A stretch of 64,000 bases of DNA from Planctomycetota bacterium (GTDB taxonomy: Bacteria > Planctomycetota > Planctomycetia > Gemmatales > Gemmataceae). Positions 1-64,000 of the stretch are shown here, piece after piece. The notes below the pieces were generated by a model. That model was not told where the DNA came from. It worked only from the letters and a program-made list of their open reading frames with translations, and did not search any database. The translations under genes were made by a program, and so were the position numbers. The number at the start of each line of letters is the position of its first letter. Position 1 is the first letter of the stretch. The stretch is taken from positions 1-64,000 of the forward strand of contig JAIOPV010000198.1 in assembly GCA_021413735.1 (NCBI GenBank), read 5' to 3'.

Positions 1-35
1 GACATCGTCGTGTCCCATTTTGCGACACGCTGGAA

Positions 36-91
36 GGAAAGCCAGCCGGCCAGCATGTCAGCTTGCTGACATGCTGGCCGGCTGGCTTTCC
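36..91. repeat. Perfect 27-bp inverted repeat
   Basis: The arms at 36-62 and 65-91 are perfect reverse complements separated by only TT. They contain the core AGCCAGCCGGCCAGCATG. No T-run follows on either strand, so this is not a standard intrinsic terminator. It lies downstream of the minus-strand toxin-antitoxin operon and may act as a transcript end, a REP-like element or a mobile-element end. Confidence 0.85.
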
Positions 92-265
92 AGTGAGGTT
101 GCAGGTCCGTTTGAGCTGCTGCCGGAACCCGTGAGTTACAAGACGCTCAAGGACACAGCAGGGTGGCTCGGTTCCATTCTTCGTGCGGGACAGAGAACAC
201 GCGTGAGCAAGTGCTGTTGCAAGCTCCCGACGTATTGAAAACTCTGCAAACTGAGATTGCGGCCG

Positions 266-784
266 CTAATTCCTGGGAAAGGCCGATTCGGCCTTCTGAA
301 GTGTGGCCATCAACAGGCAGAGTGTCCTGGGTTGCAAAGGCGATTCGACAAAACCACACGACTGATAGAAGCGGCGGCCGTCCTCAGAAATGGCGTGGAC
401 CACAATCGCGGTTAGCCCAACACTCTCGGCGACCTGGAGTGCACGCTGTAACGCGTCACGAAGCAGAGCGTGTCCGAGCCTTTGGTTCTGGTAACGCCGG
501 TCCACAGCCAACCGGCCGAGCACCAGAACGGGAATGGGATCTGGCATATTCCGTCGCAATTGGGCAGGAGCCTCGTTGTGGAAAATAGCACCCGTGGCGA
601 GGCTGTAATAGCCAACGATCGCATCCGCGTCGCACACGACATACGTGCGTGAAGCACCAGACAGATTGTTCTTCGCGGCCCGTTGTTTCAACCAATCGTT
701 CAGAGACGCAACGCCACAGTCGAACGAACTCAAGTCATGGTTGTCGTTAAGGAGGGTAGGGGCAGACAGTAACCCCAAGGTCAT
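266..784 (-). CDS. GNAT acetyltransferase toxin (TacT-like)
   Basis: This 172-residue single-domain GNAT protein probably acetylates the amino group of charged tRNAs, as TacT-type toxins do, and so blocks translation. Seen: an acetyl-CoA loop around RYQNQRLGHALL, the preceding VLGRLAVD strand, and the FYQSCGF segment that usually carries the catalytic tyrosine near the C-terminus. Its start overlaps the stop of the upstream DUF1778 gene by four bases (ATGA, 781-784), the classic antitoxin-first arrangement. The length fits the toxin subfamily. Family assignment is strong; activity is inferred. Confidence 0.88.
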   Translation of the reverse strand: MTLGLLSAPTLLNDNHDLSSFDCGVASLNDWLKQRAAKNNLSGASRTYVVCDADAIVGYYSLATGAIFHNEAPAQLRRNMPDPIPVLVLGRLAVDRRYQNQRLGHALLRDALQRALQVAESVGLTAIVVHAISEDGRRFYQSCGFVESPLQPRTLCLLMATLQKAESAFPRN

Positions 785-1068
785 TCCCAGGGGGCTTTCG
801 TCCCCATAAGGTCACAAAGGCGTGTGCTTGGCGCGGGTGGGTTGTGGAGCAAGTTGGTGAACGCCACAAACGCCTGGTCAGTGAGGGGGAAATAGATCTG
901 GTCGAGCACAATCTCCTCTGCCTTGCGGCAAGCGACCTCGATCACGAAATCAGACGACGTCAGGCCAACACGCTTGGCAGCCGTGTCGATCAAGTCACGC
1001 TGTCGGCTTTGTGATTCGAGGTTGATGATGAGAGGTGGTCGAACGGGCGTGTCAGGCATTTGGTACAT
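781..1068 (-). CDS. DUF1778 ribbon-helix-helix antitoxin (TacA-like)
   Basis: A 95-residue protein that should neutralise the adjacent GNAT toxin and repress the operon. Seen: an N-terminal ribbon-helix-helix pattern (PPLIINLESQSRQRDLIDTA, then AKRVGLTSSDFVIE), followed by an extended C-terminal toxin-binding tail with LTDQAFVAF, typical of DUF1778. It lies upstream of the toxin and overlaps it by 4 bp. The start at 1068 is the first ATG; a second ATG nine bases downstream (MPDTP) is also possible. Confidence 0.88.
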   Translation of the reverse strand: MYQMPDTPVRPPLIINLESQSRQRDLIDTAAKRVGLTSSDFVIEVACRKAEEIVLDQIYFPLTDQAFVAFTNLLHNPPAPSTRLCDLMGTKAPWE

Positions 1069-1110
1069 CCATGATAATATATTAAGATTTTATAACAATT
1101 TGTTTGGTTT
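1069..1110 (-). promoter_or_regulatory. AT-rich promoter region of the toxin-antitoxin operon
   Basis: Immediately upstream of the antitoxin start the sequence becomes strongly AT-rich (ATAATATATTAAGATTTTAT) within a GC-rich genome. This is where a minus-strand promoter and an RHH operator would be expected. I could not pick out unambiguous -35 and -10 boxes. Confidence 0.4.
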
Positions 1111-1280
1111 GTCGAGGGAAATGAACCGCAAGCCGTCCTGCACTTAGCTAGGAGTCAATAATCTCGGGGAAACAGAGGCTTGGTGAACCGCTTGTCCGCC
1201 GACAGTTTTATAAACGCAGTGGAAAGCAACCCGAGCACTGAACTCGGGCCGCCAGCATACCGGTTGTCGCAGTGAGAGTG

Positions 1281-1583
1281 TTAGCTCACGCGAGAGTCCA
1301 TTTGCCCCGACGAATTGGCAAGCGGCGACTCGGCTGCAAGCCGTTCCGCCGTGGAGTTGAAGAACAGCTCGATTTCTTCGTGTGCATCGGTTGGAGCGTG
1401 TTCCAACGTGATGTACTTCGCCTCTTCCCATCGCCCTGCCGCGAGATGTCGACGAACGGCTTCACAAGCAGTAGCTGGGAGCAGGATGTCGCGATGCAAC
1501 CGGACGAAGTGCCGGTTGTCCGCGAAGTCGGTCACGGCTTCGACGTTCTTGACGGTCTGGCCCATTGGCACGTTCCCATGCAC
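1281..1583 (-). CDS. Hypothetical protein divergent from the XRE regulator
   Basis: A 100-residue soluble protein with no family I recognise. It is rich in alpha-helical segments (CEAVRRHLAAGRWEEAKYIT). A second in-frame ATG seven codons in (MGQTVKNVEAV) could be the true start. It is transcribed away from the small XRE gene, and the palindrome at 1668-1697 lies in the shared intergenic region, so the XRE protein could regulate both directions. It shows no resemblance to a restriction enzyme or methylase. Confidence 0.5.
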   Translation of the reverse strand: MHGNVPMGQTVKNVEAVTDFADNRHFVRLHRDILLPATACEAVRRHLAAGRWEEAKYITLEHAPTDAHEEIELFFNSTAERLAAESPLANSSGQMDSRVS

Positions 1584-1667
1584 AGACGTCCTTTACCCTG
1601 TCTCGTTCTGTGCGACGAAACAGAGGTTTTGGCGGTTCGGAACAGACGAACCTCACCCACGACGAAC

Positions 1668-1697
1668 GCGAACTATAGTCACGTAACTATAGTTCGC
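1668..1697. promoter_or_regulatory. Palindromic operator between divergent genes
   Basis: Arms GCGAACTATAGT (1668-1679) and ACTATAGTTCGC (1686-1697) are perfect reverse complements around a 6-nt spacer. Each arm also contains its own small dyad, ACTATAGT, so the site reads as two tandem symmetric half-operators about 15 bp apart. That layout resembles the C-boxes bound by restriction-modification controller proteins. It lies 35 bp before the XRE start. Confidence 0.7.
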
Positions 1698-1732
1698 ATA
1701 CACGCCGGGCGTCAAGTGGTAGAGTCCTGTGC

Positions 1733-1945
1733 GTGTTTGGGAATCTGCTAAAACAAGCCCGGCTTAAGGCCGACCTGACGCAAGAATCGCTGGCCGCGAA
1801 AGCCTCGCTGACCCGAGAGTACGTTAGTTTGCTGGAACGGGATAAGCGGAGCCCGACCATTGAGGTCTTCATCCGGCTCGTGCGTGCTGTCGGGTTATCA
1901 CCAGCTGAGGTGATTTTGGAAGTGGAGAAATTACTCCCCGAGTAA
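1733..1945 (+). CDS. Small XRE-family regulator, controller (C-protein) like
   Basis: A 70-residue protein that is almost entirely one HTH_3 domain: LLKQARLKADLTQESLAAKA, then TREYVSLLERDKRSPTIEVF. The length, the recognition-helix pattern ending in ERDKRSP and the upstream double dyad match controller proteins of type II restriction-modification systems or similar autoregulators. The start is GTG at 1733. No methylase or endonuclease follows, so it appears to be an orphan regulator, possibly also controlling the divergent gene. Confidence 0.75.
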   Translation: MFGNLLKQARLKADLTQESLAAKASLTREYVSLLERDKRSPTIEVFIRLVRAVGLSPAEVILEVEKLLPE

Positions 1946-2026
1946 GCGTTCCTGACCTAACGGACCCATTCCTCAGATTTCAATCCGAATAGCTCATCTT
2001 CTTTTCCTAATTCATCAACTTAAGCT

Positions 2027-2417
2027 GTGCAATACAAATTTGATGGAACACTGGAGCAGTTGCGAAACTGCACAACTTGGCCAGTTCTCCATGCCAACGA
2101 GTTCGCCAGCTATGCTCTACGACTGGCGATGATGGGATTCCCAACCAACGGAAACGCTGTGCATCGATGCGGTCACGGGCGAGTGCGTGCCGCTCGTCTT
2201 CCAATACGACACTTTGGCCCACCTCGGTGGACACTACCAACTCTCGGCGGAGGGCAGGGGAGTCGTTTTCGATCAAGTGACGCGGCATCCTGTCGAGATC
2301 TGGGAGGTTCGTCACCTTCGCCTCATGAGGCTTCTCGAAACAGCAACCCCACATCACGCCGACTCCTGCCACGCTTGCCAGTGCTCGCGTCGTACTACGC
2401 GACAGAGCGGAAGTTGA
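2027..2417 (+). pseudogene. Frameshifted small protein, possibly SUKH/SMI1-like
   Basis: The first frame gives MQYKFDGTLEQLRN through GFPTNGN. The coding sense then appears to move to the +1 frame, reading ETLCIDAVTGECVPLVFQYD, with a stop near 2417. Together this gives about 128 residues. The ETLCIDAVTGECV strand pattern resembles the GD-x-ID-x-xTGEV segment of SUKH (SMI1/KNR4) proteins. The shift would lie near 2148. This is weak pattern evidence; the region could also be non-coding. Confidence 0.3.
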
Positions 2418-2683
2418 TGGTGACTGCAGTCCCCCTCGACCGCTACGAACATCGTTGCGACGTCGAGAAGTGGCGGGATCGGCTCTTGGCAGATGGCATG
2501 CGATGTAACTCTGACGGGAGAAGTAACGGAAGTGCTGTCGTTATGCACCGCAGCAAAATCCAGGGGCTGCGGATCGTTGGGTTGGGGACGGGAATGATCG
2601 AGGTCGAGAGCCTATGGAAGACTCGCGACCGAGCAGAAATTGAGATGTTACCATGCGGCATATACTCCTTGCTGGCATTGTGA
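2417..2683 (+). CDS. Hypothetical small protein
   Basis: Starting at ATG 2417 this frame encodes 88 residues (MVTAVPLDRYEHRCDVEKW at the start) with mixed charged and hydrophobic content that looks protein-like. A weak GGAAG lies just upstream. It overlaps the next gene by 31 bp. I recognise no family; it may be a decayed remnant like its neighbour. Confidence 0.35.
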   Translation: MVTAVPLDRYEHRCDVEKWRDRLLADGMRCNSDGRSNGSAVVMHRSKIQGLRIVGLGTGMIEVESLWKTRDRAEIEMLPCGIYSLLAL

Positions 2684-3390
2684 TTGGGACGTTGGCTGTC
2701 TCAAAATCGAGTCGGTGTGGGCGTTGGGCAGTAAACTGCGAATCCCACCCTCAACTGGTTAAAACTTCTGAGATTGCTGTTGCGCCACCGCCGCGAGCCG
2801 TCGAAGATTCTCGGATCTCGCTCGACTATTTAAAAGAATGCGCGTGGCCTGCAGATAATGACCGCATCTACGAGTGCAATGGTGTGGAGTGGCGGGTAAA
2901 AGTGAAGATTGGGAGGTTATTGTCCACGGGGAAGGATACGATTGAGTTTCATTGGAAGATGAAGTACTCGGGGCCTCGCCCTCCCTTGAATATCCTCATC
3001 CCATCGCTCATGAGTTCTTGGCCGAAAACGACTGAGGTTCGTGTATATGCCTTTCCTTTGGGGACTGAGTTGGGGCGCATGATCAAATTTCAAACTCCAG
3101 AGCCCGAAGATGGAATTGTTGGTCTTCTCTTCCGCGGCGCTTTGCGCGAGTGGTACATGACCATTCGCGATAAAGAGACTGAGAGTGGGATTGTCGTTCT
3201 TGCGATAGATGATATTAAAACAGAACTCAGATCAAAATTCCCTTCGGAGTTCTCTGGCTCCGAGCCGCCTATTCTTTATGTGCGAATGATTCACCAGCCC
3301 GAAGACCGTGGGCAAAAGTTCAATCTGGACGCGTGGACCGGTGTCTTAATTACAGATCATTTGCAAGTAGATAATTTCAAAAAATGGTAA
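2653..3390 (+). CDS. Secreted hypothetical protein
   Basis: A 245-residue protein with a short hydrophobic N-terminus (ILLAGIVIGTLAVS) that could be a signal peptide or anchor. The rest is beta-rich, with alternating patterns (KVKIGRLLSTGKDTIEFHWK, GIVVLAIDDIKTEL). No domain is recognised. The gene is AT-richer than the chromosomal background and lies 39 bp upstream of a large surface protein of similar composition, so the two are probably co-transcribed and acquired together. Confidence 0.65.
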   Translation: MRHILLAGIVIGTLAVSKSSRCGRWAVNCESHPQLVKTSEIAVAPPPRAVEDSRISLDYLKECAWPADNDRIYECNGVEWRVKVKIGRLLSTGKDTIEFHWKMKYSGPRPPLNILIPSLMSSWPKTTEVRVYAFPLGTELGRMIKFQTPEPEDGIVGLLFRGALREWYMTIRDKETESGIVVLAIDDIKTELRSKFPSEFSGSEPPILYVRMIHQPEDRGQKFNLDAWTGVLITDHLQVDNFKKW

Positions 3391-3429
3391 TTTCGTAAAC
3401 CACTTTCCCGCATTAAAGACGGAGTTGAA

Positions 3430-6381
3430 ATGTCCTCTCACAAATTTCTAGCTCGCCTGAAATTTGAGTCGCTTGACGCCCGTTGCCTTCCTGTTGTTTG
3501 GCCAGTCACTATTCCACCGGGCAAGTCGGGGGTGCTACTTGGGACTTATGGCCAATTCCAAGAAACATCGAACCCATTCAATGATGTGGGTATCCACTTA
3601 CATGAAGGCCTTGATGTCGCCGCCGCGACAGGAGATCCAGTCCGGTCGGTTCTGCCTGGAATCGTCGAGGCGATTTTTAACCCGCAAATGGCCCCATTTT
3701 CTGCAGTTATCATAATCCGCGATTTGGAGGCCGATAACACCGGGGCAATGCAGCCTGGAAAAATGGGCTGGAACTATAAACACGTAGTAGCCTTGCCGGG
3801 TTTGCGAGTGGGTGACCGTGTTACTGAAGGGCAACAAATTGGACAGGTGGCCAATAGTGGTCCTCTGCAAGCAACATATGGCGACCATGTGCATCTTGAT
3901 CGAGGATTCGCAGCAAAGGCGAAGCCGGGCGATGAAACTCGCGATCCAACCATGGTGAGTACAAGTTTTTATCAAAATGCTAAAAAGAATAATGTCGCCT
4001 CCCTAGTCACCGCGTTACAATTTGAGTATATGCCCACAATCAATCCTCTGTATGAATTCTCATCTAGGACAGTTCCTGAGGGTATTGGTGATCAAATCGA
4101 TCCAACAGTGGTTTCAATTGATTTTAGGCGCAATGCTGATGAGGCCTCGTTCAACAAATTTGATACGACAGCTAAAGTCAGAGAAGACGTTCGTTATTTT
4201 GGGCAAACCGGTGCTTTTGGCGCTATTGGTCCTACAACAATAATTGGCAAGAACGCGATCGCAACATCAAGCGAAGGGGTGTCGACAAAAATCGGTGATC
4301 GTGAATCGGGAAAAATCGATTTTGTTGTCAATGCATTTGATGAATATGGCCTAACTGGGTATGCGGGGTCTCCGCACCTCAATCCGGCGTATTTCCAATT
4401 TACGATTGAAGGCGAGTCGTTTGGGGTTAGTACAAAGAAGTATTCATTCGATTTTAGTGGATTCAGTAAGGCGGGAGTAAATGATTTTTTCACTCTCGCT
4501 AACACGCTTTCATATTACAACAATGACAAAACGCACGATTCAAAGATGACGGGCGGTGGAAAGTTCTTCTACAGCGTCACCAATTCTCCCAAAGTCAACG
4601 CAGGAGTCTCTCCTCCAACAACAATCCCCTCGGTGGGGAATCGAGGTTTTTTTTGGGCATCAAATGCTAAGCAAGGCGCCGCATTCTCAAGTGAGTCTGA
4701 AGCCAAGACGAATGCGGAGGCTGCATACCCCGATGATATTTACGACATTACTGTGACCGCTACAGATCTTTCAGGAAACAGCGGTGCGAAGACTGTGGGG
4801 GTTCTGCTTGATAACTGGACACAGACTTTGTTGGCAACAAATCCGGTTTCCAGCAAATCTCAATTAATCTACTCAGCCAACCAAGCAATCAAATTCACCG
4901 GAGAGCAATATCGCCCAAATTCCACGGTTCAGCTGTATCGCATCCCAGCAACCAACATACTAACGCCACCATCAAACAACATGGTACTGTTGCAGGCTAG
5001 CATCACACCTATTGGTACTGGAACTACCGATGCAAATGGTGTATTGACTGCAAATATTGCTGGCATCAACACGCCTGGGCTGTATTCAATCGTTGCGGAT
5101 TACGATGGTGATTCTGTCTACAAAGCCGGCCTGGATGCTTACACCTTCATTGGCATTCAGGACGCTGGGAAAGCACCGGCAAAAATAGGACTGTCAGCTC
5201 CCAACGGTCCGTTCATCCAAGGCGATACTGTCCACTTGATCGGGAATGTCGCAGCAACAGATAGTAACAATCACTTGGCCCCAACGGGTGAAGTGGGTTT
5301 CTTTATTGATGGTGACTATCTTGGTTCTGGTACTATTTCCGGAGGAATTGCAGAGTTTGACATGCCAGCCATCGCAGCTGGTTCGCACCTGTTTGCAGCA
5401 GTGTATTTTGGCGACGATAACTTCGATTCTGCGACGGATCAACTTAGTGAGTTGGTCGCCGACAATCCAACTGATACGACTCTGGTAACCAGTTCACCTA
5501 GTTCTCTATTCGGTGATCTGGTGACCTTTACTGCTCATGTGGCTCCTCATACAACCACTGCCACTCAGCCGACAGGTGATGTGACGTTTTATTCGGATGG
5601 GAATGTGCTGGGGGTAGCGGAGTTGGACGAGAGTGGAAATGCCGTCCTTTCGTTTGACGACCTTCCCCGTGGGACACACACGATCACTGCGGAATACATT
5701 GGAGACACTCAATTCGATGACAGTTCGGCAACCGTCAGCCAAATAATCACAAACAACAATCCCGAGCCTCGGGGTGATGTGGCCATCACCCTCTCTGGCC
5801 AACTTGTCCCTATCGATGTTCTTGCCAATGATTACGACCGCGAAGGTGATGCCTTGAGCGTAACAGGCTTCACTCAAGGAGTACATGGCAAAGTAGTATC
5901 TGGTGCAGATGGTATGTTAAATTACACCCCCACTTTTGGTTTTGTTGGTATCGATACCTTTACTTATACGGTGAGTGATTCGAATGGTGGTACTGCAACT
6001 GCGAGTGTTGCAATTTTGACTCGCTTGATCGACACATTCAATGACTCCGATGGCTATGATCTTGACGGATGGACGATCGATACAAAAGGTACACTGGGCG
6101 TGGTGACATCGCCTGGTGGCCCAAGTGGCCAAACAACGTTCACGGGACCGGCGAGTGCCTACACTGAAGCATCCATTGCCATCCCAGTTGTCACCGATCA
6201 AGACTTCGACACTGGAGCTACGTTCACCCAGAATGGCTCTTTTGGGCACGGACTGGCGACATGGTATCGAGTTGGATTTCACGGGCGGGCGGATTGTCTT
6301 CCACGATACCGGGGCGGATACCACCGAGTGGTATCTCTACGGTGCGGATGCAAATTCCTCCATCCCAGCGTGGCATGGTAG
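3430..6381 (+). CDS. Surface/secreted protein with M23-type domain and Ig-like repeats (5' part)
   Basis: The N-terminus (LARLKFESLDARCLP) matches the planctomycete surface-protein leader. Residues about 30-160 resemble an M23 lysostaphin-type fold with both zinc motifs: H58/D62 (HEGLD) and H153-x-H155 (DHVHLD). Then come Ig-like repeats at about 470-775, with TGEVGFFIDGDYLG and TGDVTFYSDGNVLG units, a cadherin-like domain at 778-862 (VPIDVLANDYDREGDALSV) and the start of a C-terminal repeat. After about codon 937 the frame loses similarity to the downstream repeat, which continues in the +1 frame. GGAG precedes ATG 3430. The likely role is a cell-surface adhesin or wall-active protein. Confidence 0.75.
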   Translation: MSSHKFLARLKFESLDARCLPVVWPVTIPPGKSGVLLGTYGQFQETSNPFNDVGIHLHEGLDVAAATGDPVRSVLPGIVEAIFNPQMAPFSAVIIIRDLEADNTGAMQPGKMGWNYKHVVALPGLRVGDRVTEGQQIGQVANSGPLQATYGDHVHLDRGFAAKAKPGDETRDPTMVSTSFYQNAKKNNVASLVTALQFEYMPTINPLYEFSSRTVPEGIGDQIDPTVVSIDFRRNADEASFNKFDTTAKVREDVRYFGQTGAFGAIGPTTIIGKNAIATSSEGVSTKIGDRESGKIDFVVNAFDEYGLTGYAGSPHLNPAYFQFTIEGESFGVSTKKYSFDFSGFSKAGVNDFFTLANTLSYYNNDKTHDSKMTGGGKFFYSVTNSPKVNAGVSPPTTIPSVGNRGFFWASNAKQGAAFSSESEAKTNAEAAYPDDIYDITVTATDLSGNSGAKTVGVLLDNWTQTLLATNPVSSKSQLIYSANQAIKFTGEQYRPNSTVQLYRIPATNILTPPSNNMVLLQASITPIGTGTTDANGVLTANIAGINTPGLYSIVADYDGDSVYKAGLDAYTFIGIQDAGKAPAKIGLSAPNGPFIQGDTVHLIGNVAATDSNNHLAPTGEVGFFIDGDYLGSGTISGGIAEFDMPAIAAGSHLFAAVYFGDDNFDSATDQLSELVADNPTDTTLVTSSPSSLFGDLVTFTAHVAPHTTTATQPTGDVTFYSDGNVLGVAELDESGNAVLSFDDLPRGTHTITAEYIGDTQFDDSSATVSQIITNNNPEPRGDVAITLSGQLVPIDVLANDYDREGDALSVTGFTQGVHGKVVSGADGMLNYTPTFGFVGIDTFTYTVSDSNGGTATASVAILTRLIDTFNDSDGYDLDGWTIDTKGTLGVVTSPGGPSGQTTFTGPASAYTEASIAIPVVTDQDFDTGATFTQNGSFGHGLATWYRVGFHGRADCLPRYRGGYHRVVSLRCGCKFLHPSVAW

Positions 6382-7177
6382 CGCTGCAGTCGCGGCCGGT
6401 CAGGGTGGCTCTGAAACCATTCAGGTTAGTCGGCGAGGCGACCTCTTCATCTTCTCTGTGGATCGCGGGAGTGGATTCGTGGAGGTGAAGCGGATGGCGT
6501 TCGCCGATCTGGGCTCACTGACGAATGTTGCCCTCCGAGCATGGTCACACCAGACCCCACTCGACGCGAGCGCTGACAATTTTTACTTCCAACCGGTAGG
6601 TGCCGACCAGTCATCGTCGTGGGGGGACGACTTCTCAAGCCCAAGTTACACGGACACAGGTTGGACCTCCGATAGTTCCGGGACGGGTGGGGAGGCGACC
6701 TCAACCAACGGCAAGGTTTCGTTCACTGGTACTACCTCTGGGATGACCTATGGCTCGATTCTTCACGATTTGTCGGTTAACGGTAACTTCACAACCGGCG
6801 CTACTTTCACCCAAAACGCTAACCCCGGCGAGACATGGCGGGACGGCATCTACCTGCAGTTCCAGGGTGGAATGTTGATCCTTCACGACACGGGCGAGAG
6901 CGGGTGGTATCTGTACTCCTGGCCGACGGGCGGTTCGCCAGTGGTGGTCTGGAACGGCTCGGTGGACACGTCGGGGCAGTTGGGCACACAGACGCTGACG
7001 GTCGAGCGGGTGGGGGATCAATTCAGGTTCTCGGTCGCCCGTGGCGGAATCGAGACCGAGTTGTACAGCCAAGAGTTCACCGGCCTTGGGGGTCTGACCG
7101 GGGTCCGACTGGCGGCGTGGTCCCATGGTTCCGCACTCAACGCCGCGGTCGATGAATACTTCCTGACGGTAACATGA
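6233..7177 (+). pseudogene. 3' part of the same surface protein, out of frame
   Basis: This frame carries the rest of the large protein: two related C-terminal repeats, one with DWRHGIELDFTGGRIVFHD and one with TWRDGIYLQFQGGMLILHD. Removing one T from the TTTT run at 6240-6243 joins the frames into NGSLGTDWRHGIELDF, which aligns well with NANPGETWRDGIYLQF of the second repeat. The intact protein would be about 1248 residues. This is either a genuine inactivating or phase-variation event, or a sequencing error. An internal ATG at 6233 could allow independent translation, but no signal peptide is present. Confidence 0.7.
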
Positions 7178-7199
7178 CGAACCCACAGAACCCCTTACA

Positions 7200-7226
7200 A
7201 AAAACCGGCCACCATAACCGGTTTTT
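7200..7226 (+). terminator. Intrinsic terminator after the surface protein
   Basis: The stem AAAAACCGG / CCGGTTTTT (9 bp) with loop 7209-7217 ends in a T-run, 22 bp after the stop codon. It is a good rho-independent terminator for the plus-strand gene. Because of the A-run it may also work in the opposite direction. Confidence 0.85.
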
Positions 7227-7598
7227 AAGGTTCGTCGCTCGTGGTACAGAGTTAAACGAGTTCGGTTGTGTATGGATCTGGCTCACTTTGTTAGTCAGCA
7301 CCTTGCACCACGCTGACGCCATCATGCCATTCACCACGGCGTCCCGTGGTGAATCACTCACAGCACGTCACACTCCGTCAACCACTCACTTTCCCATACC
7401 CTCTCCTTTGGTTTGGTTTCGGGCCATGGCCGGCCCTTCCAACCACTTTCGGCCACTGAGGCTCAAGATCGCATCGCGGGTTTCTGGAAACATCGGGCAC
7501 ACCCGGCGAACGCCTTTGGACTGCCGGGTGAAGTGCATTGATGGATCGGTTCAAGCGACGGAGGCCATCGCGGCGAGGGCGGTCTGACGGCGGCGTGC

Positions 7599-7880
7599 TC
7601 AGGCATCTGGAAGAAGTTCAGCGAGTTGTTCGTCCTTCGGATTCGCACCTGGTTCGTGCAACTTCGGCAGCACGTCTCGCAGGTACGCGCCCGGGTCTAT
7701 TCCCAGTTAACGGCAACTTCCTAGCACCGTGAAGTGAATCGCTTGCGTTCGCTCCCGATGGCGTGTTCCCCGCGAACTTCCAGTTCTTTCGTCCGAGAGC
7801 AATTACCCGCAACGTCCGCTCGGAGAGGGTGTTGTCCACTGACAGACGACCGTCTTCCGTGTAACGCATGAACGCTTCCT
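7599..7880 (-). pseudogene. IS66-family transposase C-terminal remnant
   Basis: The minus strand reads EAFMRYTEDGRLSVDNTLSE and then RTLRVIALGRKNWKFAG, the conserved C-terminal DDE-domain region of IS66 TnpC. After a frameshift it continues as LGIDPGAYLRDVLPKLHEPG, the usual IS66 terminal segment, to the stop at 7599-7601. A stop codon lies just before EAFMRY. No tnpA or tnpB or intact 5' part is visible nearby, so this is a decayed fragment. The rest of 7227-7949 shows no other gene. Confidence 0.8.
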
Positions 7881-7949
7881 AGCGACTAAACATATATATA
7901 TACGGACATACTTGGACCTCTTTATCTCAGTCGTCGGACCGAGACTCTG

Positions 7950-10900
7950 CTATGGCTGGCTTGTCTGATCGCGGAGTTTGCGGATCTCGGCCCAGAGGTG
8001 ATTCCAGGCGTCACGTTCGTCTTCCGGCAGACTCTCGAAATCGCGAACGGAGTCAAGATCGGGATTTGCGAGCCAGGTTCGCATCACCTTGTGAACCGCC
8101 ACTGTGCTAGCTCCGTTCGCAGCCAATGTCCGTTGGGCAGCCAGTTCGGCGGACAGCCAAGTCAGACCCTCACCGCGCAACGCCCGCCCGTCTAGTTTTG
8201 GCGGCCCGTCATTGGCTTGGTCGCTCGCCAACCGACAGGCATAACAAGCCATATCGTTGCGAAAGAGTTTGATAAAGGAGGCATCCACCTTCAAGCCGTC
8301 GCGAAGGATTTGGAGAGCGGCCAGTCGTTCGCCTCTTTTGGCGAGAAGAGTCGCCGCGCGTTGGTAGGGGTGTTCCCGCGTTGTTCTGAGCCTGATGGCC
8401 TGTCGGTACGCCTCAACCGCTCCACTCCAGTCCTGATTCAGCCAAAGAACATCTCCCATTCCCACGTGCGAAACCAAGCAGTCAGGGTCTCGTTCGATGG
8501 ACGTTTTGAATGCCTGAATCACCGCGTTCAGATGGCGTTTGTCTTTGACGGCATACTCCCCCAGAGCGCACAGTGGCTCGGCGAGTTTGGGGTCGAGTTT
8601 GATGGCTTTGGTGAATTCCACGATCGCTTCATCGAACGCGTTCTCCTGACACAAGATGTTTCCGAGCTTGATGTATGCGCTCGTGAAGTTGGGATCGATT
8701 GCAATCGCGGACTTGACTGCCGACATCGCCCCTTTTCGATCCCCTTGTAACCAGAGCACGGTTCCCAGACCGAAGTGCGGAGCAGCGAATTTCGCGTCCA
8801 GTTCGATGGCCGTTTTGTACTCCCTGATCGCACGATCCAACTCACCCAAATGAGCCAGGGCGTTACCCAGGCCGTTGTGCGGAGCGGCAAATTTTGAGTC
8901 CAGTGCGATCGCAGCCTTGAATTCCCGCAGTGCTGCCGCTCGATCGTTTTGAGCCCACAGCACATTCCCCAGGCCATTGTGAGCCGCAGCGAAATTGGGA
9001 TTAAGATCAACGGCAGCCTTGAACTCCTGCCTCGCTCCCCACAAGTCGCCCTTGGCAGCCAAGGCATTCCCAACGCCGTCGTGTGGCTGTGCGAGCCTTG
9101 GGTTGCGTTCAATCGCGATCCGATACGTGCGAATCGCTTCGTCCAGGTGCCCCTTGGCGGCAAGTGCATGCCCTAACCCGTAGTAATGGGGCGCAAATGT
9201 CGGGTCGCTTTCGGTTGCCGTGCGAAACACTCGGATCGCTTCGTCCAGATGGCCCTGCTTCTTCAAGACACGCCACAATCCGTCATAGGCCGGCGTGGAG
9301 CGTGCATCGAGTTTGATGGCAGCTTGAAACGCAACAACCGCTTCCTCCAGATGCCCCTGGTCGGTTAATGCGCACCCCAGACCGCTTCGCGCGGTGGCAG
9401 AAGATGCATCGAGTTGGATCGCGGTCTTGAACTCACGGATCGATTCATCAAGCGTACCCCTGCGGTGCAAGGCGTATCCAAGACCCGTGTGCGGGAGGGC
9501 GAGTTTCGAATCCAGACTGCTCGCGGCCTTGAATTCATGAATGGCCTCGTCAAGGTCGCCTTTGAGATACAAGGCGTCCCCGAGGCCGCTGAGGGTGAGT
9601 GCGGATTTCTGAATGTTGCCAGCATTGGTGAACTCGCGAATCGCGTCTTGAATGGCTCCCTGGTCAAGCAGTGCGAGTCCCAAATTGTGGTGAGCCGCAA
9701 CGCACGAGCGAGGCAAAGCGACCGCCTGACTCAACCACTTGACCCTCTCACTGGCCCCATCGAGTTGCCCGAACGAATACAGCCCACTCAACTCCATCAG
9801 GATTCCCAAATCTTTGTCGTGATCTCTCTGCGCGGTCCGTAGCACCGCACGCTTGCGCTCGACCGGAAGTTCCTCAATCCGTGCGAAAGCGGTTACGAAT
9901 CGCGGTGGTTGCGTGAACACCGCATCGCTCTGTGCCAGTTTGGCGAGTTCCGTTTTGTTCCCGGCGGCAACGGAGACACGGATTTTGTCTCGGTATTCGT
10001 CCGGGTCTGTCGCTTCCAGGATGGCCTGCAACTCGGGCGACGGCTCGGACATAAGCCAGAGGTCCAGGGCACCCATCAGGCGACTCCTCAGAAGGGAATT
10101 GTTCACCCGTTGTGCCGCGTCCGTTGGCGAGGTTGTCTTGGGCACGATCCCGAACTGCCGAAGTGCTTCTGCCAATTCCGCCGCGAGTCGTTTCTTGCTC
10201 GGAAGGCCGCCATCCCCCGGCATCCAACTGAACTCATCGATCCGTCTTAAATTCTGAAGGAGCGTTAGATTCGACCGGCATCGATCGAGACGATCCTGGA
10301 CCGCCTCGACTCTCACATCGATCAAGTGCGTATCGACTCCGTTGAGAATCGCTGCAGCGTTCTCAGCATCCTCACTTCGCAAAGAGTTTTCGCAGAGTTC
10401 GATCGAATTCGCGAATCGGCGTTCCTTCTCTTTTCTGTCATTTCTGTTGAGTAACACAAACACAACAATCGCCGCACCAGCCGCGAGCACCAACAACCCC
10501 AACCCGCACTTCTTCCACCATTCTTTGGCCCGGGTCTGGGTTGCGGTCTCATCCCGAATTGCCGCCAGGCGTTTCGTTGCGACGGCATCCCGATACTGAT
10601 TCAATGCCTTGACCACGGCACCACCATTCGCGGGACGATCCCCAGGGAGTTTGGCCAGGCAATGCCGGCAGAGGGCGATGAGTTCCGGATCTTTCCCACA
10701 CGCACCCAACCGCTCGAGCGCGTCTCCGATCACCCATCCTTTGGCTTGAGCCAAAATCTCGCTGGTCGTTCCGGAGTAGAGGGGCTTACCGGTCAAAATC
10801 TGGTACAGAATCACACCCAGAGCGAAAACGTCGGCTTGCGGTCCGACACCCAATTCCCCGCAGGCTTGTTCAGGAGGCATGTACGCAGGGGTGCCACGAA

Positions 10901-11762
10901 TTGCCTTTCGCAAAACCGCATCGCCAGCCGCCGAACGCGAATCGAGTTCGGGGATGTTGTGGGTCTTGTCGGCTTTCTCGGTCGCCTTTGAAAGCCCCCA
11001 GTCGAGGATCCAGACTTCGTCCGCCCTGACAAGCACGTTTCCCGGCTTGAGATCGAGATTCACTTTGTTCTGCTGGTGGGCATAGTCCACGGTCTGCGCA
11101 ATTTTGCGGAAGACATCGAGCAGTTCGATGTCGTTCCTGTCTGCTCCCAACTCCAAGTATTCGCACAAACTCCGACCACTGATCGGCTGCATGACAATAA
11201 AGGGTCCGCGGGTTTCGTCACGCCCGATTTGGTACACGGGGGCGATGCCGGCGTGCTGGAGTTGGCTCTGGAGTTGAGCTTCCAATCGGAATTGCTCTAC
11301 AAGTTCCGCGTTGGAGCGGAGGTGCGGGAGCATGAACTTAATCGCCACGGGCCTTCCGAGCGACTTGTGTTGCGCGGAGACAATGACGCCCATCCCACCC
11401 CGTCCGAGTTCCTCCTCGGTTCCGTCCGGTTTGCGGTTAATGACAAAATCGGCCAACGACACATGGCTGGGCCAATCCGCAGGACAGGAGTCGGTGGCAT
11501 CTGGCCCCTGATGACGTGCGGCGTGGCTGTTGAGAAATTCCCGGAGTCTCGAGCGGACGTCCGGGTGGTAGTCCTCGGGCCAGGTCCGCGGGTCCGGAGG
11601 TTCTGGCACTTCGGCTGTCGCCGGTTTCCCCGATCGAACCCATTCCGTCCAGCGGTTAAACAAACGGATGTATGCCATCGTGGCTTCTTCGTAGATTTGG
11701 TCAATCTTGTCGGGATCGAGCGGTCGGCTGCGATCGAGTTCTTTCGACACGTGAAGCTCCAC
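7950..11762 (-). CDS. Membrane Ser/Thr kinase with TPR domain
   Basis: A 1270-residue protein. The kinase domain spans about 105-395: glycine loop LGRGGMGV (119-126), K142, catalytic loop NLDLKPGNVLV with D237, DWG at 254-256, and GTPAYMPPEQA. The usual HRD is NLD and DFG is DWG, so it is a non-RD kinase. One transmembrane helix lies at about 419-438 (LGLLVLAAGAAIVVFVLLN). Residues about 690-1180 hold a long run of TPR units ending in patterns such as LDEAIREFKTAIELD. The kinase is cytoplasmic; the TPR side may sense or bind partners. It follows two sigma-like genes, an arrangement typical of planctomycete sigma/kinase modules. Confidence 0.88.
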   Translation of the reverse strand: MELHVSKELDRSRPLDPDKIDQIYEEATMAYIRLFNRWTEWVRSGKPATAEVPEPPDPRTWPEDYHPDVRSRLREFLNSHAARHQGPDATDSCPADWPSHVSLADFVINRKPDGTEEELGRGGMGVIVSAQHKSLGRPVAIKFMLPHLRSNAELVEQFRLEAQLQSQLQHAGIAPVYQIGRDETRGPFIVMQPISGRSLCEYLELGADRNDIELLDVFRKIAQTVDYAHQQNKVNLDLKPGNVLVRADEVWILDWGLSKATEKADKTHNIPELDSRSAAGDAVLRKAIRGTPAYMPPEQACGELGVGPQADVFALGVILYQILTGKPLYSGTTSEILAQAKGWVIGDALERLGACGKDPELIALCRHCLAKLPGDRPANGGAVVKALNQYRDAVATKRLAAIRDETATQTRAKEWWKKCGLGLLVLAAGAAIVVFVLLNRNDRKEKERRFANSIELCENSLRSEDAENAAAILNGVDTHLIDVRVEAVQDRLDRCRSNLTLLQNLRRIDEFSWMPGDGGLPSKKRLAAELAEALRQFGIVPKTTSPTDAAQRVNNSLLRSRLMGALDLWLMSEPSPELQAILEATDPDEYRDKIRVSVAAGNKTELAKLAQSDAVFTQPPRFVTAFARIEELPVERKRAVLRTAQRDHDKDLGILMELSGLYSFGQLDGASERVKWLSQAVALPRSCVAAHHNLGLALLDQGAIQDAIREFTNAGNIQKSALTLSGLGDALYLKGDLDEAIHEFKAASSLDSKLALPHTGLGYALHRRGTLDESIREFKTAIQLDASSATARSGLGCALTDQGHLEEAVVAFQAAIKLDARSTPAYDGLWRVLKKQGHLDEAIRVFRTATESDPTFAPHYYGLGHALAAKGHLDEAIRTYRIAIERNPRLAQPHDGVGNALAAKGDLWGARQEFKAAVDLNPNFAAAHNGLGNVLWAQNDRAAALREFKAAIALDSKFAAPHNGLGNALAHLGELDRAIREYKTAIELDAKFAAPHFGLGTVLWLQGDRKGAMSAVKSAIAIDPNFTSAYIKLGNILCQENAFDEAIVEFTKAIKLDPKLAEPLCALGEYAVKDKRHLNAVIQAFKTSIERDPDCLVSHVGMGDVLWLNQDWSGAVEAYRQAIRLRTTREHPYQRAATLLAKRGERLAALQILRDGLKVDASFIKLFRNDMACYACRLASDQANDGPPKLDGRALRGEGLTWLSAELAAQRTLAANGASTVAVHKVMRTWLANPDLDSVRDFESLPEDERDAWNHLWAEIRKLRDQTSQP

Positions 11763-11859
11763 GAGAGTGAATAGCTCGGTTCAGGTTGTCATCGGGAAAC
11801 TCTGGTGCGGCCCAGCGAAAAGGATGTCCGGTGACGCCGGACCTGTGGTCGCGGCGGTA

Positions 11860-12978
11860 TCAAACCGTTTGGGCCAGAACCCAATCGGAAGCGTCGGCGA
11901 ATTGTTCTTTCACCGCGTCTGCCGTTTGTTGCGTTAAGGTCGCTACCTGATCGACCGGGAGACCGGCATAGCAGTGGAGGAGTAGGACTTCACCGAGTTT
12001 TGGATAACGGTCTTTCAATTTTCGAGTTGCCCGAGCGAGTTCTGCCGCGGCTTCCGATTCCTGGGACGCAACGGTGCCGAGGAACGTGTCTCTGGCGAGT
12101 TCCGCCAGTGTCGTTTGACCGTGATTCCGACTGCGACTGGCCACCCTCGCGGCTTCTTCCCGAATGTCACGCATCACCTCGGCGACCAACAAGAAGAAAC
12201 GGTGTTGGTGCGCCGCTGGAAGGGGTTCAGGCCCACACAGGCGATCGGTCGCCCACCGGGTGAGTCGAGCCGGATGGAGTCCACCGGCGAGCCCCAGGGC
12301 GTCGGTGATTTCTCGTTTCACGAGGATCCGCAGTGCATCAAGCGCGGATGATCCCGGGTTCTGGAGGAGAACTCGGCCTGGAAAACGCGGACCGAACGCG
12401 ACCAGAACCCCCTCCGGCGTTTCGCGTCCCGGGAGGATCGAAGCCCCGATTGATAGCTCGGGGCCGTTGCTCGAAGATGGACGAACTTCGGCCACGGCCT
12501 CTGAGATTTCTGAGAGATCACCGGGCTCGCTCGGGAAATGAATGCTCGACCCGCGTCCACGCCACCAGGCCAACGCGATTTCGTCCGGTTGCGGAGATTT
12601 GCCAAGTGTTCGCCAATAGGGCAACGGTAATTCGATCACGGCATCTCGCAATTCCGCGAGCCAGACGGGTGTCGAGGCCAACTCGACCAACTGATCGCTC
12701 GGGAGGCGTTCAAGACCGTACTCGAGGATCTGCTTCTTCCGATGAACGTTGAGTTCCAGTTCGTCGCCGGTGGTATCGGGGGAGGTCAGGAATATCTCGA
12801 ACAGGGCGTTGAACGCCGCTTCGTCTGCGATCACAGTTGTCAAACCGATCCGGAGAATGCGGATCTCGTCCTCGGTCAATTTCGCGGCCAGACGCGAGAC
12901 GTGATCGGATGAACCATTCGTTTTGCGAGCCAACCAAAGCAGCGTGACGAGTTCGGGAAATCGTGCCACGGTAGTCAT
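11860..12978 (-). CDS. Hypothetical protein with sigma-region-4-like C-terminus
   Basis: A 372-residue protein starting at ATG 12978, chosen because GGAG lies six bases upstream; an alternative ATG is four codons earlier. The last 55 residues (ELARATRKLKDRYPKLGEVL, then YAGLPVDQVATLTQQTADAV) resemble sigma-70 region 4, with a helix-turn-helix in the same position as planctomycete ECF factors. The long N-terminal part has no recognised domain. It lies between a clearer sigma-like gene and the kinase-TPR gene, suggesting a shared signalling operon. DNA binding is inferred. Confidence 0.55.
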   Translation of the reverse strand: MTTVARFPELVTLLWLARKTNGSSDHVSRLAAKLTEDEIRILRIGLTTVIADEAAFNALFEIFLTSPDTTGDELELNVHRKKQILEYGLERLPSDQLVELASTPVWLAELRDAVIELPLPYWRTLGKSPQPDEIALAWWRGRGSSIHFPSEPGDLSEISEAVAEVRPSSSNGPELSIGASILPGRETPEGVLVAFGPRFPGRVLLQNPGSSALDALRILVKREITDALGLAGGLHPARLTRWATDRLCGPEPLPAAHQHRFFLLVAEVMRDIREEAARVASRSRNHGQTTLAELARDTFLGTVASQESEAAAELARATRKLKDRYPKLGEVLLLHCYAGLPVDQVATLTQQTADAVKEQFADASDWVLAQTV

Positions 12979-13065
12979 TGGGATCTCCATTGAGGCTATC
13001 GGGTTTGTGAGGCTGGCTTCGTGTAATCGTGTCGGGTGACCAACGCCACTAAATGACGTTGGCGT

Positions 13066-13920
13066 TCAACGAGCCGGATTGTCAGGAATTTGGCCCGATC
13101 GATCGTGTTGAATTTTCTGCCTGAGCGCGGCGAGCCAGCGGTACATCGTCGCCAGCGACACTTCGAACTGCCGAGCGAGTTCGGACACGTCGGATACCGA
13201 CTGTCGGGCTTCGAGAAGCTGACGATCGCTTTCCGAGAGTTGAGCCCATTGTTCTTTGACGATCACGTTTTCGACGACCGGTTCGGATCCCCCGGCGACT
13301 TTGGGGTCATAGAGCAGCGGGACTCCCAGCACGTCGCGGAACTTCTTCTCCGCGGTCACAGACCGCTTCAGGGCATTGAAACTTGAATTGACCATCCACC
13401 AACCTTGTTCCGGGTTCGCCTCCCGAGCCATCATGAGCAGGACGCGGAACGGATCGTCGAGCAAGCATTGTGTTGCGTCGCCGATCGCCTCATCAATCGG
13501 ATCATTGCCAGGTCTGTACCCGTACTTTTGAGCGTTTACACGAACTCGTTCTCGAATGATTTGCAAGTTGTTCTCAAAGGTGACTTCGATTCGGATCGCC
13601 ACACCTGCTCGACCCAGGACCGTGTGTAACGCAGGCAAGTACGCCTTCACCCAATCGTGCAACTCTCCATCCGTGGGATTCTGTTCGGCTTGCACAACTT
13701 GCAAGCGGGACACGGTTCTGGGTGCGTGGTCGCGGCATCGTGTCTTGGAACACTGGAGTAAGTCCGGGAATTTGTGCAGAATCGTTGGCCACGCCTCGGT
13801 GGCGAGCTTCGACTCGTCGTAGCGATTGAACAGGGTCTCCAGGACAGCACCCGCTCCCGAGTGTCGAATGTTCTGCTCGAACATCGCGACACGGCTGACT
13901 GCGGCCTCGTTGGTTGTCAT
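13066..13920 (-). CDS. Sigma-70-like regulator
   Basis: A 284-residue protein. Residues about 225-275 (WAQLSESDRQLLEARQSVSD, then VSELARQFEVSLATMYRWLA) form a region-4-like helix-turn-helix. The middle part (residues about 140-190) has the helical spacing expected of sigma region 2 in divergent planctomycete factors, but conserved region 2 residues are hard to assign. It is the first clear regulatory gene of the minus-strand block and may direct transcription of the downstream kinase gene. It could instead be a HTH transcription factor. Confidence 0.55.
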   Translation of the reverse strand: MTTNEAAVSRVAMFEQNIRHSGAGAVLETLFNRYDESKLATEAWPTILHKFPDLLQCSKTRCRDHAPRTVSRLQVVQAEQNPTDGELHDWVKAYLPALHTVLGRAGVAIRIEVTFENNLQIIRERVRVNAQKYGYRPGNDPIDEAIGDATQCLLDDPFRVLLMMAREANPEQGWWMVNSSFNALKRSVTAEKKFRDVLGVPLLYDPKVAGGSEPVVENVIVKEQWAQLSESDRQLLEARQSVSDVSELARQFEVSLATMYRWLAALRQKIQHDRSGQIPDNPAR

Positions 13921-14137
13921 TTCTCACCATCCTTTTCCAGGTCGGGCTGCGGTGGAAACAATCGGGGCACTGATGATCGTGCCGCAGGGGCTATCCTTCC
14001 TAGCCAAATCCCAGGGTTGGTTTCTCAAGGTTTCGGAATTTTTCATGCCGGATGTGCGGGGTGCCGATGCTGAACCGCGTTAGCGGAATGAACACAGATT
14101 GTGTGCGATATCTTCGCGGATTTCGACCGAACTCGTC

Positions 14138-14659
14138 TCAGTTCGAGGACGGGGGAGGCAAACCCGTGTCGGGGTGATACCGCTTCTTGACGTAGTCCAA
14201 CCAACTCCGTGGTCGGTCGCTTGTGCCTGGCTCCGTTTGGTGACGCATCGGGTTCGTTGAAGCCTGGATAAGAGCGTTTGCCTGCTCAGCGGGTAAGATC
14301 GCTCGCACCGAATCCAGACTGATGAGGAGATTGGAGACGGCTCGATCCCAAGCGGTGGTAAAAGGGGAGGCCAGGTGCAAATCGTTTCCTTCCCCCCGAA
14401 TGGCTGCTCGAACTACTTCTCGCACGACCGGTTCGACCGTTCCGTCGGCTGACGCCAACCCATTGTCGGTCATCTCTTGCTGAAACTCGGCGGAGAATCG
14501 ACCATCAGTCAGACATGCTTTCCTCAGCTGGACCACCAACTCTCGGTCGCGTGGTGGGCCATCCAGGAGACGCTCCAAGAGGAAGATTGTCCCCGCAACG
14601 ATGACGAGGGGTGCCCGAACACCCGTTGATAATTGGACTTCAATTTGCTCGATATTCAT
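14138..14659 (-). CDS. Hypothetical protein with hydrophobic N-terminus
   Basis: A 173-residue protein of unknown family. A hydrophobic stretch (APLVIVAGTIFLLERLL) near the N-terminus could be a membrane helix or an amphipathic core. The rest is helical and charged. It starts just after a very AT-rich region and is the most upstream gene of the sigma/kinase block, about 220 bp from the sigma-like gene. No function can be assigned. Confidence 0.55.
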   Translation of the reverse strand: MNIEQIEVQLSTGVRAPLVIVAGTIFLLERLLDGPPRDRELVVQLRKACLTDGRFSAEFQQEMTDNGLASADGTVEPVVREVVRAAIRGEGNDLHLASPFTTAWDRAVSNLLISLDSVRAILPAEQANALIQASTNPMRHQTEPGTSDRPRSWLDYVKKRYHPDTGLPPPSSN

Positions 14660-15226
14660 AAATACAATATATTTTTATAATTATCTTAATACCTAATTCG
14701 TATCATTTTTCAATACTTTTGTGCCACAGGTACGAAGCTCTCGGGTGTCATTAGGCAGATTGATGTGAAGGATTGGGTAAGCCCTTGGAAACGTTTTGCA
14801 ATTGGTACCGAACAGAGTCTCAGGGTTTGCCTTCCCTTGCAACTCTGCACGTTGGGGCCACGGCTCGGTTCATCGATTCCGTGGCCGGTCGGTCAACCCC
14901 AACGGTAACGAACGCTCATGCCTGATGATTGGTGTCGGATTTGGTGCATTTCTGATCTGTTTCCGGCAATCCATCAGAAGTGAAACCACATTTCGAGGTG
15001 ATTTCGGTGGGAAAAGTCGGCCAGCTGGAGGCATTACAAAGTGCGGGGCTCGACGCCTGACATCAGCCCACCCGGTGAGGCGTGATCTCGCTTCGAGGAA
15101 TGGTCGGCTTGAGCAGCCGAGCGAATTCACGTTTTTGACCAGCGGCCGTTCGGTTGCGGTCACACCGGCGACAGGCCCACTGTTGCTGACATTTTCTGGC
15201 AACCAAAACCCACACGGGAGATACCA
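14660..15226. other. Intergenic region, AT-rich promoter at its left edge
   Basis: The first 60 bases (ATACAATATATTTTTATAAT) are far more AT-rich than the surroundings and probably hold the minus-strand promoter of the preceding gene. The rest has open frames on both strands, but none with convincing protein character or a ribosome site. The left end of the integrated element should lie in or near this stretch, but I found no copy of the right-end tRNA core here. Confidence 0.4.
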
Positions 15227-15526
15227 ATGTCGAGGAGCGCAACCCGCGCACGACATCGTCGTGCGCAGATCGAGTCCCTTCTGGACCGAGTGCAGAATGC
15301 GAAGTCGACCATGGAACGGAGCACGGCAACAGGAGAGTTGGTCCGTCTGTTCCAGCAGATTGCTCGTTCCGGCACGCGGCTTTGGTCTGTGGAACGGCTG
15401 GTCGTTCCTCCAAGGCGTGGCACCCGCGGAGAAGACGCCGATGAGACGAGGGCTCTGATCGCTCACATCGTCGCCCCGCACCTCGCGGGCCAGGGTACCC
15501 GTCGCCGTTCGCCGGGTTGCGATTGA
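15227..15526 (+). CDS. Small basic hypothetical protein at start of element operon
   Basis: A 99-residue protein beginning MSRSATRARHRRAQIESLLD, rich in Arg and Thr, with an amphipathic helical N-terminal half. GGGAG lies seven bases before ATG 15227. It is the first credible gene of the plus-strand run leading to the ParB-like and coupling-protein genes. Its basic character would allow nucleic-acid binding, but no domain is recognised. Confidence 0.5.
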   Translation: MSRSATRARHRRAQIESLLDRVQNAKSTMERSTATGELVRLFQQIARSGTRLWSVERLVVPPRRGTRGEDADETRALIAHIVAPHLAGQGTRRRSPGCD

Positions 15527-15638
15527 CGCGGAAGCCGCACGCCAACTTTTGCAACAACTCCCTGCTCCCAAACGATCCCGCCCGAGACCACCAGTTTTTG
15601 CTGCGAGGTGGAGGGCTCCTCTTCGTACTGAGGTTGCC

Positions 15639-15851
15639 ATGAGCGAGAACAACCAACCCGACAAACGCCAACTGGATGACTGGGTGAGTGAAGGCGGGCG
15701 CGACCGTGCGGAACCCGAGCCACTCCCCGAGTTGCCCGACATCGAAGCCGTCGTTCTCGACGAACTCGTGATTGACCCACTGCCCGAACTCCTCGAACCA
15801 CTGCCGGAATTACTTCCCGACCTGGAGGATCCGCCGTGCTCTACCAGCTAA
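15639..15851 (+). CDS. Small acidic proline/leucine-repeat protein
   Basis: A 70-residue very acidic protein with a repetitive tail of P-L-P-E-L units (DPLPELLEPLPELLPDLEDP). The start at 15639 (MSENNQPDKRQ) follows an AGG. Its 3' end overlaps the start of the ParB-like gene by 16 bp, indicating translational coupling. Such charged repeats suggest a flexible partner-binding protein; function unknown. Confidence 0.5.
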   Translation: MSENNQPDKRQLDDWVSEGGRDRAEPEPLPELPDIEAVVLDELVIDPLPELLEPLPELLPDLEDPPCSTS

Positions 15852-16639
15852 TCACAGTCGTGCTCGCTGCGTGCGACCTGACTCGCAACCCACGTACGAA
15901 TCGCGATTCCAATTACTGCCGCTCGCTGGGTGAAAACATTCAGGCCAATGGCCAGAAGGTTCCCATCATCGGCTGGTATCACGGCAAGCAGTTCCTGGTT
16001 GTTGAGGGCGGTTGTCGCGTGACCGGAATGAAGATGGTCGGCCTGACCGAAGTGCAAGCCCTCGATATGGGTAAGGAACCCGAGGCCGGTGACCTCCTCC
16101 TCGCACAGGCCTCCATCGACGAGTTTCGCGAGCAACTCAACCCGATTGACCGGGCGAAACTGAATCAGGCTGCCATGAAGGCCAAGAACCTGACGGCCAA
16201 GCAGTACGCCGCACGACTCGGGGTCAGTGAATCCAAGATCAGCCGCTCTCTGACCCTTCTGACATTGCCGCCCGAGGCCCAAGAACTCATCGCCGCCGGC
16301 AAACTGGACCCGACCAAGGGGGTCGAGATCGCCATGTTCGCCGGTTCCGAGCGACAGCGAGAGCTGGCGCTGGTGGCGGACCAACTCACCCGCACTCAAC
16401 TGGTCGCGATGCGGAAGCAAAAGCCCGCAACCGCCGATGTGAAGCTTGAACGCGTGAAAATCGCGTTGCCGGGGCAAGTGCTGGTCAACATCAGCGGCGG
16501 GTCCATGTCCATGATGTCCGTCGTCGAAACACTCGCGGAGACCTTGAAGGAAGCCCGCAAGGCGTCGGACGCCTGCTACGACGTCAAGACCTGGGTGCGG
16601 ATGATGGCGGATAAGGCCAAGAAAGGAGGGACCGCGTAA
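15836..16639 (+). CDS. ParB/Spo0J-family protein
   Basis: A 267-residue protein. Residues about 10-85 match the ParB N-terminal domain (SLGENIQANGQKVPIIGWY, EGGCRVTGMKMVGL at the nucleotide-binding box), though the usual GERRxRA is replaced by EGGCRVTG. Residues about 110-165 form the KorB/Spo0J helix-turn-helix (LTAKQYAARLGVSESKISRS). The start GTG 15836 has GGAGG seven bases upstream. No ParA partner is adjacent. It lies upstream of the coupling-protein gene and may handle element DNA maintenance or regulation. Confidence 0.85.
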   Translation: MLYQLITVVLAACDLTRNPRTNRDSNYCRSLGENIQANGQKVPIIGWYHGKQFLVVEGGCRVTGMKMVGLTEVQALDMGKEPEAGDLLLAQASIDEFREQLNPIDRAKLNQAAMKAKNLTAKQYAARLGVSESKISRSLTLLTLPPEAQELIAAGKLDPTKGVEIAMFAGSERQRELALVADQLTRTQLVAMRKQKPATADVKLERVKIALPGQVLVNISGGSMSMMSVVETLAETLKEARKASDACYDVKTWVRMMADKAKKGGTA

Positions 16640-16763
16640 TGGTTGTCGACCAAAAGGCTGCGTGCTTCGGAGCGGGAATGACACAACATGTCGAACTCGG
16701 CGGGGGTCGTTGCTACCCGACACGGATCACCATGGCGGGACTCCTCCAGGAATTGAGGGGATC

Positions 16764-18635
16764 ATGTTCAAACTGTGTCGTTACACACTGATCGTGTCCT
16801 TGGTGATCGCCCTTTACATCGCGATTTTGCTCGTGGCGGCCGTCCCTTACCTGTGGCTGCTCGCTGCCGCGATCCTTGTTGGAGTCGTTTGCAAGAAAGG
16901 CCACCACCGGTACACGACCCACGGGTCTTCGCGCTGGGCCGATGGAGATGACTTACTTCGAGCGGGGATGCTCGACGCGGACAGGGGCCTGATTCTCGGG
17001 ACCGTCGAACGGAAAACCAGCACCCCCGAAGGCGTCACGGCCCTCATCAACGCGAAACTCACGGCACGACAGGCTTGTCAGGCATTCATCCTGTCGTGCC
17101 GACGGCGACAACCGAGGCGACTGGTCAGGCTCCCCAATGCCGTCCACACAGCAATATTTGCACCATCTGGCGCCGGCAAGAACGTTTCGATCGTCGAGCC
17201 GTTCCTGTTGTCGACCCGCGAGAACTGCGTCGTCATCGACATCAAGGGCGAGAACGCCAAACTGACGGCGGGATACAGGGCGCGGACATTCGGACACAAG
17301 ATTGTGATGGTGGATCCGTGCAAGATCGTGACGGCCTTTCCCGATGTCTTCAACGTGTTGGATGCGATCGACCCAGACTCTCCCGAATCGTTCGATCAAA
17401 TTCGCGCGGTTGCAGAAGCAATCGTGATCAAAGAGCCCAATGCTCGGGACCCACACTGGTCTCAGAAGGCGGAGATCTTTGTTGCCGGCGTGATCGCAGC
17501 CGTTTTACATATTTGCCCACCCGACCGTCGCAGTCTTCAGGAGGTCGCCTCGATTCTCGCAGACAAGGCACTTTTGGGGGGTGCGATCCAGGCCTTGCGG
17601 CGGTCCACGGCTCATGATGGCCTGTTGGCACGGTTGGGAAGTGAGATGTCCATCTCATCAGACAAGGAGTTGGATGGCATCCTCTCGACAGCGAATCGGT
17701 CCCTCGCGTTCCTGAGCACTCCGGCCGTGGTCGAGAGTACCAAGGGCACGAGCAGTTTCAACCCATCGGAACTGTACGCTTCGCGTGGGATCACGATCTA
17801 TTTGATCCTTCCCGCGCAATATCTGAAAAGTCACGCGGGTTTGATGAGGTTGTGGGTGACCACCCTGATGCGGAGTGTGGTCAGCCGAGGCGTCGGTAAC
17901 CCACGGCCCGTGAACGTAATTTTGGACGAGTGTGCGGCACTGGGGCACCTGGAAGCCATTGACGACATGCTCACGATCGGGCGTGGGTTCGGCCTGAAAA
18001 TCACGGCAATCTTTCAGTCGATGGCGCAGCTGAAGAAGGTGTTTCCCGAAGGTCAGGACGGAGTCCTGCTGAGCAACACGACCCAGGTGTTCTTTGCCGT
18101 CAACGATCATCAGACCGCGGAGTATGTGAGCAATCGCCTTGGTGACGAAACCATCCTCGTTCGGAATTGGGGAGCCAATTCCGGAACTTCACGGCAGTCG
18201 TCGAAGGATGGAAGTAACACCAGTTACTCGCAGGGAAGCAACGAGGGATTTCAGCCCTGTGGCCGCCGATTGCTGCAACCCAGCGAGGTCGCCCAACTCG
18301 ATCCGCGAATCGCGATCACGTTTACACCCGGATGTAGGCCCATTGCAACCTGGTTATCTCGCTATTACGAGGGCGATTTCCGGCCCGCTCATGGCATCGG
18401 GCTTCTGCGAATCGTCGTGGAGTCGGTGTGCTTGTTTGTCGCGGTCGCCCTGCTTGCCGTGATGGTCACGGCAGGGGTTGCCAACCACACCTTTGAGGGA
18501 GGAACACGTCATGTCAAACCCACGCCAGGAACTCTCGGATCTGCTCCAACAGGGCAGTCAACCGGACCGGCCGACGGGCATCCAGTCCATCGCGCCCGGC
18601 CTGTCGCTGAGCAAGTTCTTCAACGACGTCGTTGA
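16764..18635 (+). CDS. VirD4/TraG-type coupling ATPase
   Basis: A 623-residue protein from ATG 16764, preceded by GAGGGG; an upstream frame extension lacks protein character. Two N-terminal membrane helices (residues about 5-45) precede the ATPase: Walker A APSGAGKN at about 133-140 and Walker B VNVILDECAALG. The TraG-like C-terminal region contains TTQVFFAVNDHQTAEYVS. A further hydrophobic segment near the C-terminus (VCLFVAVALLAVMVTAGVA) is unusual for the family. Coupling proteins feed relaxase-DNA complexes to a type IV channel, yet neither partner is seen nearby. Confidence 0.88.
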   Translation: MFKLCRYTLIVSLVIALYIAILLVAAVPYLWLLAAAILVGVVCKKGHHRYTTHGSSRWADGDDLLRAGMLDADRGLILGTVERKTSTPEGVTALINAKLTARQACQAFILSCRRRQPRRLVRLPNAVHTAIFAPSGAGKNVSIVEPFLLSTRENCVVIDIKGENAKLTAGYRARTFGHKIVMVDPCKIVTAFPDVFNVLDAIDPDSPESFDQIRAVAEAIVIKEPNARDPHWSQKAEIFVAGVIAAVLHICPPDRRSLQEVASILADKALLGGAIQALRRSTAHDGLLARLGSEMSISSDKELDGILSTANRSLAFLSTPAVVESTKGTSSFNPSELYASRGITIYLILPAQYLKSHAGLMRLWVTTLMRSVVSRGVGNPRPVNVILDECAALGHLEAIDDMLTIGRGFGLKITAIFQSMAQLKKVFPEGQDGVLLSNTTQVFFAVNDHQTAEYVSNRLGDETILVRNWGANSGTSRQSSKDGSNTSYSQGSNEGFQPCGRRLLQPSEVAQLDPRIAITFTPGCRPIATWLSRYYEGDFRPAHGIGLLRIVVESVCLFVAVALLAVMVTAGVANHTFEGGTRHVKPTPGTLGSAPTGQSTGPADGHPVHRARPVAEQVLQRRR

Positions 18636-18825
18636 GAAGGGCGAACAGATGTGGACACAAGGGCGGTCCGAACTCGCGCAGGCGTTGTTCACGGACGGCA
18701 CCGCCTATGTTCCTTACGGTCCTGGGCAAAATCCCGGCGACAAGGACCACGATCATCCCCTTCACGGACCGAGCAAGTCGGCGGACCAACCCGAGATCGA
18801 ACGTGACCTGGGCCGGGAGATGTGA
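18511..18825 (+). CDS. Small hypothetical element protein
   Basis: A 104-residue hydrophilic protein beginning MSNPRQELSDLLQQGSQPDR. A strong GGGAGG lies eight bases before ATG 18511. It overlaps the 3' end of the coupling-protein gene by 125 bp in another frame. The strong ribosome site and its place in the plus-strand run support it as real. Function unknown. Confidence 0.6.
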   Translation: MSNPRQELSDLLQQGSQPDRPTGIQSIAPGLSLSKFFNDVVEKGEQMWTQGRSELAQALFTDGTAYVPYGPGQNPGDKDHDHPLHGPSKSADQPEIERDLGREM

Positions 18826-19030
18826 TTGTCGAACCTGTTCATCCCGACAACGTGAGGCGTTGCCGGGGTGACGAACGCTCAACAACCCCGTCATAACCTT
18901 CAGGAGTCCCCGATGATTTTCGCAACGATGGCTCTGGCCGATGGGTTCCTCGTGTTCATGTTCGGCGTGTGTTTGTGTGATGAGCCGGCAATGACCGACA
19001 CTGTGAACGGAAGTCAAGTTCTGCGCCGAC

Positions 19031-19055
19031 ACGGATGCGAAAAGCCCGCATCCGT
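19031..19055 (+). promoter_or_regulatory. Hairpin before a strong ribosome site
   Basis: ACGGATGCG and CGCATCCGT form a 9-bp stem with a 7-nt loop, about 23 nt before the AAAGGAGG of the next gene. An upstream in-frame start at 18913 with GGAG would encode a short hydrophobic leader (MIFATMALADGFLVF) reading through the hairpin, so it might modulate translation or be incidental. Confidence 0.35.
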
Positions 19056-19089
19056 CGGCCCAAACATAATGTTCAAAGGAGGTTCAACG

Positions 19090-19569
19090 ATGGGTTACAT
19101 TCGCAACTTGCTGACGGGAGTCGCCAACGGTGCTACCCGTGGAGTGTGGCCGGACGACGGCATTCGCAAGATCCAGAAGTTGTGCGCCCGGCAGGGGCGA
19201 GTCGTCGAAAAATTGGACGAGACCGGTCTCGTCTTGAGGTTCAATCATCCCCTGTTCGGCAGTCGTCCTCTGCTCATCACGGTGGCCGATCACGGCGGGA
19301 TGGCTGTCTTCACGGCCTCCAGCAACTCGCGGTTTCCAGCCAACACGATGCCGCCGACGCTGGCGTACTCCTTGTTGCTCCGCAACAAGCAGGCCGGGTT
19401 CTCGTCCTGGGGCGCGATTGCGAACAGTGACGGCACGGTCACGTTCGCGGTGTCGTACACCGCCTTGCTCGGCGGCCTGGAACCCTCTCACTTCCAGGTT
19501 CTCTGCGAAACGATGTGCCAGGAAGTCTTCGAGTTCGATAGCCAACTCCTGAAAGCCGACCTGAACTGA
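19090..19569 (+). CDS. YbjN/CesT-like small protein
   Basis: A 159-residue protein starting at ATG 19090 behind a near-perfect AAAGGAGG. The alternating strands and helices (VVEKLDETGLVLRFNHPLFG, then LEPSHFQVLCETMCQEV) resemble the YbjN / type III secretion chaperone fold. An in-frame extension to 18913 would add a hydrophobic leader. Within the element it may be a chaperone or sensor; this is inference. Confidence 0.6.
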   Translation: MGYIRNLLTGVANGATRGVWPDDGIRKIQKLCARQGRVVEKLDETGLVLRFNHPLFGSRPLLITVADHGGMAVFTASSNSRFPANTMPPTLAYSLLLRNKQAGFSSWGAIANSDGTVTFAVSYTALLGGLEPSHFQVLCETMCQEVFEFDSQLLKADLN

Positions 19570-19986
19570 CACTCACTCAGGGCGACATCGACGTTGATGC
19601 CCGCCATCCACTTTCCAAGCGGATGCCAGTTCCGCGGATGATGCTAGATGCTGCACTCGACAGTTCTTCGAAGCTCTCGATTGGCTTGACGACGGGTTCG
19701 CACAGACAAATTCAACCGTATCAAGGGGATCGCCATGATCGGAGTGAGTCCAGGGACGTTCGCGCCCCGCGCACCACCATTGACCGCCATGAGGCGATTC
19801 GTTCTTCGCATGTTTCACCTCCGAAGTCGGCGTTTGGAAACGTTGCGAACTCGCATCACGCGGCAGTGGATCCTTGGTGATGCCGACGGATCCTCTGCAA
19901 GCCTTTGGAGTGGCACTCACTCCAACCCCGTTCGGGAGTACCGCATGTGTGGCACTCCGATTCCCTTCTTTTGTTGGAGTCAGAAA

Positions 19987-20202
19987 ATGTTCCCGATTAT
20001 CCCGGTTCTGGCCCTGGTCGCGTTGTTCGGTGGTGGTGCCACGCTGTATTGGTATGACGCCCTTTCCCGCGATGAGAAAGCGCGGGCCAACCGGATGGTT
20101 GGCGACATGGCCTGGCAACTCTTCGGGAAGACGGTCGAGGAGTTGACCGAGGCCGAGGCACGGCACATCAACAATCGGATCAAGCAACACTTCGTCAGTT
20201 GA
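19987..20202 (+). CDS. Small single-pass membrane protein
   Basis: A 71-residue protein from ATG 19987 (TTGGAG upstream). The N-terminal helix FPIIPVLALVALFGGGATLY is a clear membrane segment, followed by a charged amphipathic tail (SRDEKARANRMVGDMAWQLF). No family is recognised. It belongs to the run of small proteins after the coupling ATPase. The preceding 19570-19986 interval shows no convincing gene. Confidence 0.5.
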   Translation: MFPIIPVLALVALFGGGATLYWYDALSRDEKARANRMVGDMAWQLFGKTVEELTEAEARHINNRIKQHFVS

Positions 20203-20275
20203 TCGAGACCGTGAAACCGTTCATGCCAATCCTGGGCTGGGGCATTGCCCCAGCTTTTTCCCTTGGATAATGCCC

Positions 20276-20551
20276 ATGAAAGTACACTGGGTTCCAACTC
20301 TGGCCGAGGACATCTCGGCGGCCAGCGGCGCGTACCTCTGGTCCGTGCTCCCCGACATCATGAACGCCGGCCCTCGAGAAGGGCACCGAAGGCTCACGGA
20401 ACACTTCCTGACGGCAATCGACGTTTACATCGAGACAGTGGAAACCCAGCAACTCCCTGAACCCTCAAGTCAAGAACCGAAGGCCGTTCCTGGTACTTCG
20501 TTGGGAATTGGGAAAGCTCACAAACCTCAATCAACAGGAGGACCCACCTGA
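20276..20551 (+). CDS. Small hypothetical protein
   Basis: A 91-residue protein beginning MKVHWVPTLAEDISAASGAY, helical, with a proline-rich tail. ATG 20270 is an alternative start two codons earlier. Its stop overlaps the next start by one base (TGATG), so the two genes are translationally coupled. Function unknown. Confidence 0.55.
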   Translation: MKVHWVPTLAEDISAASGAYLWSVLPDIMNAGPREGHRRLTEHFLTAIDVYIETVETQQLPEPSSQEPKAVPGTSLGIGKAHKPQSTGGPT

Positions 20552-21060
20552 TGACACCAATCATTGTACGCTGCATCACGTGTCGGCACCGTATTGGTTG
20601 TCCCCTTCGCACTCGTGGCGCGATAGTGAGATGCCCATTTTGCAGGTGTCATGTCTGTGTGCCGATCAGCAACTCGGATGCAATTGACGCGGCAGAGCCA
20701 GCGATTTCCCTCAATCCTGTTGCCTGGCAGGTCCAGTGCCGGACAGCGATCACCGTTGCGTCGGACCTGCTTCGAGCGACGGGTTGCCAGGTGACAGGTT
20801 GGGCGGTGGTGGAACTGATCCGCCAGATCCCGCGTCCGCCGCAAGGGCTCAGAGGGCTGTCTTCGCAGAGCCTGCTGTTTCGCGGTCTCCAGGCAGTCGC
20901 GAGGAATGAGGTCTTGGCAAAGTCTGGGAAACGCGAAGCCATCCTTCGTTTCGTACGGACCACGATCGAGTTGCCCAGCAGCCACCGCGGCCTCCTCGAA
21001 GCCTCCGTCACGGGATCGCTTCTTGGTTTTGGCTTGGCAGGTCGTTCGCTGGACTCTTGA
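20551..21060 (+). CDS. Zinc-ribbon hypothetical protein
   Basis: A 169-residue protein with two N-terminal Cys pairs, CITC and CPFC (RCITCRHRIGCPLRTRGAIV, then RCPFCRCHVCVP), a zinc-ribbon type often seen in planctomycete proteins. The remaining part is helical (VVELIRQIPRPPQGLRGL). AGGAGG lies upstream and the start overlaps the preceding stop. Possibly a nucleic-acid or protein-binding factor of the element; no specific role can be assigned. Confidence 0.6.
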   Translation: MTPIIVRCITCRHRIGCPLRTRGAIVRCPFCRCHVCVPISNSDAIDAAEPAISLNPVAWQVQCRTAITVASDLLRATGCQVTGWAVVELIRQIPRPPQGLRGLSSQSLLFRGLQAVARNEVLAKSGKREAILRFVRTTIELPSSHRGLLEASVTGSLLGFGLAGRSLDS

Positions 21061-21219
21061 GCAACGAACACGTCGAAGTGGTGTGGTTCCGACAGGGAAT
21101 CTGGAACGGTCCCATCCCGTTCAATTCGAGCAGCGAATGTTCTTTTCCCTGTTTGGCTGTGGTGATGCGGCCTGGATGGGCGGACCACAAGCAATTCGTA
21201 ACCCCAAAGAGGAGCCGAT

Positions 21220-21495
21220 ATGACGGACGTATTATTGAGTCTTGTGGCGGTGATTCTGCTGGCAATCCTGCTGACCAACGTGTTTCGTGATGGGATTTTC
21301 GCTCGAAACGAGACGGACTCGCCCACAAGACGAAGCGATCTCACCATATTTTCTGATTACGGCACAGGTTACCAGTATCTCGGCGTGCCACTCTCAGGTC
21401 TAACCCCGCGATTGGATAAGGATGGGAAACCGATGCGCGTTGAACCAGAGAAGAAGCAAGAAATTGAGAGTCACCAGCAAGGGACGGCAAACTGA
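21220..21495 (+). CDS. Small membrane-anchored protein
   Basis: A 91-residue protein with an N-terminal membrane helix (VLLSLVAVILLAILLTNVF) and a hydrophilic tail containing FSDYGTGYQYLG. GAGGAG stands just upstream of ATG 21220. It is the last small gene before the excisionase-like gene. No family recognised. Confidence 0.55.
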   Translation: MTDVLLSLVAVILLAILLTNVFRDGIFARNETDSPTRRSDLTIFSDYGTGYQYLGVPLSGLTPRLDKDGKPMRVEPEKKQEIESHQQGTAN

Positions 21496-21640
21496 GCATC
21501 CACAAACCCAAAGCTCGGGCGGAGAACTTTCATGTCCTGAGCTTTGATTCCCTCGATCTTGCCACGTCACTTGTCCGTGAGCAGAAGGACGCACACGTGC
21601 GTTCGGCTGAGTAACACTCGATATTTCCCCAGGGTGCCCC

Positions 21641-21865
21641 ATGATGGACTTGCTCACTGTGAAGGAAGCGGCCCCGCAACTTCGCCTGTCTTCAGCCAGC
21701 GTCTACGCACTTTGCGCGGCCAAGAAACTCCGACACCAACGTGTTGGTGTCGGAAGGGGGAAGATCCTCATACCGCCCGATGCCATCATCGAATACCTTT
21801 CCAAGGGCACGGTGAAGTCATCCGAACCTCACCCCGCAGCCTTCTTGAGCGCGGCACGCAGATAA
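21641..21865 (+). CDS. Excisionase-like HTH (MerR/Xis) protein
   Basis: A 74-residue protein with the HTH_17 pattern of excisionases: LLTVKEAAPQLRLSSASVYA, followed by a GRGKILIPPDAIIEYL wing. Such proteins bind attachment-site DNA and favour excision. It converges on the integrase gene and overlaps its 3' end by 37 bp, the layout expected of an Int/Xis module. Confidence 0.82.
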   Translation: MMDLLTVKEAAPQLRLSSASVYALCAAKKLRHQRVGVGRGKILIPPDAIIEYLSKGTVKSSEPHPAAFLSAARR

Positions 21866-22881
21866 TCGGGAGACTGAGAAAGATGTTGATAGGTGCGGGC
21901 AATCATTGATGTGTCACGATGCCCCATCAGGATCGCACACGTCAAGGCATCCACGCCCGCCTTGAGCATCCTGTCAAGCCACGAATGACGAAAGTGATAG
22001 AGGCAGTATTTCCGGCTCTTCACCTTTGCCTTCAGCATCCGCTTGTGCATAGCCGCAAAAGCACACAACGAAGCGTCTGCCGTCCATGGTCGACCCTCGG
22101 AATTTTTGAGCAGGTGATCGTCGGGTTCGGATCCTGCCTTCGGCTTGAGGAGAGCGAGGGCTGTGTCGGTCAGGTAGATCACGCGGGGGCGGTCCTTGTC
22201 CTTGCTCTCTTCGGGAGGGAAGACGAGCCGGGTGTTGGCGACGTCGAGATGGCGAACCCTGGCTGCCATCAATTCCTGTGTGCGTGCCCCGGTTTCCCAT
22301 GCCACCGTGATGATTGATTTGAACTCATCGTTTCGGACGAACGCAAGCAATTCCGCGTACTGATCCGGTGAGATGACGACCTCACGCTTTCCGGCTCTTG
22401 GCTTCTCTTGGTGCAATACCGTTGACTCGGGGATCAAGCCCTTGCGGTGCCCCCAACGGTAAAGCCGTTGAACAGCCCGCCACAGATTCCGTGCGGTGCC
22501 GGAAGCCCAATCTGGGTGAGCGGCGATCCACTGGTCAACGTGAAATGGCTTGATGGCCTGGGCAGAGAATTCCCGGCCGAGGTGCGCGATGAGCGGCTTG
22601 AGTTTGTCGGTGTACCAACGCCGAGTATAGTCGGACTTGCCCTTGAAGCCACTGGCCACGAACTGGTCGAGCAAGCTCCCCAGTGAAACAGGAATTGACT
22701 CGTCGGGAACGACGAAGCGGTCTGCCTTCTTCTTGGCGAGTTTCATCTCTTCGTAGATGTCGTTCGCCGCATCCTTCGTGGTGGTGTCATTGGGTCCTGC
22801 CAGAAGGCGGACGTAATGGCCATCGAACTGGACGTACCAAGCCTTGTGAGACTTCTTGTAGAAGACTTCGCGACGGGTCAT
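21829..22881 (-). CDS. Tyrosine recombinase (integrase)
   Basis: A 350-residue phage-type integrase. Start ATG 22881 (MTRREVFYKKSHKAWYVQ) is chosen because a GAGG lies nine bases upstream and because the longer form would run through a terminator hairpin. An arm-binding/SAM-like N-terminal domain precedes the catalytic domain, with Arg in GARTQELMAA, HxxR in YHFRHSW, His in LMGHRD and the nucleophile Tyr in ARTYQHLS. It presumably integrates the element at the adjacent tRNA-Arg-like site. Confidence 0.92.
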   Translation of the reverse strand: MTRREVFYKKSHKAWYVQFDGHYVRLLAGPNDTTTKDAANDIYEEMKLAKKKADRFVVPDESIPVSLGSLLDQFVASGFKGKSDYTRRWYTDKLKPLIAHLGREFSAQAIKPFHVDQWIAAHPDWASGTARNLWRAVQRLYRWGHRKGLIPESTVLHQEKPRAGKREVVISPDQYAELLAFVRNDEFKSIITVAWETGARTQELMAARVRHLDVANTRLVFPPEESKDKDRPRVIYLTDTALALLKPKAGSEPDDHLLKNSEGRPWTADASLCAFAAMHKRMLKAKVKSRKYCLYHFRHSWLDRMLKAGVDALTCAILMGHRDTSMIARTYQHLSQSPDYLRAALKKAAG

Positions 22882-22946
22882 CGGTGAAACCTCAACGGGG
22901 ACACGGGAGTCCGCCGTCCACGGGCCGATGAGGTTCGTGTGCCGGG

Positions 22947-22986
22947 AGCCTTCGGAGTGTTGCTGCACTCCGAAGGCTGTTTTTTT
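22947..22986 (+). terminator. Intrinsic terminator at the element edge
   Basis: A 13-bp stem (AGCCTTCGGAGTG / CACTCCGAAGGCT, 22947-22959 and 22966-22978) with a 6-nt loop is followed by a seven-T run. It acts on plus-strand transcripts, antisense to the integrase leader. It would stop read-through from the element toward the chromosome. Confidence 0.85.
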
Positions 22987-22987
22987 A

Positions 22988-23013
22988 GTTTAGGGACAAA
23001 AGTTAGGGACAAG
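22988..23013. repeat. Putative integrase arm-site repeat, copy A
   Basis: Contains two adjacent units, TTAGGGACAAAA and GTTAGGGACAAG. A related double unit stands at 23224-23247. Direct repeats next to an integrase and a tRNA-like core are typical of arm-type binding sites. Assignment is inferred. Confidence 0.5.
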
Positions 23014-23049
23014 TGTCCAGAGAAGTGTAGTATTCTCTGGGATTTAAGG

Positions 23050-23113
23050 CGTTCGAAGCACTTTGCTGGGAGGCTCCGGAGGCCGACGCTCTATCCAGTT
23101 GAGCTACGGGCAC
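23050..23113 (-). other. Degenerate tRNA-Arg(CCG): probable attachment site
   Basis: Read on the minus strand from 23113, the sequence gives the 5' half of tRNA-Arg: GTGCCCG acceptor strand, a D-arm GCTC...GAGC, and anticodon loop CTCCGGA. From the 3' anticodon stem onward it diverges. A T-loop TTCGAAC remains with a four-of-five paired stem, but no acceptor 3' strand complements GTGCCCG. It is therefore not a working tRNA. The break right after GGAGCC suggests crossover near the anticodon stem-loop. Confidence 0.6.
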
Positions 23114-23223
23114 GTAACGCTGAAAAATCGCTTGTTTTCCCGACTTTTTCGGGCTTTTCCGCACCTCGTTGTAGACGGTCAGGACTTCCAAAATTTTAAC
23201 CGTTTTCAGTCAATTTACAACCC

Positions 23224-23247
23224 GTTTGGGGACAAACTTGGGACAAG
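23224..23247. repeat. Putative integrase arm-site repeat, copy B
   Basis: GTTTGGGGACAAACTTGGGA and following bases resemble copy A at 22988-23013 apart from a few substitutions and gaps. It lies on the far side of the tRNA-like core. The rest of 23114-23480 shows no gene or riboswitch that I can recognise before eutB. Confidence 0.45.
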
Positions 23248-23480
23248 CGGTCAACAACTCATGCTCAGTATACGCCAGCGGGGGAATCGGCAGCGCGCGA
23301 ATCTCGGGGAAGTTCACTCGTGCGAATTCGCCCCCAGACGCAGGATCGCCGCATCGTCGGCTCGCGCGGCTGTAACTTCGTCTGATCCTCGATCCCTGCT
23401 GCGGGAGCGGTCCGCATGTTCGCGACTGCTGTGTTGTGGATATGCTGTTGGGGAAGTCGTAACTTCCCGGAACTGCTCCG

Positions 23481-24878
23481 ATGGCGTTTTCACACACCAC
23501 TCGCGGCGAACGGTTCGTCTTCGGCGATCTTCGCGAACTGCTCGCCAAGGCCAACGAAACGAAATCCGGCGACGAACTCGCTGGCGTCGCCGCACGCTCC
23601 GAACGCGAACGGGCCGCTGCCAAGTTCGCTCTCGCCAATGTGCCGCTCGCCGAGATTGTCGCCAATCCGGTCATTGACGCCGACACTGACGACGTTTCCA
23701 GGCTCATCATCAACTCGCACAATCAAGATGCGGTTGAAGCCATTAAGTCGCTTACAGTTGGCGAGTTCCGCGAGTTCCTGCTCGCTGATGCAACCACGCA
23801 CGAGACGCTTCACGCACTTCAACCAGGAATCACGCCCGAGATTGCGGCAGCAGTCACGAAGCTCATGGGCAACAAGGATCTTGTGTATGTCGCGTCGAAG
23901 ATTCGCAACGTGACACGCTGCCGCAACACGCTCGGCGAACGCGGCGTGTTCGGTGTGCGAGTTCAGCCCAATCACCCCACCGACGACCTCGCGGGCATTC
24001 TCGTGTCGGCTGTCGATGGACTCGCGTTCGGCTGCGGTGATGCCGTCATCGGCGTGAACCCCGCGACCGATTCCGTTGACACCGTCGCTGCCGTGCTGCG
24101 GCTGTTGGATCGCTTGATTGATACTTGCGGCATCCCGACGCAAGCGTGCTGTCTCGCTCACATCACGACGCAGCTCGCCGCACTCGAACGCGGTGCGCCG
24201 GTCGATCTGCTGTTTCAATCTGTGGCGGGAACGCAAGCCGCGAATGCCAGTTTTGGTGTGTCGCTTGCCATGCTGAAGGAGGGACGCGAGCGAGTGCTGG
24301 AATCACATCTGAAGCGTGACGTGAAGTGGGTCGGCGAGCAGGTGATGTACTTCGAGACAGGGCAGGGCAGTGCTCTTTCGGCCGAGGGTCATCACGGCGT
24401 CGATCAACTTACACTCGAAGCGAGAGCTTACGCTGTCGCACGGGAATTTGATCCGTTTCTGGTGAACACGGTGGTCGGCTTCATTGGGCCGGAATACCTC
24501 GCGGACGAACGGCAGATCACGCGGGCCGGGTTGGAAGATCACTTCATGGGGAAACTGCTCGGCCTGCCGATGGGCGTCGATGTGTGCTACACCAACCACG
24601 CCGACGCCGACCAGAACTCAGCCGATAACTTGCTTGTGTTGCTGGCCGCTGCCGGGTGCAATTACGTCATGGGTGTGCCGTGCAGCGACGACGTGATGCT
24701 GAACTATCAATCGACGAGTTACCATGACGCCGCGACCGTGCGAAGCCTTCTCGGACTGAAGCCGTGTCCGGAGTTCGCCGCGTGGCTCGAAGAGCGTGGC
24801 ATTTTCCGAGCAGGTAAGCTGGCAACCGGCGCGAAGCCCGCACTGCTCGGGAAACTCGACAAGGTGCTGACGGGTTGA
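23481..24878 (+). CDS. eutB: Ethanolamine ammonia-lyase large subunit
   Basis: A 465-residue protein matching EutB over its full length. The enzyme splits ethanolamine to acetaldehyde and ammonia using adenosylcobalamin. Seen: the TIM-barrel core with SVAGTQAANASFGVSLAMLK, the MYFETGQGSALSA stretch, and the C-terminal DVCYTNHADADQNSADNLL and NYVMGVPCSDDVMLNYQSTS segments typical of the family. ATG 23481 is the first start and the length is normal (about 450-465). The small subunit gene eutC, normally next in line, is absent here, as are microcompartment genes. Confidence 0.93.
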   Translation: MAFSHTTRGERFVFGDLRELLAKANETKSGDELAGVAARSERERAAAKFALANVPLAEIVANPVIDADTDDVSRLIINSHNQDAVEAIKSLTVGEFREFLLADATTHETLHALQPGITPEIAAAVTKLMGNKDLVYVASKIRNVTRCRNTLGERGVFGVRVQPNHPTDDLAGILVSAVDGLAFGCGDAVIGVNPATDSVDTVAAVLRLLDRLIDTCGIPTQACCLAHITTQLAALERGAPVDLLFQSVAGTQAANASFGVSLAMLKEGRERVLESHLKRDVKWVGEQVMYFETGQGSALSAEGHHGVDQLTLEARAYAVAREFDPFLVNTVVGFIGPEYLADERQITRAGLEDHFMGKLLGLPMGVDVCYTNHADADQNSADNLLVLLAAAGCNYVMGVPCSDDVMLNYQSTSYHDAATVRSLLGLKPCPEFAAWLEERGIFRAGKLATGAKPALLGKLDKVLTG

Positions 24879-24897
24879 TGTACTCGGAGGACGTTTC

Positions 24898-26154
24898 ATG
24901 ACCCGTGCGGTTCTCTCCTGCTTCATCACGCTCGCGTTCACCTGCCAACTCATGGCTGACTGGCCGCAGTGGCGCGGTCCTGGTCGCGATGGTCACGCGG
25001 TGGGAACTCAGTTTCCGCAGACGTGGCCGGAACAACCGCCGAAACCGAAGTGGACTGCCAACCTTGGCCTCGGCTACTCGGGGGCAGCGATCACTCGCGG
25101 CAAGTTGTTCATTCACGCCCGCAACGACGACAAGAAAGAAGAACGTTGCCTGTGCCTCGACGCCGCGACCGGCAAGCAACTCTGGGAGATCTCGTACCCG
25201 TGCAAGTTCAAGGCACCCGATCCCACTGCCGGTAAAGGGCCGAACGCAACGCCAACCGTTGACCGCGACCGTGTCTACTTCTTCGGCCTCGGCGGAATGC
25301 TGACGTGTGCCGACTTCGACACGGGAAAGGTTCTCTGGCAGCACGATTGCGACAAGGAATACTGGGGCGTGAGGAAAACCAGCGACGGCGACGACGCATG
25401 GTTTCCGCCGTGCGGAGCGAGTGCATCGCCGCTCGTGGATGGCGACACGGTGATCGTTCCCATTGGCGGGAAGAAGGCCGGTGCGATGACCGGCTTCGAC
25501 CGCATCACAGGTAAGCTGCTCTGGTCCGCGTTGGAAGATCGCAGCAGTTACGCCTCACCGCTAATCGTGTCGCCGGGCGGTGTGAAGCAGATTGTCGGCT
25601 TCACGGGCACGCGAATGGTTGGGCTTCGCCATTCCGACCGCGATCTGCTGTGGGAGCATCCGTTCCCGACGCGGTACGAACAGACGATTGTGTCGCCGTT
25701 GGTGTGGAAGGATCTGGTGGTGTTCGGTGGCGAAGTGAAGCCGACGGTGGCCGTGAAGCTCACGAAAGACAATGACAGCGTGAAGAAGGAAGTGGCCTGG
25801 AAAAGTGACGACTTGAAGATGTACGTGTCGTCGCCGGTGCCGTTCGGCGACAATCTGATTGGCTTCGACTTCCGCACGGGCAAGCTGGTCTGCGTTAAGT
25901 TCGTGGACGGCTCAACCGCCTGGACATCGTCGGCAATGGGGACGAAGCACGTCTCGTTGGTGTTGGCGGGAGACGTGCTGCTTACGCTGACGCTGGATGG
26001 CGAATTGCGAGTGGCGAAAGTTTCAGCTGATGAGTATTTGGAGTTGGCGAAGTGGAAGGTGGCGGAGAAAGGGACTTATGCGCATCTCGTAGTGGTCGGC
26101 AACACGTTGTTCGTGAAAGGCCCCGAAACGCTGCTGTGCTATGAAATCAAGTAG
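24898..26154 (+). CDS. Secreted PQQ-like beta-propeller protein
   Basis: A 418-residue protein with a signal peptide (MTRAVLSCFITLAFTCQLMA) followed by the planctomycete DWPQWRGPGRDGHA opening and PQQ-like propeller blades (LDAATGKQLWEI, FDTGKVLWQHD, FDRITGKLLWS). It is not a clear quinoprotein dehydrogenase, because no catalytic Asp/calcium motif or cytochrome domain is seen. It starts 19 bp after eutB, so the two may be co-transcribed. Role probably binding or scaffolding in the periplasm. Confidence 0.85.
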   Translation: MTRAVLSCFITLAFTCQLMADWPQWRGPGRDGHAVGTQFPQTWPEQPPKPKWTANLGLGYSGAAITRGKLFIHARNDDKKEERCLCLDAATGKQLWEISYPCKFKAPDPTAGKGPNATPTVDRDRVYFFGLGGMLTCADFDTGKVLWQHDCDKEYWGVRKTSDGDDAWFPPCGASASPLVDGDTVIVPIGGKKAGAMTGFDRITGKLLWSALEDRSSYASPLIVSPGGVKQIVGFTGTRMVGLRHSDRDLLWEHPFPTRYEQTIVSPLVWKDLVVFGGEVKPTVAVKLTKDNDSVKKEVAWKSDDLKMYVSSPVPFGDNLIGFDFRTGKLVCVKFVDGSTAWTSSAMGTKHVSLVLAGDVLLTLTLDGELRVAKVSADEYLELAKWKVAEKGTYAHLVVVGNTLFVKGPETLLCYEIK

Positions 26155-26175
26155 GACCGGCTCTGCCGGAAGAAC

Positions 26176-27135
26176 ATGATGACCTCATATGCCTGTGATC
26201 TTGCCGCCGTTTGCGATGCCGCAGCCCGCATTGCTGGCGTCGTACACCACACGCCGGTCATGACATCCGAAACGCTCGATAGCCGAGCCGGGCGTCGCGT
26301 GTTCCTCAAGTGCGAGAACCTCCAGAAAGTCGGAGCGTTCAAGTATCGCGGTGCGTCGAACGCCGTGCGGAAACTCACCGTCGCCCAGGCCACTCGCGGT
26401 GTCGTCACGCATTCCAGCGGCAACCACGCGCAGGCTCTCGCGCTCGCCGCTCGCGTTCGCGGCATCCCCGCCTACATCGTCATGCCCAAAACTGCGCCAG
26501 CCGTGAAGAAGGCAGCGGTCGAAGGCTACGGCGGCATCGTCACGGAATGCGAACCGAATCTTGCCGCCCGCGAAGAAGCCGCTGCCGCCCTTGTGGCGAA
26601 AACCGGCGCGACGCTGATCCCACCGTTCGATCACGTTGATGTGATTGCGGGGCAGGGCACTGCTGCACTGGAATTGCTTGAAGATGTGCCGGACCTCGAT
26701 GCGCTCGTGACCCCCGTGGGCGGCGGGGGCTTGCTCGCGGGTTGTTGCATCGCGGCACAGGGCATGAAACCGACGATTCGCGTGTTCGGTGCGGAACCAC
26801 TCGGTGCCGACGACGCAGCGCGCTCCAAGGCGAAAGGTGAATGGCAGCCACAAACCGCACCGAACACCATAGCTGATGGCCTGCTCACCAGCACGGGGGA
26901 ATTGACGTGGCCCATCATTCGCGATCGCGTCGAACGGGTCTTCACGGTCAGCGATGACCAGATTCGCGCCGCGATGCGGTTCATCTGGGAACGCATGAAG
27001 TTGATCGTGGAACCGAGCGGAGCGGTGGGCGTCGCCGTGGTGCTGACGGACGAGTTCAAGGCACACGCAGACATCGGTTCGGTCGGCATCGTCATCAGCG
27101 GCGGCAACGTGAGCCTCGACAAACTCTACTGGTGA
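26176..27135 (+). CDS. PLP-dependent threonine/serine dehydratase or serine racemase
   Basis: A 319-residue fold-type II PLP enzyme. Lys56 in VGAFKYRGA forms the Schiff base, SSGNHAQALA binds substrate carboxylate, and VGGGGLLAG binds the cofactor phosphate. No ACT regulatory domain follows, which fits catabolic threonine dehydratase or serine racemase. It deaminates or racemises hydroxy-amino acids in the cytoplasm. It lies 21 bp after the PQQ gene. Substrate cannot be settled from sequence alone. Confidence 0.88.
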   Translation: MMTSYACDLAAVCDAAARIAGVVHHTPVMTSETLDSRAGRRVFLKCENLQKVGAFKYRGASNAVRKLTVAQATRGVVTHSSGNHAQALALAARVRGIPAYIVMPKTAPAVKKAAVEGYGGIVTECEPNLAAREEAAAALVAKTGATLIPPFDHVDVIAGQGTAALELLEDVPDLDALVTPVGGGGLLAGCCIAAQGMKPTIRVFGAEPLGADDAARSKAKGEWQPQTAPNTIADGLLTSTGELTWPIIRDRVERVFTVSDDQIRAAMRFIWERMKLIVEPSGAVGVAVVLTDEFKAHADIGSVGIVISGGNVSLDKLYW

Positions 27136-27310
27136 GCGCAGGTTCATTTGTTTGCGGTTGCGTCTACCACAAATTGGCATCTCCAATAAGCTAATAGTTC
27201 TCTCCCAGTCCGTCGCGCATTCGTATTGGAACCGGGGCAGACTTCCCCGAATCCATCGCCCTCACAACGCCCAATGTGGCGAGTGCTGATCGACCACCAG
27301 GAGGCATCTG

Positions 27311-30300
27311 TTGGCCGCTCCAAACCCCTCCCGTGGACGTTGGCATTTCCTTCTCGCTCCGGCGCTGGCGATCATCAACCGTCTGCGATACACGCAAAAA
27401 TTCCTGCTCATTAGTCTCCTCTTCGCGCTGCCGCTCGTTTTGGTGATGTATCTGCTCATCACCGAGATGAATGAGCGGATCGCGTTCACTCAAAAGGAAC
27501 TGGAAGGCACGAAGTACCTGCGACCGCTTCGCACGCTCTACGAGAATGTCGCGCAGAGTCGTGCGCTCTCACGCGAATACACGGCTGGAAAGGTGGCACT
27601 GCGGCCCGAGTTGATTCGCAAGCAGGCTGAGATCGAAGCTGACTTCGCTGTGCTTCAGTCCACTGAAAATGAACTCGGGCGTGGGCTGAAGACCGGCACG
27701 AAGTACGACGCATTGCGCGAGAACTGGCGCTTCCTTCGCGAGAAGTTACTGCAATTCGAAGCGACCAACTGCGACGATCTCCACACGCAACTCCTCGCCG
27801 ACATTCGCGGATTGGCATTACACGCTGGCGATATGTCGAACCTGATCCTCGATCCTGATCTCAACAGCTATTACTTGATGGATTCGGTGTTACTAAAGCT
27901 TCCGCAAAGTCAGGCACTCACGGTCGAACTGCGCGCGCTCGGTCGGCAATCGCTGACGCCTGGGGCCACACTCACCGCCGAACAAAAAGCCGAGTTCGTT
28001 CGGCTCGTCGGGCTGATCCGAGCGAATGCCGAAGAGACCCGTAACGGGATGCAGACAGCCTTCAGGAACGACGCCTCGAACACACTGAGCCGACCGCTCG
28101 AAGATCCGTTGCGGCGCTGGCTCGCCGAGACGGATTCGCTGCTTCGCGCAACCGAGGCCGGGGCGATCAATTCTCGCACTGTGACAGTCTCGCCGGAAGA
28201 CTACGACCGCCTCGCACGGGGCAGCCTCGAAGCGAACTTCAGTCTTTGGGATCGCGCGATCTCAGACCTCGACGGCCTCTTGCGGGCCAGACGTGAGGGC
28301 TTCGTGCTGAAGAAAGTCCTCGTGATCTGCGCGACAATCGCGGCGCTGTTGCTCGTGGCGTATCTGTGGGTCGCGTTTTATGCCAGCGTGATGCGCACAG
28401 TCACCCGACTTCGAGAAGCATCCGATCGGATGATCGGCGGCTCCATCGACCACATCGTGACGCTCGAAACTCGCGATGAACTCGGGCAAGTCGCGACGTC
28501 GTTCAACAACATCGCGATCAAGCTCCGTGAGGAGTGGATGCAGGCCCGCGAAGAAAGCGGTCGTGCACGAACCGCTGAGGTCGCACTTCGCGAAGCTGAG
28601 GCACGCTACCGCACGATCTTCGAGAATGCAATCGAGGGCATCTTTCAGACGACGCCTGCAGGCCGCTATCTGTGCGCCAACCCGGCGCTGGCTCGCATCT
28701 ACGGATACGCTTCAGTCGAGGAACTGCACGCGAGTTTCACCAGCATCGGGCGTCAACTCTATGTCGATCCCAACCGCCGTGCCGAGTTCATCCGGCTGTT
28801 GGAGGAAAGCGACACACTCTCGAACTTCGAGTCTGAGATCCGACGCAAGGATGGCAGCATCGTCTGGATTCGCGAGAAGGCTCGCGTCGTTCGTGATGCG
28901 AAAGGGAACGTGCAATACTACGAGGGGGCGGTCGAAGACATCACGGAGCGCAAGATCGCCGAGGAATCTTTGCAGGCAGCACGCGAATCAGCCGAAACCG
29001 CCAACCTCGCCAAGAGCGTGTTCCTCGCGACGATGAGTCATGAAATCCGCACGCCGTTGAATGCCGTACTCGGCATGGCATCGTTGTTGCAAGATACCGA
29101 CCTCACGGAACAGCAGCAGGAGTTCGCTCGCGTCATCCGCACCAGCGGCGAGGCACTTCTCGGCGTCATCAACGATATCCTCGATTTCTCGAAGATCGAA
29201 GCCGGCCACCTCGAACTGGAACGCGAAGCATTCGACCTGCGTGCGTGCGTCGAGGGAGCCACCGATGTGATCGCCGTGCGCGGTTCCGAGAAGGGGTTGG
29301 AACTGGCTTCGCAACTTGCCTCGGGAGTTCCCGCGTGGGTTGTCGGCGACGTCACGCGAGTTCGGCAGATCCTCATCAATCTCCTCAGCAACGCAGTCAA
29401 GTTCACAGAGCGCGGCGAGGTTGTGGTCACGGTCGAAGCAGTGCCAACCGACAACGACCAGTTCGAGATCACGTTCGCAGTGCGGGACTCGGGCATTGGC
29501 ATTCCGCCGGATCGAATGTCGCGGCTGTTCCGTTCGTTCAGTCAGGTCGATGCTTCGACCACGCGGAAGTACGGCGGAACAGGTCTTGGGCTGGCGATCA
29601 GCAAAAAGCTCGCGGAGTTGATGGGCGGTCGCATGTGGGCAACGAGCGAGGTTGGTCGTGGTTCCATCTTCTCGTTCGCGATTGTGGTGCCTGCCGCCCC
29701 GGCTCCGGAAACACCGAAAGAGAACGCCGCCGATCTCGAAGCGATCGTGAGCAAGCGGCTCCTCGTCGTGGATGACAGCGAGACCAATCGCCGTATCGTG
29801 ACTCTCGTCACGCAAGGTTGGGGCTTCACGACGCGCAATACCGGCTCTCCGCTCGAAGCATTACGCTGGCTCGACTCGGGCGAAGAATTCGACCTCGCGC
29901 TTCTCGACATCGCGATGCCCGAAATGGACGGCATAGCGCTGGCGTCCGCGATTCGCAAGAAAGAAGGGCGAACCGGTCGGATGCCGCTCGTCGCGTTTAC
30001 TTCGCTTACCCGCCGAGAGGCGATGGGGGACCGCCGCGAGTTCGACGCATTCGTGACCAAGCCTCTGAAGCCTGCGGCGCTCCTCGAAGTGCTGCTCGCA
30101 CTGCTCACCGGGCGAGATGTTCAACGTGCCGATCGCCGAATGAAATCGGAATTCGATGCCACGCTCGGCAAGCGATTTCCGTTGCGGCTTCTCGTGGCTG
30201 AGGATGTGCCGGTGAATCAGCAAATGATGCGCGTGATGCTCGGACGGATGGCGTATGATGCGGATTTCGCCGATAATGGCGTTGAGGTTCTTCGCGCGAT

Positions 30301-30991
30301 GGAACGCCGTGAATACGATCTGATTTTCATGGACATGCAGATGCCGGAGATGGACGGTCTGGAGTGTTCCGGGGTGATCCGGCGTCAGAAACGCGAGAAG
30401 CAACTGGCTATCGTTGCGCTGACCGCGAATGTCAGTATGGAGGATGCGCAGCGGTGTAAGGCTGCGGGTATGGACGACTTCCTGACGAAACCGATCAAGC
30501 CGCTCGAACTGCGAAAGTGTCTGGAAGAGTGGGGCGGGAGGCTTTCGCCACTGGCGGTTGAGAAACCGGTTGAAGCAACCCCGATCCCGGTTGTCGCTCC
30601 GCAGCCAACGCCACAACAACCACCCGTGGCAGATCAATACCCACTGATGGACGAGGTAACGCTGGCCGACCTTCGCGATCTGGACGAGGGTGAACCTGGA
30701 CTGCTCCAGAGCTTCGTCGATGGCTTCCGGAAGGCCGTCGACGAACACCTTCCGCTGATTCGGAAGGCGATCGCGGATGGAAACGCAGAGGAACTCTGGC
30801 ACCTTGCCCATCGGCTGCGTGGAACTGCGGCGAATGTTGGAGCGGGCGGAGTGGCGGAACGGTGTGCCGCTCTGGAGAAGTTGGGGCGAGCGGGAGAGTT
30901 GGCTCGGGCGTCGGGATTCGTCGAGGAGTTGGAGACGCGGTTCCACCGAACCATAATCGTGTTCGCTGAGCTGGGAGTCAGCAAGCCATGA
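27311..30991 (+). CDS. Hybrid sensor histidine kinase with two receivers and HPt
   Basis: A 1226-residue membrane sensor. Start TTG 27311 is supported by AGGAGG seven bases upstream. Order: TM1 (about 31-51), a periplasmic sensor region of about 285 residues, TM2 (about 336-358), HAMP, PAS (about 435-555), HisKA with H577 in SHEIRTPLN, HATPase_c with GTGLGLAISKKL, receiver 1 with D866, receiver 2 with D1008, and a C-terminal HPt with H1167 (LAHRLRGTAANVG). This makes a complete phosphorelay in one chain. Its stop overlaps the next start (ATGA), so the receiver-kinase downstream is the likely output. Confidence 0.95.
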   Translation: MAAPNPSRGRWHFLLAPALAIINRLRYTQKFLLISLLFALPLVLVMYLLITEMNERIAFTQKELEGTKYLRPLRTLYENVAQSRALSREYTAGKVALRPELIRKQAEIEADFAVLQSTENELGRGLKTGTKYDALRENWRFLREKLLQFEATNCDDLHTQLLADIRGLALHAGDMSNLILDPDLNSYYLMDSVLLKLPQSQALTVELRALGRQSLTPGATLTAEQKAEFVRLVGLIRANAEETRNGMQTAFRNDASNTLSRPLEDPLRRWLAETDSLLRATEAGAINSRTVTVSPEDYDRLARGSLEANFSLWDRAISDLDGLLRARREGFVLKKVLVICATIAALLLVAYLWVAFYASVMRTVTRLREASDRMIGGSIDHIVTLETRDELGQVATSFNNIAIKLREEWMQAREESGRARTAEVALREAEARYRTIFENAIEGIFQTTPAGRYLCANPALARIYGYASVEELHASFTSIGRQLYVDPNRRAEFIRLLEESDTLSNFESEIRRKDGSIVWIREKARVVRDAKGNVQYYEGAVEDITERKIAEESLQAARESAETANLAKSVFLATMSHEIRTPLNAVLGMASLLQDTDLTEQQQEFARVIRTSGEALLGVINDILDFSKIEAGHLELEREAFDLRACVEGATDVIAVRGSEKGLELASQLASGVPAWVVGDVTRVRQILINLLSNAVKFTERGEVVVTVEAVPTDNDQFEITFAVRDSGIGIPPDRMSRLFRSFSQVDASTTRKYGGTGLGLAISKKLAELMGGRMWATSEVGRGSIFSFAIVVPAAPAPETPKENAADLEAIVSKRLLVVDDSETNRRIVTLVTQGWGFTTRNTGSPLEALRWLDSGEEFDLALLDIAMPEMDGIALASAIRKKEGRTGRMPLVAFTSLTRREAMGDRREFDAFVTKPLKPAALLEVLLALLTGRDVQRADRRMKSEFDATLGKRFPLRLLVAEDVPVNQQMMRVMLGRMAYDADFADNGVEVLRAMERREYDLIFMDMQMPEMDGLECSGVIRRQKREKQLAIVALTANVSMEDAQRCKAAGMDDFLTKPIKPLELRKCLEEWGGRLSPLAVEKPVEATPIPVVAPQPTPQQPPVADQYPLMDEVTLADLRDLDEGEPGLLQSFVDGFRKAVDEHLPLIRKAIADGNAEELWHLAHRLRGTAANVGAGGVAERCAALEKLGRAGELARASGFVEELETRFHRTIIVFAELGVSKP

Positions 30992-32421
30992 GCGAAGTAA
31001 CCACTGTGCCGGGCGTTGTGCTGATTGCCGATGATAATCCCGAAGCGCGCCGGATGCTTGATGTCCGCGTGAAGCGGGAAGGGCATCGCACCATCATGGT
31101 GGAGAACGGGCAGGAGGCGCTCGATGTGCTATCCCGTGAACTCGTCGATGTGATTTTGCTGGATATTGAGATGCCGGTGTTGAACGGCTACGCTGTTCTG
31201 GCTGCGGTGCGCGGCGATCCACTGTTGGCTCACATTCCCGTGCTCATCATCTCGGGCGGTGGCGATCAGGACGACGTTATCCGCTGCATCGAGATGGGGG
31301 CGGTCGATTATCTGCCGAAGCCGTTCAACCAGGCGATCCTTCGCGCTCGTATCAGTTCGTGCATCGCCCAGAAGAGGCAACGCGATCAGGAACGGTCGGC
31401 TCTTCCGCCTAGTCCGCCGAATCCACCGTCCGAATCTATCACGGTCTCGATCCCAGGCGGATCCACCTGGCAAATACCGTCAGAGCGGTCTGCGGGTCCC
31501 GCCTACCGCCCTGTGCCGAGGGGCACTGTCCCAGCCCAGCTTGGCCGGATCACTCTCGGTCGGCTCCTCGGCACTGGCGGGATGGGTGAAGTGTATCTCG
31601 GTCATCACGAACTGCTCGATTTGCAGGTCGCGGTGAAGTTGATGCGCCCCGAACTCACGGCCATGCCCAATGCGCGCGAACGATTGCTGCGTGAGGCTCG
31701 TCTCGCGGCTCGGCTCGCCCACCGACACATCGTGCGGCTGCTCGAAGTCGGAGAAACCGAGAACGGTGTTCACCTCGCATTCGAGTACATCAGCGGCGGC
31801 ACGCTGGCCGAGATGCTCAATCGCCAACCCTCGCGTCAACTGCCGATCGCAACTGCGATTCGCATTACCACGCAGGTCGCAGCGGCGCTGGCTGCTGCGA
31901 ATGCTCTGGGCATCATTCACCGAGATATCAAGCCCGCGAACTTGCTTCTCACGCCCGAGGGGGAAGTGCGGGTCGGCGATTTCGGCCTTGCGAAACAGGA
32001 ACTCGCGAAGGCGGTTGCCGACTCGCTTTCGACGATGGATGGGATTGTGGTGGGCACACCGCTTTACATGGCACCCGAGCAACTTCTTCTGGGATCGCGG
32101 CTCGACGTGCGGACAGACTTGTACGCTCTCGGCGGCGTGCTCTACGAAATGCTCGTCGGACAAACTCCGTTCGGGAACGCGCTACCGGCCGCTCCGACAC
32201 TTGTGGGCGGCATGGGAGTCGGCCATGACATATTCCATCACATCACGCACACGACGCCGGTTCCTCCGAGTCGCTTCCGCCCAGACGTTCCGGAATGGCT
32301 GGATGCTCTGTGCTTGAAGCTCCTCGCCAAGTCACCAGATGATCGCTTCGCGTCGCCTGAAACGCTGCTCACGGCTCTGGTAATGGCGACACCCGTTTCT
32401 TCCGAGGCGACCAGGCCTTGA
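30988..32421 (+). CDS. Receiver domain fused to Ser/Thr protein kinase
   Basis: A 477-residue protein. The receiver (1-125) has D59 as phospho-acceptor (VILLDIEMP) and the FxKPF signature PKPFN. A proline-rich linker leads to a kinase (185-470) with GTGGMGEVY, K216, a canonical IHRDIKPAN loop (HRD 310-312), DFGLA and GTPLYMAPEQ. It would turn a histidine-aspartate phosphorelay signal into Ser/Thr phosphorylation in the cytoplasm. It overlaps the hybrid kinase by 4 bp. Confidence 0.95.
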   Translation: MSEVTTVPGVVLIADDNPEARRMLDVRVKREGHRTIMVENGQEALDVLSRELVDVILLDIEMPVLNGYAVLAAVRGDPLLAHIPVLIISGGGDQDDVIRCIEMGAVDYLPKPFNQAILRARISSCIAQKRQRDQERSALPPSPPNPPSESITVSIPGGSTWQIPSERSAGPAYRPVPRGTVPAQLGRITLGRLLGTGGMGEVYLGHHELLDLQVAVKLMRPELTAMPNARERLLREARLAARLAHRHIVRLLEVGETENGVHLAFEYISGGTLAEMLNRQPSRQLPIATAIRITTQVAAALAAANALGIIHRDIKPANLLLTPEGEVRVGDFGLAKQELAKAVADSLSTMDGIVVGTPLYMAPEQLLLGSRLDVRTDLYALGGVLYEMLVGQTPFGNALPAAPTLVGGMGVGHDIFHHITHTTPVPPSRFRPDVPEWLDALCLKLLAKSPDDRFASPETLLTALVMATPVSSEATRP

Positions 32422-32462
32422 CCGGGGATTCACTGATCAAGTCCGTTACGGAGGGATTCGCC

Positions 32463-33035
32463 GTGCCACCCCGCCGCTCGCCGTTCATCCTTCCGCCACC
32501 AGACGCGACGTTCGCGGCCATCGACTTCGAGACCGCCGACCACGGACCCGATAGCGCCTGTGCCATCGGGCTTGTGCGAGTCGAGGGTTCGCGCGTGGTC
32601 GGTCGCGAGAAAGTGCTGATTCGTCCGCCCCGGCCGCGTGTGCTGTTCTCGTGGCTTCATGGCATCACCTGGGACATGGTGAAGAACTCATCCGGCTTCG
32701 CGGAAGTGTGGCCGAGGCTCATGCCGCTGCTTGAAGGCGTCACGTTCCTCGCCGCTCACAATGCTCCGTTCGACCGTCGCGTGCTGGCTGCGTGCTGCGA
32801 AGCGAGTGGGCTGAGTTCACCGGCGCTGCCCTTCGTCTGCACCGTGCAACTCGCGAGACGCCGTTGGGGACTGAAGCCGAACGACCTTGCTTCGGTGTGT
32901 CGTCGTCTCGGCATCGGGCTGATTCACCACGACCCACTTTCAGATGCTGAGGCGAGTGCCCGCATTGTCATTGCTGCGGTTCAGCCGCAGAAGATCGCTG
33001 CTTCTGGCGTTCTGGGCGAGACAGCGAATTCGTGA
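32463..33035 (+). CDS. DnaQ-like 3'-5' exonuclease
   Basis: A 190-residue DEDD exonuclease. ExoI motif AAIDFETAD, ExoII AHNAPFDRRVL and an ExoIII-type HHDPLSDAEA (DEDDh) are present. It resembles Pol III epsilon-like nucleases without a polymerase partner. GTG 32463 is preferred because GGAGGG lies seven bases upstream; a TTG 45 bp earlier would overlap the receiver-kinase gene. It follows the signalling pair closely and probably shares their operon. Confidence 0.85.
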   Translation: MPPRRSPFILPPPDATFAAIDFETADHGPDSACAIGLVRVEGSRVVGREKVLIRPPRPRVLFSWLHGITWDMVKNSSGFAEVWPRLMPLLEGVTFLAAHNAPFDRRVLAACCEASGLSSPALPFVCTVQLARRRWGLKPNDLASVCRRLGIGLIHHDPLSDAEASARIVIAAVQPQKIAASGVLGETANS

Positions 33036-33189
33036 TGTCTGCGGGCACTCTGCGGACCGCAACGGTTGTAACAATCCCTTCAATTTCAGGCGATTCAGTT
33101 CGCGCCGCACCCGGCACGGCGAGTGCGTATTCACTCACATCGGCCCACAACCGGACTCACTGCGAGTCTCGAAACGCGAGGAATGAACG

Positions 33190-33342
33190 ATGATCCCGAA
33201 CAACATGCCCGCCGATCGCGACGCGAAATCGAACGCCTCGGACGATAGCCGCCCCTGCATTTTCCTGGATGCGGCGTATGATCCGACCGACGACTACGGC
33301 GACTGGTGGCTCGATCTTGGCTCGGTACATTTGCCAGCGTGA
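33190..33342 (+). CDS. Small acidic protein (50 aa)
   Basis: A 50-codon frame beginning MIPNNMPADRDAKSN and ending DYGDWWLDLGSVHLPA. It is acidic, with an aromatic C-terminus and codon use like neighbouring genes. The preceding GAGGAATGAACG offers a possible ribosome site. No family recognised. Confidence 0.4.
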   Translation: MIPNNMPADRDAKSNASDDSRPCIFLDAAYDPTDDYGDWWLDLGSVHLPA

Positions 33343-33436
33343 CACCCGGTAAGGTTTTCAGACCGATTGGAGTTCTTACCCCGCCGGCAGCGAGTTGCGA
33401 CGACCCAAACCCCCGATCTTCTCTGGAGCCGATAGC

Positions 33437-33634
33437 ATGGACCGCACAATCGACACCCTGACTGCACTGCTCCTCGATCCGTTCCTCACGCACGACGAGG
33501 CACAGCGGGAAGCGGCTGCGACCTATCGACGCGTGCCGACGAAATCGGAGCCGTCAACGTTGCGTCGGTCTGCTCGAACGCGGTTCTGCGATGATGAAGC
33601 GGCTCGGTTTTCGGAGCGCTGCGACTTGAACTAA
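33437..33634 (+). CDS. Doubtful small ORF
   Basis: From ATG 33437 the first 30 residues (MDRTIDTLTALLLDPFLTHD, then EAQREAAATYRR) look like a real amphipathic protein. After that the frame becomes Arg/Ser-rich and less credible, so a frameshift is possible. Kept as a low-confidence candidate. Confidence 0.25.
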   Translation: MDRTIDTLTALLLDPFLTHDEAQREAAATYRRVPTKSEPSTLRRSARTRFCDDEAARFSERCDLN

Positions 33635-33721
33635 TCCGGATCGCGGGACGAGAATTGGTCGAAGAAGCAGGCACACTTCGGTGTGCCTGCTTTTTTGTAT
33701 TTTGGCAATGAGGGGCATCGA

Positions 33722-33830
33722 GGTAGGGTGGGTCGAGACCGGCTTTGCGGTCGAGCCCCACCACAACCGATGCGAATGTCTGGGGTTCATGGTGGGGCTC
33801 GTCGCGAAGCGCGACTCGACCCACCCTACC
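33722..33830. repeat. Composite palindromic (REP/BIME-like) element
   Basis: Outer arms GGTAGGGTGGGTCGA (33722-33736) and TCGACCCACCCTACC (33816-33830) pair perfectly. Inner arms CGAGCCCCACCA (33752-33763) and TGGTGGGGCTCG (33790-33801) also pair. Between them are two small hairpins, GACCG...CGGTC and GTCGCG-AAG-CGCGAC. The whole folds into a multi-arm structure in the gap between convergent genes. Confidence 0.8.
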
Positions 33831-33843
33831 AAAACCTGTGCGG

Positions 33844-34803
33844 TTATCCCACGAAGCGGAGCAGGTCGGCGACTGTCATCTCATCGCGAACGCTTTCGGG
33901 CAGCAAGTGACTCGGCACGAACATCTCGGCGGACTGCATCGCGGGGCACATCACGACGTGCTGTGCCGTGATCTCCTGTAAAACGCGGCGGTCGGTCAAA
34001 ACTTCCATCGGTGGTAGTTTTTCCACGTGCTGGGCCATGCACTCGTAACGTTGACACGGTTCCGGCGCAGCCAACTCTCGAAAATGATTCGTGGCCATCA
34101 ACGGTTTGTCGCCGGTCGGTCGCCGCACCATCGCTTTGTTTGTCGTCCGTTCGACGATCGCTCGCTCATCGTTCCGCGTCCCGACGAGCGTGACGATCCC
34201 GCCCGACATGAGCCGTTCGCGTTCGACCATCGCGAGCGCTTCACTAAAACTCTTCGTCGTGTCGAGAACGTGCCGCAGGAACAGCAGCATCGGGTAGCCT
34301 TCGGGATCACTGCCGCCGAACGCTGCGTTGATGCACACGCAGAAGCCGTTTCGCGACATCCCCGTGACCGCTCCCAGAATCCCCACGAAGCCGGCACTCA
34401 CGCCGTAGTCTTCGTTCACGAGGCAACTTGCCTTCGCGATCTTCTCAGCGGGGAACCAGTCCATGTTTCGCGCAAGCACGGGGCCGTCTTTCCCCGCGAG
34501 GGCGAGCGTCGAACAGCCCATCGCCAGCGTTCCCGCAAGCATGTCGTAGCACAGATTGCCCGCGAGCAGATCGACCGGTTCGACGCCCATCTCAGTGGCG
34601 ATCCTGGCACGCTCCGCGTGGATGGGATAGCGCTTCATGACCCCCGGCGCGATGTTGGCAGCAGGGCCAAGCGGCCGGAACATCGCGAGCGTGGCTTGCA
34701 GGAAGTTCTTGGACTTCGCGACCAGGTCGGACGGATATGGTGGCTTGCTGCTCACCGTGGGAACCGATTCGTAGCTGTAGCCCTCGGCGGTGGTGACTCG
34801 CAT
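33844..34803 (-). CDS. C45-type linear amide hydrolase / acyltransferase
   Basis: A 319-residue Ntn-hydrolase-like protein. Start ATG 34803 is chosen for the GGAAGG just upstream; the frame stays open further. Cys97 in AMGCSTLALAGKDGP followed by VLARNMDW matches the N-terminal nucleophile and RNMDW motif of C45 / choloylglycine-type enzymes such as isopenicillin N acyltransferase and acid-ceramidase-like amidases. Self-cleavage before Cys97 would be expected. It is the last gene of the AsnB-like operon. Substrate unknown. Confidence 0.8.
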   Translation of the reverse strand: MRVTTAEGYSYESVPTVSSKPPYPSDLVAKSKNFLQATLAMFRPLGPAANIAPGVMKRYPIHAERARIATEMGVEPVDLLAGNLCYDMLAGTLAMGCSTLALAGKDGPVLARNMDWFPAEKIAKASCLVNEDYGVSAGFVGILGAVTGMSRNGFCVCINAAFGGSDPEGYPMLLFLRHVLDTTKSFSEALAMVERERLMSGGIVTLVGTRNDERAIVERTTNKAMVRRPTGDKPLMATNHFRELAAPEPCQRYECMAQHVEKLPPMEVLTDRRVLQEITAQHVVMCPAMQSAEMFVPSHLLPESVRDEMTVADLLRFVG

Positions 34804-34828
34804 GTCCTTCCTCTGAGATGTGGTGTGG

Positions 34829-35830
34829 TCACTCTGCAATGGACATGCTTGCGGCAACCTCTCGCTCTCGCGATTCGCCAAGAGTCGCGAACAGTTCCTC
34901 GACGCTCGTGGCTCGCTTGATCGCGTCGAAGCCGGTGAACGCCCCGAAGTTCGCGGCCATCTTGAGCCATTGCTTCAGCCGAGGCACGATCCGCCCTGGT
35001 CGGATCGCATCGAATTCTTCCGTCCACTCGACCAGTTGTTGTAAGTGTGGCACCCACTCGAACGTGGCGTTCGTTTCAGGTGGAATGAGTCCAAGTTCAG
35101 CCGCGACCTGCCGTGCCAGCAGCGGACTTGCGAGCGCACCACGACCGAGCATGAAGTGCTTGCAACCGGTTTCCTCACGGCACTGGCGAAAGCCTTCGAT
35201 GCTCCAGATGTCGCCGTTCGCGACGACGGGAATGCCGAGACGTTCGCGAACGCGGCCGATCGGTGCCCAGTGGATCGGCGGAGCATAGCCCGCAACGCGA
35301 GTGCGTCCGTGAATCGTGAGCCATGCCGCGCCGCCTTCCGCTGCCATCTCCGCGTTCTCGTAGATCGTGTCGAGGCAATCCCAGCCGAGCCGCATCTTCG
35401 CGGAAACGGGAACGTCAGCAGGAAGGGCGGCCCGCACAGCGCCGACAATCTCGCGAATTCGCTTCGGGTACTTCAACAGCGTGGCTCCGCCATCGTGACG
35501 GTTCACGGTGGGGGCAGGGCAACCGAAGTTGATGTCGATGGCCGAGGCACCGAGTTCGTGAGCGAGTGCCGCGGATTCGGCCATGCGTCCGGCATCTCCG
35601 CCGAGCAGTTGAATCTGCACACGAAGACCGGTCGGTGTGAGGCAGCCGGTTTTCAGTTCAGGGACGTGCTTGTAGAAGACGCTCTTGGGTGGAACGTGCT
35701 GGCTGACCCGCAGGAACTCCGTCACAGCGAACGTGAACGCGCCAGTGGTGCCTTGTACGGCACGCATCGGCGCATCGGTGACACCTTCCATCGGCGCGAG
35801 AATCAACGCTGGTATGTGTGGCTGAAGCAT
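34829..35830 (-). CDS. tRNA-dihydrouridine synthase (Dus)
   Basis: A 333-residue FMN TIM-barrel enzyme reducing uridines in tRNA. Seen: LAPMEGVTDAPMR at the start, catalytic Cys in INFGCPAPTVNRHDGGATLL, KMRLGWD, the HGRTR FMN/tRNA motif and NGDIWS. The RHDGGATLL form is closest to DusC-type enzymes. It lies 30 bp after an AsnB-like gene and 25 bp before the C45 gene, so a housekeeping gene sits inside the operon. Confidence 0.93.
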   Translation of the reverse strand: MLQPHIPALILAPMEGVTDAPMRAVQGTTGAFTFAVTEFLRVSQHVPPKSVFYKHVPELKTGCLTPTGLRVQIQLLGGDAGRMAESAALAHELGASAIDINFGCPAPTVNRHDGGATLLKYPKRIREIVGAVRAALPADVPVSAKMRLGWDCLDTIYENAEMAAEGGAAWLTIHGRTRVAGYAPPIHWAPIGRVRERLGIPVVANGDIWSIEGFRQCREETGCKHFMLGRGALASPLLARQVAAELGLIPPETNATFEWVPHLQQLVEWTEEFDAIRPGRIVPRLKQWLKMAANFGAFTGFDAIKRATSVEELFATLGESREREVAASMSIAE

Positions 35831-35860
35831 ATCGCTGATTTACCACACACACTCGCGCTT

Positions 35861-37507
35861 TCAACCGTTCAACACGCGACGGAGCCACGCTTCCAGCGTC
35901 ACGAACAGCCAGATTTTCGCTCCGTGACGCGGACGCAATCCACCGAGCTTTCCCGCGAGCAGTCGCTCCAAATAATCGCGATTGAAGAGGCCATAACGTT
36001 GCAACCCATCCAGCACCCGCTCACGGGCAGCCTTTAGCAGTGGACCTTGGAACCATCCCTCGACCGGAACCAGCATTCCGCTCTTGGGTCGATCCAGCAC
36101 GCTTCGCGGCAGCAGATCATCGACCGATCGCTTCAGCAGATACTTCTCGACGGAGCCGTGCAGTTTCAACTTCGCGGGGATAGCGAGCGACAACTCGACC
36201 ACCGACCGCGCGAACAGCGGCGACCGCGCCAGCACCCCGAACGGGAAGCTGAGGGCGTCGATCTTCGGCAGGATGTGGTGCCCGCCCTTGAGCCTGATGT
36301 TGATCGCTTGCAGCCTCGCGACGTAATCCGGGCGTTGAGAGTCGCGGAGCAGCGGGACGAGTTCATCGGTGAGAGGAGATGTCGCGAGGGCATCGCGACC
36401 GATCGCCGTGAATAAGTCCGGGAAGTCGTCGTAGCACTTCAGGTGCGCTCGAAGGTAGCTCGCCTCGCGGCTTCTATCCCCCACGGATGTGTACAACTCT
36501 GACAGAACCATTGGCAGATTCTTCGGGCCGCCGAAACACGGGTCGCCACCTTCACCGTTCAGCACAACGCCGACCTGCTCGCTTGCGGCGCGAAACAGCA
36601 ACGAGTTCGGCACCGTCAACGGGTCGCCGATCGGGTCGCCGAGCGAGCCAACGGAATCGTCGATGTAGTGCAGCACCGCTGCCGGCGAGAGTTCGACGAT
36701 GCGGTGATTGGTGCGGCAGTGGTCCGCGACAAGTGAACTGAACGGCAACTCATTCGCGTAACCCGCCCCGAACGACACCGAATACGTATACACCGGAGCC
36801 TGATGCAGTCGGCATGCGAGTGCGACGACGAGGCTTGAGTCGATGCCGCCGGAGAGCGTGACACCCACAGGTTGATCGGCGGGCAACCGGTCACGCACAG
36901 CATCTTCGAGTACACGACGTAGCTGGCGGGCCTGTTCGTCTTCGGATGCCGTGTTGATTTCGGGCGTCGGCAGTTCCCAGAACTGTTCGCGTCGGAGGCC
37001 GGTTGGCCCGAAGCTCACATGCTCGCCAGGAAGCACCTCGAACACGCCTTCTGCGAGCGTTTCGCGTCCGGGAAGGTAGGCATACGACAGATACGCAGCG
37101 ACCGCACGGATGTTGAGCTTTCGAGGGACGAGGCCGGTTGCGAGCAGCGCCCGCAACGATGACGCGAAGACAAAACCATTCGGGGTATTCGCGTAGAAGA
37201 GTGTGCGTTCGCCGATGGCATCGCGAGCCAGGTGCAGCACGTCGCCGGAGTCTCGCCACGCGAGGCAGAACGCACCGTGAACGTCCGCGAGTTGGTTCCT
37301 CGCGATCACCTGTCGCCAGTCTTCGAGCGATGTGAGCTGTCGGCCAGCGAGTCGGCAGCCATCGAAATCCGCCACAAGACCCGTGCCGTGGGGCGGGAGC
37401 TGCTGAGCTCCTGCGCCGATGCGGCCGCAGGCACGAGAACGCGCAGCGTTCTCGCCGAGAGGCGGACCAACTTGAGCGTGAACTGTGGGATGTTGTCGCG
37501 GAGTCAT
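35861..37507 (-). CDS. AsnB-like amidotransferase without catalytic Cys (second copy)
   Basis: A 548-residue protein with an incomplete glutaminase-like N-terminal half (HGAFCLAWRDSG, ARDAIGERTLFY) and a full synthetase half with the PP-loop LSGGIDSS at 218-225 and NGEGGDPCFGG. There is no N-terminal Cys after the initiator Met, and the first strands of the glutaminase domain are missing. It should bind ATP and activate a carboxylate but cannot release ammonia from glutamine. ATG 37507 starts three bases after the preceding stop. Confidence 0.85.
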   Translation of the reverse strand: MTPRQHPTVHAQVGPPLGENAARSRACGRIGAGAQQLPPHGTGLVADFDGCRLAGRQLTSLEDWRQVIARNQLADVHGAFCLAWRDSGDVLHLARDAIGERTLFYANTPNGFVFASSLRALLATGLVPRKLNIRAVAAYLSYAYLPGRETLAEGVFEVLPGEHVSFGPTGLRREQFWELPTPEINTASEDEQARQLRRVLEDAVRDRLPADQPVGVTLSGGIDSSLVVALACRLHQAPVYTYSVSFGAGYANELPFSSLVADHCRTNHRIVELSPAAVLHYIDDSVGSLGDPIGDPLTVPNSLLFRAASEQVGVVLNGEGGDPCFGGPKNLPMVLSELYTSVGDRSREASYLRAHLKCYDDFPDLFTAIGRDALATSPLTDELVPLLRDSQRPDYVARLQAINIRLKGGHHILPKIDALSFPFGVLARSPLFARSVVELSLAIPAKLKLHGSVEKYLLKRSVDDLLPRSVLDRPKSGMLVPVEGWFQGPLLKAARERVLDGLQRYGLFNRDYLERLLAGKLGGLRPRHGAKIWLFVTLEAWLRRVLNG

Positions 37508-37510
37508 GGC

Positions 37511-38665
37511 TCACCCGAAGGCGTCGGCTCCCCCTTCACCCCCGCCTCCATCGCCATCGGCACCACCGTAACCGCCAGCGTCGAACGCACCGCACGTTGT
37601 CACGGAACCGCTACTGTCCGCCGCACGCGGATCGTCAGCAGCGTGAGCCATCAACCCCGCGAACAATCGCTTCAAGACCTGCTCGGGCCGTGCGGCCGCC
37701 AGTTCGAGTTTGTATTTCGAAAGCCATTCCGCCTCGGCCTGTTCAATGCCAATCTCATCGTTTGGTCTAATGCTCGGCCCCTCCAGTAACAACCCGTGGA
37801 ACGGTCCGGCGTGGCGTGGGCGCAAGCCAAGGTCGATCACGCGAAGACCGCATCCGCCGAACCATTCCGGCTCCGTGATGAGTCGTTGTGCGAGCCGACA
37901 GCCTGGAATCGTGGCATCATGCAGCACGAATATCTGGAGCTTCGGGTTTCGCTTCAGCATCGCCATGATGACCTTGAACGGTCCCTTGGGGTAACCCTCG
38001 ATCGAGAGGATCGCGCAGTTGTTCTCGAAGTGGAAGTTGTTCGCGACGAGCAGATCGACCGTGCGGGCACGGTCGCAAATCACGGCGCGATCGAAGGAGT
38101 AGTCACCGATGTCGGCTTCGAGGTCTTTGGGCATTTCGGGTTCGGGCATGCGCTCGATCAGTCCCTTCGGTGTTCCGTTCACCTGTCGCCAGCGATCCCA
38201 CAAGCGGTTGAAGGTCGCAAGATCCATGCGGACCAACGGACGGGGAATTCGGCTGACGAGGCCCACAGTCAGGATCATCAGAGCGACGGCCCCCCCGAGG
38301 GCAAAGGAAACCGTCTTCGTCGCCGCCGGATCCTTCTTCGTGGTTGGTAAAGGTTTGTTAGGTACAGCTGCGGCGTTGATCGCGGCGGCCCCGAGTAGAC
38401 CAGCCGTCGCGACGAGCAGAATGAAAATGCACCCCATGGGCATCCGCGAGCGCTTCCAGCGACGGTTGATCTCGTAGTACAGATGCTCGACACCCCAGCG
38501 GATGCGGCCATCGCCCGAGACGCCGTTGATCGCGTTGAGGAACAGCATGTCGGTGATGGGGTCGCCGTTCTTCGGCTCGAATACGAATGCGCCCTTGCAG
38601 TTCGGGCAGGTGCCGTTGGTCCGGTCTTTGTAGTTGCTGTCCTTGTTGCAGCGGATGCACTTCAT
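37511..38665 (-). CDS. Zinc-ribbon membrane protein between AsnB-like genes
   Basis: A 384-residue protein. An N-terminal zinc ribbon (CIRCNKDS...CPNCKGAFVF), two membrane helices (GCIFILLVATAGLLGAAAIN; VSFALGGAVALMILTVGLVS), then a soluble alpha/beta region with DRAVICDRARTVDLLVAN and ILSIEGYPKGPFKVIMAMLK, and a Gly/Asp-rich tail. The soluble part recalls a nucleotide-binding Rossmann-like fold, but no family is certain. It overlaps the upstream AsnB-like gene by 4 bp and clearly belongs to the operon. Confidence 0.7.
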   Translation of the reverse strand: MKCIRCNKDSNYKDRTNGTCPNCKGAFVFEPKNGDPITDMLFLNAINGVSGDGRIRWGVEHLYYEINRRWKRSRMPMGCIFILLVATAGLLGAAAINAAAVPNKPLPTTKKDPAATKTVSFALGGAVALMILTVGLVSRIPRPLVRMDLATFNRLWDRWRQVNGTPKGLIERMPEPEMPKDLEADIGDYSFDRAVICDRARTVDLLVANNFHFENNCAILSIEGYPKGPFKVIMAMLKRNPKLQIFVLHDATIPGCRLAQRLITEPEWFGGCGLRVIDLGLRPRHAGPFHGLLLEGPSIRPNDEIGIEQAEAEWLSKYKLELAAARPEQVLKRLFAGLMAHAADDPRAADSSGSVTTCGAFDAGGYGGADGDGGGGEGGADAFG

Positions 38666-40407
38666 GCCGAGCCCCCCGGTGACACGCCCTTACCGTCGAT
38701 GAACACCCGGAACCACGCTTCCAGCATCGCCAGTGTCCAGAGTCGTTCCCCGATCCGCCGTCGGCGAATCTCGTTCGGCTGGTCGTGTCCGGCTCGCAGT
38801 TCGGCGATGTATTCTGGGCGGAACAACCCACGACGCTTGAGTGACACCGGCCCGAGCAGGTCTTCGAGAACGCCTGCCAGCGGTCCGAGTGCCCAATCGG
38901 TGATCGGCACACTCATACCGAATTTCCGTCGCCACACGATTTCACGCGGCAGGTATTTTTGTAGGGCAAGTTTCAGGACGTACTTCTCGCACGCGCCGTG
39001 CAGTTTCATTTGCGGTGGCAGCGTGAACGACGCTTCGGCGAGCGCCCGGTCGAACAGCGGCGCCCGCACATCCAGCCCCCAGCACTGACTCGTGCGATCC
39101 ATTCGCGGCAGGATGTTCTGCGACCCCTTCAGCGAGATATCGGCGAGGCGAATGCGATTCAAGAATGTGGTAGCGTTCTCACTGCGAAGATATGGAGCCA
39201 GCAGCGCTCGGCGTGGTCCCGGTGGGCCGATTTGGGCGAGAAACTCAGGCGTGTAGAGTCGATCTTCGAGGTTGTAGAAGCGGTGATACGAACGGAGATA
39301 GTTCTGCTCGCGGCTGTCTTCGCCATACAGCCCGGCGTAGAGTTGTGCTGAGATCATCGGCTTGCTTGTCCAGCCGCCGAAGAGTTGATCGCCACCTTCG
39401 CCGTTGAAGACTGCACTGAGACCGGCCTGTCGTGCGGCTCGTGCCATCAGGTATTGCGGACCGGTCACCGCGTCGCCGAACGGCAGATCGAGCTTCCAAA
39501 CGAGATCCATTATCACCGGCACCAAGTCCTCGCCGCCGGCCTTCACGAACGTCAGCGGAATGCCCAGCGTCTCTGCGACGATCTTCGCCTGATCGCGTTC
39601 GACGCTCGCCTTGCCGAAGTCGAGGCTGAACGCCTTCACATTCACGCCGGCTTGCTTCAACCACACCCCAACCCCAGACGAATCCAATCCCCCCGAGAGG
39701 AACAGCCCGACTTCCGACTCGCCGTTGAGCCGTTTCGTTACCGCTTCTCGGCAGAGTCGCCGCACCAACTTCACGGCAGGTTTGCGAACTGCGAGTTCGG
39801 GGTCGATCTTCTCTCGCAGTGCGAAGTACGGCGTGATGCTGAGTTTGCCGTCTTGCCACACGGCGATGCGTCCGGGCAGCAATCGCTTCACCCCCTTGAT
39901 GGGAACATCTTCGCCGGGCACGAACGAGAACGTGAGGTACTTGTGGATCGCGACGAGATCCGGTTCATTGCGGAAACCGGGAATTGCAAGGATCTGCTTC
40001 AACTCGCTGGCGAAGTAGAAGACGCCCGCGTGTTCGACGTAGTACAGCGTGCGGACCCCAAACGGATCTCGTAGGAACGAGAGTCGCTTGCGGTCGCCAT
40101 CCCACCACGCGGCTGCGAAGTTGCCATCCAGGCGCGCAAGCCGTGCCGGGTCGTTCAGGATCGCGGGCAGTTCGGAAGCGGGCGAATCGACACGTGGCAC
40201 GACCGACCCGGACACCGCACAGAGCGAGTCGCCGTTCTGATGGACGCCGCTGGATTTGCCGGGTCGCCCCGACCACATGCGATAGCCAATGCCAGCACCG
40301 TTTGCGTGTGCGGTGTCGCTGCGGTCACCGCGATACGCCACGGCATTGAGCATCTTGTCGAGAACAGCGGGGTCGGCGTTGCCAACGTAGCCGGCGATTG
40401 CACTCAC
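38662..40407 (-). CDS. AsnB-like amidotransferase with Cys replaced by Ser (first copy)
   Basis: A 581-residue class B asparagine-synthetase homologue. GTG 40407 gives V-SAIAGYVG, where the canonical sequence is MCGIAG, so the glutaminase nucleophile Cys is Ser. RGD replaces RGPD. The synthetase domain is intact, with LSGGLDSS at about 237-244 and FNGEGGDQLFGG. GGAG lies eight bases upstream and the start overlaps the cupin stop (GTGA). Beta-lactam synthetases and related amide-forming enzymes show the same loss of the Cys. Product unknown. Confidence 0.88.
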   Translation of the reverse strand: MSAIAGYVGNADPAVLDKMLNAVAYRGDRSDTAHANGAGIGYRMWSGRPGKSSGVHQNGDSLCAVSGSVVPRVDSPASELPAILNDPARLARLDGNFAAAWWDGDRKRLSFLRDPFGVRTLYYVEHAGVFYFASELKQILAIPGFRNEPDLVAIHKYLTFSFVPGEDVPIKGVKRLLPGRIAVWQDGKLSITPYFALREKIDPELAVRKPAVKLVRRLCREAVTKRLNGESEVGLFLSGGLDSSGVGVWLKQAGVNVKAFSLDFGKASVERDQAKIVAETLGIPLTFVKAGGEDLVPVIMDLVWKLDLPFGDAVTGPQYLMARAARQAGLSAVFNGEGGDQLFGGWTSKPMISAQLYAGLYGEDSREQNYLRSYHRFYNLEDRLYTPEFLAQIGPPGPRRALLAPYLRSENATTFLNRIRLADISLKGSQNILPRMDRTSQCWGLDVRAPLFDRALAEASFTLPPQMKLHGACEKYVLKLALQKYLPREIVWRRKFGMSVPITDWALGPLAGVLEDLLGPVSLKRRGLFRPEYIAELRAGHDQPNEIRRRRIGERLWTLAMLEAWFRVFIDGKGVSPGGSA

Positions 40408-41075
40408 TTGCGGATCTCCGGTGGAAGGATGGTTCGGTTCACCATCGGGTGGCACTCATCCGTCGGGCCGAAATCGCTGTCAGGATGGTATGCTACCACG
40501 AGCAACGAATCGTTCCCCGTGTGGAAGCTGTGAAGTTGCTCTGCCGCGATGACGAACGCCAGGCCGGGCCGCAGTGGGAACTCGCGTTCGGGCGTGACGC
40601 ACAGCCCGGTTCCCGTAACGATCAACCCGACTCGCACTGATGGGTGCGTATGTGCCGACTGCCGGGTGTGCGGCGGGATGTGCAGCAGATTCAGGCACGC
40701 GTCGCCGAGCTTCACCGGCGGAATCAGTAGTGAGTCGGTGCAGCCGTCGATGTAGCGAAGGCGTCCGGTATCCTCGATCGGACCGCCGAGGTGAAAGAAG
40801 CCGCGATACCCTTCCCGCGTGATGACCAAGCCGCAACCGCCTCGCAGGGTGGCCACGCCCGCGACCGAAAAGTACATGCCGGTTTGAAGCTGAAAGGTTC
40901 CGGAAGCACACGCGAGTTCAGCGGATCCACTCTGCACGAATCCGAAATGCGTTCCAGTTGCAGGCAATTCGTGTGAGACGTTGCCGTTCCAGGTCGTGAC
41001 CAGCGTTGGATACGGATCGGTTCGGAGATCGACGCGACCTTGCTGGGCGAGTTCAAACGGATGAAACGAGGGCAC
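40404..41075 (-). CDS. Cupin-domain protein
   Basis: A 223-residue double-cupin-like protein. The second half has the metal-binding pattern HTHPSVRVGLIVTGTGLCVT and LRPGLAFVIAAEQLHSF. The N-terminal half resembles an AraC-type sensing cupin (GSAELACASGTFQLQTGMYF) but no HTH follows. The GTG start has GGAG upstream. As first gene of the operon it may be a metal-dependent modifying enzyme or a small-molecule sensor. Confidence 0.78.
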   Translation of the reverse strand: MPSFHPFELAQQGRVDLRTDPYPTLVTTWNGNVSHELPATGTHFGFVQSGSAELACASGTFQLQTGMYFSVAGVATLRGGCGLVITREGYRGFFHLGGPIEDTGRLRYIDGCTDSLLIPPVKLGDACLNLLHIPPHTRQSAHTHPSVRVGLIVTGTGLCVTPEREFPLRPGLAFVIAAEQLHSFHTGNDSLLVVAYHPDSDFGPTDECHPMVNRTILPPEIRK

Positions 41076-41167
41076 GGCAACTCCGGGCTTGATGCAGTGT
41101 TTCCTAATTTACCACGCATCCAGCTGTGAGGAAATCCAGCCGAGCCATCGTCATCGTTGAACCTCCG

Positions 41168-41587
41168 TCACTTTTCGCGGATATCAGCGATCACGGGGAG
41201 CCACGGCCCTTTTTCATACTCTTGGTGTTTGTCCCAAACGTAAGCAGGTTTTATTCGGTCTGGTGTCACGACCGCGCCAATTTCTATCACCCCTCTGAAC
41301 TTCCTGATTACGGGGAGGGGGAGGTCTTCGAGACCTTGCCGGTTCATGTACTCTCGCACAGTCGCCCACGCTCGCGCACTGCGCTCGTCGAAGCGACACA
41401 CAGACTCGAAGCAGCAATACCGGACACCCGAGCGGAATGTCAGAACGAGATCCACCTCGGAACCATCGTCCGCAACGTATTCGAGTTGAACACCGTGGTG
41501 CCCCGGACCGCCGCCCCCAAACCATGGGATGCTCGCCCCGAAGACTTCGATGAAGGCTTGCGTCAGTCGCTCGTGGAGGTTGGTCAT
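41168..41587 (-). CDS. Hypothetical protein
   Basis: A 139-residue protein with a central beta pattern (VQLEYVADDGSEVDLVLTFR) and several aromatic residues; no domain recognised. It lies 23 bp after another minus-strand gene and may form a pair with it. Confidence 0.6.
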   Translation of the reverse strand: MTNLHERLTQAFIEVFGASIPWFGGGGPGHHGVQLEYVADDGSEVDLVLTFRSGVRYCCFESVCRFDERSARAWATVREYMNRQGLEDLPLPVIRKFRGVIEIGAVVTPDRIKPAYVWDKHQEYEKGPWLPVIADIREK

Positions 41588-41610
41588 CAGTATCTCGGTT
41601 GGTCCGTCTG

Positions 41611-42117
41611 TCAGATTTTCCGCGAATCATATGCCCAGTGGAGCAGTGCTTGCCGCTGCCTCGGGCGACAGGTCACATCGCCGCGTTTGCAGTTCTTCTC
41701 GACCTGCGCAATGTGCCGACGCACCGCACGCCAGCGTTTAATCTGGCGGTCGTCGTCCGAGCAGCGACGGCCCATGAAATAACGGCAATACCACTGGAAC
41801 CAGCCGCGTGGGTCTTCGCGATAGATCCACCCTTTCTCACGCCACACCGACAGTGGTTGCGACGCATTCACGCCGAAGCAGTTCAACGCGGGGTTGTGCT
41901 TCGTGGTGCAGAGCCTCGCCTTCGTGAACCAGTCCGCCGGGAACTCGGTTGTGCAGTCGGTCATGTACTTCCCGCCGAAGACCCCGAGTTCGAGCATCTG
42001 TTTCGGCGTCAACTCAGGCTCAAAGTCTTCGCCGAAGTTCAGGCCCATCGGCTCCGTCAAGGTGTAACTGTAACCCTGCTGCATCAGGTCATCGACCGTC
42101 ACCCGTGACTGCTTCAT
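41611..42117 (-). CDS. Conserved hypothetical protein
   Basis: A 168-residue protein starting at MKQSRVTVDDL, with GAGGTG ahead of the ATG; a GTG two codons earlier is an alternative. It carries a Cys/Trp-rich middle (FTKARLCTTKHNPALNCFGV) and an Arg-rich end with WAYDSRKI. I recall similar conserved bacterial proteins of unknown function. Probably paired with the downstream 139-residue gene. Confidence 0.72.
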   Translation of the reverse strand: MKQSRVTVDDLMQQGYSYTLTEPMGLNFGEDFEPELTPKQMLELGVFGGKYMTDCTTEFPADWFTKARLCTTKHNPALNCFGVNASQPLSVWREKGWIYREDPRGWFQWYCRYFMGRRCSDDDRQIKRWRAVRRHIAQVEKNCKRGDVTCRPRQRQALLHWAYDSRKI

Positions 42118-42234
42118 CGTCACCTCGAAGTCAGCGGCACGCTTTTCTGGAATAAAGTCGCGGCGCGGGGATCACATTATTGAACGCAGCACATCTGCGA
42201 AAAACGAAAAGAACCCAATCCAAACAGGTGCGGT

Positions 42235-42705
42235 ATGTGGTACGGCTTATGCGCCGATGTCGTCGTTGCTATTCACCTCGCGTATGTCGCCTACGTCATC
42301 CTCGGGCAGTTGTTCATCATCATCGGTGCCCCGCTGAAATGGCAGTGGGTTCGTAATCCATGGTTCCGATTCACGCACTTGCTCGCGATCACGATTGTTG
42401 CTGTCGAAGCCATCCAGGGCTGGCAGTGTCCGCTCACCGTGTGGGAAGCCCAACTCCGGGAACTCGGCGGGCAGGCATTTAATGGTAGCCAATCGTTCAT
42501 GGGCAAGCTGCTTCACGATATCCTCTTCGTCGAAAATGTGCCGCAACTCGCGCTCGACACGGGCTACGTCGCAGCAGCGCTCCTCGTCATGCAGGGGCTC
42601 ATCATGTACCCGCCGCGCTGGTTCCGAGTTGGGAAGCGGTCCGAAGTTGTGGCGACTCCGGACGCCAGCCTGAACTATGAAGCTGGAATGATCGCCACTG
42701 CGTGA
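42235..42705 (+). CDS. DUF2784 membrane protein
   Basis: A 156-residue integral membrane protein with about four helices (VVVAIHLAYVAYVILGQLFI; FTHLLAITIVAVEAIQGWQC). The pattern LHLAYVxYVVxGQ...WIN...H...GWxCPLT matches DUF2784. Function of the family is unknown. An intrinsic terminator follows directly. Confidence 0.85.
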   Translation: MWYGLCADVVVAIHLAYVAYVILGQLFIIIGAPLKWQWVRNPWFRFTHLLAITIVAVEAIQGWQCPLTVWEAQLRELGGQAFNGSQSFMGKLLHDILFVENVPQLALDTGYVAAALLVMQGLIMYPPRWFRVGKRSEVVATPDASLNYEAGMIATA

Positions 42706-42741
42706 GCGAACCGATCTTGACACTTCACGCGATTTCTCCGA

Positions 42742-42769
42742 CCCTCCGGCATTCTTGCGGAGGGTTTTT
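42742..42769 (+). terminator. Intrinsic terminator after DUF2784 gene
   Basis: CCCTCCG / CGGAGGG stem with a 9-nt loop and a five-T tail, 37 bp after the stop. It lies immediately before the glycosyltransferase frame, so that gene needs its own promoter. Confidence 0.85.
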
Positions 42770-42810
42770 CGTTGTCACTCGTCTCGACAGTTGGCCTCGC
42801 GGTGCGAGCA

Positions 42811-44043
42811 GTGCAGATCAAACTCGGCCTGCTCACCGCCTACGATACGTTCTGGCCCGCTGCCGTTCGAGGAAGCCGGCTGCTCCTCAACGGACAGGTT
42901 TCGGCGTTCACCCGCAAGCTGTTCAACGAACTGCCCGACGCCCGCGAAACTATTCCTGTCGAAGCGAATCGCAGTGGGCCGCCGTTGTTCCTTGCAGGGC
43001 ACGTCCTCGGGCTTGGTGGCTACGATCATCTCGTGCTGAACATCTTGAAGGGGCTAACCAACTCGGGGGTAAACGTCTGTCGCGATCGCCGTTCGTGCTT
43101 CCGCAAGCAGCTCGTGCCCATCGAAATTCGTCCTTCGGAAATGCGGCGCAGAGCGCACCATCCCAGGCTTGCGGTCGCGCCGCCGTATCTGCTGCAGCGC
43201 TACAGCCCCGACCGACACACTGCCGCGTTCACGATGTGGGAAAGTGACACGTTGCCGCCAGGTTCCGTGGAACAGTTGAACCGTTGCGGATTGGTGATCG
43301 TGCCGAGTTCGTGGGGCCGACGATGCTTCCGCGCGAACGGCGTGCGTGTTCCCATCGAAGTGGTGTCATTAGGGTACGACCCCACGGTTTTCGGAGGCAC
43401 CCCATCACTTGCACGCGGGGTTCGCCAAACCGTCTTCGGCACAGCCGGGGCGCTCGACGAAGGAGGTCTCCGAAAGAACGTGCAGCGAGTCATCGACCTG
43501 TTCCGCCAGGAGTTCCCGTCTGAACGTGATGTGCGGTTGCGAGTGAAGATCACGCCGAACTCACCACGTGTGGAAACACACGGCGACCCCCGCGTGGAGG
43601 TCCTCGATTCCCACCTGACACCGAGCGAACTCGCCGACTGGTACCGCTCGCTGAACGTGTATGTGAACGCTTCCGCAGGCGAGGGTTTCGGACTGCATCT
43701 GCTGGAAGCGATGGCGTGTGGTGTGCCGTTGATCTCATCGCGGTTCGGTGGCGTCGGCGCGTTTTTCGATGCCCGCGTCGGCTATGAAGTGCGATCGACA
43801 CCAATCGAGGCATCGAACGCGATTTATCAGGGTATGTGGTCCGATCCCCACAACGGCGACATGATGACCTGCATGCGGCAAGTTTATCGAGATGGTGAAA
43901 CCGCGAGGCTCTCGGGCATCGCCGCGTCGCAGCGAGCCGCGAAGTTCCGTTGGGAAGACACGATGCGGAAACTCGTGATCGCGCTGATTCGACACAACTT
44001 CATCCGCCACCCACAATCGACAGCACTATCGCCAGTATCATAA
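42811..44043 (+). CDS. Family-1-type glycosyltransferase (GT4-like)
   Basis: A protein of about 410 residues with a GT-B C-terminal domain: VNASAGEGFGLHLLEAMACG and PLISSRFGG form the EX7E nucleotide-sugar site. The N-terminal part contains AAFTMWESDTLPPGSVEQLN and VIVPSSWGRRCF, common in planctomycete glycosyltransferases. The start is uncertain. The frame opens at TTG 42772, three bases after a terminator T-run, so a GTG at 42802 or 42811 is more likely. Probably cell-envelope glycan synthesis. Confidence 0.85.
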   Translation: MQIKLGLLTAYDTFWPAAVRGSRLLLNGQVSAFTRKLFNELPDARETIPVEANRSGPPLFLAGHVLGLGGYDHLVLNILKGLTNSGVNVCRDRRSCFRKQLVPIEIRPSEMRRRAHHPRLAVAPPYLLQRYSPDRHTAAFTMWESDTLPPGSVEQLNRCGLVIVPSSWGRRCFRANGVRVPIEVVSLGYDPTVFGGTPSLARGVRQTVFGTAGALDEGGLRKNVQRVIDLFRQEFPSERDVRLRVKITPNSPRVETHGDPRVEVLDSHLTPSELADWYRSLNVYVNASAGEGFGLHLLEAMACGVPLISSRFGGVGAFFDARVGYEVRSTPIEASNAIYQGMWSDPHNGDMMTCMRQVYRDGETARLSGIAASQRAAKFRWEDTMRKLVIALIRHNFIRHPQSTALSPVS

Positions 44044-44317
44044 GCAGCACGACCGCCCAGGCCACGCCTGACATGCCATTCGATGGAGCATCTTCCTTCG
44101 AGATGTACTCGCCGCACTTCGGGCACTGTTCCGAGTCTTCGAGAATCTCCGCACGGCAATGTGGACACAGCACCGTCGGTGGCCCATCGTCGTCATACAA
44201 GCCCGACGGATACGTCTCGGGATCAGCGGGGTCGTAGTCGTCCCCATCGTCCCAGTCGTCTTCCTCTTCGTCAGGCTCTTCGTGCCGTGGGCGGGCCACT
44301 GATTTCTCTCCGTTCAC
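44000..44317 (-). CDS. Small acidic zinc-ribbon membrane protein
   Basis: A 105-residue protein. An acidic N-terminal part (EEPDEEEDDWDDGDDYDPAD) is followed by a zinc ribbon (CPHCRAEILEDSEQCPKCGE) and a C-terminal membrane helix (WAVVLLMILAIVLSIVGG). GTG 44317 overlaps the stop of the upstream gene (GTGA), so they are coupled. Its 3' end overlaps that of the glycosyltransferase by 44 bp tail to tail. Confidence 0.75.
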   Translation of the reverse strand: MNGEKSVARPRHEEPDEEEDDWDDGDDYDPADPETYPSGLYDDDGPPTVLCPHCRAEILEDSEQCPKCGEYISKEDAPSNGMSGVAWAVVLLMILAIVLSIVGGG

Positions 44318-45561
44318 TTCTTTTGAATTTTCGGTATCTCGCGCTGTGACGGTCCCCACTCGCTCGCAGTGTACTTGATATCGAGTTGTGGTGTCTCGAT
44401 TCGTTTGCCCTGCTCGTGATGACTCGTCATCACCGCGTCGAGGATCCCGGTCGTCAGCAGCGTTCGTTCGACGGGATACGGTGCGTGACCCGTGCGAATC
44501 ATCGACTCGATCGCGTGCGTGAGTTCCGCGAAGTGTGCGAAAGGGTCGAGTTGCTGAAGATAGAAATGGCACACGTCGGGTTTCTCAACGTTCTTCCGTT
44601 GACCCGCGAAGTAGAACGCACCGCCATCGCCTTCGTGAATCCAGCCGTTGGGTATCACCACAAAAGCCCGGAAGCCGTCGCGGTACTCGATCTCGAGAAC
44701 CCCAGAATCCTTTGCAGTCGCGGCAACACGCCGAAGCTCTCCCGGCGAGTGATCCGTGACCATCTTCAACGCTGCTTCAAGGAGCGGCGCGGCCCACGGC
44801 TGTTTATCGAACGATTCCCACATCGCCTCGCGGCGAAGGTAACGGCCAGCGGGACCGCCCAGCCCCCAAATGCGACCCTCGAACGCCGCCATGATTTCAC
44901 CGCCGAAGTGACACGTCACGGCTTTCACGCCTGTTTCGCCACCCGAGCGCCGTTCGACCATGCACTGCAATGCTTCGAGGGCATGGAAGCCGTATGCCTC
45001 AAGTGAGGCGTAACCAATCTGCACGGCGCCGGTCAGTTCGCTGCCTTTCGGAAGTACGAGGTTGGGCTTTCGCCATGTCACCGGCAGTGACGATCCCGCC
45101 AAGAACGGAAACATCAACTTCCGCGAGCGATCATACATCCACTTCGCATCTTCCCAGGTCACAGCAAGATGCTTGTCATTGAAGACGGGCACAGACTTCC
45201 CGGACTTCTCGAAGACCGCCGTGATCTCCTCGAAGAACCTGCGACGCGGGTAGAGCGTTTGACCTTTCGCATTGTTGGGGTAGTTGCCGTGTTCGCCGAT
45301 GGAAAGCACTCCATCGACCGCGAGCGTCTTGCCGCCGAGCGTGAGGCAATCGGCGATCGTCTCGTAAATTTTGAAGCCGTGCTTCTTCTCCAAATCCCGG
45401 CTCATGTCGTTCTTGGGCACCTGATCGGTGTACATCGACACGAGTTCAAGTTCAGGCTTGGTGCCGTCCGGATAGCCGTTGAGGATGTTGCGGATAATGA
45501 CATCGGCGTGTGACCATTTCCGATATTCGGTGACGACCGCAGCGACCTTCTTGGGAGGCAT
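44314..45561 (-). CDS. Conserved planctomycete protein, oxidoreductase-like
   Basis: About 415 residues from ATG 45561 (MPPKKVAAVVTEYRKWSHAD); the frame is open to 45714. The opening strand-helix AAVVTEYRKWSHADVIIRNI, then TIADCLTLGGKTLAVDGVLS, recalls a Gfo/Idh-like Rossmann fold, and similar proteins are frequent in planctomycetes. No clear dinucleotide GxGxxG is present. Translationally coupled to the zinc-ribbon gene. Enzymatic role not known. Confidence 0.65.
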   Translation of the reverse strand: MPPKKVAAVVTEYRKWSHADVIIRNILNGYPDGTKPELELVSMYTDQVPKNDMSRDLEKKHGFKIYETIADCLTLGGKTLAVDGVLSIGEHGNYPNNAKGQTLYPRRRFFEEITAVFEKSGKSVPVFNDKHLAVTWEDAKWMYDRSRKLMFPFLAGSSLPVTWRKPNLVLPKGSELTGAVQIGYASLEAYGFHALEALQCMVERRSGGETGVKAVTCHFGGEIMAAFEGRIWGLGGPAGRYLRREAMWESFDKQPWAAPLLEAALKMVTDHSPGELRRVAATAKDSGVLEIEYRDGFRAFVVIPNGWIHEGDGGAFYFAGQRKNVEKPDVCHFYLQQLDPFAHFAELTHAIESMIRTGHAPYPVERTLLTTGILDAVMTSHHEQGKRIETPQLDIKYTASEWGPSQREIPKIQKK

Positions 45562-45657
45562 GGAGACACCGGCGAGGGAGGCAGAATTCACGACTCGAAG
45601 TGCAGAGTAGCCAAGATTCGGCCGAGGCGACAGGAAAAGTTGGAGGGGAATGGCAAC

Positions 45658-45688
45658 GGCCGCGAAGGAATTGATGTCCTTCGCGGCC
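45658..45688 (-). terminator. Hairpin after lipoprotein gene
   Basis: GGCCGCGAAGGA / TCCTTCGCGGCC forms a perfect 12-bp stem with a 7-nt loop, 27 bp beyond the lipoprotein stop. No T-run follows on the minus strand, so it may be a weak terminator or a processing or stability element. Confidence 0.55.
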
Positions 45689-45714
45689 GAGTTCAAGTGA
45701 AACAGAAGGGTCAA

Positions 45715-46149
45715 TCAGTTCCCGAGTTTGATGTCCCAGTTCGTTTTCGATCCTGTGATCTCGACTGTCATGTCGCTCGTGTCTTCGGACCAGTACTTCT
45801 TCGGAATGCTCCGCGTCGCAGCCTGCTTCGCCGCGTTGTTCGTTCCATAAGGCCTGACCACGACGACGTAGAATCCCTCCGGTATGCCTTCCTGTCCGTC
45901 GAGAGTCTTGAGGCTGAACGAGCCATCTGGCCCAACCGGGGAAGAGCCTTCCCGGCCGAAGATTCCGTTCTCCTTCGCCTTCGGTGTCAGGAGAATCTCA
46001 GCCCCGCCTCGCACCAAATCCCCACCCGCACCTCGGACCTTTCCGGTGACTACTTGGGGTGAGGTTGAGTAGGGATTGGCCTCGCTGCTGGAGCAACCCA
46101 AGGCCGAACACAGGATCATGAAGCAACCGCAAAGAATGAGTGAACGCAT
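45715..46149 (-). CDS. Lipoprotein with carboxypeptidase-regulatory-like fold
   Basis: A 144-residue protein starting MRSLILCGCFMILCSALGC, a lipoprotein signal with the lipidated Cys in SALGC. The mature part (VVTGKVRGAGGDLVRGGAEI; GPDGSFSLKTLDGQEGIPEG) has the pattern of the carboxypeptidase-regulatory-like beta-sandwich common in planctomycete lipoproteins. It is 52 bp downstream of the DUF1559 gene, a frequent pairing in this phylum. Confidence 0.82.
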   Translation of the reverse strand: MRSLILCGCFMILCSALGCSSSEANPYSTSPQVVTGKVRGAGGDLVRGGAEILLTPKAKENGIFGREGSSPVGPDGSFSLKTLDGQEGIPEGFYVVVVRPYGTNNAAKQAATRSIPKKYWSEDTSDMTVEITGSKTNWDIKLGN

Positions 46150-46201
46150 TGTGTGAAATCCGTTTGGGATCAAAGCAAATGGGGATGTCCGCATTGCGAC
46201 A

Positions 46202-47233
46202 TTAGAAGTCGATATTCAGGACTTCCCCGCCCGCTGGAGTGCAGAGGTTCCGCATCTGAACGGGTGCGATGCTGTCCCGGACGAACCGAACAGAGCCGTC
46301 GCCAAACACCGCCATTGCACCGCCAGTGTGGAAGCTAAACGCTTCGTCGTTCGGACCACAGTTGTTCGTGGTCCACGGGCAGCCCGAAGGCCCACCAATT
46401 GGAGTCGCGTTCTGATTGACGATCTTGTAGCTCGGGCCGACGGCGCCGGGAGGGCCAGAGATGCCGTTACCCTGGTCGGGTTCGGCCCACCGCGCGACAT
46501 TCGTCTTGCCGCCGCTCGGCTGGTCGTACTTCCCGTTGACGTTGCCGTTGAAGCCACGGCCCACGTCTTCGATGAATGCGATGGTGTTGCTCGTCCCATC
46601 AGTGACGGCGGTGACCGGTGTGCCGCCAGCAGGATTCACCGGTCCCCAACGGGTTCCGTCAGCCGCGGCTGTTGCTGTGGCGTCAGCGTGGGTTCGCTTG
46701 AGCAGACCGTCTTTTCGCCACGTTGCGTTGCCGGCCTGCCGATTCCCGCTGTCATCAAGGTCGGTGTACGCGATGGGCATGTAGTCGCAGATGCCGTAGC
46801 CAGCCGTGTCTTTCATGTTCCCTGCGTACGGGTTGCTCGGACACACGAAGGTCTTGATGCCGGCCTGGAACGGCGTCTGGTCGGCCGCTCCGGCGTAGTG
46901 AACGCTAATGTTGATCTTTGCGTAGATTGCGTTTTGTTCGATGTAGGGCAGCAGCATTGTCCAGGTTGAGGCGGAGTCCATCGCCGTGATGATTGTGCCC
47001 GAACTGTTGTAGTTGCCTTCTCCGCTGGTCGGGAACTTACTAAAGGTGCCTTCATAGTTGTGCAAACCGAGACCCAGTTGCTTCAGATTGTTCGAGCAGG
47101 ACATCCGTGCGGCAGCTTCGCGAACCTTCTGCACCGCAGGCAGCAGGAGGCCGATCAAGATCGCGATGATCGCAATCACGACCAGGAGTTCAATCAACGT
47201 AAATGCCGCACGGCGGCCCTGGCGGGTCGTCAT
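46202..47233 (-). CDS. DUF1559 pseudopilin-like protein
   Basis: A 343-residue protein with a type IV pilin/PulG N-terminus ([20 protein letters not shown]) to be cleaved and methylated by prepilin peptidase. The DUF1559 body follows, with the family's [20 protein letters not shown] and the C-terminal H-x-GG-x-x-x-x-x-GDGSVRF motif. ATG 47233 is placed by GGAG upstream. Planctomycetes carry many copies; they are thought to form surface filaments or secretion pseudopili. The 47234-47504 interval shows no other gene. Confidence 0.93.
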
Positions 47234-47504
47234 CAAAAAATCTCCGCAATGGGTTTGGGAGAGGCCGGTATGTCGGCCCCAATTGTGGGTTAGACTTCTC
47301 GTTCGTTGTCTGAATTAACTTAACTGGATCAGAGACGGGTTGTAGGTTGATTACCGTGAAAGTTGAGGGAGGAATTGATGTTCTTCAAATGTGGATTTCG
47401 TGAAGATACTTGCCGATGGAGTCCTGGTTGTCATTTGGGGTAACGAGCTCTCGTCGGGACAGGCGGAGAAGTGCGTCTGCAAACTTGAGGCAGCGGGCTG
47501 ATCG

Positions 47505-48407
47505 CTAAACATCCACATCCCAAACCACAATTCTCCCCTTCTCTCCGCCCGCAGCCGCGAGGTTGCCGTCAGCGCTGAACGCGACCGACTTCAACCCCCC
47601 GATGTTCCACTCGAAAGTGCGGGTCACGGTCCACTCGGCGTCGCGGTCGTGAAGCCGAACCGTGGCGTCGTTGCTTGTTGCGGCGAGGTACCTACCCGAC
47701 GGATGGAACGCGATGCCGGTTACATGCTGACGGTTCGGGGTCTGAGTTTGAATGAACTTCGTCGGGTCGGTCAAGTTGGAGATGTTGAGGTAACTTGTGG
47801 AAATGAATGCTACCCATTCGCCGTCGGGCGACACTCGAGCAAGAGTGCCGCGGTTTCGACCAAACGATTGTTCACTCTGAATGTCGCCGTTTGCAGCCGA
47901 TCGTACTCGCAGGTAGCACCCGCTCGGCTCTCCATAGAACGTTGGGCTGAGATACTCCACGGAAGCGAACCGTTCGCTGTCAGCGAAGAAGTCTACCCCC
48001 AGCGTTTGGCAGCAGCGGAGGACTTTCATCCATTTTCGATCGCCAACCCCGTTTGGTGTGACATCAAACGATATCAGCGCGGGGATGGTGACGAGCAAGC
48101 AGCCACGCGCCGAGACGGCCAACCCACACGCAGGAGTCTTCCCAACACGAGACACGGAGCCGCCGCGTGCGTGAATTGCATAAAGTCCTGCCCCGGCGGC
48201 GACCATCAGCCACTCGCCCGAGGGGTCATACCGCAGGTTGTCTTTCGTTAACCCGAAGTACGTCGGGCCACCGGCCCGTCCTGCGATTCCAGTCGCGATG
48301 TCCCAAAATTCAACGACAGAACCATTCCCACACGCGGCGAGCGTGGCTCCGTCGGGACTGAACGCGAGTCCTGTCACCGGTCGGCTTTGACCCTTGAACT
48401 GTAGCAT
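47505..48407 (-). CDS. WD40 repeat protein (isolated copy)
   Basis: A 300-residue beta-propeller of WD40 units (VTGLAFSPDGATLAACGNGS; GIAFHPSGRYLAATSNDATV) ending GEKGRIVVWDVDV. No signal peptide is seen, so it is probably cytoplasmic and protein-binding. It follows the esterase gene by 7 bp and resembles the five-gene array at 54.8-59.6 kb, including the terminal WDVD motif. Confidence 0.85.
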   Translation of the reverse strand: MLQFKGQSRPVTGLAFSPDGATLAACGNGSVVEFWDIATGIAGRAGGPTYFGLTKDNLRYDPSGEWLMVAAGAGLYAIHARGGSVSRVGKTPACGLAVSARGCLLVTIPALISFDVTPNGVGDRKWMKVLRCCQTLGVDFFADSERFASVEYLSPTFYGEPSGCYLRVRSAANGDIQSEQSFGRNRGTLARVSPDGEWVAFISTSYLNISNLTDPTKFIQTQTPNRQHVTGIAFHPSGRYLAATSNDATVRLHDRDAEWTVTRTFEWNIGGLKSVAFSADGNLAAAGGEKGRIVVWDVDV

Positions 48408-48414
48408 TCGCGGC

Positions 48415-49287
48415 TCACTTCTTCGCTTCGAGCAACGCCCGCGCCTTCATCCAATCGCTCAACCGCTCCGGCCAGGTATCGAGTCCCTTTTGCCCCTTCG
48501 CCAGGCCAACGCCGTGCTGACCCTTCTCGTAGATGTGCAGTTCCACCGACACGCCAGCCTTCTTGCACGCGAGGTAAAACCGCACCGCGTTTTCTGGAAC
48601 GACCGCAGTGTCGGCGCTCGTGTGGAAGATGAACGTCGGCGGTGTCTCCTTCGTCACTTGCTTCTCGTTCGAGTACAGTTCGATCAACTTCTCGTCCGGC
48701 TTCGGTCCGATCAGGTTGTTCCGACTTCCGTTGTGAGTCACGCCCGCTTCCATCGTGATGACCGGGTATGCCAGGATCAGGAAGTCTGGTCGGCAACTCG
48801 TCTTGTCGATCGCGTCGCCTTCGGCCAATCCATTGTCGAAGTGCGTGCCAGCGGTGCTTGCGAGATGACCCCCCGCCGAGAAGCCCCAAATACCGATCCG
48901 CTTCGGATCAATGCCGTAATCCGCAGCTTTCGCGCGAACTGTCCGGATGGCTCGTTGAGCATCGGTGAGCGGTGCCGCGAGCAGCGGACCGGGGCGTTCC
49001 TTGTTCGCGAGGCGATACTTCAAGATGAATGCGTGAATGCCCAAACCATTCAGGAACTCCGCGACCTGCTTGCCTTCGTGATCCATTGCCAAACCGCCGT
49101 AGCCACCGCCGGGGCACACCACGACCGCGGCACCGTTGGCCTTGTCCTTCGGCGCAAGCCAAACCGTGATGCTTGGTTTGTCGGTGTCCGTTTCGCCAAC
49201 GGCCAGCGGTGCTTTGCCTTCCCAGAGGGGAATGGTTGGATTCGCGGGCTGCGCGGCAAGCGCCAGCAAGAACGAAGCGACGAACAT
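48415..49287 (-). CDS. Secreted alpha/beta hydrolase (esterase)
   Basis: A 290-residue protein with a short signal peptide (MFVASFLLALAAQPA). It has the BD-FAE/acetylesterase pattern: oxyanion CPGGGYGGLA, nucleophile Ser137 in GFSAGG, acidic residue in HTSADTAVV and His in KGQHGVGL. It probably removes acyl groups from polysaccharides or small esters outside the cytoplasm. First gene of a two-gene operon with the WD40 protein. Confidence 0.88.
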   Translation of the reverse strand: MFVASFLLALAAQPANPTIPLWEGKAPLAVGETDTDKPSITVWLAPKDKANGAAVVVCPGGGYGGLAMDHEGKQVAEFLNGLGIHAFILKYRLANKERPGPLLAAPLTDAQRAIRTVRAKAADYGIDPKRIGIWGFSAGGHLASTAGTHFDNGLAEGDAIDKTSCRPDFLILAYPVITMEAGVTHNGSRNNLIGPKPDEKLIELYSNEKQVTKETPPTFIFHTSADTAVVPENAVRFYLACKKAGVSVELHIYEKGQHGVGLAKGQKGLDTWPERLSDWMKARALLEAKK

Positions 49288-49456
49288 GGTTGACTCACCG
49301 AGGAGGGAGGAAGTGCGAAATGCGAGTGTAATTAAGGTATTGCTGCGCGGTCAGAAGTGAATGAATCTCGAAGCCGACGTCGGCGGGAGCCGTGGTCGGT
49401 GTTGGCGGCACAGAGGCGATGCTCATGCCGCTGCCGTGTGGACTGACCTTCCCAGA

Positions 49457-49771
49457 TCAGCTTCGGCTGGCAGATGCTGGCTGAGCGGCGAGCAGTTCAC
49501 CGATGAACCGCCGGAGCATCTGCCCCGTGGTCATGCCTCGGCGACTCGCCGCTGCTTCTAACTCCATGGCCTGCCATCGCGGCAACAGAAGCGGCAACTC
49601 GACGACTTCTTGGTCGATGCGGGCCACATCAGATGAAATGCCATCAAAGAGTGGTTGCACGTGAACACCTACCGTGGATTGCGTGAGCGGCAACGCGGTG
49701 GCGTTACCGATGGTCGCGGGCCGACGATCAAACTCCTGCATCCTGGCTCCGCACTGTGCGGAGTCCGTCAA
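49457..49771 (-). CDS. Small protein with ribbon-helix-helix-like C-terminus
   Basis: A frame of 104 residues. The end (VELPLLLPRWQAMELEAAAS, then RRGMTTGQMLRRFIGELLAA) has the strand-helix-helix spacing of RHH DNA-binding proteins. The N-terminal third looks less conserved, so the real start may lie downstream. No toxin partner is adjacent. Confidence 0.5.
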   Translation of the reverse strand: MTDSAQCGARMQEFDRRPATIGNATALPLTQSTVGVHVQPLFDGISSDVARIDQEVVELPLLLPRWQAMELEAAASRRGMTTGQMLRRFIGELLAAQPASASRS

Positions 49772-50385
49772 CCCCGTGCGCCTGAAATCCTACCCCGAGC
49801 CTCGATCACCCACAAGAACCGTGTTCCAATTCGTCCAGATTTTATTTTCGTTTAAATGGTCAATGATCGCACAGTCGCAAGGGGCAGCGGCTTTTCCATG
49901 CCGCAGTTTCCCAACATAAACCAAACCAAATACTTCCTGTCGAGGCAATTGTTTTCGGGGTGTCGGGAACTTCCGCAAATCATTGCAACACGGATGCCGC
50001 TCTGAACTTCCTCGAACGAGTTCGCGATATCGTCTTATTCTAATTGCACTTAAAACAGTTTTTTTACTAGAAGCGGGATCGCGTCCCCAAAATGTTGCTC
50101 AATTTCCAAGCACATCGTGTTCCGGACCGTGCAGGGTTTCGGTTTTTGCGGATTGGGGCGTTGCGTCACCTGGGAAGGTTGGGTTGGGATTGGCGCGCGC
50201 ATTGTTCCGAGAAGCGGGGTTAGAACCACGGGTTCCGACGGTTCCGCCGCCCCTGCCGGAAAATACGAGAAAGATGTTGACGCGGCATCGCGAAGGGGGG
50301 CAAGACCGGTTAACATTTTTGAATGTGGAGGTCTCTGCCCCAACCCATCAACCGGTGATTTCCCCGCATTCGCGGAGCGGAACTC
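49772..50385. other. Intergenic region upstream of the giant membrane protein
   Basis: A 614-bp stretch with no credible gene on either strand. It contains several AT-rich segments (for example around 49850 and 50040-50075, with CAGTTTTTTTAC), where promoters for the flanking divergent genes may lie. No recognisable RNA element or repeat was found. Confidence 0.4.
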
Positions 50386-53300
50386 ATGACCAACAACCCG
50401 AACGACAACGATCCCAAACCCCTTCGTCCAACCGACCCGGCGGCGATTCCGCCGCTTCCGGACGAGGAAGGCACCGACGAGGTGAGGATTGAGGATCTTC
50501 CCGACCTCGGTCCCGTGGATCTGGCAGAGCTTTCCGGCGACTTGCCACTCGACGATCCCGCTCACGAAGGCGGCGGCATCTGGTCCGAACGAATCCCGGA
50601 CCCGGAGATGCCGATTTCGCCGAACTCCGATGTCAACGTCGGGTCGTTTGACCTTCCATCTCCGTCGGCGGAGCCGGCATCCTTCGCTGACGAAGGATTT
50701 GTTGATCTCCCGGACCCAAGCGAGCAGGATAGCGATTCGTCCCATCTGTTCAGACCGCCAGCCAATCCCACGCCGAAACACGATCTGGCCGGCGCGAGCG
50801 GCAATCTCGCACCGATCGCGCCCGCTTCGGGCTGGTTTGACGCCAGCGAACTACCGAAACAAAGCGATCCGAAACTCAAAGCAGAACGCGAATTCACGGA
50901 CTCCGACCTGTTCGGAGGGCCGATGGCCAAACTCGGGGAACTCGTTCCGCTAATCGAGAGTTCGGATATCTTCTCGGGTGGCCACGTCCCGAATGCCGAT
51001 CTCGCCGCAACATCCGACGTTCTCCTCGGGGCGGCGCTGGACTACGCCACGACCGATATCCCGCCAGAAATCCCAGGCGAGGTCCCGGCTGTGGGGTCGC
51101 CTTCGGAACTGCCGTTGGGCGTGATGCCCCTTCCGGGTGTCGAATCCGACGAACTGCGAGCCGCACAACAGCGTGAAGCCCGCATGCTGGAAGCGCAATC
51201 GTTGACCGACGAAGATGTGGAGCGGGTTTTCGACGACAGCGACAGCCTGTTCGACGGTCTCAACGCCGAGGCTCCTGATCACTTCTCGGGTGATGATCTG
51301 CCTGAAACCAGACCAGCACCAACGTCGAAACCAGAAGCCGTGACCCCGCCGAACCGCGATATCCCCAAGCCCCCTCACGATCCCGACCTCAAAGAATTGG
51401 GCCTGACACCCGACTTCGGCGCATCCCCGAAGTTCACCCCAGACGCCTCAAGCATTCTCGCCGACCTCTCGGTGATGGGTTCGCAGCGATTCGAGAGCGC
51501 GTCCGAAGTACGCCTCGATTCCCCCGAGTTTGGTCGCACGATCGGCGGCGATGCGAACGACGGCAGCGAGTTCGGGTTGGAACTTCCCGGCGAGATGCTC
51601 TCGCCAGACCAACAAGGTCGAGGGCCGCAGGCACCCGATTCAGCGTCGATTGTGTGGAGCAATCCAGACGGCGTTTCGCCGGAGGATGAGGGCACGATCC
51701 CCGAAGTCAATCTGGATGATGCCCTGCCGTATGAGCCCTACAAAGGGAAAGCGACGGATCGCACGGAACCGTCTCTTCCACCGTCGATGATGGAAGATTC
51801 GACCGACGTTGAGTTCACTGACTTCCCCGATGCTGAAGACGAGACCGCTTCGTTGGAGGCGTTCGGTTCTGCGCTGGCACAGAAGCCGATAACGCCGAAA
51901 CCGAGCGGCAAGGTATCCAAGGTAGATTCGACTGCCGATTTAGAGCTGGACGACGCTGATCTCGAACCCACGCAGCCGAAACCTCCCGCGAAGGGATCGA
52001 AACCGACCATGGGATTGTCGGGGATGGCTTTCCGCCGGCCCGGGCAAGACGACCCGCACGACGCCCCGACCAAGGAATCCAAGGCCGCGATGGCCCCACT
52101 TGCCGACAAGAAAGATGCTGGCAAGGCGAAAACGAAGCCGGATTCCAAGTCCGGCGAAGGATCGAACCCGTCCGTCGAGATCGACTGGATGTCGGGTTCG
52201 GCTCCGCAACAGCCGGTCTCGTCGACTTCCGCGACCACTGGCCCAGTGGTCGTTGCGAACTGGGGTCCGGAGTCCATTGTTCAAAAAAATACTGATCTGG
52301 TGCCCGTGCCTGTGCCCGTGAGGGAGCCGGCCGCAGATGAAATCTACGATGAGCCGACCAGCGAACTCGAAGATCCGATTCACACTCGCCGGACGAAGCC
52401 GGATTTGTCGATGAGGTCTGATCGCGAAGCGCGTCGCTCCGGGAAGGGCGGTTGGCTCGGCGGCACGCTCGTCGGCATGGTACTCGCAGGCGGAGCATGT
52501 GCTGGAGCGTACTTCGGCAACCTGATCCCCAACGGGGAGAAGACGACGCAGGCTCCAGCCAAGCAACCCAATCCGGACGAGGCGACGACGGCTGACGGGA
52601 AGCAACCGACCGCGGCGGATGTCGCCGCAGCGGTTCGTGCTGGCGATCCCACGACTGCGAAAAAGCTTGCTGCCGCCGTGAAGGATCCTTCGCCACATCT
52701 GAAGGCGGCACAGGGCGAAGCCGAACTGTTCGCGATGCTTCAAGAACAGAAAGATGCAACTCCGATCGCCGCGACCAATCCGGCATTGAAGGTCGCACAT
52801 CAGAAGTTGAAAGCGTTCCTCGATGACCCCGTCGCGAAAACCCCCGAGGCCGAGAAGGCAGCGGTCAAGGCGACGATTCAACTTGGCGTCGTGTTCCAAC
52901 TCGCCGGAGAAACAGACAACGCACGAAAGCTGTACGAGACCGCCAGGGAGCAATTCCCGAAGTACGCGAGTACCTTCGATGCGGCACTGAACCGGATGGA
53001 CGCGACAGCCGCGCCGCCGGCACCGATGCCAGACGGCAGTTCGCTCCGCCTGACGCCTGCCGACGCTCGCCAACTCTTGTTCGCGATCGTGTTGCTTCAA
53101 GATGAACCACCCGTGACACCCGCGAAGGAAGACGACACTGAAGCCGGTGTTCATTTCTGGAAGGCCATCAAGATGGCCAAATTCGAGAACTACGTCGAGG
53201 CAGTCGCACTCATCAAGAAGGCGAAGGCGGCTCACATCAAGCAGGCGAAGGCAATGGCTGGTCGCGGGTTGAATCCGCTCTCCGACCCGCTGGAACAGAT

Positions 53301-54774
53301 CTTCCCCCGCAGTTGCGACGACCTCCAACGATACTGGGAACTTCAAGCTGCGATCTCGTCCAACCCGACGATCGCGGACGCCTTCAAGAAAGACGGAGCC
53401 GAGAAGGCACTCGTGGAACTCGAAAAGCGAGCCGCCGGGGCCGTGAAACTGATGACCGATCTGAAGGAAAGCACTGACAAGCTCACGGTCGCCGCCAAGG
53501 ATTTGAAGGATGCGAAAGACCTCGTTGCCAAGCTCGAAAAGGATTTCAAGGAAGCTGATGAAGCGAAGGTGACCGCCGAGAAGAAGCTCGACGCGGAAGA
53601 GAAGGTCCGTAAGGGACTCGATGAAGTTGTCTCTGGCGTCGTCAAGGAACTGCAAGCAGCGAAGTTGTTGCCGGAGAAGTTCGACAACGCCGAGTTGCTC
53701 GCGGCTCACAAGCGTGCTCTCGACCGTGCAACCGGCCCGACCCTCAGCTCGCTCCTTTCGCCAGAGATGATGGCCGTTGGTGGTGCCGGACTGAGCACAG
53801 CCCAGCTCATCGACATCGCCGAGCGAATGTCGAAGTCGGAACGGTCATCCAAGATCGCCTCAGACAAGCTTGCGGCTGAGGTCAAGCGTCTCACGGCCGA
53901 ACATGCCGAAGCGATGAAGAAGCTGACCGACGCTCACACGACGGACGTTTCCAAGTTGAAGGACGACCAGATCGCGGAGTTGAAGAAGGCCGCCGACAAG
54001 TATGCTGCCGACTCGAAGAAACAGACAGAGGGATTCGAGGCGAAGATCAAGGATCTGGATGCAGCGGTGGTTGCCGAGAAGAAGCGAACCGAGGACATCG
54101 CTGCGAAGTTCAAGACGGACCTTGGCAACGCGGTGACCCCTGCACAGGCCATCGACCTGTGGTTGCCACTGCTGGTGGGACTGCGTCGGCCGTCCGATTC
54201 GGAAGGTGCCCTCGCAGCAGCGACGAAGTCGCTGACGACCTCGCAGCCTGATTCAGAGGATGTGGCGAAGGCTCGGACCGTTGCGGGATTGGCTTTGTTG
54301 TTCCAGAACAAGTACACGGAGGCGAAGGCTCAGTTCGACGCGGCGAAGACGAATCCGAACTTCGAGGCGGCTCTTGCGGCGAAGAAGTTGTGGGCGACAG
54401 CAACCGAGGTTGGGTTGCAATCGGTGACTGATCCTCTCGCGGCGTATCGTCGTTCGCCGGAGTTGCCTGCCCGAGATCCAGCAGTCGCGGCTCGCTTCCT
54501 CGACGCGGGGATCAAAGCCTACAAGGACGGCCGCTTCAAGGATGCCGTGAACGCGTTGACCGATTCCACGAAGGCTGACGCGACGAATGCTGTCGCGTGG
54601 TACTTCTTGGGTGCGTCGAAGATGGCGCTCGGTTCGACCGACGAAGGGAACGATGACATACGGCAGGGTGCGGTGCGGGAAGGTGTGTCGAACGTTTCGA
54701 CGCAGGTGATTAGTCGGGCGTTGTCGCCGATTCAGGGTAAGTCTCGCGATGCGATCACCGCCGCGCGACCATGA
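50386..54774 (+). CDS. Giant low-complexity membrane protein with coiled coils and TPR-like end
   Basis: A 1462-residue protein. Residues 1-680 are acidic, Pro/Ser/Asp-rich and probably disordered, in repeats such as DLPDPSEQD and FTDFPDAEDE. One transmembrane helix lies at about 690-712 (GGTLVGMVLAGGACAGAYFG). Then come a helical region, two coiled coils (about 1018-1090 and 1158-1245) and a C-terminal part with TPR-like helices (DAGIKAYKDGRFKDAVNALT). With one helix, the disordered half is likely cytoplasmic and the coiled coils periplasmic. It is probably a structural or scaffold protein of the envelope; no catalytic domain is seen. Confidence 0.82.
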   Translation: MTNNPNDNDPKPLRPTDPAAIPPLPDEEGTDEVRIEDLPDLGPVDLAELSGDLPLDDPAHEGGGIWSERIPDPEMPISPNSDVNVGSFDLPSPSAEPASFADEGFVDLPDPSEQDSDSSHLFRPPANPTPKHDLAGASGNLAPIAPASGWFDASELPKQSDPKLKAEREFTDSDLFGGPMAKLGELVPLIESSDIFSGGHVPNADLAATSDVLLGAALDYATTDIPPEIPGEVPAVGSPSELPLGVMPLPGVESDELRAAQQREARMLEAQSLTDEDVERVFDDSDSLFDGLNAEAPDHFSGDDLPETRPAPTSKPEAVTPPNRDIPKPPHDPDLKELGLTPDFGASPKFTPDASSILADLSVMGSQRFESASEVRLDSPEFGRTIGGDANDGSEFGLELPGEMLSPDQQGRGPQAPDSASIVWSNPDGVSPEDEGTIPEVNLDDALPYEPYKGKATDRTEPSLPPSMMEDSTDVEFTDFPDAEDETASLEAFGSALAQKPITPKPSGKVSKVDSTADLELDDADLEPTQPKPPAKGSKPTMGLSGMAFRRPGQDDPHDAPTKESKAAMAPLADKKDAGKAKTKPDSKSGEGSNPSVEIDWMSGSAPQQPVSSTSATTGPVVVANWGPESIVQKNTDLVPVPVPVREPAADEIYDEPTSELEDPIHTRRTKPDLSMRSDREARRSGKGGWLGGTLVGMVLAGGACAGAYFGNLIPNGEKTTQAPAKQPNPDEATTADGKQPTAADVAAAVRAGDPTTAKKLAAAVKDPSPHLKAAQGEAELFAMLQEQKDATPIAATNPALKVAHQKLKAFLDDPVAKTPEAEKAAVKATIQLGVVFQLAGETDNARKLYETAREQFPKYASTFDAALNRMDATAAPPAPMPDGSSLRLTPADARQLLFAIVLLQDEPPVTPAKEDDTEAGVHFWKAIKMAKFENYVEAVALIKKAKAAHIKQAKAMAGRGLNPLSDPLEQIFPRSCDDLQRYWELQAAISSNPTIADAFKKDGAEKALVELEKRAAGAVKLMTDLKESTDKLTVAAKDLKDAKDLVAKLEKDFKEADEAKVTAEKKLDAEEKVRKGLDEVVSGVVKELQAAKLLPEKFDNAELLAAHKRALDRATGPTLSSLLSPEMMAVGGAGLSTAQLIDIAERMSKSERSSKIASDKLAAEVKRLTAEHAEAMKKLTDAHTTDVSKLKDDQIAELKKAADKYAADSKKQTEGFEAKIKDLDAAVVAEKKRTEDIAAKFKTDLGNAVTPAQAIDLWLPLLVGLRRPSDSEGALAAATKSLTTSQPDSEDVAKARTVAGLALLFQNKYTEAKAQFDAAKTNPNFEAALAAKKLWATATEVGLQSVTDPLAAYRRSPELPARDPAVAARFLDAGIKAYKDGRFKDAVNALTDSTKADATNAVAWYFLGASKMALGSTDEGNDDIRQGAVREGVSNVSTQVISRALSPIQGKSRDAITAARP

Positions 54775-54785
54775 TCTCTGGAATT

Positions 54786-54833
54786 CGCCGTTTGCGGCTT
54801 CGCAGGCCACAGCCTGCAAAGCCGCAAACGGCG
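54786..54833. repeat. REP-like palindrome between convergent genes
   Basis: Arms 54786-54807 and 54812-54833 pair in 21 of 22 positions around a 4-nt loop. The arm core GCCGTTTGCGGCTTCGCA is nearly the same as the palindrome inside putA (GCCGCTTGCGGCTTCGCA). It lies 11 bp after the giant-protein stop and 8 bp before the WD40 stop, so it may also end both transcripts. Confidence 0.85.
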
Positions 54834-54841
54834 AGACCAAA

Positions 54842-55840
54842 TTATTCCAAATCCCACACAATGACGTGCCCGAATCTCGCGCCAGCAACTGCCGTCAGGC
54901 CATCGGGCGCAACCGCGAGACACATCAAGCCGTCGATTCGCCAGCTCCATTCGCCAGCATGTGCCCCGGTTGACACATCCCATAACTGCACGCGATTCCG
55001 TGGGCGACGAATCAGCAACCCGCGAGCATCAGGTGTGAACGCGACCTGCGGTAGCCAGCGATCCGCGGCACGACCGCCTTCCGGTCGGGTCAGGCTGAAG
55101 GTTTGTTCGAGGAGCGCTCGTGGCTTCGGTGCCATCTGTGTGCCCGCCCGCTGAACAAGCGAGGGGTCTGGTTCATCATCGTCATCGGGGACGTTGCTGG
55201 GCGTGTCATAGACTCGCACATCGTTCCCGTCGCACACTGCGAAGCGTTCACCGTTCGGGGCGAACACGACAAAGGGGCGTTCGCTTGGGCGGGCCAGTTC
55301 CGCTCGATACGGGTGATCGACCGCCATCGCAACGCGGCCTGTCCCGAGGTCGAGGAGCGACGGTTTCGCGCGACCATACACGCCGAAACCCCAGCGACCG
55401 CACGGCGACAACGCGATGAGTGCCGCCTTGCTTTGCAGGACTCGGACCTTGTCGCTCAGGAAGGTGCCCTCAGCGGTCTCGATCATCCGCAACTCGCGCA
55501 AGCCCGCCTGGGTCGCAGCAAATAACTCCGTTCCGCGTTCGGCAAGAACAGCCCCCGCGAGGATGTCTTTGCCGCGTTGCAGAAGAAGTTTCCCCGTTGT
55601 AGTGTCGCAGACAGTGATGCCGCGCGCCGACCCAACGACGAGCCTTGCGCCGTCCGCGACGAACAGAATTGACGAGTAATCCGAGACGCGAGGAACCGGA
55701 ATTGTTCCGACGACCTGTCCGTTGATTCGGTCGAGCATCGTGACGCCATAGTTCGGTTGTGCGACTGCGAACGTCGAACCATTTGGATGGAACACGACGT
55801 GCGTGATGGGGTGCGTCGAACCAGTCGTGATCGCGTACAT
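54842..55840 (-). CDS. WD40 repeat protein, array member 5
   Basis: 332 residues from ATG 55840 (MYAITTGSTHPITHVVFHPN), chosen because GGAG lies six bases upstream; a longer frame would overlap the previous gene. WD40 units include VLAERGTELFAATQAG and VAFTPDARGLLIRRPRNRVQ, ending RFGHVIVWDLE. Last gene of a five-member minus-strand array. Probably a cytoplasmic protein-binding propeller. Confidence 0.85.
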   Translation of the reverse strand: MYAITTGSTHPITHVVFHPNGSTFAVAQPNYGVTMLDRINGQVVGTIPVPRVSDYSSILFVADGARLVVGSARGITVCDTTTGKLLLQRGKDILAGAVLAERGTELFAATQAGLRELRMIETAEGTFLSDKVRVLQSKAALIALSPCGRWGFGVYGRAKPSLLDLGTGRVAMAVDHPYRAELARPSERPFVVFAPNGERFAVCDGNDVRVYDTPSNVPDDDDEPDPSLVQRAGTQMAPKPRALLEQTFSLTRPEGGRAADRWLPQVAFTPDARGLLIRRPRNRVQLWDVSTGAHAGEWSWRIDGLMCLAVAPDGLTAVAGARFGHVIVWDLE

Positions 55841-55946
55841 GGGGTTCTCCGCTGCGGGCGAGTTGGCTGAGAACGCGGCCTGCCGAGTTCTCAGCCACTC
55901 AAATGGGCGCTGAGATAGACCGCTGAACAGGGCAGGGGGTTCGCAC

Positions 55947-56813
55947 TCAATCATCGACATCGAACACGACAAGCTTTCCGGTCTTGGTGCCGCAGATACC
56001 AGCAAGTCCGTCGGCACTGGGAATGACGCATGTGAGGCCACCGGAGTTCCAGTCGAAGCCATGCACGACCTTCCAGGATTCCGCCGACCACATTCGCATC
56101 AGCGGCGATCCGTCGACCGTTGCGAACTGCCTGCTGCCGAGAAACGCCACGTCGACGAGCATCGCCGGCTCTTGATACATCACCCGCCGCGATACGTTCC
56201 CGTTGCGGGTTTCCATCACATGGAGGGTCGATTCCCACCCGAACACAACCGTCTGGCTGTCTTGTGAGAAGCTAAAGAACCCCTCACCAACGTAGTTCAC
56301 GCCTTGCCGATGGTTTATCCCGCCGCTTGCCGCGTATCGCAACTCGAACGAGCTGACCGTGATTCCCGCGATGTGTTCGCCATCGGGGCTGAAGGCGAGC
56401 CGAGTGAATGGTGATGCACCATCATAACCCCTCTTTCGTCGCCACCCAGGAAGCTCCCACAGTTCAAGCTCCACTTGCCCTTGGCGACCAATCTGTGTCG
56501 CAACGATCTCCTTCGCGTTGGGAGATACCGCAACCCCACCCGAGAAGGTTCCCGGAAAACCGTGAATTCGAGTGCCATCTCGGGGGTTAATGATCTCGAA
56601 CATGCCACGTTGGAAGCCGCAGGCCAGCCACTCCGAAGTTGGGCCGAACGCAAGCTGTCCTAACGTGCCGTAGAACGCCCTCCGGTTTAACTCTTCGCCA
56701 CTGAGCCAGTCCCAAATTGCCAACTCTCTGGCAGTGGCCGCTGCCAGGAGTCGCCCATCGGGCGACACCGCCATTGTTAGTACAGGCTCATCAAAGGCGT
56801 CGATCACTCGCAT
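55947..56813 (-). CDS. WD40 repeat protein, array member 4
   Basis: 288 residues from ATG 56813 (MRVIDAFDEPVLTMAVSPDG). Blades include LLAAATARELAIWDWLSG and LAFSPDGEHIAGITV, ending TKTGKLVVFDVDD. It starts 20 bp after member 3 and lies about 106 bp before member 5. No signal peptide. Function unknown beyond the propeller fold. Confidence 0.85.
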   Translation of the reverse strand: MRVIDAFDEPVLTMAVSPDGRLLAAATARELAIWDWLSGEELNRRAFYGTLGQLAFGPTSEWLACGFQRGMFEIINPRDGTRIHGFPGTFSGGVAVSPNAKEIVATQIGRQGQVELELWELPGWRRKRGYDGASPFTRLAFSPDGEHIAGITVSSFELRYAASGGINHRQGVNYVGEGFFSFSQDSQTVVFGWESTLHVMETRNGNVSRRVMYQEPAMLVDVAFLGSRQFATVDGSPLMRMWSAESWKVVHGFDWNSGGLTCVIPSADGLAGICGTKTGKLVVFDVDD

Positions 56814-56833
56814 AACTTCACATACTCCGCACG

Positions 56834-57751
56834 TCAGATGTCCACGTCCCACAGCGTCACCCAGCCGCGTTCGCCAACCGTTGCGGCTGTCATTCCATCA
56901 GGCGCGAACGCCAACGACCGCACACGCCCGTTACCCCACGAGAACGCCCGCAGTTCCGTCAGCGTGTGAGCATCGAGCAACTTCACGCCATCGCCAGACG
57001 CGACCCCAAGAACCTGGCCACCCGGATGAAACGCGATGGCTCGACCCACAGAGCCAGTTTCCACTGGAAGTTGTGTGTCCGTGCGGGTAGTGAGATCCAT
57101 CACGCTCACGCGCTTCTCGGTGGTGAACGCGACTCGTTCGCCGTCCGGCGACAGCTTCCAGCCGATCGCACTTTCGCGAACCTGTGACTGGTACGGGTAT
57201 TTGGCGATGAGTGAGGCGTCGGCCAGATTTCGCGTCGCGAAGCCGCGTGAGTACGCCGAGCCGCCGCGACCGAATAACTCGTTGGTGCCGGGTCGGAAGA
57301 CGAACGGCCCTTCCCAGAGGTAACCCTCGGCCTCCTCCCACACCAACCCGCCAACGGTTGCCCCCTTGAGATCATGCCTCACGAGGACCGTCTTGTCCTT
57401 GTAGCAGGTCATCACCAGCGACGTGCCGTCCGGCGAGATCGCGAACCCGTTCAGTTGCGACGGATTGCCGTCGTCGAATTCCAGGTCTTCTTCGACCCCA
57501 TCGGCGGAGCGCGTCCAAACGCCGCCAGTCACGAAAGCCACGAACATCCGGCCAGTATCCGCGTCGAAATGGATGGTAGTCGGGTGGTGCCCACCCCATT
57601 CCTCTCGGTCGAACACTCGTTTCGGTGGTTCCGAAGTGGTGACATCCCAGATCGCGACGCCACGAGAGTTGCCGCCGCACACAAGCAACCGCCCATCCGG
57701 GCTGAACACAAGGTGCTGATTCGCCTTCATCTTTCCGGGAAGCACACGCAT
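56834..57751 (-). CDS. WD40 repeat protein, array member 3
   Basis: 305 residues from ATG 57751 (MRVLPGKMKANQHLVFSPDG), with GAGG five bases upstream and 7 bp from the end of member 2. Blades include LLVCGGNSRGVAIWDVTTSE and RSLAFAPDGMTAATVGERGW, ending VTLWDVDI. The close spacing indicates one transcript with its neighbours. Confidence 0.85.
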   Translation of the reverse strand: MRVLPGKMKANQHLVFSPDGRLLVCGGNSRGVAIWDVTTSEPPKRVFDREEWGGHHPTTIHFDADTGRMFVAFVTGGVWTRSADGVEEDLEFDDGNPSQLNGFAISPDGTSLVMTCYKDKTVLVRHDLKGATVGGLVWEEAEGYLWEGPFVFRPGTNELFGRGGSAYSRGFATRNLADASLIAKYPYQSQVRESAIGWKLSPDGERVAFTTEKRVSVMDLTTRTDTQLPVETGSVGRAIAFHPGGQVLGVASGDGVKLLDAHTLTELRAFSWGNGRVRSLAFAPDGMTAATVGERGWVTLWDVDI

Positions 57752-57758
57752 CGCAACC

Positions 57759-58703
57759 TCACAGGTCCACATCCCACAGCACGACTTGCCCTTTCTCGCC
57801 ACCGGCAGCCGCGAGGGTTCCCTCCGGACTGATCGCCACCGACGTCAACCGACCGATGTTCCAGGTGTACTGTTCCACCACAGCCCAGGATGTCGTGTCG
57901 AGGACACACACGGACTTATCGTTGCTCGTCACGAAGAGGTAGTTCCCAGATGGGTGATAGGCGATAGCCCTCAGGGTGGACCGTGTGCCGCTCTTCACTT
58001 TTCGGGGCACTTCACGAGGTCGCCACACATGGAGAAACGAGTTGTGAAATGCCACAACCTCGGAGCCATCACGGCGAGCCACCAGCCCGCTCGGGTCGAG
58101 CATTTTCAACGGGACGGATTCGAGAATCTGCCCCGTGCGTGCCGATCGCATCACAAGGCGGTGGAGCCCAGTCTGGTCTTCGAATGGCCCTTCCTCCGAA
58201 ACAGAGCGTTCCCAGGCGAAGAAGCGATCGGTTTCCGTACCCGCGATCGCACCACCGTACAAGTTGGTATTCGGGCCGACGAACCATTTCTCTTCCCAGC
58301 CATCGGCCCCGTCGGAAATGAAACAGCGATAGCGAAATTGCTGATAAACCTCCCCGGTGCGAACGACCAGTCGCGAATCCGGCCCCGTGAGCGTGATCGC
58401 GCTCAGCTTTTCTCGCGAGTCCTCCAGTAATTGCACTTCGCGTTCACAGCCGGTGTCGCGCTCGAACTCAAACAGTCTCCGATTTGCGATCCAGCTCACG
58501 GTGCTTGAATCGCGGGAAAACGTGAGATATTTGGCACCTCGCTTGTCGTAGTCCGCGAGCGCTTTCGGTGCAGCGGTCGCTGGGATGTCCCACAGAAACG
58601 GGGATTGCTGGACCACAGCCGCCAAAGCCCGTCCGTCCGGAGCGAACTTCAATTCTTCGACGATGCCGGTCGCCGATGTGAGAACTTGCATCGTTGGGCT
58701 CAC
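57759..58703 (-). CDS. WD40 repeat protein, array member 2
   Basis: 314 residues; start GTG 58703, or ATG 58691 (MQVLTSATGIVEELKFAPDG). Blades include GRALAAVVQQSPFLWDIPAT and IAYHPSGNYLFVTSNDKSVC, ending GEKGQVVLWDVDL. It begins 8 bp after the member 1 stop. The tail is very like the isolated copy at 47.5 kb. Confidence 0.85.
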   Translation of the reverse strand: MSPTMQVLTSATGIVEELKFAPDGRALAAVVQQSPFLWDIPATAAPKALADYDKRGAKYLTFSRDSSTVSWIANRRLFEFERDTGCEREVQLLEDSREKLSAITLTGPDSRLVVRTGEVYQQFRYRCFISDGADGWEEKWFVGPNTNLYGGAIAGTETDRFFAWERSVSEEGPFEDQTGLHRLVMRSARTGQILESVPLKMLDPSGLVARRDGSEVVAFHNSFLHVWRPREVPRKVKSGTRSTLRAIAYHPSGNYLFVTSNDKSVCVLDTTSWAVVEQYTWNIGRLTSVAISPEGTLAAAGGEKGQVVLWDVDL

Positions 58704-58711
58704 TTACCATG

Positions 58712-59593
58712 CTAAAGGTCCACGTCCCACACGGTCACCTGACCGCGTTCACCGCCGGCAACAGCGAGGGTGCCGTCGGAACTGAAGATCACTCGCGTCA
58801 CTGGACCGACCGGCCAACGGTAACCGATGATCTCACTCCATGTCGTGGTGTCCCAGCAGTAGACGCCGCCGTCGATGTTTGCTCCGCCTGCTGCGAGAAA
58901 CCGACCCGACGGGTGGAACTGCGGACCACGGAACAAGCCAGTTCCGCCAGCCCGCAGCTCCGCGACCTGCGTTCCCGTCACCGCATCCCAGATCACGAGC
59001 CGCAGGTTGATTTCTCCCACCAAGAACCTGCCGCACGGCGACAACTCAAATTCATGTAGCGTGTCAATCCCCGAGATCAACTCACGGATGAACCGTCCGC
59101 TTGTGTCGAACTCGTGGATTGCAGTTGGTCGGGCAAAACGACCAGGAGTGACGCCAACCACGAGTCGCGAGAAGTCAGAAGATGCCCTGGCTCTCGTGGG
59201 AACGGTTCCAAGCTGCGTGATGAAACGGGCCAATGGCTTCAGGCGTTTCGATTCGAGTTGCCACACCTCAACCGTAGCAGGGTAGGTCAGCAGAAACCTG
59301 TCGCCGGTTATCACACTCACGGAATGAACTTCGGGTGTGACGGTTCCCGAAAGTTGGAATGAACTTGGAGTGACGGGATTCGCCAGCAAAATGGACCCCT
59401 CACCGGAGACGAAAGCTAACCTTCCATCATCGAGAAATCCACCGCCGATGGTTGCGGCTCCTGGTTTCAATTCGACTTCGGGTGCCCCTGGATTCGCGAG
59501 GTTCCACAACTGATGGCCCGAGAGGAGAAACCGACCGTCTTGAGACAACGCGAGATGGTTCACGAATGATCGTGTTCCCTGGAAGATTAGCAT
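58712..59593 (-). CDS. WD40 repeat protein, array member 1
   Basis: 293 residues beginning MLIFQGTRSFVNHLALSQDG, first gene of the array. Blades include RFLLSGHQLWNLANPG and FHPSGRFLAAGGANIDGGVY, ending GERGQVTVWDVDL. Divergent from the epimerase gene, with a 117-bp gap that must hold the promoters for both. Confidence 0.85.
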   Translation of the reverse strand: MLIFQGTRSFVNHLALSQDGRFLLSGHQLWNLANPGAPEVELKPGAATIGGGFLDDGRLAFVSGEGSILLANPVTPSSFQLSGTVTPEVHSVSVITGDRFLLTYPATVEVWQLESKRLKPLARFITQLGTVPTRARASSDFSRLVVGVTPGRFARPTAIHEFDTSGRFIRELISGIDTLHEFELSPCGRFLVGEINLRLVIWDAVTGTQVAELRAGGTGLFRGPQFHPSGRFLAAGGANIDGGVYCWDTTTWSEIIGYRWPVGPVTRVIFSSDGTLAVAGGERGQVTVWDVDL

Positions 59594-59710
59594 CGCTCAT
59601 CTCGCTTGGCTCGCGGTTGCTCCATTCTACATTCGGTCGATGATCCTTGCCGCGACCGAGCTTCAGATTATCTTGCCTCTTTCAATTCGCTCACACGCCA
59701 GGAGGTCGTC

Positions 59711-60736
59711 ATGTCGCGGAATCCGTCAGTCCTTATCACCGGTGCTTCCGGCGAGATTGGGCACGAACTGATCGCCCATCTCACTGCAGGCGATGCGGCT
59801 CGTCAGGTCGTTACGCTGGACTTGAACCCGCTTCAACCGGAACTCGCCGCGAAGGTCCGCCAGCAGTTTGTCGGGTCGATTCTCGACACGCAACTCCTTG
59901 AGCGGATCATCGCCGAGTACGAAGTGGATCGCGTGTATCACCTGGCCGCACTGCTCTCGACCCGCAGCGAATTCAGCCCGGCGTTAGCCCACAAGGTGAA
60001 CGTCGAGGGTGCGTTGAACCTGCTGGAGTTCGCACAGAAGCAGGGCGAGAGTCACGGGCGGCCCGTCGTGTTCTTCTACCCATCGAGCATCGCCGCGTTC
60101 GGCTTGCCCGATCTGGCGACGAAAGCAGCAGCGGGAAAGGTGAAAGAAGACGACTTCAATGTGCCGACGACAATGTACGGTGCGAACAAGCTGTACTGCG
60201 AACACCTCGGCCGCTACTACTCGCGGCACTACAAGCAGCTCGCAGCCGAGACGCTCAGCGGGAAGGTCGATTTTCGCTGCCTGCGTTTCCCAGGCTTGAT
60301 CTCAGCCGAGACGGTGCCGAGCGGTGGAACCAGCGACTACGCTCCCGAGATGATTCACGCAGCAGCCAGCGGCAAGCCTTACGACTGCTTCGTCCGGCCG
60401 GACACGCGGATTCCGTTCATGGCGATGCCGGATGCCGTGACCGCGATTCTTCGGCTGATGTCCGCACCGCGTGAGAAACTAACGCGAAGCGTGTACAATG
60501 TGGGGGCGTTTGCTCCGAGTGCCGCCGAGTTCGAGACGGTTGTGCGGGCCGCGTTTCCGATGGCGACGCTCGGGACGAAAGTGGACACAAAACGTCAGGG
60601 GATTGTGGACTCGTGGCCCGCTGATGTGGACGATTCGACCGCACGCCGCGACTGGGGACACGCCCCGAAATACGACTTCGCGACGTCGTTCCACGATTAT
60701 CTGATGCCGAGCATCCGCAAGCGTTACGGTGGGTGA
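59711..60736 (+). CDS. NAD-dependent epimerase/dehydratase (SDR family)
   Basis: A 341-residue extended SDR. ATG 59711 follows a strong AGGAGG. Rossmann motif TGASGEIG at 10-17 and catalytic YGANK near residue 156 are visible, with HLAALLSTRSE in the substrate pocket. The sequence resembles L-threonine 3-dehydrogenase-like / UDP-glucose 4-epimerase-like enzymes (GASGEIG and LRFPGLIS patterns). An earlier in-frame TTG lacks a ribosome site. It converges on the kinase gene with a 4-bp gap. Confidence 0.88.
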   Translation: MSRNPSVLITGASGEIGHELIAHLTAGDAARQVVTLDLNPLQPELAAKVRQQFVGSILDTQLLERIIAEYEVDRVYHLAALLSTRSEFSPALAHKVNVEGALNLLEFAQKQGESHGRPVVFFYPSSIAAFGLPDLATKAAAGKVKEDDFNVPTTMYGANKLYCEHLGRYYSRHYKQLAAETLSGKVDFRCLRFPGLISAETVPSGGTSDYAPEMIHAAASGKPYDCFVRPDTRIPFMAMPDAVTAILRLMSAPREKLTRSVYNVGAFAPSAAEFETVVRAAFPMATLGTKVDTKRQGIVDSWPADVDDSTARRDWGHAPKYDFATSFHDYLMPSIRKRYGG

Positions 60737-60740
60737 TCCG

Positions 60741-61598
60741 TCATGATTCCAGTTCGTCGGGATCGACTTTCGCGGCAGCTTCGTCGGCGAGTTGATCGAG
60801 GCGACCCTGAATATGGCTCATGCGTTCGGGTCGCTTGTTTGCATTCGGACGCAGGCATTGCTGAATCAACTCGGCCAGTCCTTCCGGGACGATTGGGTTG
60901 ATCGAACGCACCGGCTTCAAGGTCTTCTTGAAGATCGGCGAACTCATGGGCAGGGCATCTTCGCCAGTGATCCAGCACGGCGGCAGTTGCAGCGTCGTGA
61001 GTCGATACATCGTGGCACCGAGGTTGTATATGTCGGTGCGTTCGTTGATGAGTTTGTGTTCGACCGTCTCCGGCGCGATGTACTCGGGGGTGCCCTGAAT
61101 GCGATCCTTTGCTTCGCCCTTGATCCAGGCGAGGCCGTAGTCGAGAACCTTCACCTTGGTGCCGCGTTCGTAGATGAGGTTGTTTGGCTTCATGTCGGCG
61201 TGATAAACGCCGTTTTTGTGCATGTGCATCATGGCGTCCGCGATTCGCTCGAAGACACGAATCAGCTTCGCCATGCGGAGCAACGGAATCTTGTCCATCG
61301 TTTTGCCAGGCACATACTCGATGAGCAGTTTCGCCTTCTTCGGCCCGGTGAACCAACCGCCGCCTTCCGTCTCGAAGCAGTGGATTTTCACGAGGTTACT
61401 GTGATTGAGCATCTGACCAACGCGGTACTCGTGCTTGGCTTGCTCGAGAAATTTGAGATCTTCCTTATCGTCGACGGCGACGAGCTTGAGCGCGTACTCC
61501 TTTTCATCTTCTGCTCGACGAATGTGTAAAATACTGCTGTGTGCCCCGCTCCCGAGTGTATCGAGAACGGTGAACTTCCCGATTTTTGCAATCGCCAT
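60741..61598 (-). CDS. Atypical Ser/Thr protein kinase
   Basis: A 285-residue single-domain kinase. The glycine loop is GSGAHS (16-21), catalytic Lys is K38 (YALKLV), the catalytic loop is YHADMKPNN with HAD at 133-135 in place of HRD, and DYG (153-155) replaces DFG; GTPEYIAPE is present. It is thus a non-RD kinase that should still bind ATP and transfer phosphate. No membrane segment or sensor domain. Substrate unknown. Confidence 0.88.
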   Translation of the reverse strand: MAIAKIGKFTVLDTLGSGAHSSILHIRRAEDEKEYALKLVAVDDKEDLKFLEQAKHEYRVGQMLNHSNLVKIHCFETEGGGWFTGPKKAKLLIEYVPGKTMDKIPLLRMAKLIRVFERIADAMMHMHKNGVYHADMKPNNLIYERGTKVKVLDYGLAWIKGEAKDRIQGTPEYIAPETVEHKLINERTDIYNLGATMYRLTTLQLPPCWITGEDALPMSSPIFKKTLKPVRSINPIVPEGLAELIQQCLRPNANKRPERMSHIQGRLDQLADEAAAKVDPDELES

Positions 61599-61686
61599 TG
61601 TAAGCCTTCCGCCAAAACGCTGATTCTGATCTTGGCTATCATATTAGCGAAAGATGAGGAGCATCGCCAGCGGTGACGCAAGCCAC

Positions 61687-64000
61687 ATGAATCAAACCCT
61701 CGATGCCCGCACGAAGGACTTCGGCCGCGACATCTTCGCGAGGCTCGATCGCCAAGGGCCGATCCTGTTCACGCGACCCTGGCTCGAAGACAAGCTCATG
61801 GGTCTGGGTATGCACGACCCAGCCCTCAAGGTGCAACTCTTCCGGTTCGTGGACACACTCCCATACCTGAAAGATCCGGGCGAAGTTTCCCGGCACCTCC
61901 GCGAATACCTCAGCGAAGCAAAGGAAGAACTGCCGTGGTGGGCACGTCTCGGAACGCGATTCATTCCGACTGGTGGCGTGCTCGGTGGACTTCTCGCGTG
62001 GTCGGCCCGGAGTAACGCCGAGCGCATGGCTCGCAAGTTTATCGCCGGGTCGAACGTGTCCGAAGCGGTGCAGGCGGTCCATGCGATGCGAAACCGCCGG
62101 CTTGCGTTCACCATCGACTTGCTCGGCGAAGCGACCATCACTGAACCGGAAGCCGATCACGTCCAAAAGCAGTACCTCGACCTGCTCTCGGGCTTGACTC
62201 GCGAAGTGAATTCATGGCCCGAAGAACCGATCATCGACCGTGATGACCGCGGCCCGATTCCGCGAGTGAACGTGTCGGTGAAGCTCTCGGCGTTGTTCAG
62301 TCAGTTCGACCCAATCGACCCCGAAGGCACAACGCGGGCCGTGTGCCATCGACTGCGACCGATCCTCACCCTCGCCAGGAAAACCGGGGCGTTCGTGAAC
62401 TTCGACATGGAGCAGCACAGCTTTAAAGATACAACGCTCCACATCTTTCGCACGATCCTCACGGAACCTGAGTTCCGCGACTGGCCACACGTTGGCATCG
62501 CGATTCAGGCATATCTCAAGGACACCGAAACCGACCTGCACAGCCTCCTAGACTGGGCTAAGAACGAGCGGCGTTGCCCGGTGTGGGTGCGACTCGTGAA
62601 GGGTGCGTACTGGGACTACGAAACGGTGATCGCAGCACAGAACGGCTGGCCGGTGCCGGTGTTCACGCAGAAGTGGCAATCCGACGCGAACTACGAGAAG
62701 TTGACCGAGTTCTTGCTGGCGAACGTCGATTGGCTGATTCCAGCGTTCGGTTCGCACAACATCCGCAGCATTGCTCACGCGATGGCTGTCGCCGAGAAGT
62801 TGAAGGTGCCGTCGCGTCGCTTCGAGTTCCAGATGCTTTACGGCATGGCCGACCACATCAAGGAAGCGATTCAATCGCTCGGCTATCGGCTTCGCATTTA
62901 CACGCCGTATGGTCAACTGCTCCCCGGGATGGCGTATCTCGTGCGCCGCTTGCTGGAGAATTCGTCGAACGATTCGTTCTTGCGGCAGGGCTTCGCGGAA
63001 GGACTTTCGGAAGAGGTATTGCTCATGGATCCCGCATCGCACCAATCCGTCGAGTTGAAGCCGCTTGCGGCTTCGCAAGCTATCGCGATTGCGAAGCCGC
63101 AAGCGGCTTCTGCCTTCCAGAACGAGCCGCTTTCCGACTTCGCCGTGGCATCGAATCGCGACAAGATGGTTGCGGCACTCGCGAAGGTTCGCACTGAGTT
63201 CGGTCGCACGTACCCCGTCGTCATCGACAACAAGCCGCAACCCATCACGAAGACGCTCGACAGCGTGAACCCCTCCCGCACGTCCGAGATCATCGGCAAA
63301 GTCGCGACGGCATCTGTCGAACAGGCGAACGCAGCGGTCGCGTCGTGTCTGAAGGCATTCGATTCCTGGCGAGATGTTCCGGTTACGGAGCGTGCCGCGT
63401 TGCTGCGGCGGGTAGCCGATCAGTTCCGGTTGCGTCGTTTCGAGCTGTCCGCGTGGATCGTCTTCGAGACCGGCAAGCCGTGGCGCGAGTCCGATGCCGA
63501 CGTTGCGGAAGCCATCGACTTCTGCATGTATTACGCTACCGAGATGGAGAAGTTGGCGGCGCCGCAACACCGCGACGTCCCTGGCGAAGACAACCGCTAC
63601 TTCTACGATGCTCGCGGCGTGTCGGTCGTCATCGCACCGTGGAACTTCCCGCTCGCGATCCTCACGGGCATGGCCACGGCTGCTCTCGTCACCGGGAACA
63701 CCGTGATCCTGAAGCCGGCGGAGCAATCGAGCGTCATCGGCGCGAAGCTGATGGAATGCTTCCTCGCGGCCGGTGTGCCTGCTGGGGTCGTGAACTTCGT
63801 TCCGGGCATTGGCGAGGAAATCGGGCCGACGCTCGTGCAGCATCCGGACGTCGCGCTGATCGCGTTCACGGGTTCGTTGAAGGTCGCGCTGATGATTAAC
63901 GAGCAGGCGTCGAAGACCCCGGGCGGTCAGAACTTCGTGAAGAAGGTGATTGCCGAGATGGGCGGCAAGAACGCCGTGATCGTGGACGCCGACGCCGATC
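61687..64000 (+). CDS. putA: Bifunctional proline dehydrogenase / P5C dehydrogenase (partial)
   Basis: At least 771 residues from ATG 61687, running off the window with no stop. The N-terminal proline dehydrogenase barrel contains NVSVKLSALFSQFDP, WVRLVKGAYWDYE and a FEFQMLYGMAD stretch. A linker at about residues 455-480 contains a palindrome-encoded alanine-rich segment. The aldehyde dehydrogenase domain then has VVIAPWNFPLAILTG, LKPAEQSS and AFTGSLKVA. It oxidises proline to glutamate, passing electrons to FAD and quinone and reducing NAD. The catalytic Cys lies beyond the window. Confidence 0.95.
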   Translation, partial: MNQTLDARTKDFGRDIFARLDRQGPILFTRPWLEDKLMGLGMHDPALKVQLFRFVDTLPYLKDPGEVSRHLREYLSEAKEELPWWARLGTRFIPTGGVLGGLLAWSARSNAERMARKFIAGSNVSEAVQAVHAMRNRRLAFTIDLLGEATITEPEADHVQKQYLDLLSGLTREVNSWPEEPIIDRDDRGPIPRVNVSVKLSALFSQFDPIDPEGTTRAVCHRLRPILTLARKTGAFVNFDMEQHSFKDTTLHIFRTILTEPEFRDWPHVGIAIQAYLKDTETDLHSLLDWAKNERRCPVWVRLVKGAYWDYETVIAAQNGWPVPVFTQKWQSDANYEKLTEFLLANVDWLIPAFGSHNIRSIAHAMAVAEKLKVPSRRFEFQMLYGMADHIKEAIQSLGYRLRIYTPYGQLLPGMAYLVRRLLENSSNDSFLRQGFAEGLSEEVLLMDPASHQSVELKPLAASQAIAIAKPQAASAFQNEPLSDFAVASNRDKMVAALAKVRTEFGRTYPVVIDNKPQPITKTLDSVNPSRTSEIIGKVATASVEQANAAVASCLKAFDSWRDVPVTERAALLRRVADQFRLRRFELSAWIVFETGKPWRESDADVAEAIDFCMYYATEMEKLAAPQHRDVPGEDNRYFYDARGVSVVIAPWNFPLAILTGMATAALVTGNTVILKPAEQSSVIGAKLMECFLAAGVPAGVVNFVPGIGEEIGPTLVQHPDVALIAFTGSLKVALMINEQASKTPGGQNFVKKVIAEMGGKNAVIVDADAD
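63057..63110. repeat. Perfect 22-bp palindrome inside putA
   Basis: Arms 63057-63078 and 63089-63110 are perfect reverse complements with a 10-nt spacer. They keep the reading frame and encode KPLAASQAIAIAKPQAASA in the inter-domain linker. The core matches the intergenic palindrome at 54786-54833. Confidence 0.9.

Follow-up and report, generated by a model that had tools for sequence, protein, structure and literature searches.

A probable integrated mobilizable element with its own coupling protein in a Gemmata-like planctomycete

Results

The DNA analysed here, a stretch of 64,000 nucleotides referred to below as the window, carries on its plus strand a run of genes that opens with a ParB/Spo0J-type DNA-binding protein (cluster c1, 15836-16639; HTH_ParB 5.8e-12; TIGR00180 62.0 bits against a cut-off of 58.45) and continues with a VirD4/TraG-type coupling protein, or T4CP (16764-18635; PF02534 203 bits against 20.1; TraG-D_C, PF12696, 84 bits). 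At the far end of the run lie an excisionase-like HTH_17 protein (c8, 21641-21865, plus strand; PF12728 8.3e-10), which holds the same place next to the integrase gene in other cassettes, and a tyrosine integrase on the minus strand (c3, 21829-22881; PF00589 3e-15); a terminator-like 13-bp perfect inverted repeat with a T run (22947-22978) separates the integrase gene from the chromosomal junction. The ParB, T4CP, Xis-like, Int and small genes listed in the original prediction proved to be real, and what that list missed is a conserved gene at 18511-18825; for the reading frames 15227-15526 and 15549/15639-15851 we found no convincing support. Its statement that no relaxase, VirB4 or replication gene is recognised in positions 1-64000 is borne out by family profiles built here and by Pfam scans. 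The element far exceeds the interval 15227-22881, with its right end at about 23072 and its left end outside the window.

The missed gene (cluster c2, plus strand) starts inside the T4CP gene, overlapping its 3' end, and has a GGAGG ribosome site (TTGAGGGAGG); in an alignment of 25 sequences many of its relatives share a conserved C-terminal ...GREM tail, from which we call the protein GREM. It adjoins the T4CP gene in nearly all cassettes, and the c1 parB gene lies 5' of the T4CP gene in nearly all of them. The predicted structure of GREM has no confident fold (pLDDT 53). Five small plus-strand genes come next, each with homologues in cassettes of other genomes. The one at 19090-19569 (c9, homologues in five other cassettes) encodes a protein with a predicted YbjN / type III secretion chaperone fold, modelled by AlphaFold with good confidence (pLDDT 82) and matched by Foldseek to YbjN 6vu7 and AmyR 5fr7 (E ~2e-5 to 8e-5), then to SycT and CesT. 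It is followed by a small protein with one N-terminal transmembrane (TM) helix judged by hydropathy (c21, 19987-20202; homologues in L051 and L057), a small protein with homologues in six other cassettes (c7, 20270-20551), one with a Cys-rich N-terminus and a ribosome site (c22, 20551-21060; homologue in cassette L045), and a small membrane protein with DUF6440, an N-terminal hydrophobic helix and a ribosome site (c35, 21220-21495; PF20037 1.6e-6), whose homologues are found in L053 and in a second cassette of the same genome (G000:C137).

The T4CP, ParB, GREM, Xis and Int genes are intact in the window copy, and most have ribosome sites. The window cassette has no recognised ParA, and upstream of parB no ParB-site motif is common beyond close relatives. 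A phage or satellite identity was considered and rejected, since among the cassette proteins tested none gave a worthwhile match to a structural gene; the cassette also occurs on four IMG/VR contigs (L137-L140), which resemble the same integrated elements.

The coupling protein has the features by which such proteins are recognised, namely T4SS-DNA_transf and TraG-D_C domains, Walker A and B motifs and an N-terminal TM segment, which in the window copy is a TM hairpin within hydrophobic residues 1-45. The GxGK motif and the Walker-B DE are invariant in 18 T4CP relatives. An extra C-terminal hydrophobic TM helix stands at the expected position in 17 of the 18 family members, and the eighteenth, L057, has a hydrophobic helix of this type slightly earlier, at 489-516. 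The helix is present in two Isosphaeraceae plasmid homologues and absent from two proteobacterial ones. In the own-genome cassette G000:C137 the T4CP gene is frameshifted.

A recurring cassette of the same genes had been predicted, and this is what gene clustering shows: the same core order, parB - (small) - T4CP - GREM - variable small genes - Xis-like - Int, is constant at about 20 other Gemmataceae loci, and further examples occur in other planctomycetes, often with several copies in one genome. The named genomes and MAGs that have this core include Zavarzinella formosa, which has several copies, as well as Gemmata sp. IIL30, Schlesneria and Fuerstiella. The recombinase is of the tyrosine or the large serine type, and the integrase often adjoins a tRNA gene (tRNA-Leu, -Ser, -Pro or -Asn). 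The ends of compact elements show no exact direct repeats at 13-14 bp in the sequence examined. A T4CP search gave an ATPase match in 35 of 95 Gemmataceae genomes, a count that includes many one-copy conserved paralogues at about 31% identity; several genomes have five to seven matches each.

In many cassettes a further family (c14) lies upstream, and it is the MobF (TrwC-type) relaxase-helicase (TrwC 5e-73; in the example L044:1017-3710, PF08751 246.6 bits, AAA_30, and NF041492 204.7 bits against a cut-off of 100). When the coordinates of 30 T4CP genes from 12 genomes were compared with 65 MobF loci at a limit of 60 kb, a MobF gene was found 3-52 kb from 23 of the 30, against about 1.1 expected by chance, and it was upstream in all 23 cases and on the same strand in 20 of them; several of the seven T4CP genes lacking such a neighbour are on short contigs. 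An even sampling of the phylum, 393 planctomycete genomes, includes 12 with a strict T4CP; every one of these carries MobF too, against 46 MobF-positive genomes among the 393 (p ~2e-12). From this synteny and co-occurrence the family is therefore a MobF-T4CP element, and a T4CP-only system as a family trait is rejected on the synteny. The original prediction had seen in a coupling protein without a relaxase either mobilisation in trans or a different DNA-moving role, and it named a relaxase in the same element beyond the window as evidence to the contrary. Relatives show just such a relaxase in the same kind of element, and a relaxase-free T4CP with a different role lacks support as a family trait. 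In that copy MobF left no trace anywhere in positions 1-64000, including the 15 kb upstream of the cassette, where the contig ends before the element does; with the relaxase missing from these 15 kb, the copy may therefore still be mobilised in trans. Elsewhere in the same genome MobF is intact on three other contigs (C174, C137, C273) and broken on a fourth (C229). In a different genome, G026, MobF fragments adjoin two cassettes. A PF03432 relaxase was also sought in the own genome and not found, which excludes that relaxase family only. No oriT was recognised: the window and the regions upstream of MobF share no match longer than 16 bp.

At the integrase side the element meets the chromosome in the 5' half of a tRNA-Arg(CCG) gene (23072-23113, minus strand), cut in the anticodon stem-loop. 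This half is identical to the 5' half of an intact tRNA-Arg(CCG) on another contig of the same genome (G000:C187:6218-6292). The tRNA-Arg(CCG) motif was found in 20 of 22 genomes searched, once in 18 of them and twice in G000 and in G006, a genome of another genus; these two each have one intact copy and one half copy beside a related integrase, and both half copies are cut at the same base and read TCCCAGC onward. The xis-int region of the window is 71.7% identical over 1288 bp to the integrase that adjoins the half tRNA-Arg in the island of G006. The half and the intact copy of G006 are in direct orientation on a single contig, with about 100 kb between them. In the simplest model suggested by these sequences, one end of the element would supply a tRNA promoter and 5' half of its own. 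On this model the window element would stretch from G000:C187:6251 across unlinked contigs as far as window position 23072, at least ~63 kb if the tRNA pairing is right, the link between C187 (left end) and the window contig C96 (right end) resting on the tRNA halves and not on the assembly. It would also carry the metal-efflux genes of C187, which are a P-type ATPase, two RND pumps and a cation diffusion facilitator. A search for overlaps that would link C96 to neighbouring contigs gave no shared ends in the stretches compared. The tRNA flanks in relatives gave no convincing match to EutB or to the left flank of C187, and therefore no empty site with the same neighbours was found.

Upstream of parB, on the minus strand, lies an accessory block (7950-14659) of four genes, for a Ser/Thr kinase-TPR protein (7950-11750), an ECF-sigma-like protein (11860-12978), an HTH protein (13066-13920) and a protein of unknown function (14138-14659). 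The Gemmata sp. IIL30 element (L049/L197) has these four families too, identically ordered and divergent from parB, and the order there is parB, c20, c33, c32, kinase, then c15 and MobF. Where IIL30 has MobF, the window below 7950 (1-7949, to the contig end) has IS66 remnants (7602-7878, minus strand) and a low-GC M23/Ig-like gene (3430-7177, plus strand); an HTH gene (1733-1945, plus strand) and a GNAT/antitoxin pair (266-1068, minus strand) complete this left part.

Type IV secretion systems have VirB4 as their ATPase. Its P-loop model, PF19044, gave nothing over the cut-off in 12 cassette-carrying genomes, and VirB4 was not found in the own genome with PF19044 or PF03135, nor was a type IV secretion system in the element or that genome. 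Among the 95 Gemmataceae genomes PF03135 matched a single one, G028; the contig concerned has a T4CP match as well, from which we take it that the model is effective in this family. In the sample of 393 planctomycete genomes PF03135 was found in 2, neither of them with MobF or a strict T4CP, against 46 with MobF and 12 with a strict T4CP, a comparison limited by the incomplete coverage of VirB4 types by PF03135 and by the possible absence of plasmids from assemblies.

Discussion

From the analysis above we think it probable that the window includes the 23 kb nearest the integrase end of a mobilizable element that is integrated in the chromosome of a Gemmata-like planctomycete. Its own int/xis module with a specific target, tRNA-Arg(CCG), and the lack of an own type IV secretion system are features of integrative mobilizable elements (IMEs), and the VirB4-bearing secretion system that marks an integrative conjugative element (ICE) was not found in it. 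It would be logical to suggest, and we hold this with good though not full confidence, that it is an IME with its own coupling protein, from a family that is MobF-based, and that it has to borrow a channel or use an unrecognised one.

Such an element may work as follows. Integration would be harmless, since the other end of the element would rebuild the tRNA with its own promoter and 5' half. Int and Xis would excise the element as a circle, a predicted oriT would be nicked by MobF in cis or in trans, and the membrane-anchored T4CP would receive the relaxase-bound DNA and pump it out. The DNA would pass through a borrowed or unrecognised channel, then re-integrate at tRNA-Arg; the channel is taken to be external or unrecognised because no VirB4 was found in the own genome. 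The relaxase of the window copy may be encoded by a part of the element that was assembled on an unlinked contig. Alternatively it may have been lost behind the IS66/low-GC insertion; a MobF relaxase from among the three intact ones elsewhere in the genome could then act in trans, provided that it recognises an oriT on this element. The probable role of ParB is to retain the excised circle in the cell, or else to accompany the DNA; the type IV secretion system of pED208 is reported to move ParB proteins (PMC8406263). GREM may be an adaptor or a substrate of the T4CP, which is a guess from gene order.

The same observations permit other readings. The window copy could be the decayed, immobile remnant of a mobilizable element in which IS66 and low-GC insertions have cost it the relaxase, its T4CP and ParB not yet degraded, and we regard this as a serious contender with somewhat less than an even chance. 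The 15 kb upstream without MobF, the IS66 fragments and low-GC insertion at the place where IIL30 has MobF, and the damage in other copies (the frameshifted T4CP on C137 and the MobF fragments at the two G026 cassettes) speak for decay; however, the T4CP, ParB, GREM, Xis and Int genes of the window are intact with ribosome sites for most of them and conserved catalytic residues, and the contig ends before the element does. This reading overlaps with the preferred one, being of the same kind of element, only dead.

A minimal or novel mating channel independent of VirB4, composed of the T4CP with its C-terminal TM helix, GREM and small membrane proteins (c10/c27, c12, c31, c45, c48), appears unlikely to us. 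It would account for the excess of MobF and strict T4CP over VirB4, which moreover occurs in different genomes, and it agrees with the C-terminal helix being a feature of the planctomycete T4CP clade and with c10/c27 membrane-type proteins also standing beside the T4CP of plasmid pSINAC03; but no outer-membrane component or second motor was recognised, the small proteins differ between cassettes, GREM lacks a confident fold, and incoming conjugative plasmids could supply a channel and escape genome collections. Equally doubtful is its extension to a phylum-wide class of planctomycete MobF-T4CP elements that conjugate without a VirB4-type system and in which a new route of DNA export is built from T4CP, GREM and the small membrane proteins. 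Finally, the constant pairing of ParB, ATPase and GREM, the chaperone-like fold of c9 and the failure to find a transfer channel could mean that no DNA moves between cells, ParB and the ATPase segregating or maintaining the element, or the ATPase exporting GREM or a client of the c9 protein. We find this quite improbable, as the strong synteny and co-occurrence with the MobF relaxase-helicase point to DNA processing for transfer, and the window cassette has no recognised ParA.

Planctomycetes have abundant elements with a relaxase and a coupling pump and almost no secretion channel, MobF outnumbering VirB4 by 46 to 2 in 393 genomes. Either rare helpers serve most of these elements or an unrecognised channel exists, and now that the set of genes is defined this has become a testable question. 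To our knowledge, DNA movement between planctomycete cells has been little studied, and in the open-access papers that we searched for planctomycete relaxases or conjugation we found no description of this cassette family.

The mobilizable element that we propose resembles known IMEs in its integrase and Xis, its tRNA target, the relaxase present in its family and the absence of a type IV secretion system. A review of these elements describes two IMEs of streptococci that encode a VirD4 coupling protein of their own, as well as IMEs that encode ParB; it lists no MobF-type IME, and among its IMEs VirD4 goes only with MobC (PMC5704250). Unlike those reviewed there, the planctomycete family combines MobF, T4CP and ParB, although no relaxase is seen in the window copy. 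A further difference lies in the tRNA fragment on the integrase side, which is a 5' half cut in the anticodon loop and not a 3' end.

The Isosphaeraceae plasmids pSINAC03 of Singulisphaera acidiphila and PALBO2 of Paludisphaera borealis share with the cassette ParB, a T4CP (33-35% identity) and the C-terminal TM helix. Unlike the window cassette they are plasmids with ParA, and no GREM homologue was recognised behind their T4CP. An annotated MobF is found only on pSINAC03, not on PALBO2, and pSINAC03 has c10/c27 homologues as well, the membrane-type proteins that adjoin its T4CP. Mobilizable plasmids such as p32 of Sphingomonas sp. AAP5 likewise have a relaxase and an own T4CP on one mobilizable replicon; p32 differs in its MOBQ/TraA relaxase, its plasmid replicon and a T4CP without the C-terminal TM helix.

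Actinomycete AICEs such as pSAM2 are comparable in being integrated, and their transfer is free of a type IV secretion system. They use an FtsK-type double-stranded DNA pump and no relaxase (PMC3158045), unlike the element described here, whose ATPase is of the VirD4/TraG type (T4SS-DNA_transf family) and whose relatives carry MobF, and we do not count it among the AICEs. The large ICE survey that describes them makes no mention of planctomycetes, and it reports for actinobacteria the same imbalance of many relaxases and few type IV secretion systems (PMC3158045).

Approximately 80-180 bp immediately 5' of the MobF relaxase gene are 74-87% identical across the elements of relatives (L044, L055, L075, L076, L084) and may be regarded as a candidate oriT. 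Two membrane-type proteins, of clusters c10 and c27, form a pair (L042, 10887-12715; L040; L048) that adjoins the VirD4/TraG-type coupling ATPase (T4CP) in several cassettes and also on the Singulisphaera acidiphila plasmid pSINAC03 (L069, 6712-8855); they have no Pfam matches above the cut-off, and we consider them as candidate channel parts. The plasmid was typed as conjugative MPF_T by MOB-suite, despite the absence of a VirB4 gene among the 31 annotated features listed. Four IMG/VR contigs classed as viral (L137-L140) carry the parB-T4CP cassette as well, and are probably misclassified integrated elements.

In a genome of another genus (G006), an island of about 100 kb (G006:C5:860258-960594; L192, L193) stretches between two copies of tRNA-Arg(CCG), one of them a half copy and the other intact. 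Its integrase is of the type shared with the window element, its MobF gene is split, and no matching T4CP was found within these bounds.

On the contig with the intact tRNA-Arg (G000:C187), a metal-efflux cluster comprising a P-type ATPase, two RND pumps and a cation efflux protein (L068, 17565-20000; L194; L195) lies on the element side of this tRNA gene, and is likely cargo of the window element. In the left part of the window, the minus-strand pair of a GNAT acetyltransferase and a TacA1-like antitoxin (266-1068) is likely a toxin-antitoxin module, and a low-GC gene encoding M23 peptidase and Ig-like domains (3430-7177) seems to be interrupted by a frameshift at around 6116-6381.

The same genome encodes a further VirD4-like ATPase (L007, G000:C37:35374-36351), about 31% identical. 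This type occurs as a single copy per genome in most of the genus and in some other family members, and appears to be a conserved gene of the chromosome.

Follow-up and report, generated by a model that had tools for sequence, protein, structure and literature searches.

A cupin, two AsnB homologues and a membrane zinc-ribbon protein as the possible Gemmataceae form of a widespread amide-forming module

The gene cluster cupin-AsnB1-ZR-AsnB2 of a planctomycete of the Gemmataceae is tentatively proposed, at somewhat less than an even chance, to be the local form of a widespread amide-forming module in which, by analogy with known systems, the carboxylate that is joined would most likely be that of the C-terminal glycine of ZR, a predicted membrane protein. 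The module thus points to an unrecognised kind of joining to a carboxyl group, possibly that of ZR's own tail. No published description of it was found in the open-access literature on asparagine synthetase or synthase in connection with TOPRIM or zinc ribbon.

ORF calls on the window, the whole analysed stretch of 64,000 nucleotides, confirm six minus-strand ORFs at 33844-41075, where an earlier note had placed them. The first module gene in Gemmataceae encodes a 223 aa cupin-domain protein (40404..41075; Cupin_2, 36.1 bits) and is followed by the genes for the asparagine-synthetase-like AsnB1 (38662..40407), for ZR (37511..38665) and for a second asparagine-synthetase-like protein, AsnB2 (35861..37507). 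These are adjoined by dus, of the tRNA-dihydrouridine synthase family (34829..35830; PF01207, 218.6 bits), and by a gene for a C45-family enzyme (33844..34803; NF040521, 111 bits against a cut-off of 85), neither of which is assigned to the module. The close coupling described earlier holds for the upstream genes, as the GTG start of AsnB1 overlaps the cupin stop (GTGA), the AsnB1/ZR junction is an ATGA coupling and ZR and AsnB2 are 3 nt apart, whereas gaps of about 30 and 25 nt separate AsnB2 from dus and dus from C45, respectively.

Gene neighbourhoods indicate that the biological unit is the four genes cupin, AsnB1, ZR and AsnB2, and that dus and C45 are an independent pair. Only the four genes recur in four other Gemmataceae genomes, one of which has a truncated contig, and no dus or C45 match was found in the module regions of these genomes. 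C45 orthologues (60-72% identity) are present in six genomes of the genus that lack ZR; in genome G016 the dus-C45 pair lies on a different contig from the AsnB1-ZR-AsnB2 triad, and G022 has the pair and no ZR. The earlier view of one six-gene operon, in which the C45 enzyme shares the amide pathway, whether for peptides or for small molecules, draws on the tight spacing of all six genes in the window, and co-transcription is possible in this strain, but the neighbourhoods in relatives contradict such an operon and make the view as a whole extremely improbable. With C45 and Dus placed in a separate unit, isopenicillin N acyltransferase is also lost as a parallel.

The triad is found in Planctomycetota, Myxococcota, Acidobacteriota, Armatimonadota, Proteobacteria and Cyanobacteria. 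In the DNA around 80 ZR loci, an AsnB gene lies near ZR in 77 and both AsnB genes in 52, most commonly in the order AsnB1-ZR-AsnB2; in cyanobacteria AsnB2 is on the opposite strand and convergent. Cyanobacterial carriers of the module include Sphaerospermopsis kisseleviana NIES-73 and Oscillatoria sp. PCC 10802. This order is kept far beyond the Gemmataceae, which is the opposite of homologues scattered singly, while one locus (L051) with ZR and no nearby AsnB counts against the proposed reading. A one-helix membrane protein often joins the module, as does a LysA-like decarboxylase (63/80 loci). The cupin orthologue is positioned identically in L014, L016 and L017 and also adjoins the module in L020, L034, L035 and L100, and it joins only at loci without the decarboxylase. 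Genes flanking the module are housekeeping or variable.

The module decarboxylase scores 230-252 bits (cyanobacterial copies) and 269.9 bits (L023) against the diaminopimelate decarboxylase (LysA) model TIGR01048, in all cases below the cut-off of 297.9 bits. It is not simply LysA but an extra paralogue, since three cyanobacterial genomes encode, besides the module copy, a true LysA elsewhere (480-507 bits). No decarboxylase lies beside the module in Gemmataceae, which counts against the proposed reading; elsewhere in G000 and four related Gemmataceae genomes only LysA-like matches of 32-36% were found, and the one-helix protein was found only in G060.

AsnB1 and AsnB2 score 232 and 229 bits against PF00733 (cut-off 21 bits) and carry the signatures NGEGGDQ and NGEGGDP, respectively. 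Both have kept the PP-loop (SGGLDSS and SGGIDSS), and the loss of the glutaminase Cys that had been noted in them extends to their relatives. AsnB1 begins MSAIAGYVG, with Ser at the Cys position, and AsnB2 is without the N-terminal strand that bears this Cys. When 61 sequences (31 AsnB1 and 30 AsnB2) were compared with nine canonical enzymes, the Cys was present in 0/31 and 0/30 as against 9/9, the glutamine-binding Asn was found in none of the 61 and an Arg was mostly lost. The PP-loop Ser/Asp, the catalytic Lys, and the NGE and Asp of NGExGD are on the other hand kept in 61/61. The residue that follows GEGxD is Glu in all nine canonical enzymes, Gln in AsnB1 and Pro in AsnB2. Judged by these residues, both proteins have lost the glutaminase site and have an intact ATP-PPi synthetase site, so that amide formation other than glutamine-dependent asparagine synthesis, as had been suggested earlier, would be the natural reading. 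The Ser at the nucleophile position is kept in 14/16 Gemmata-type AsnB1 proteins, and therefore residual chemistry may persist at this position, which counts against the proposed reading. AsnB1 and AsnB2 form separate tree branches, each with the same deep split into a Gemmata-type and a cyanobacterial-type group. Against the glutamine-hydrolysing asparagine synthetase model TIGR01536 they reach 244.9 and 209.5 bits, below the cut-off of 267.1.

The predicted structure of AsnB1 is closest to that of the trichostatin hydroxyamidotransferase TsnB9 (7ylz; Z 35.3), which is also the best PDB sequence match for both AsnBs, although identity is only 21-22% and we know of no ZR-like partner of TsnB9. 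The whole two-domain fold likewise matches E. coli AsnB (1ct9; Z 32.2), with which the PP-loop, the Glu of GEGxD and the Lys are shared; the differences from it are those of the glutaminase site and of the residue after GEGxD. Beta-lactam and carbapenam synthetases have the AsnB fold and have lost the glutaminase Cys, and in their lack of a working glutaminase beta-lactam synthetase and CarA (1jgt, 1q15) resemble the module enzymes. The analogy drawn earlier with beta-lactam synthetase is nevertheless weak, and beta-lactam-type chemistry is made less likely, as in the active sites of these two enzymes Tyr (GYGSD, GYGAD) occupies the position of the NGEGGD Glu that AsnB1 and AsnB2 keep in 61/61. 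Comparison with lasso peptide cyclases was no more favourable, with NF033535 scores of 133.6 and 129.7 bits far under the cut-off of 525, and no lasso-type B-protein peptidase was found among the larger neighbouring ORFs examined. In the XrtA/PEP-CTERM system an AsnB-like enzyme is likewise paired with a fold-III decarboxylase. Its amidotransferase model TIGR03108 is the best family for AsnB2, but the module proteins lie far under the cut-offs of both partners (216.1 and 235 bits against 816.9 for TIGR03108, and a cut-off of 478.45 bits for the decarboxylase model TIGR03099), and the module decarboxylase is closer to LysA.

ZR is predicted to be associated with the membrane and to combine a zinc ribbon with a TOPRIM-like part, and its C-terminus is invariantly Phe-Gly. 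The 'membrane zinc ribbon' of the earlier note is borne out by the zinc ribbon at residues 1-31 (38573..38665, minus strand), which has a CxxC...CxxC pattern with all four Cys invariant in a 35-row alignment, and by a predicted membrane hairpin at residues 77-137 (38255..38437, minus strand), where a hydrophobic sequence forms two long helices in the model and the topology is putative. To this is added a degenerate TOPRIM-type domain at residues 185-342 (37640..38113, minus strand), whose predicted structure matches TopoVI-A (1d3y_B; Z 9.2, rmsd 4.3, 164 residues aligned) and JetD (Z 7.2). PF21180 scores 25.2 bits in the homologue L099 (gathering threshold 24.1), 22.5 in L098 and 16.4 in the window ZR. 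The predicted fold resembles that of TopoVI-A, Spo11 and JetD, but in the same alignment the second Asp of the TOPRIM DxD is lost, the first is often Asn or Ser and there is no invariant Glu. ZR is further set apart from these proteins by the fusion to a zinc ribbon, membrane helices and an FG tail, and with its acidic residues not conserved it is unlikely to be an active TOPRIM nuclease.

The C-terminal Phe-Gly of ZR (codons at 37514..37519, minus strand) is the exact end of 71/73 ZR proteins, and the two exceptions look truncated. It also ends 23/23 cyanobacterial profile matches and two distant planctomycete ZRs (25-27% identity), as compared with a background of 2/808. The preceding region is a variable, mostly acidic tail, as in the peptide DGGGGEGGADAFG, with ends such as DSFG and ESFG, although locus L039 has almost no linker ahead of DSFG, which counts against the proposed reading. 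Both codons vary synonymously and FG persists when AsnB2 is encoded on the other strand, as in cyanobacteria; the constraint therefore acts on the protein. On the same observations, the idea that FG is conserved because AsnB2 translation is coupled to ZR through a GGN-TGA ribosome-binding site was rejected.

It is proposed that AsnB1 and AsnB2 adenylate carboxylates, for which the coupling partner would be either free ammonia or an amine distinct from glutamine-derived ammonia. For at least one of the two enzymes, the activated carboxylate would most likely be provided by the C-terminal glycine of ZR; ZR would then act as a tethered carrier or acceptor, similar to LysW/ArgW or to the peptides whose C-termini asparagine-synthetase-like enzymes modify. 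LysW, a small soluble protein, is loaded on Glu by the ATP-grasp-type LysX. It is a covalent carrier with four Zn-binding Cys and a C-terminal EDWGE (PMC10433800). ZR likewise carries a zinc ribbon and a short motif that is invariant at the C-terminus, but it ends in FG and is a larger membrane protein. Its Pfam matches up to E 0.1 included no LysW family. The asparagine-synthetase-like PesC, TsrC and ScdTA modify peptide C-terminal carboxylates, PesC with glutamine or ammonia as the nitrogen source and a short RiPP precursor as substrate (PMC13060819). The proposed substrate would be of the same kind, an adenylated C-terminal carboxylate of a gene-encoded partner, whereas, in contrast to PesC, both module AsnBs have a dead glutaminase and act with a membrane protein as partner. 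In many lineages the LysA-like decarboxylase would supply or trim the attached amine part, and in Gemmataceae and some myxobacteria the cupin protein may stand in for it. A full C-terminal conjugation system, in which the glutaminase-dead AsnBs adenylate the Phe-Gly end of ZR and build an amine-containing group that the decarboxylase trims in many lineages, is judged unlikely; in it ZR would serve as a tethered carrier or represent a novel type of membrane protein with a modified C-terminus.

A docking motif would be just as likely to have an invariant C-terminus, which counts against the tail as substrate. The rival reading is a small-molecule pathway in which the AsnBs act on free metabolites, a building block is made or trimmed by the decarboxylase or cupin protein, and ZR serves as a membrane scaffold or sensor, its FG tail doing no more than dock the enzymes; variants would form two amide bonds, or one through an AsnB1/AsnB2 heteromer. 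Such a pathway is a serious if rather doubtful possibility. It would account for the frequent decarboxylase, whose related families FslC and TIGR03099 function in gene clusters for small molecules, and for the nearest fold of AsnB1 being that of a small-molecule enzyme, TsnB9. It would leave unexplained why the tail should end at a free Gly carboxylate, and no conserved transporter, carrier protein or further biosynthetic enzyme was found around the core among the neighbouring genes examined.

Two further explanations have much lower probability. The TopoVI-A/Spo11/JetD-type domain of ZR, with its fold matches and the PF21180 score above the cut-off in L099, could place the module in a DNA- or RNA-related system for defence or genome maintenance, but this is very improbable given the unconserved acidic residues, the membrane helices and the carboxylate-activating partner enzymes. 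That the AsnBs simply make asparagine from ammonia, and that ZR and the cupin protein are incidental, is very improbable: the synthetase residues are kept, including the Glu of NGEGGD, which we take to be position 348 of E. coli AsnB, and a Cys-less AsnB could use ammonia, but two divergent paralogues stay together with ZR over several phyla, the canonical Glu after GEGxD is replaced in both, and the host genome already encodes one other full-length AsnB (contig C61), an ordinary MCGIAG enzyme.

If the proposed amide-forming module with the ZR tail as substrate is correct, two synthetases would carry out glutamine-free amide chemistry on or with a membrane protein, and the range of asparagine-synthetase-like enzymes, which covers small molecules and short peptides, would grow to include a large membrane protein. 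A function would be assigned to an unnamed family of TOPRIM-like proteins, and a role would be given to a module of many cyanobacteria, myxobacteria and planctomycetes.

The locus comprises six ORFs on the minus strand of the window (41075-33844). A cupin (Cupin_2 in Pfam), whose stop codon is overlapped by the GTG start of the next gene, is followed by the asparagine-synthetase-like AsnB1 (Asn_synthase, 232 bits), the zinc-ribbon membrane protein ZR (no Pfam family above cut-off), a second asparagine-synthetase-like enzyme, AsnB2 (Asn_synthase, 229 bits), a dihydrouridine synthase encoded by dus (Dus, 218.6 bits) and a C45-family enzyme (AAT/C45, 53.6 bits in Pfam; C45 proenzyme family in NCBIfam). 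The earlier note took all six genes for one unit, but relatives keep only (cupin-)AsnB1-ZR-AsnB2. ZR is present in 5 of 95 Gemmataceae genomes, and the conservation of neighbourhood sought in this family holds for the triad, whose order is the same in all four ZR genomes other than the window's own. The cupin lies upstream in three of these, the contig of the fourth ending too early. No matches to dus or C45 were found at the triad regions of these four genomes. Six genomes of the genus without ZR carry C45 orthologues (60-72% identity), in genome G016 the triad (contig C21) and C45 (contig C12) lie apart, and dus adjoins C45 in G016 and G022. The dus-C45 genes are therefore a separate pair that abuts the module in the window. 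The two (window 33844-35830, minus strand; L103, L104) form a conserved neighbour pair of their own in related genomes, a dihydrouridine synthase beside an Ntn amidohydrolase.

A search of genome contigs with the ZR alignment as a profile returned 144 relatives, of which the best 80 were analysed. These come from Planctomycetota, Myxococcota, Acidobacteriota, Armatimonadota, Beta- and Gammaproteobacteria, Cyanobacteria and Obscuribacter. In the DNA fetched around these best 80, an AsnB relative lies near ZR in 77 loci, with AsnB1 in 74, AsnB2 in 55 and both in 52; of the three loci without one, L066 and L082 are on short contigs and L051 is not. Most non-cyanobacterial loci have the order [decarboxylase]-AsnB1-ZR-AsnB2. 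The usual order in cyanobacteria, Blastocatellia and Obscuribacter is MEM3-AsnB1-decarboxylase-ZR with AsnB2 convergent. The MEM3 protein has a single predicted membrane helix, and its Pfam matches (DUF2914, MG2) are all under cut-off. Near full-length ZR occurs in 23 of 194 sampled genomes of the cyanobacterial phylum (E <= 2.4e-80). Two distant planctomycete loci, L020 and L021, pair ZR with a single AsnB, possibly an ancestral or reduced version; ZR is preceded by a cupin in L020 (8281-11740) and by a cobalamin adenosyltransferase in L021 (7244-9946). Several receptor-like proteins, which by eye resemble Bug/TctC tricarboxylate-binding proteins, flank the triad on both sides in the betaproteobacterial loci L025, L030, L032, L033 and L040, and these five may be one clade. 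Public MAGs that bear the names Bordetella parapertussis and Akkermansia muciniphila (L025, L033, L023) contain the module too; these names are apparently unreliable and the hosts uncertain. No published description of the AsnB-ZR combination was found in the open-access literature.

AsnB1 and AsnB2 are PF00733 members. AsnB1 begins MSAIAGYVG with Ser at the nucleophile position and AsnB2 has no counterpart of its N-terminal strand, while the host's other full-length AsnB, on a separate contig, begins MCGIAG. A tree of 70 sequences resolves a canonical branch (98/99) and an AsnB2 group of 28 (96/89); the AsnB1 group as a whole is weak (61/99) around a core of 30 (100/100) that shares a matching deep split with AsnB2. 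The catalytic Cys and glutamine-binding Asn occur in 0 of 61 module enzymes and Arg is mostly gone, whereas the PP-loop Ser/Asp and synthetase Lys are retained in all 61, bearing out the earlier note on Cys loss and PP-loop retention; all these residues are present in 9 of 9 canonical enzymes. All 61 also retain NGE and the Asp of NGExGD; the residue after this Asp is Gln in AsnB1 (30/31), Pro in AsnB2 (30/30) and Glu in canonical enzymes (9/9). Both domains of the AsnB1 model (mean pLDDT 92.8) match TsnB9 (Z 35.3), E. coli AsnB (Z 32.2) and beta-lactam synthetase, BLS (Z 30.6). The suggested analogy with BLS is weak at the active site, where BLS and the carbapenam synthetase CarA both have Tyr in place of the Glu of NGE. 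The module enzymes do not classify as BLS/CarA, nor as glutamine-hydrolysing asparagine synthetases, lasso cyclases or XrtA amidotransferases. The lost Cys and Asn, with the PP-loop, Lys and NGExGD intact and the fold matching, show at the sequence level that glutamine use is lost and the synthetase site kept; both enzymes are presumably active synthetases.

ZR carries an N-terminal CxxC...CxxC ribbon with four Cys invariant in 35 sequences, followed by a predicted membrane hairpin that is longer in cyanobacteria. For the next domain, TOP6A-Spo11_Toprim exceeds the cut-off in the L099 protein (25.2 vs 24.1), and the ZR model (mean pLDDT 85.5) matches TopoVI-A (Z 9.2, rmsd 4.3 over 164 residues), JetD (Z 7.2) and Spo11 (Z 6.1). 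Foldseek taken by itself gives weak hits (best E 5.7e-3), so the domain is assigned to TOPRIM because three methods concur. In the same 35 sequences the acidic DxD is not conserved (HDAT, HDCS, HNAS, HSAT), which makes a nuclease unlikely, and FHFEN and YSFDR are new invariants. No named family fits. L011 (1213-3450) and L012 (1-2292) encode single chains that combine a GHKL-like region with a TOPRIM domain retaining Glu and DxD, a TopoVI-like B-A fusion with ~26-29% identity to the ZR TOPRIM region. ZR residues 1 to ~80 (ribbon and next helix), and not the remainder, weakly match ~290-aa ORFs of small (~1.9 Mb) cyanobacterial genomes including L184-L187. At least two tandem ZR copies, some in pieces, accompany a single AsnB1 in cyanobacterial loci L074 (8639-12685), L045, L056, L058, L047, L070, L094 and L101.

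The final part of ZR is a variable tail, mostly acidic or Gly/Ser-rich, that ends exactly in Phe-Gly in 71 of 73 proteins, the other two (L061, L073) looking truncated. The same end is found in 23 of 23 cyanobacterial ZRs from the whole-profile search, in other clade members and in L020 and L021, some of these being among the 73. ZR pseudogene pieces lack it, and the background is 2 of 808 other ORFs of ZR loci. Upstream, conservation drops immediately: position -3 is Ser in 76%, -4 is Asp, Glu or Gln, and -5 to -30 are mostly below 50%; the Phe and Gly codons both vary synonymously. Because this invariant tail adjoins two glutaminase-dead synthetases, it suggests that ZR offers them its C-terminal Gly. 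The tail could instead be a docking motif for the synthetases, for which an invariant end is equally expected; we prefer the reading that the Gly would itself be the substrate of at least one of AsnB1 and AsnB2.

Asparagine-synthetase-like enzymes adenylate a carboxylate and then couple it to a nitrogen nucleophile. Peptide C-terminal carboxylates are substrates of TsrC and ScdTA, which amidate them, and of PesC, which makes a nitrile (PMC13060819), and the zinc-ribbon carriers LysW/ArgW have a short invariant C-terminus, EDWGE (PMC10433800). A decarboxylase occurs in 63 and a cupin in five (L022, L029, L034, L035, L100) of the best 80 of 144 loci; since the two never share a locus, the cupin may replace the decarboxylase step, a reading limited by the phylogenetic non-independence of the loci. 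The decarboxylase is LysA-like but not LysA itself, and it may act on the attached amine or on the product amine. With its two synthetases the module would fall into an already known chemistry, carboxylate activation by asparagine-synthetase-like enzymes.
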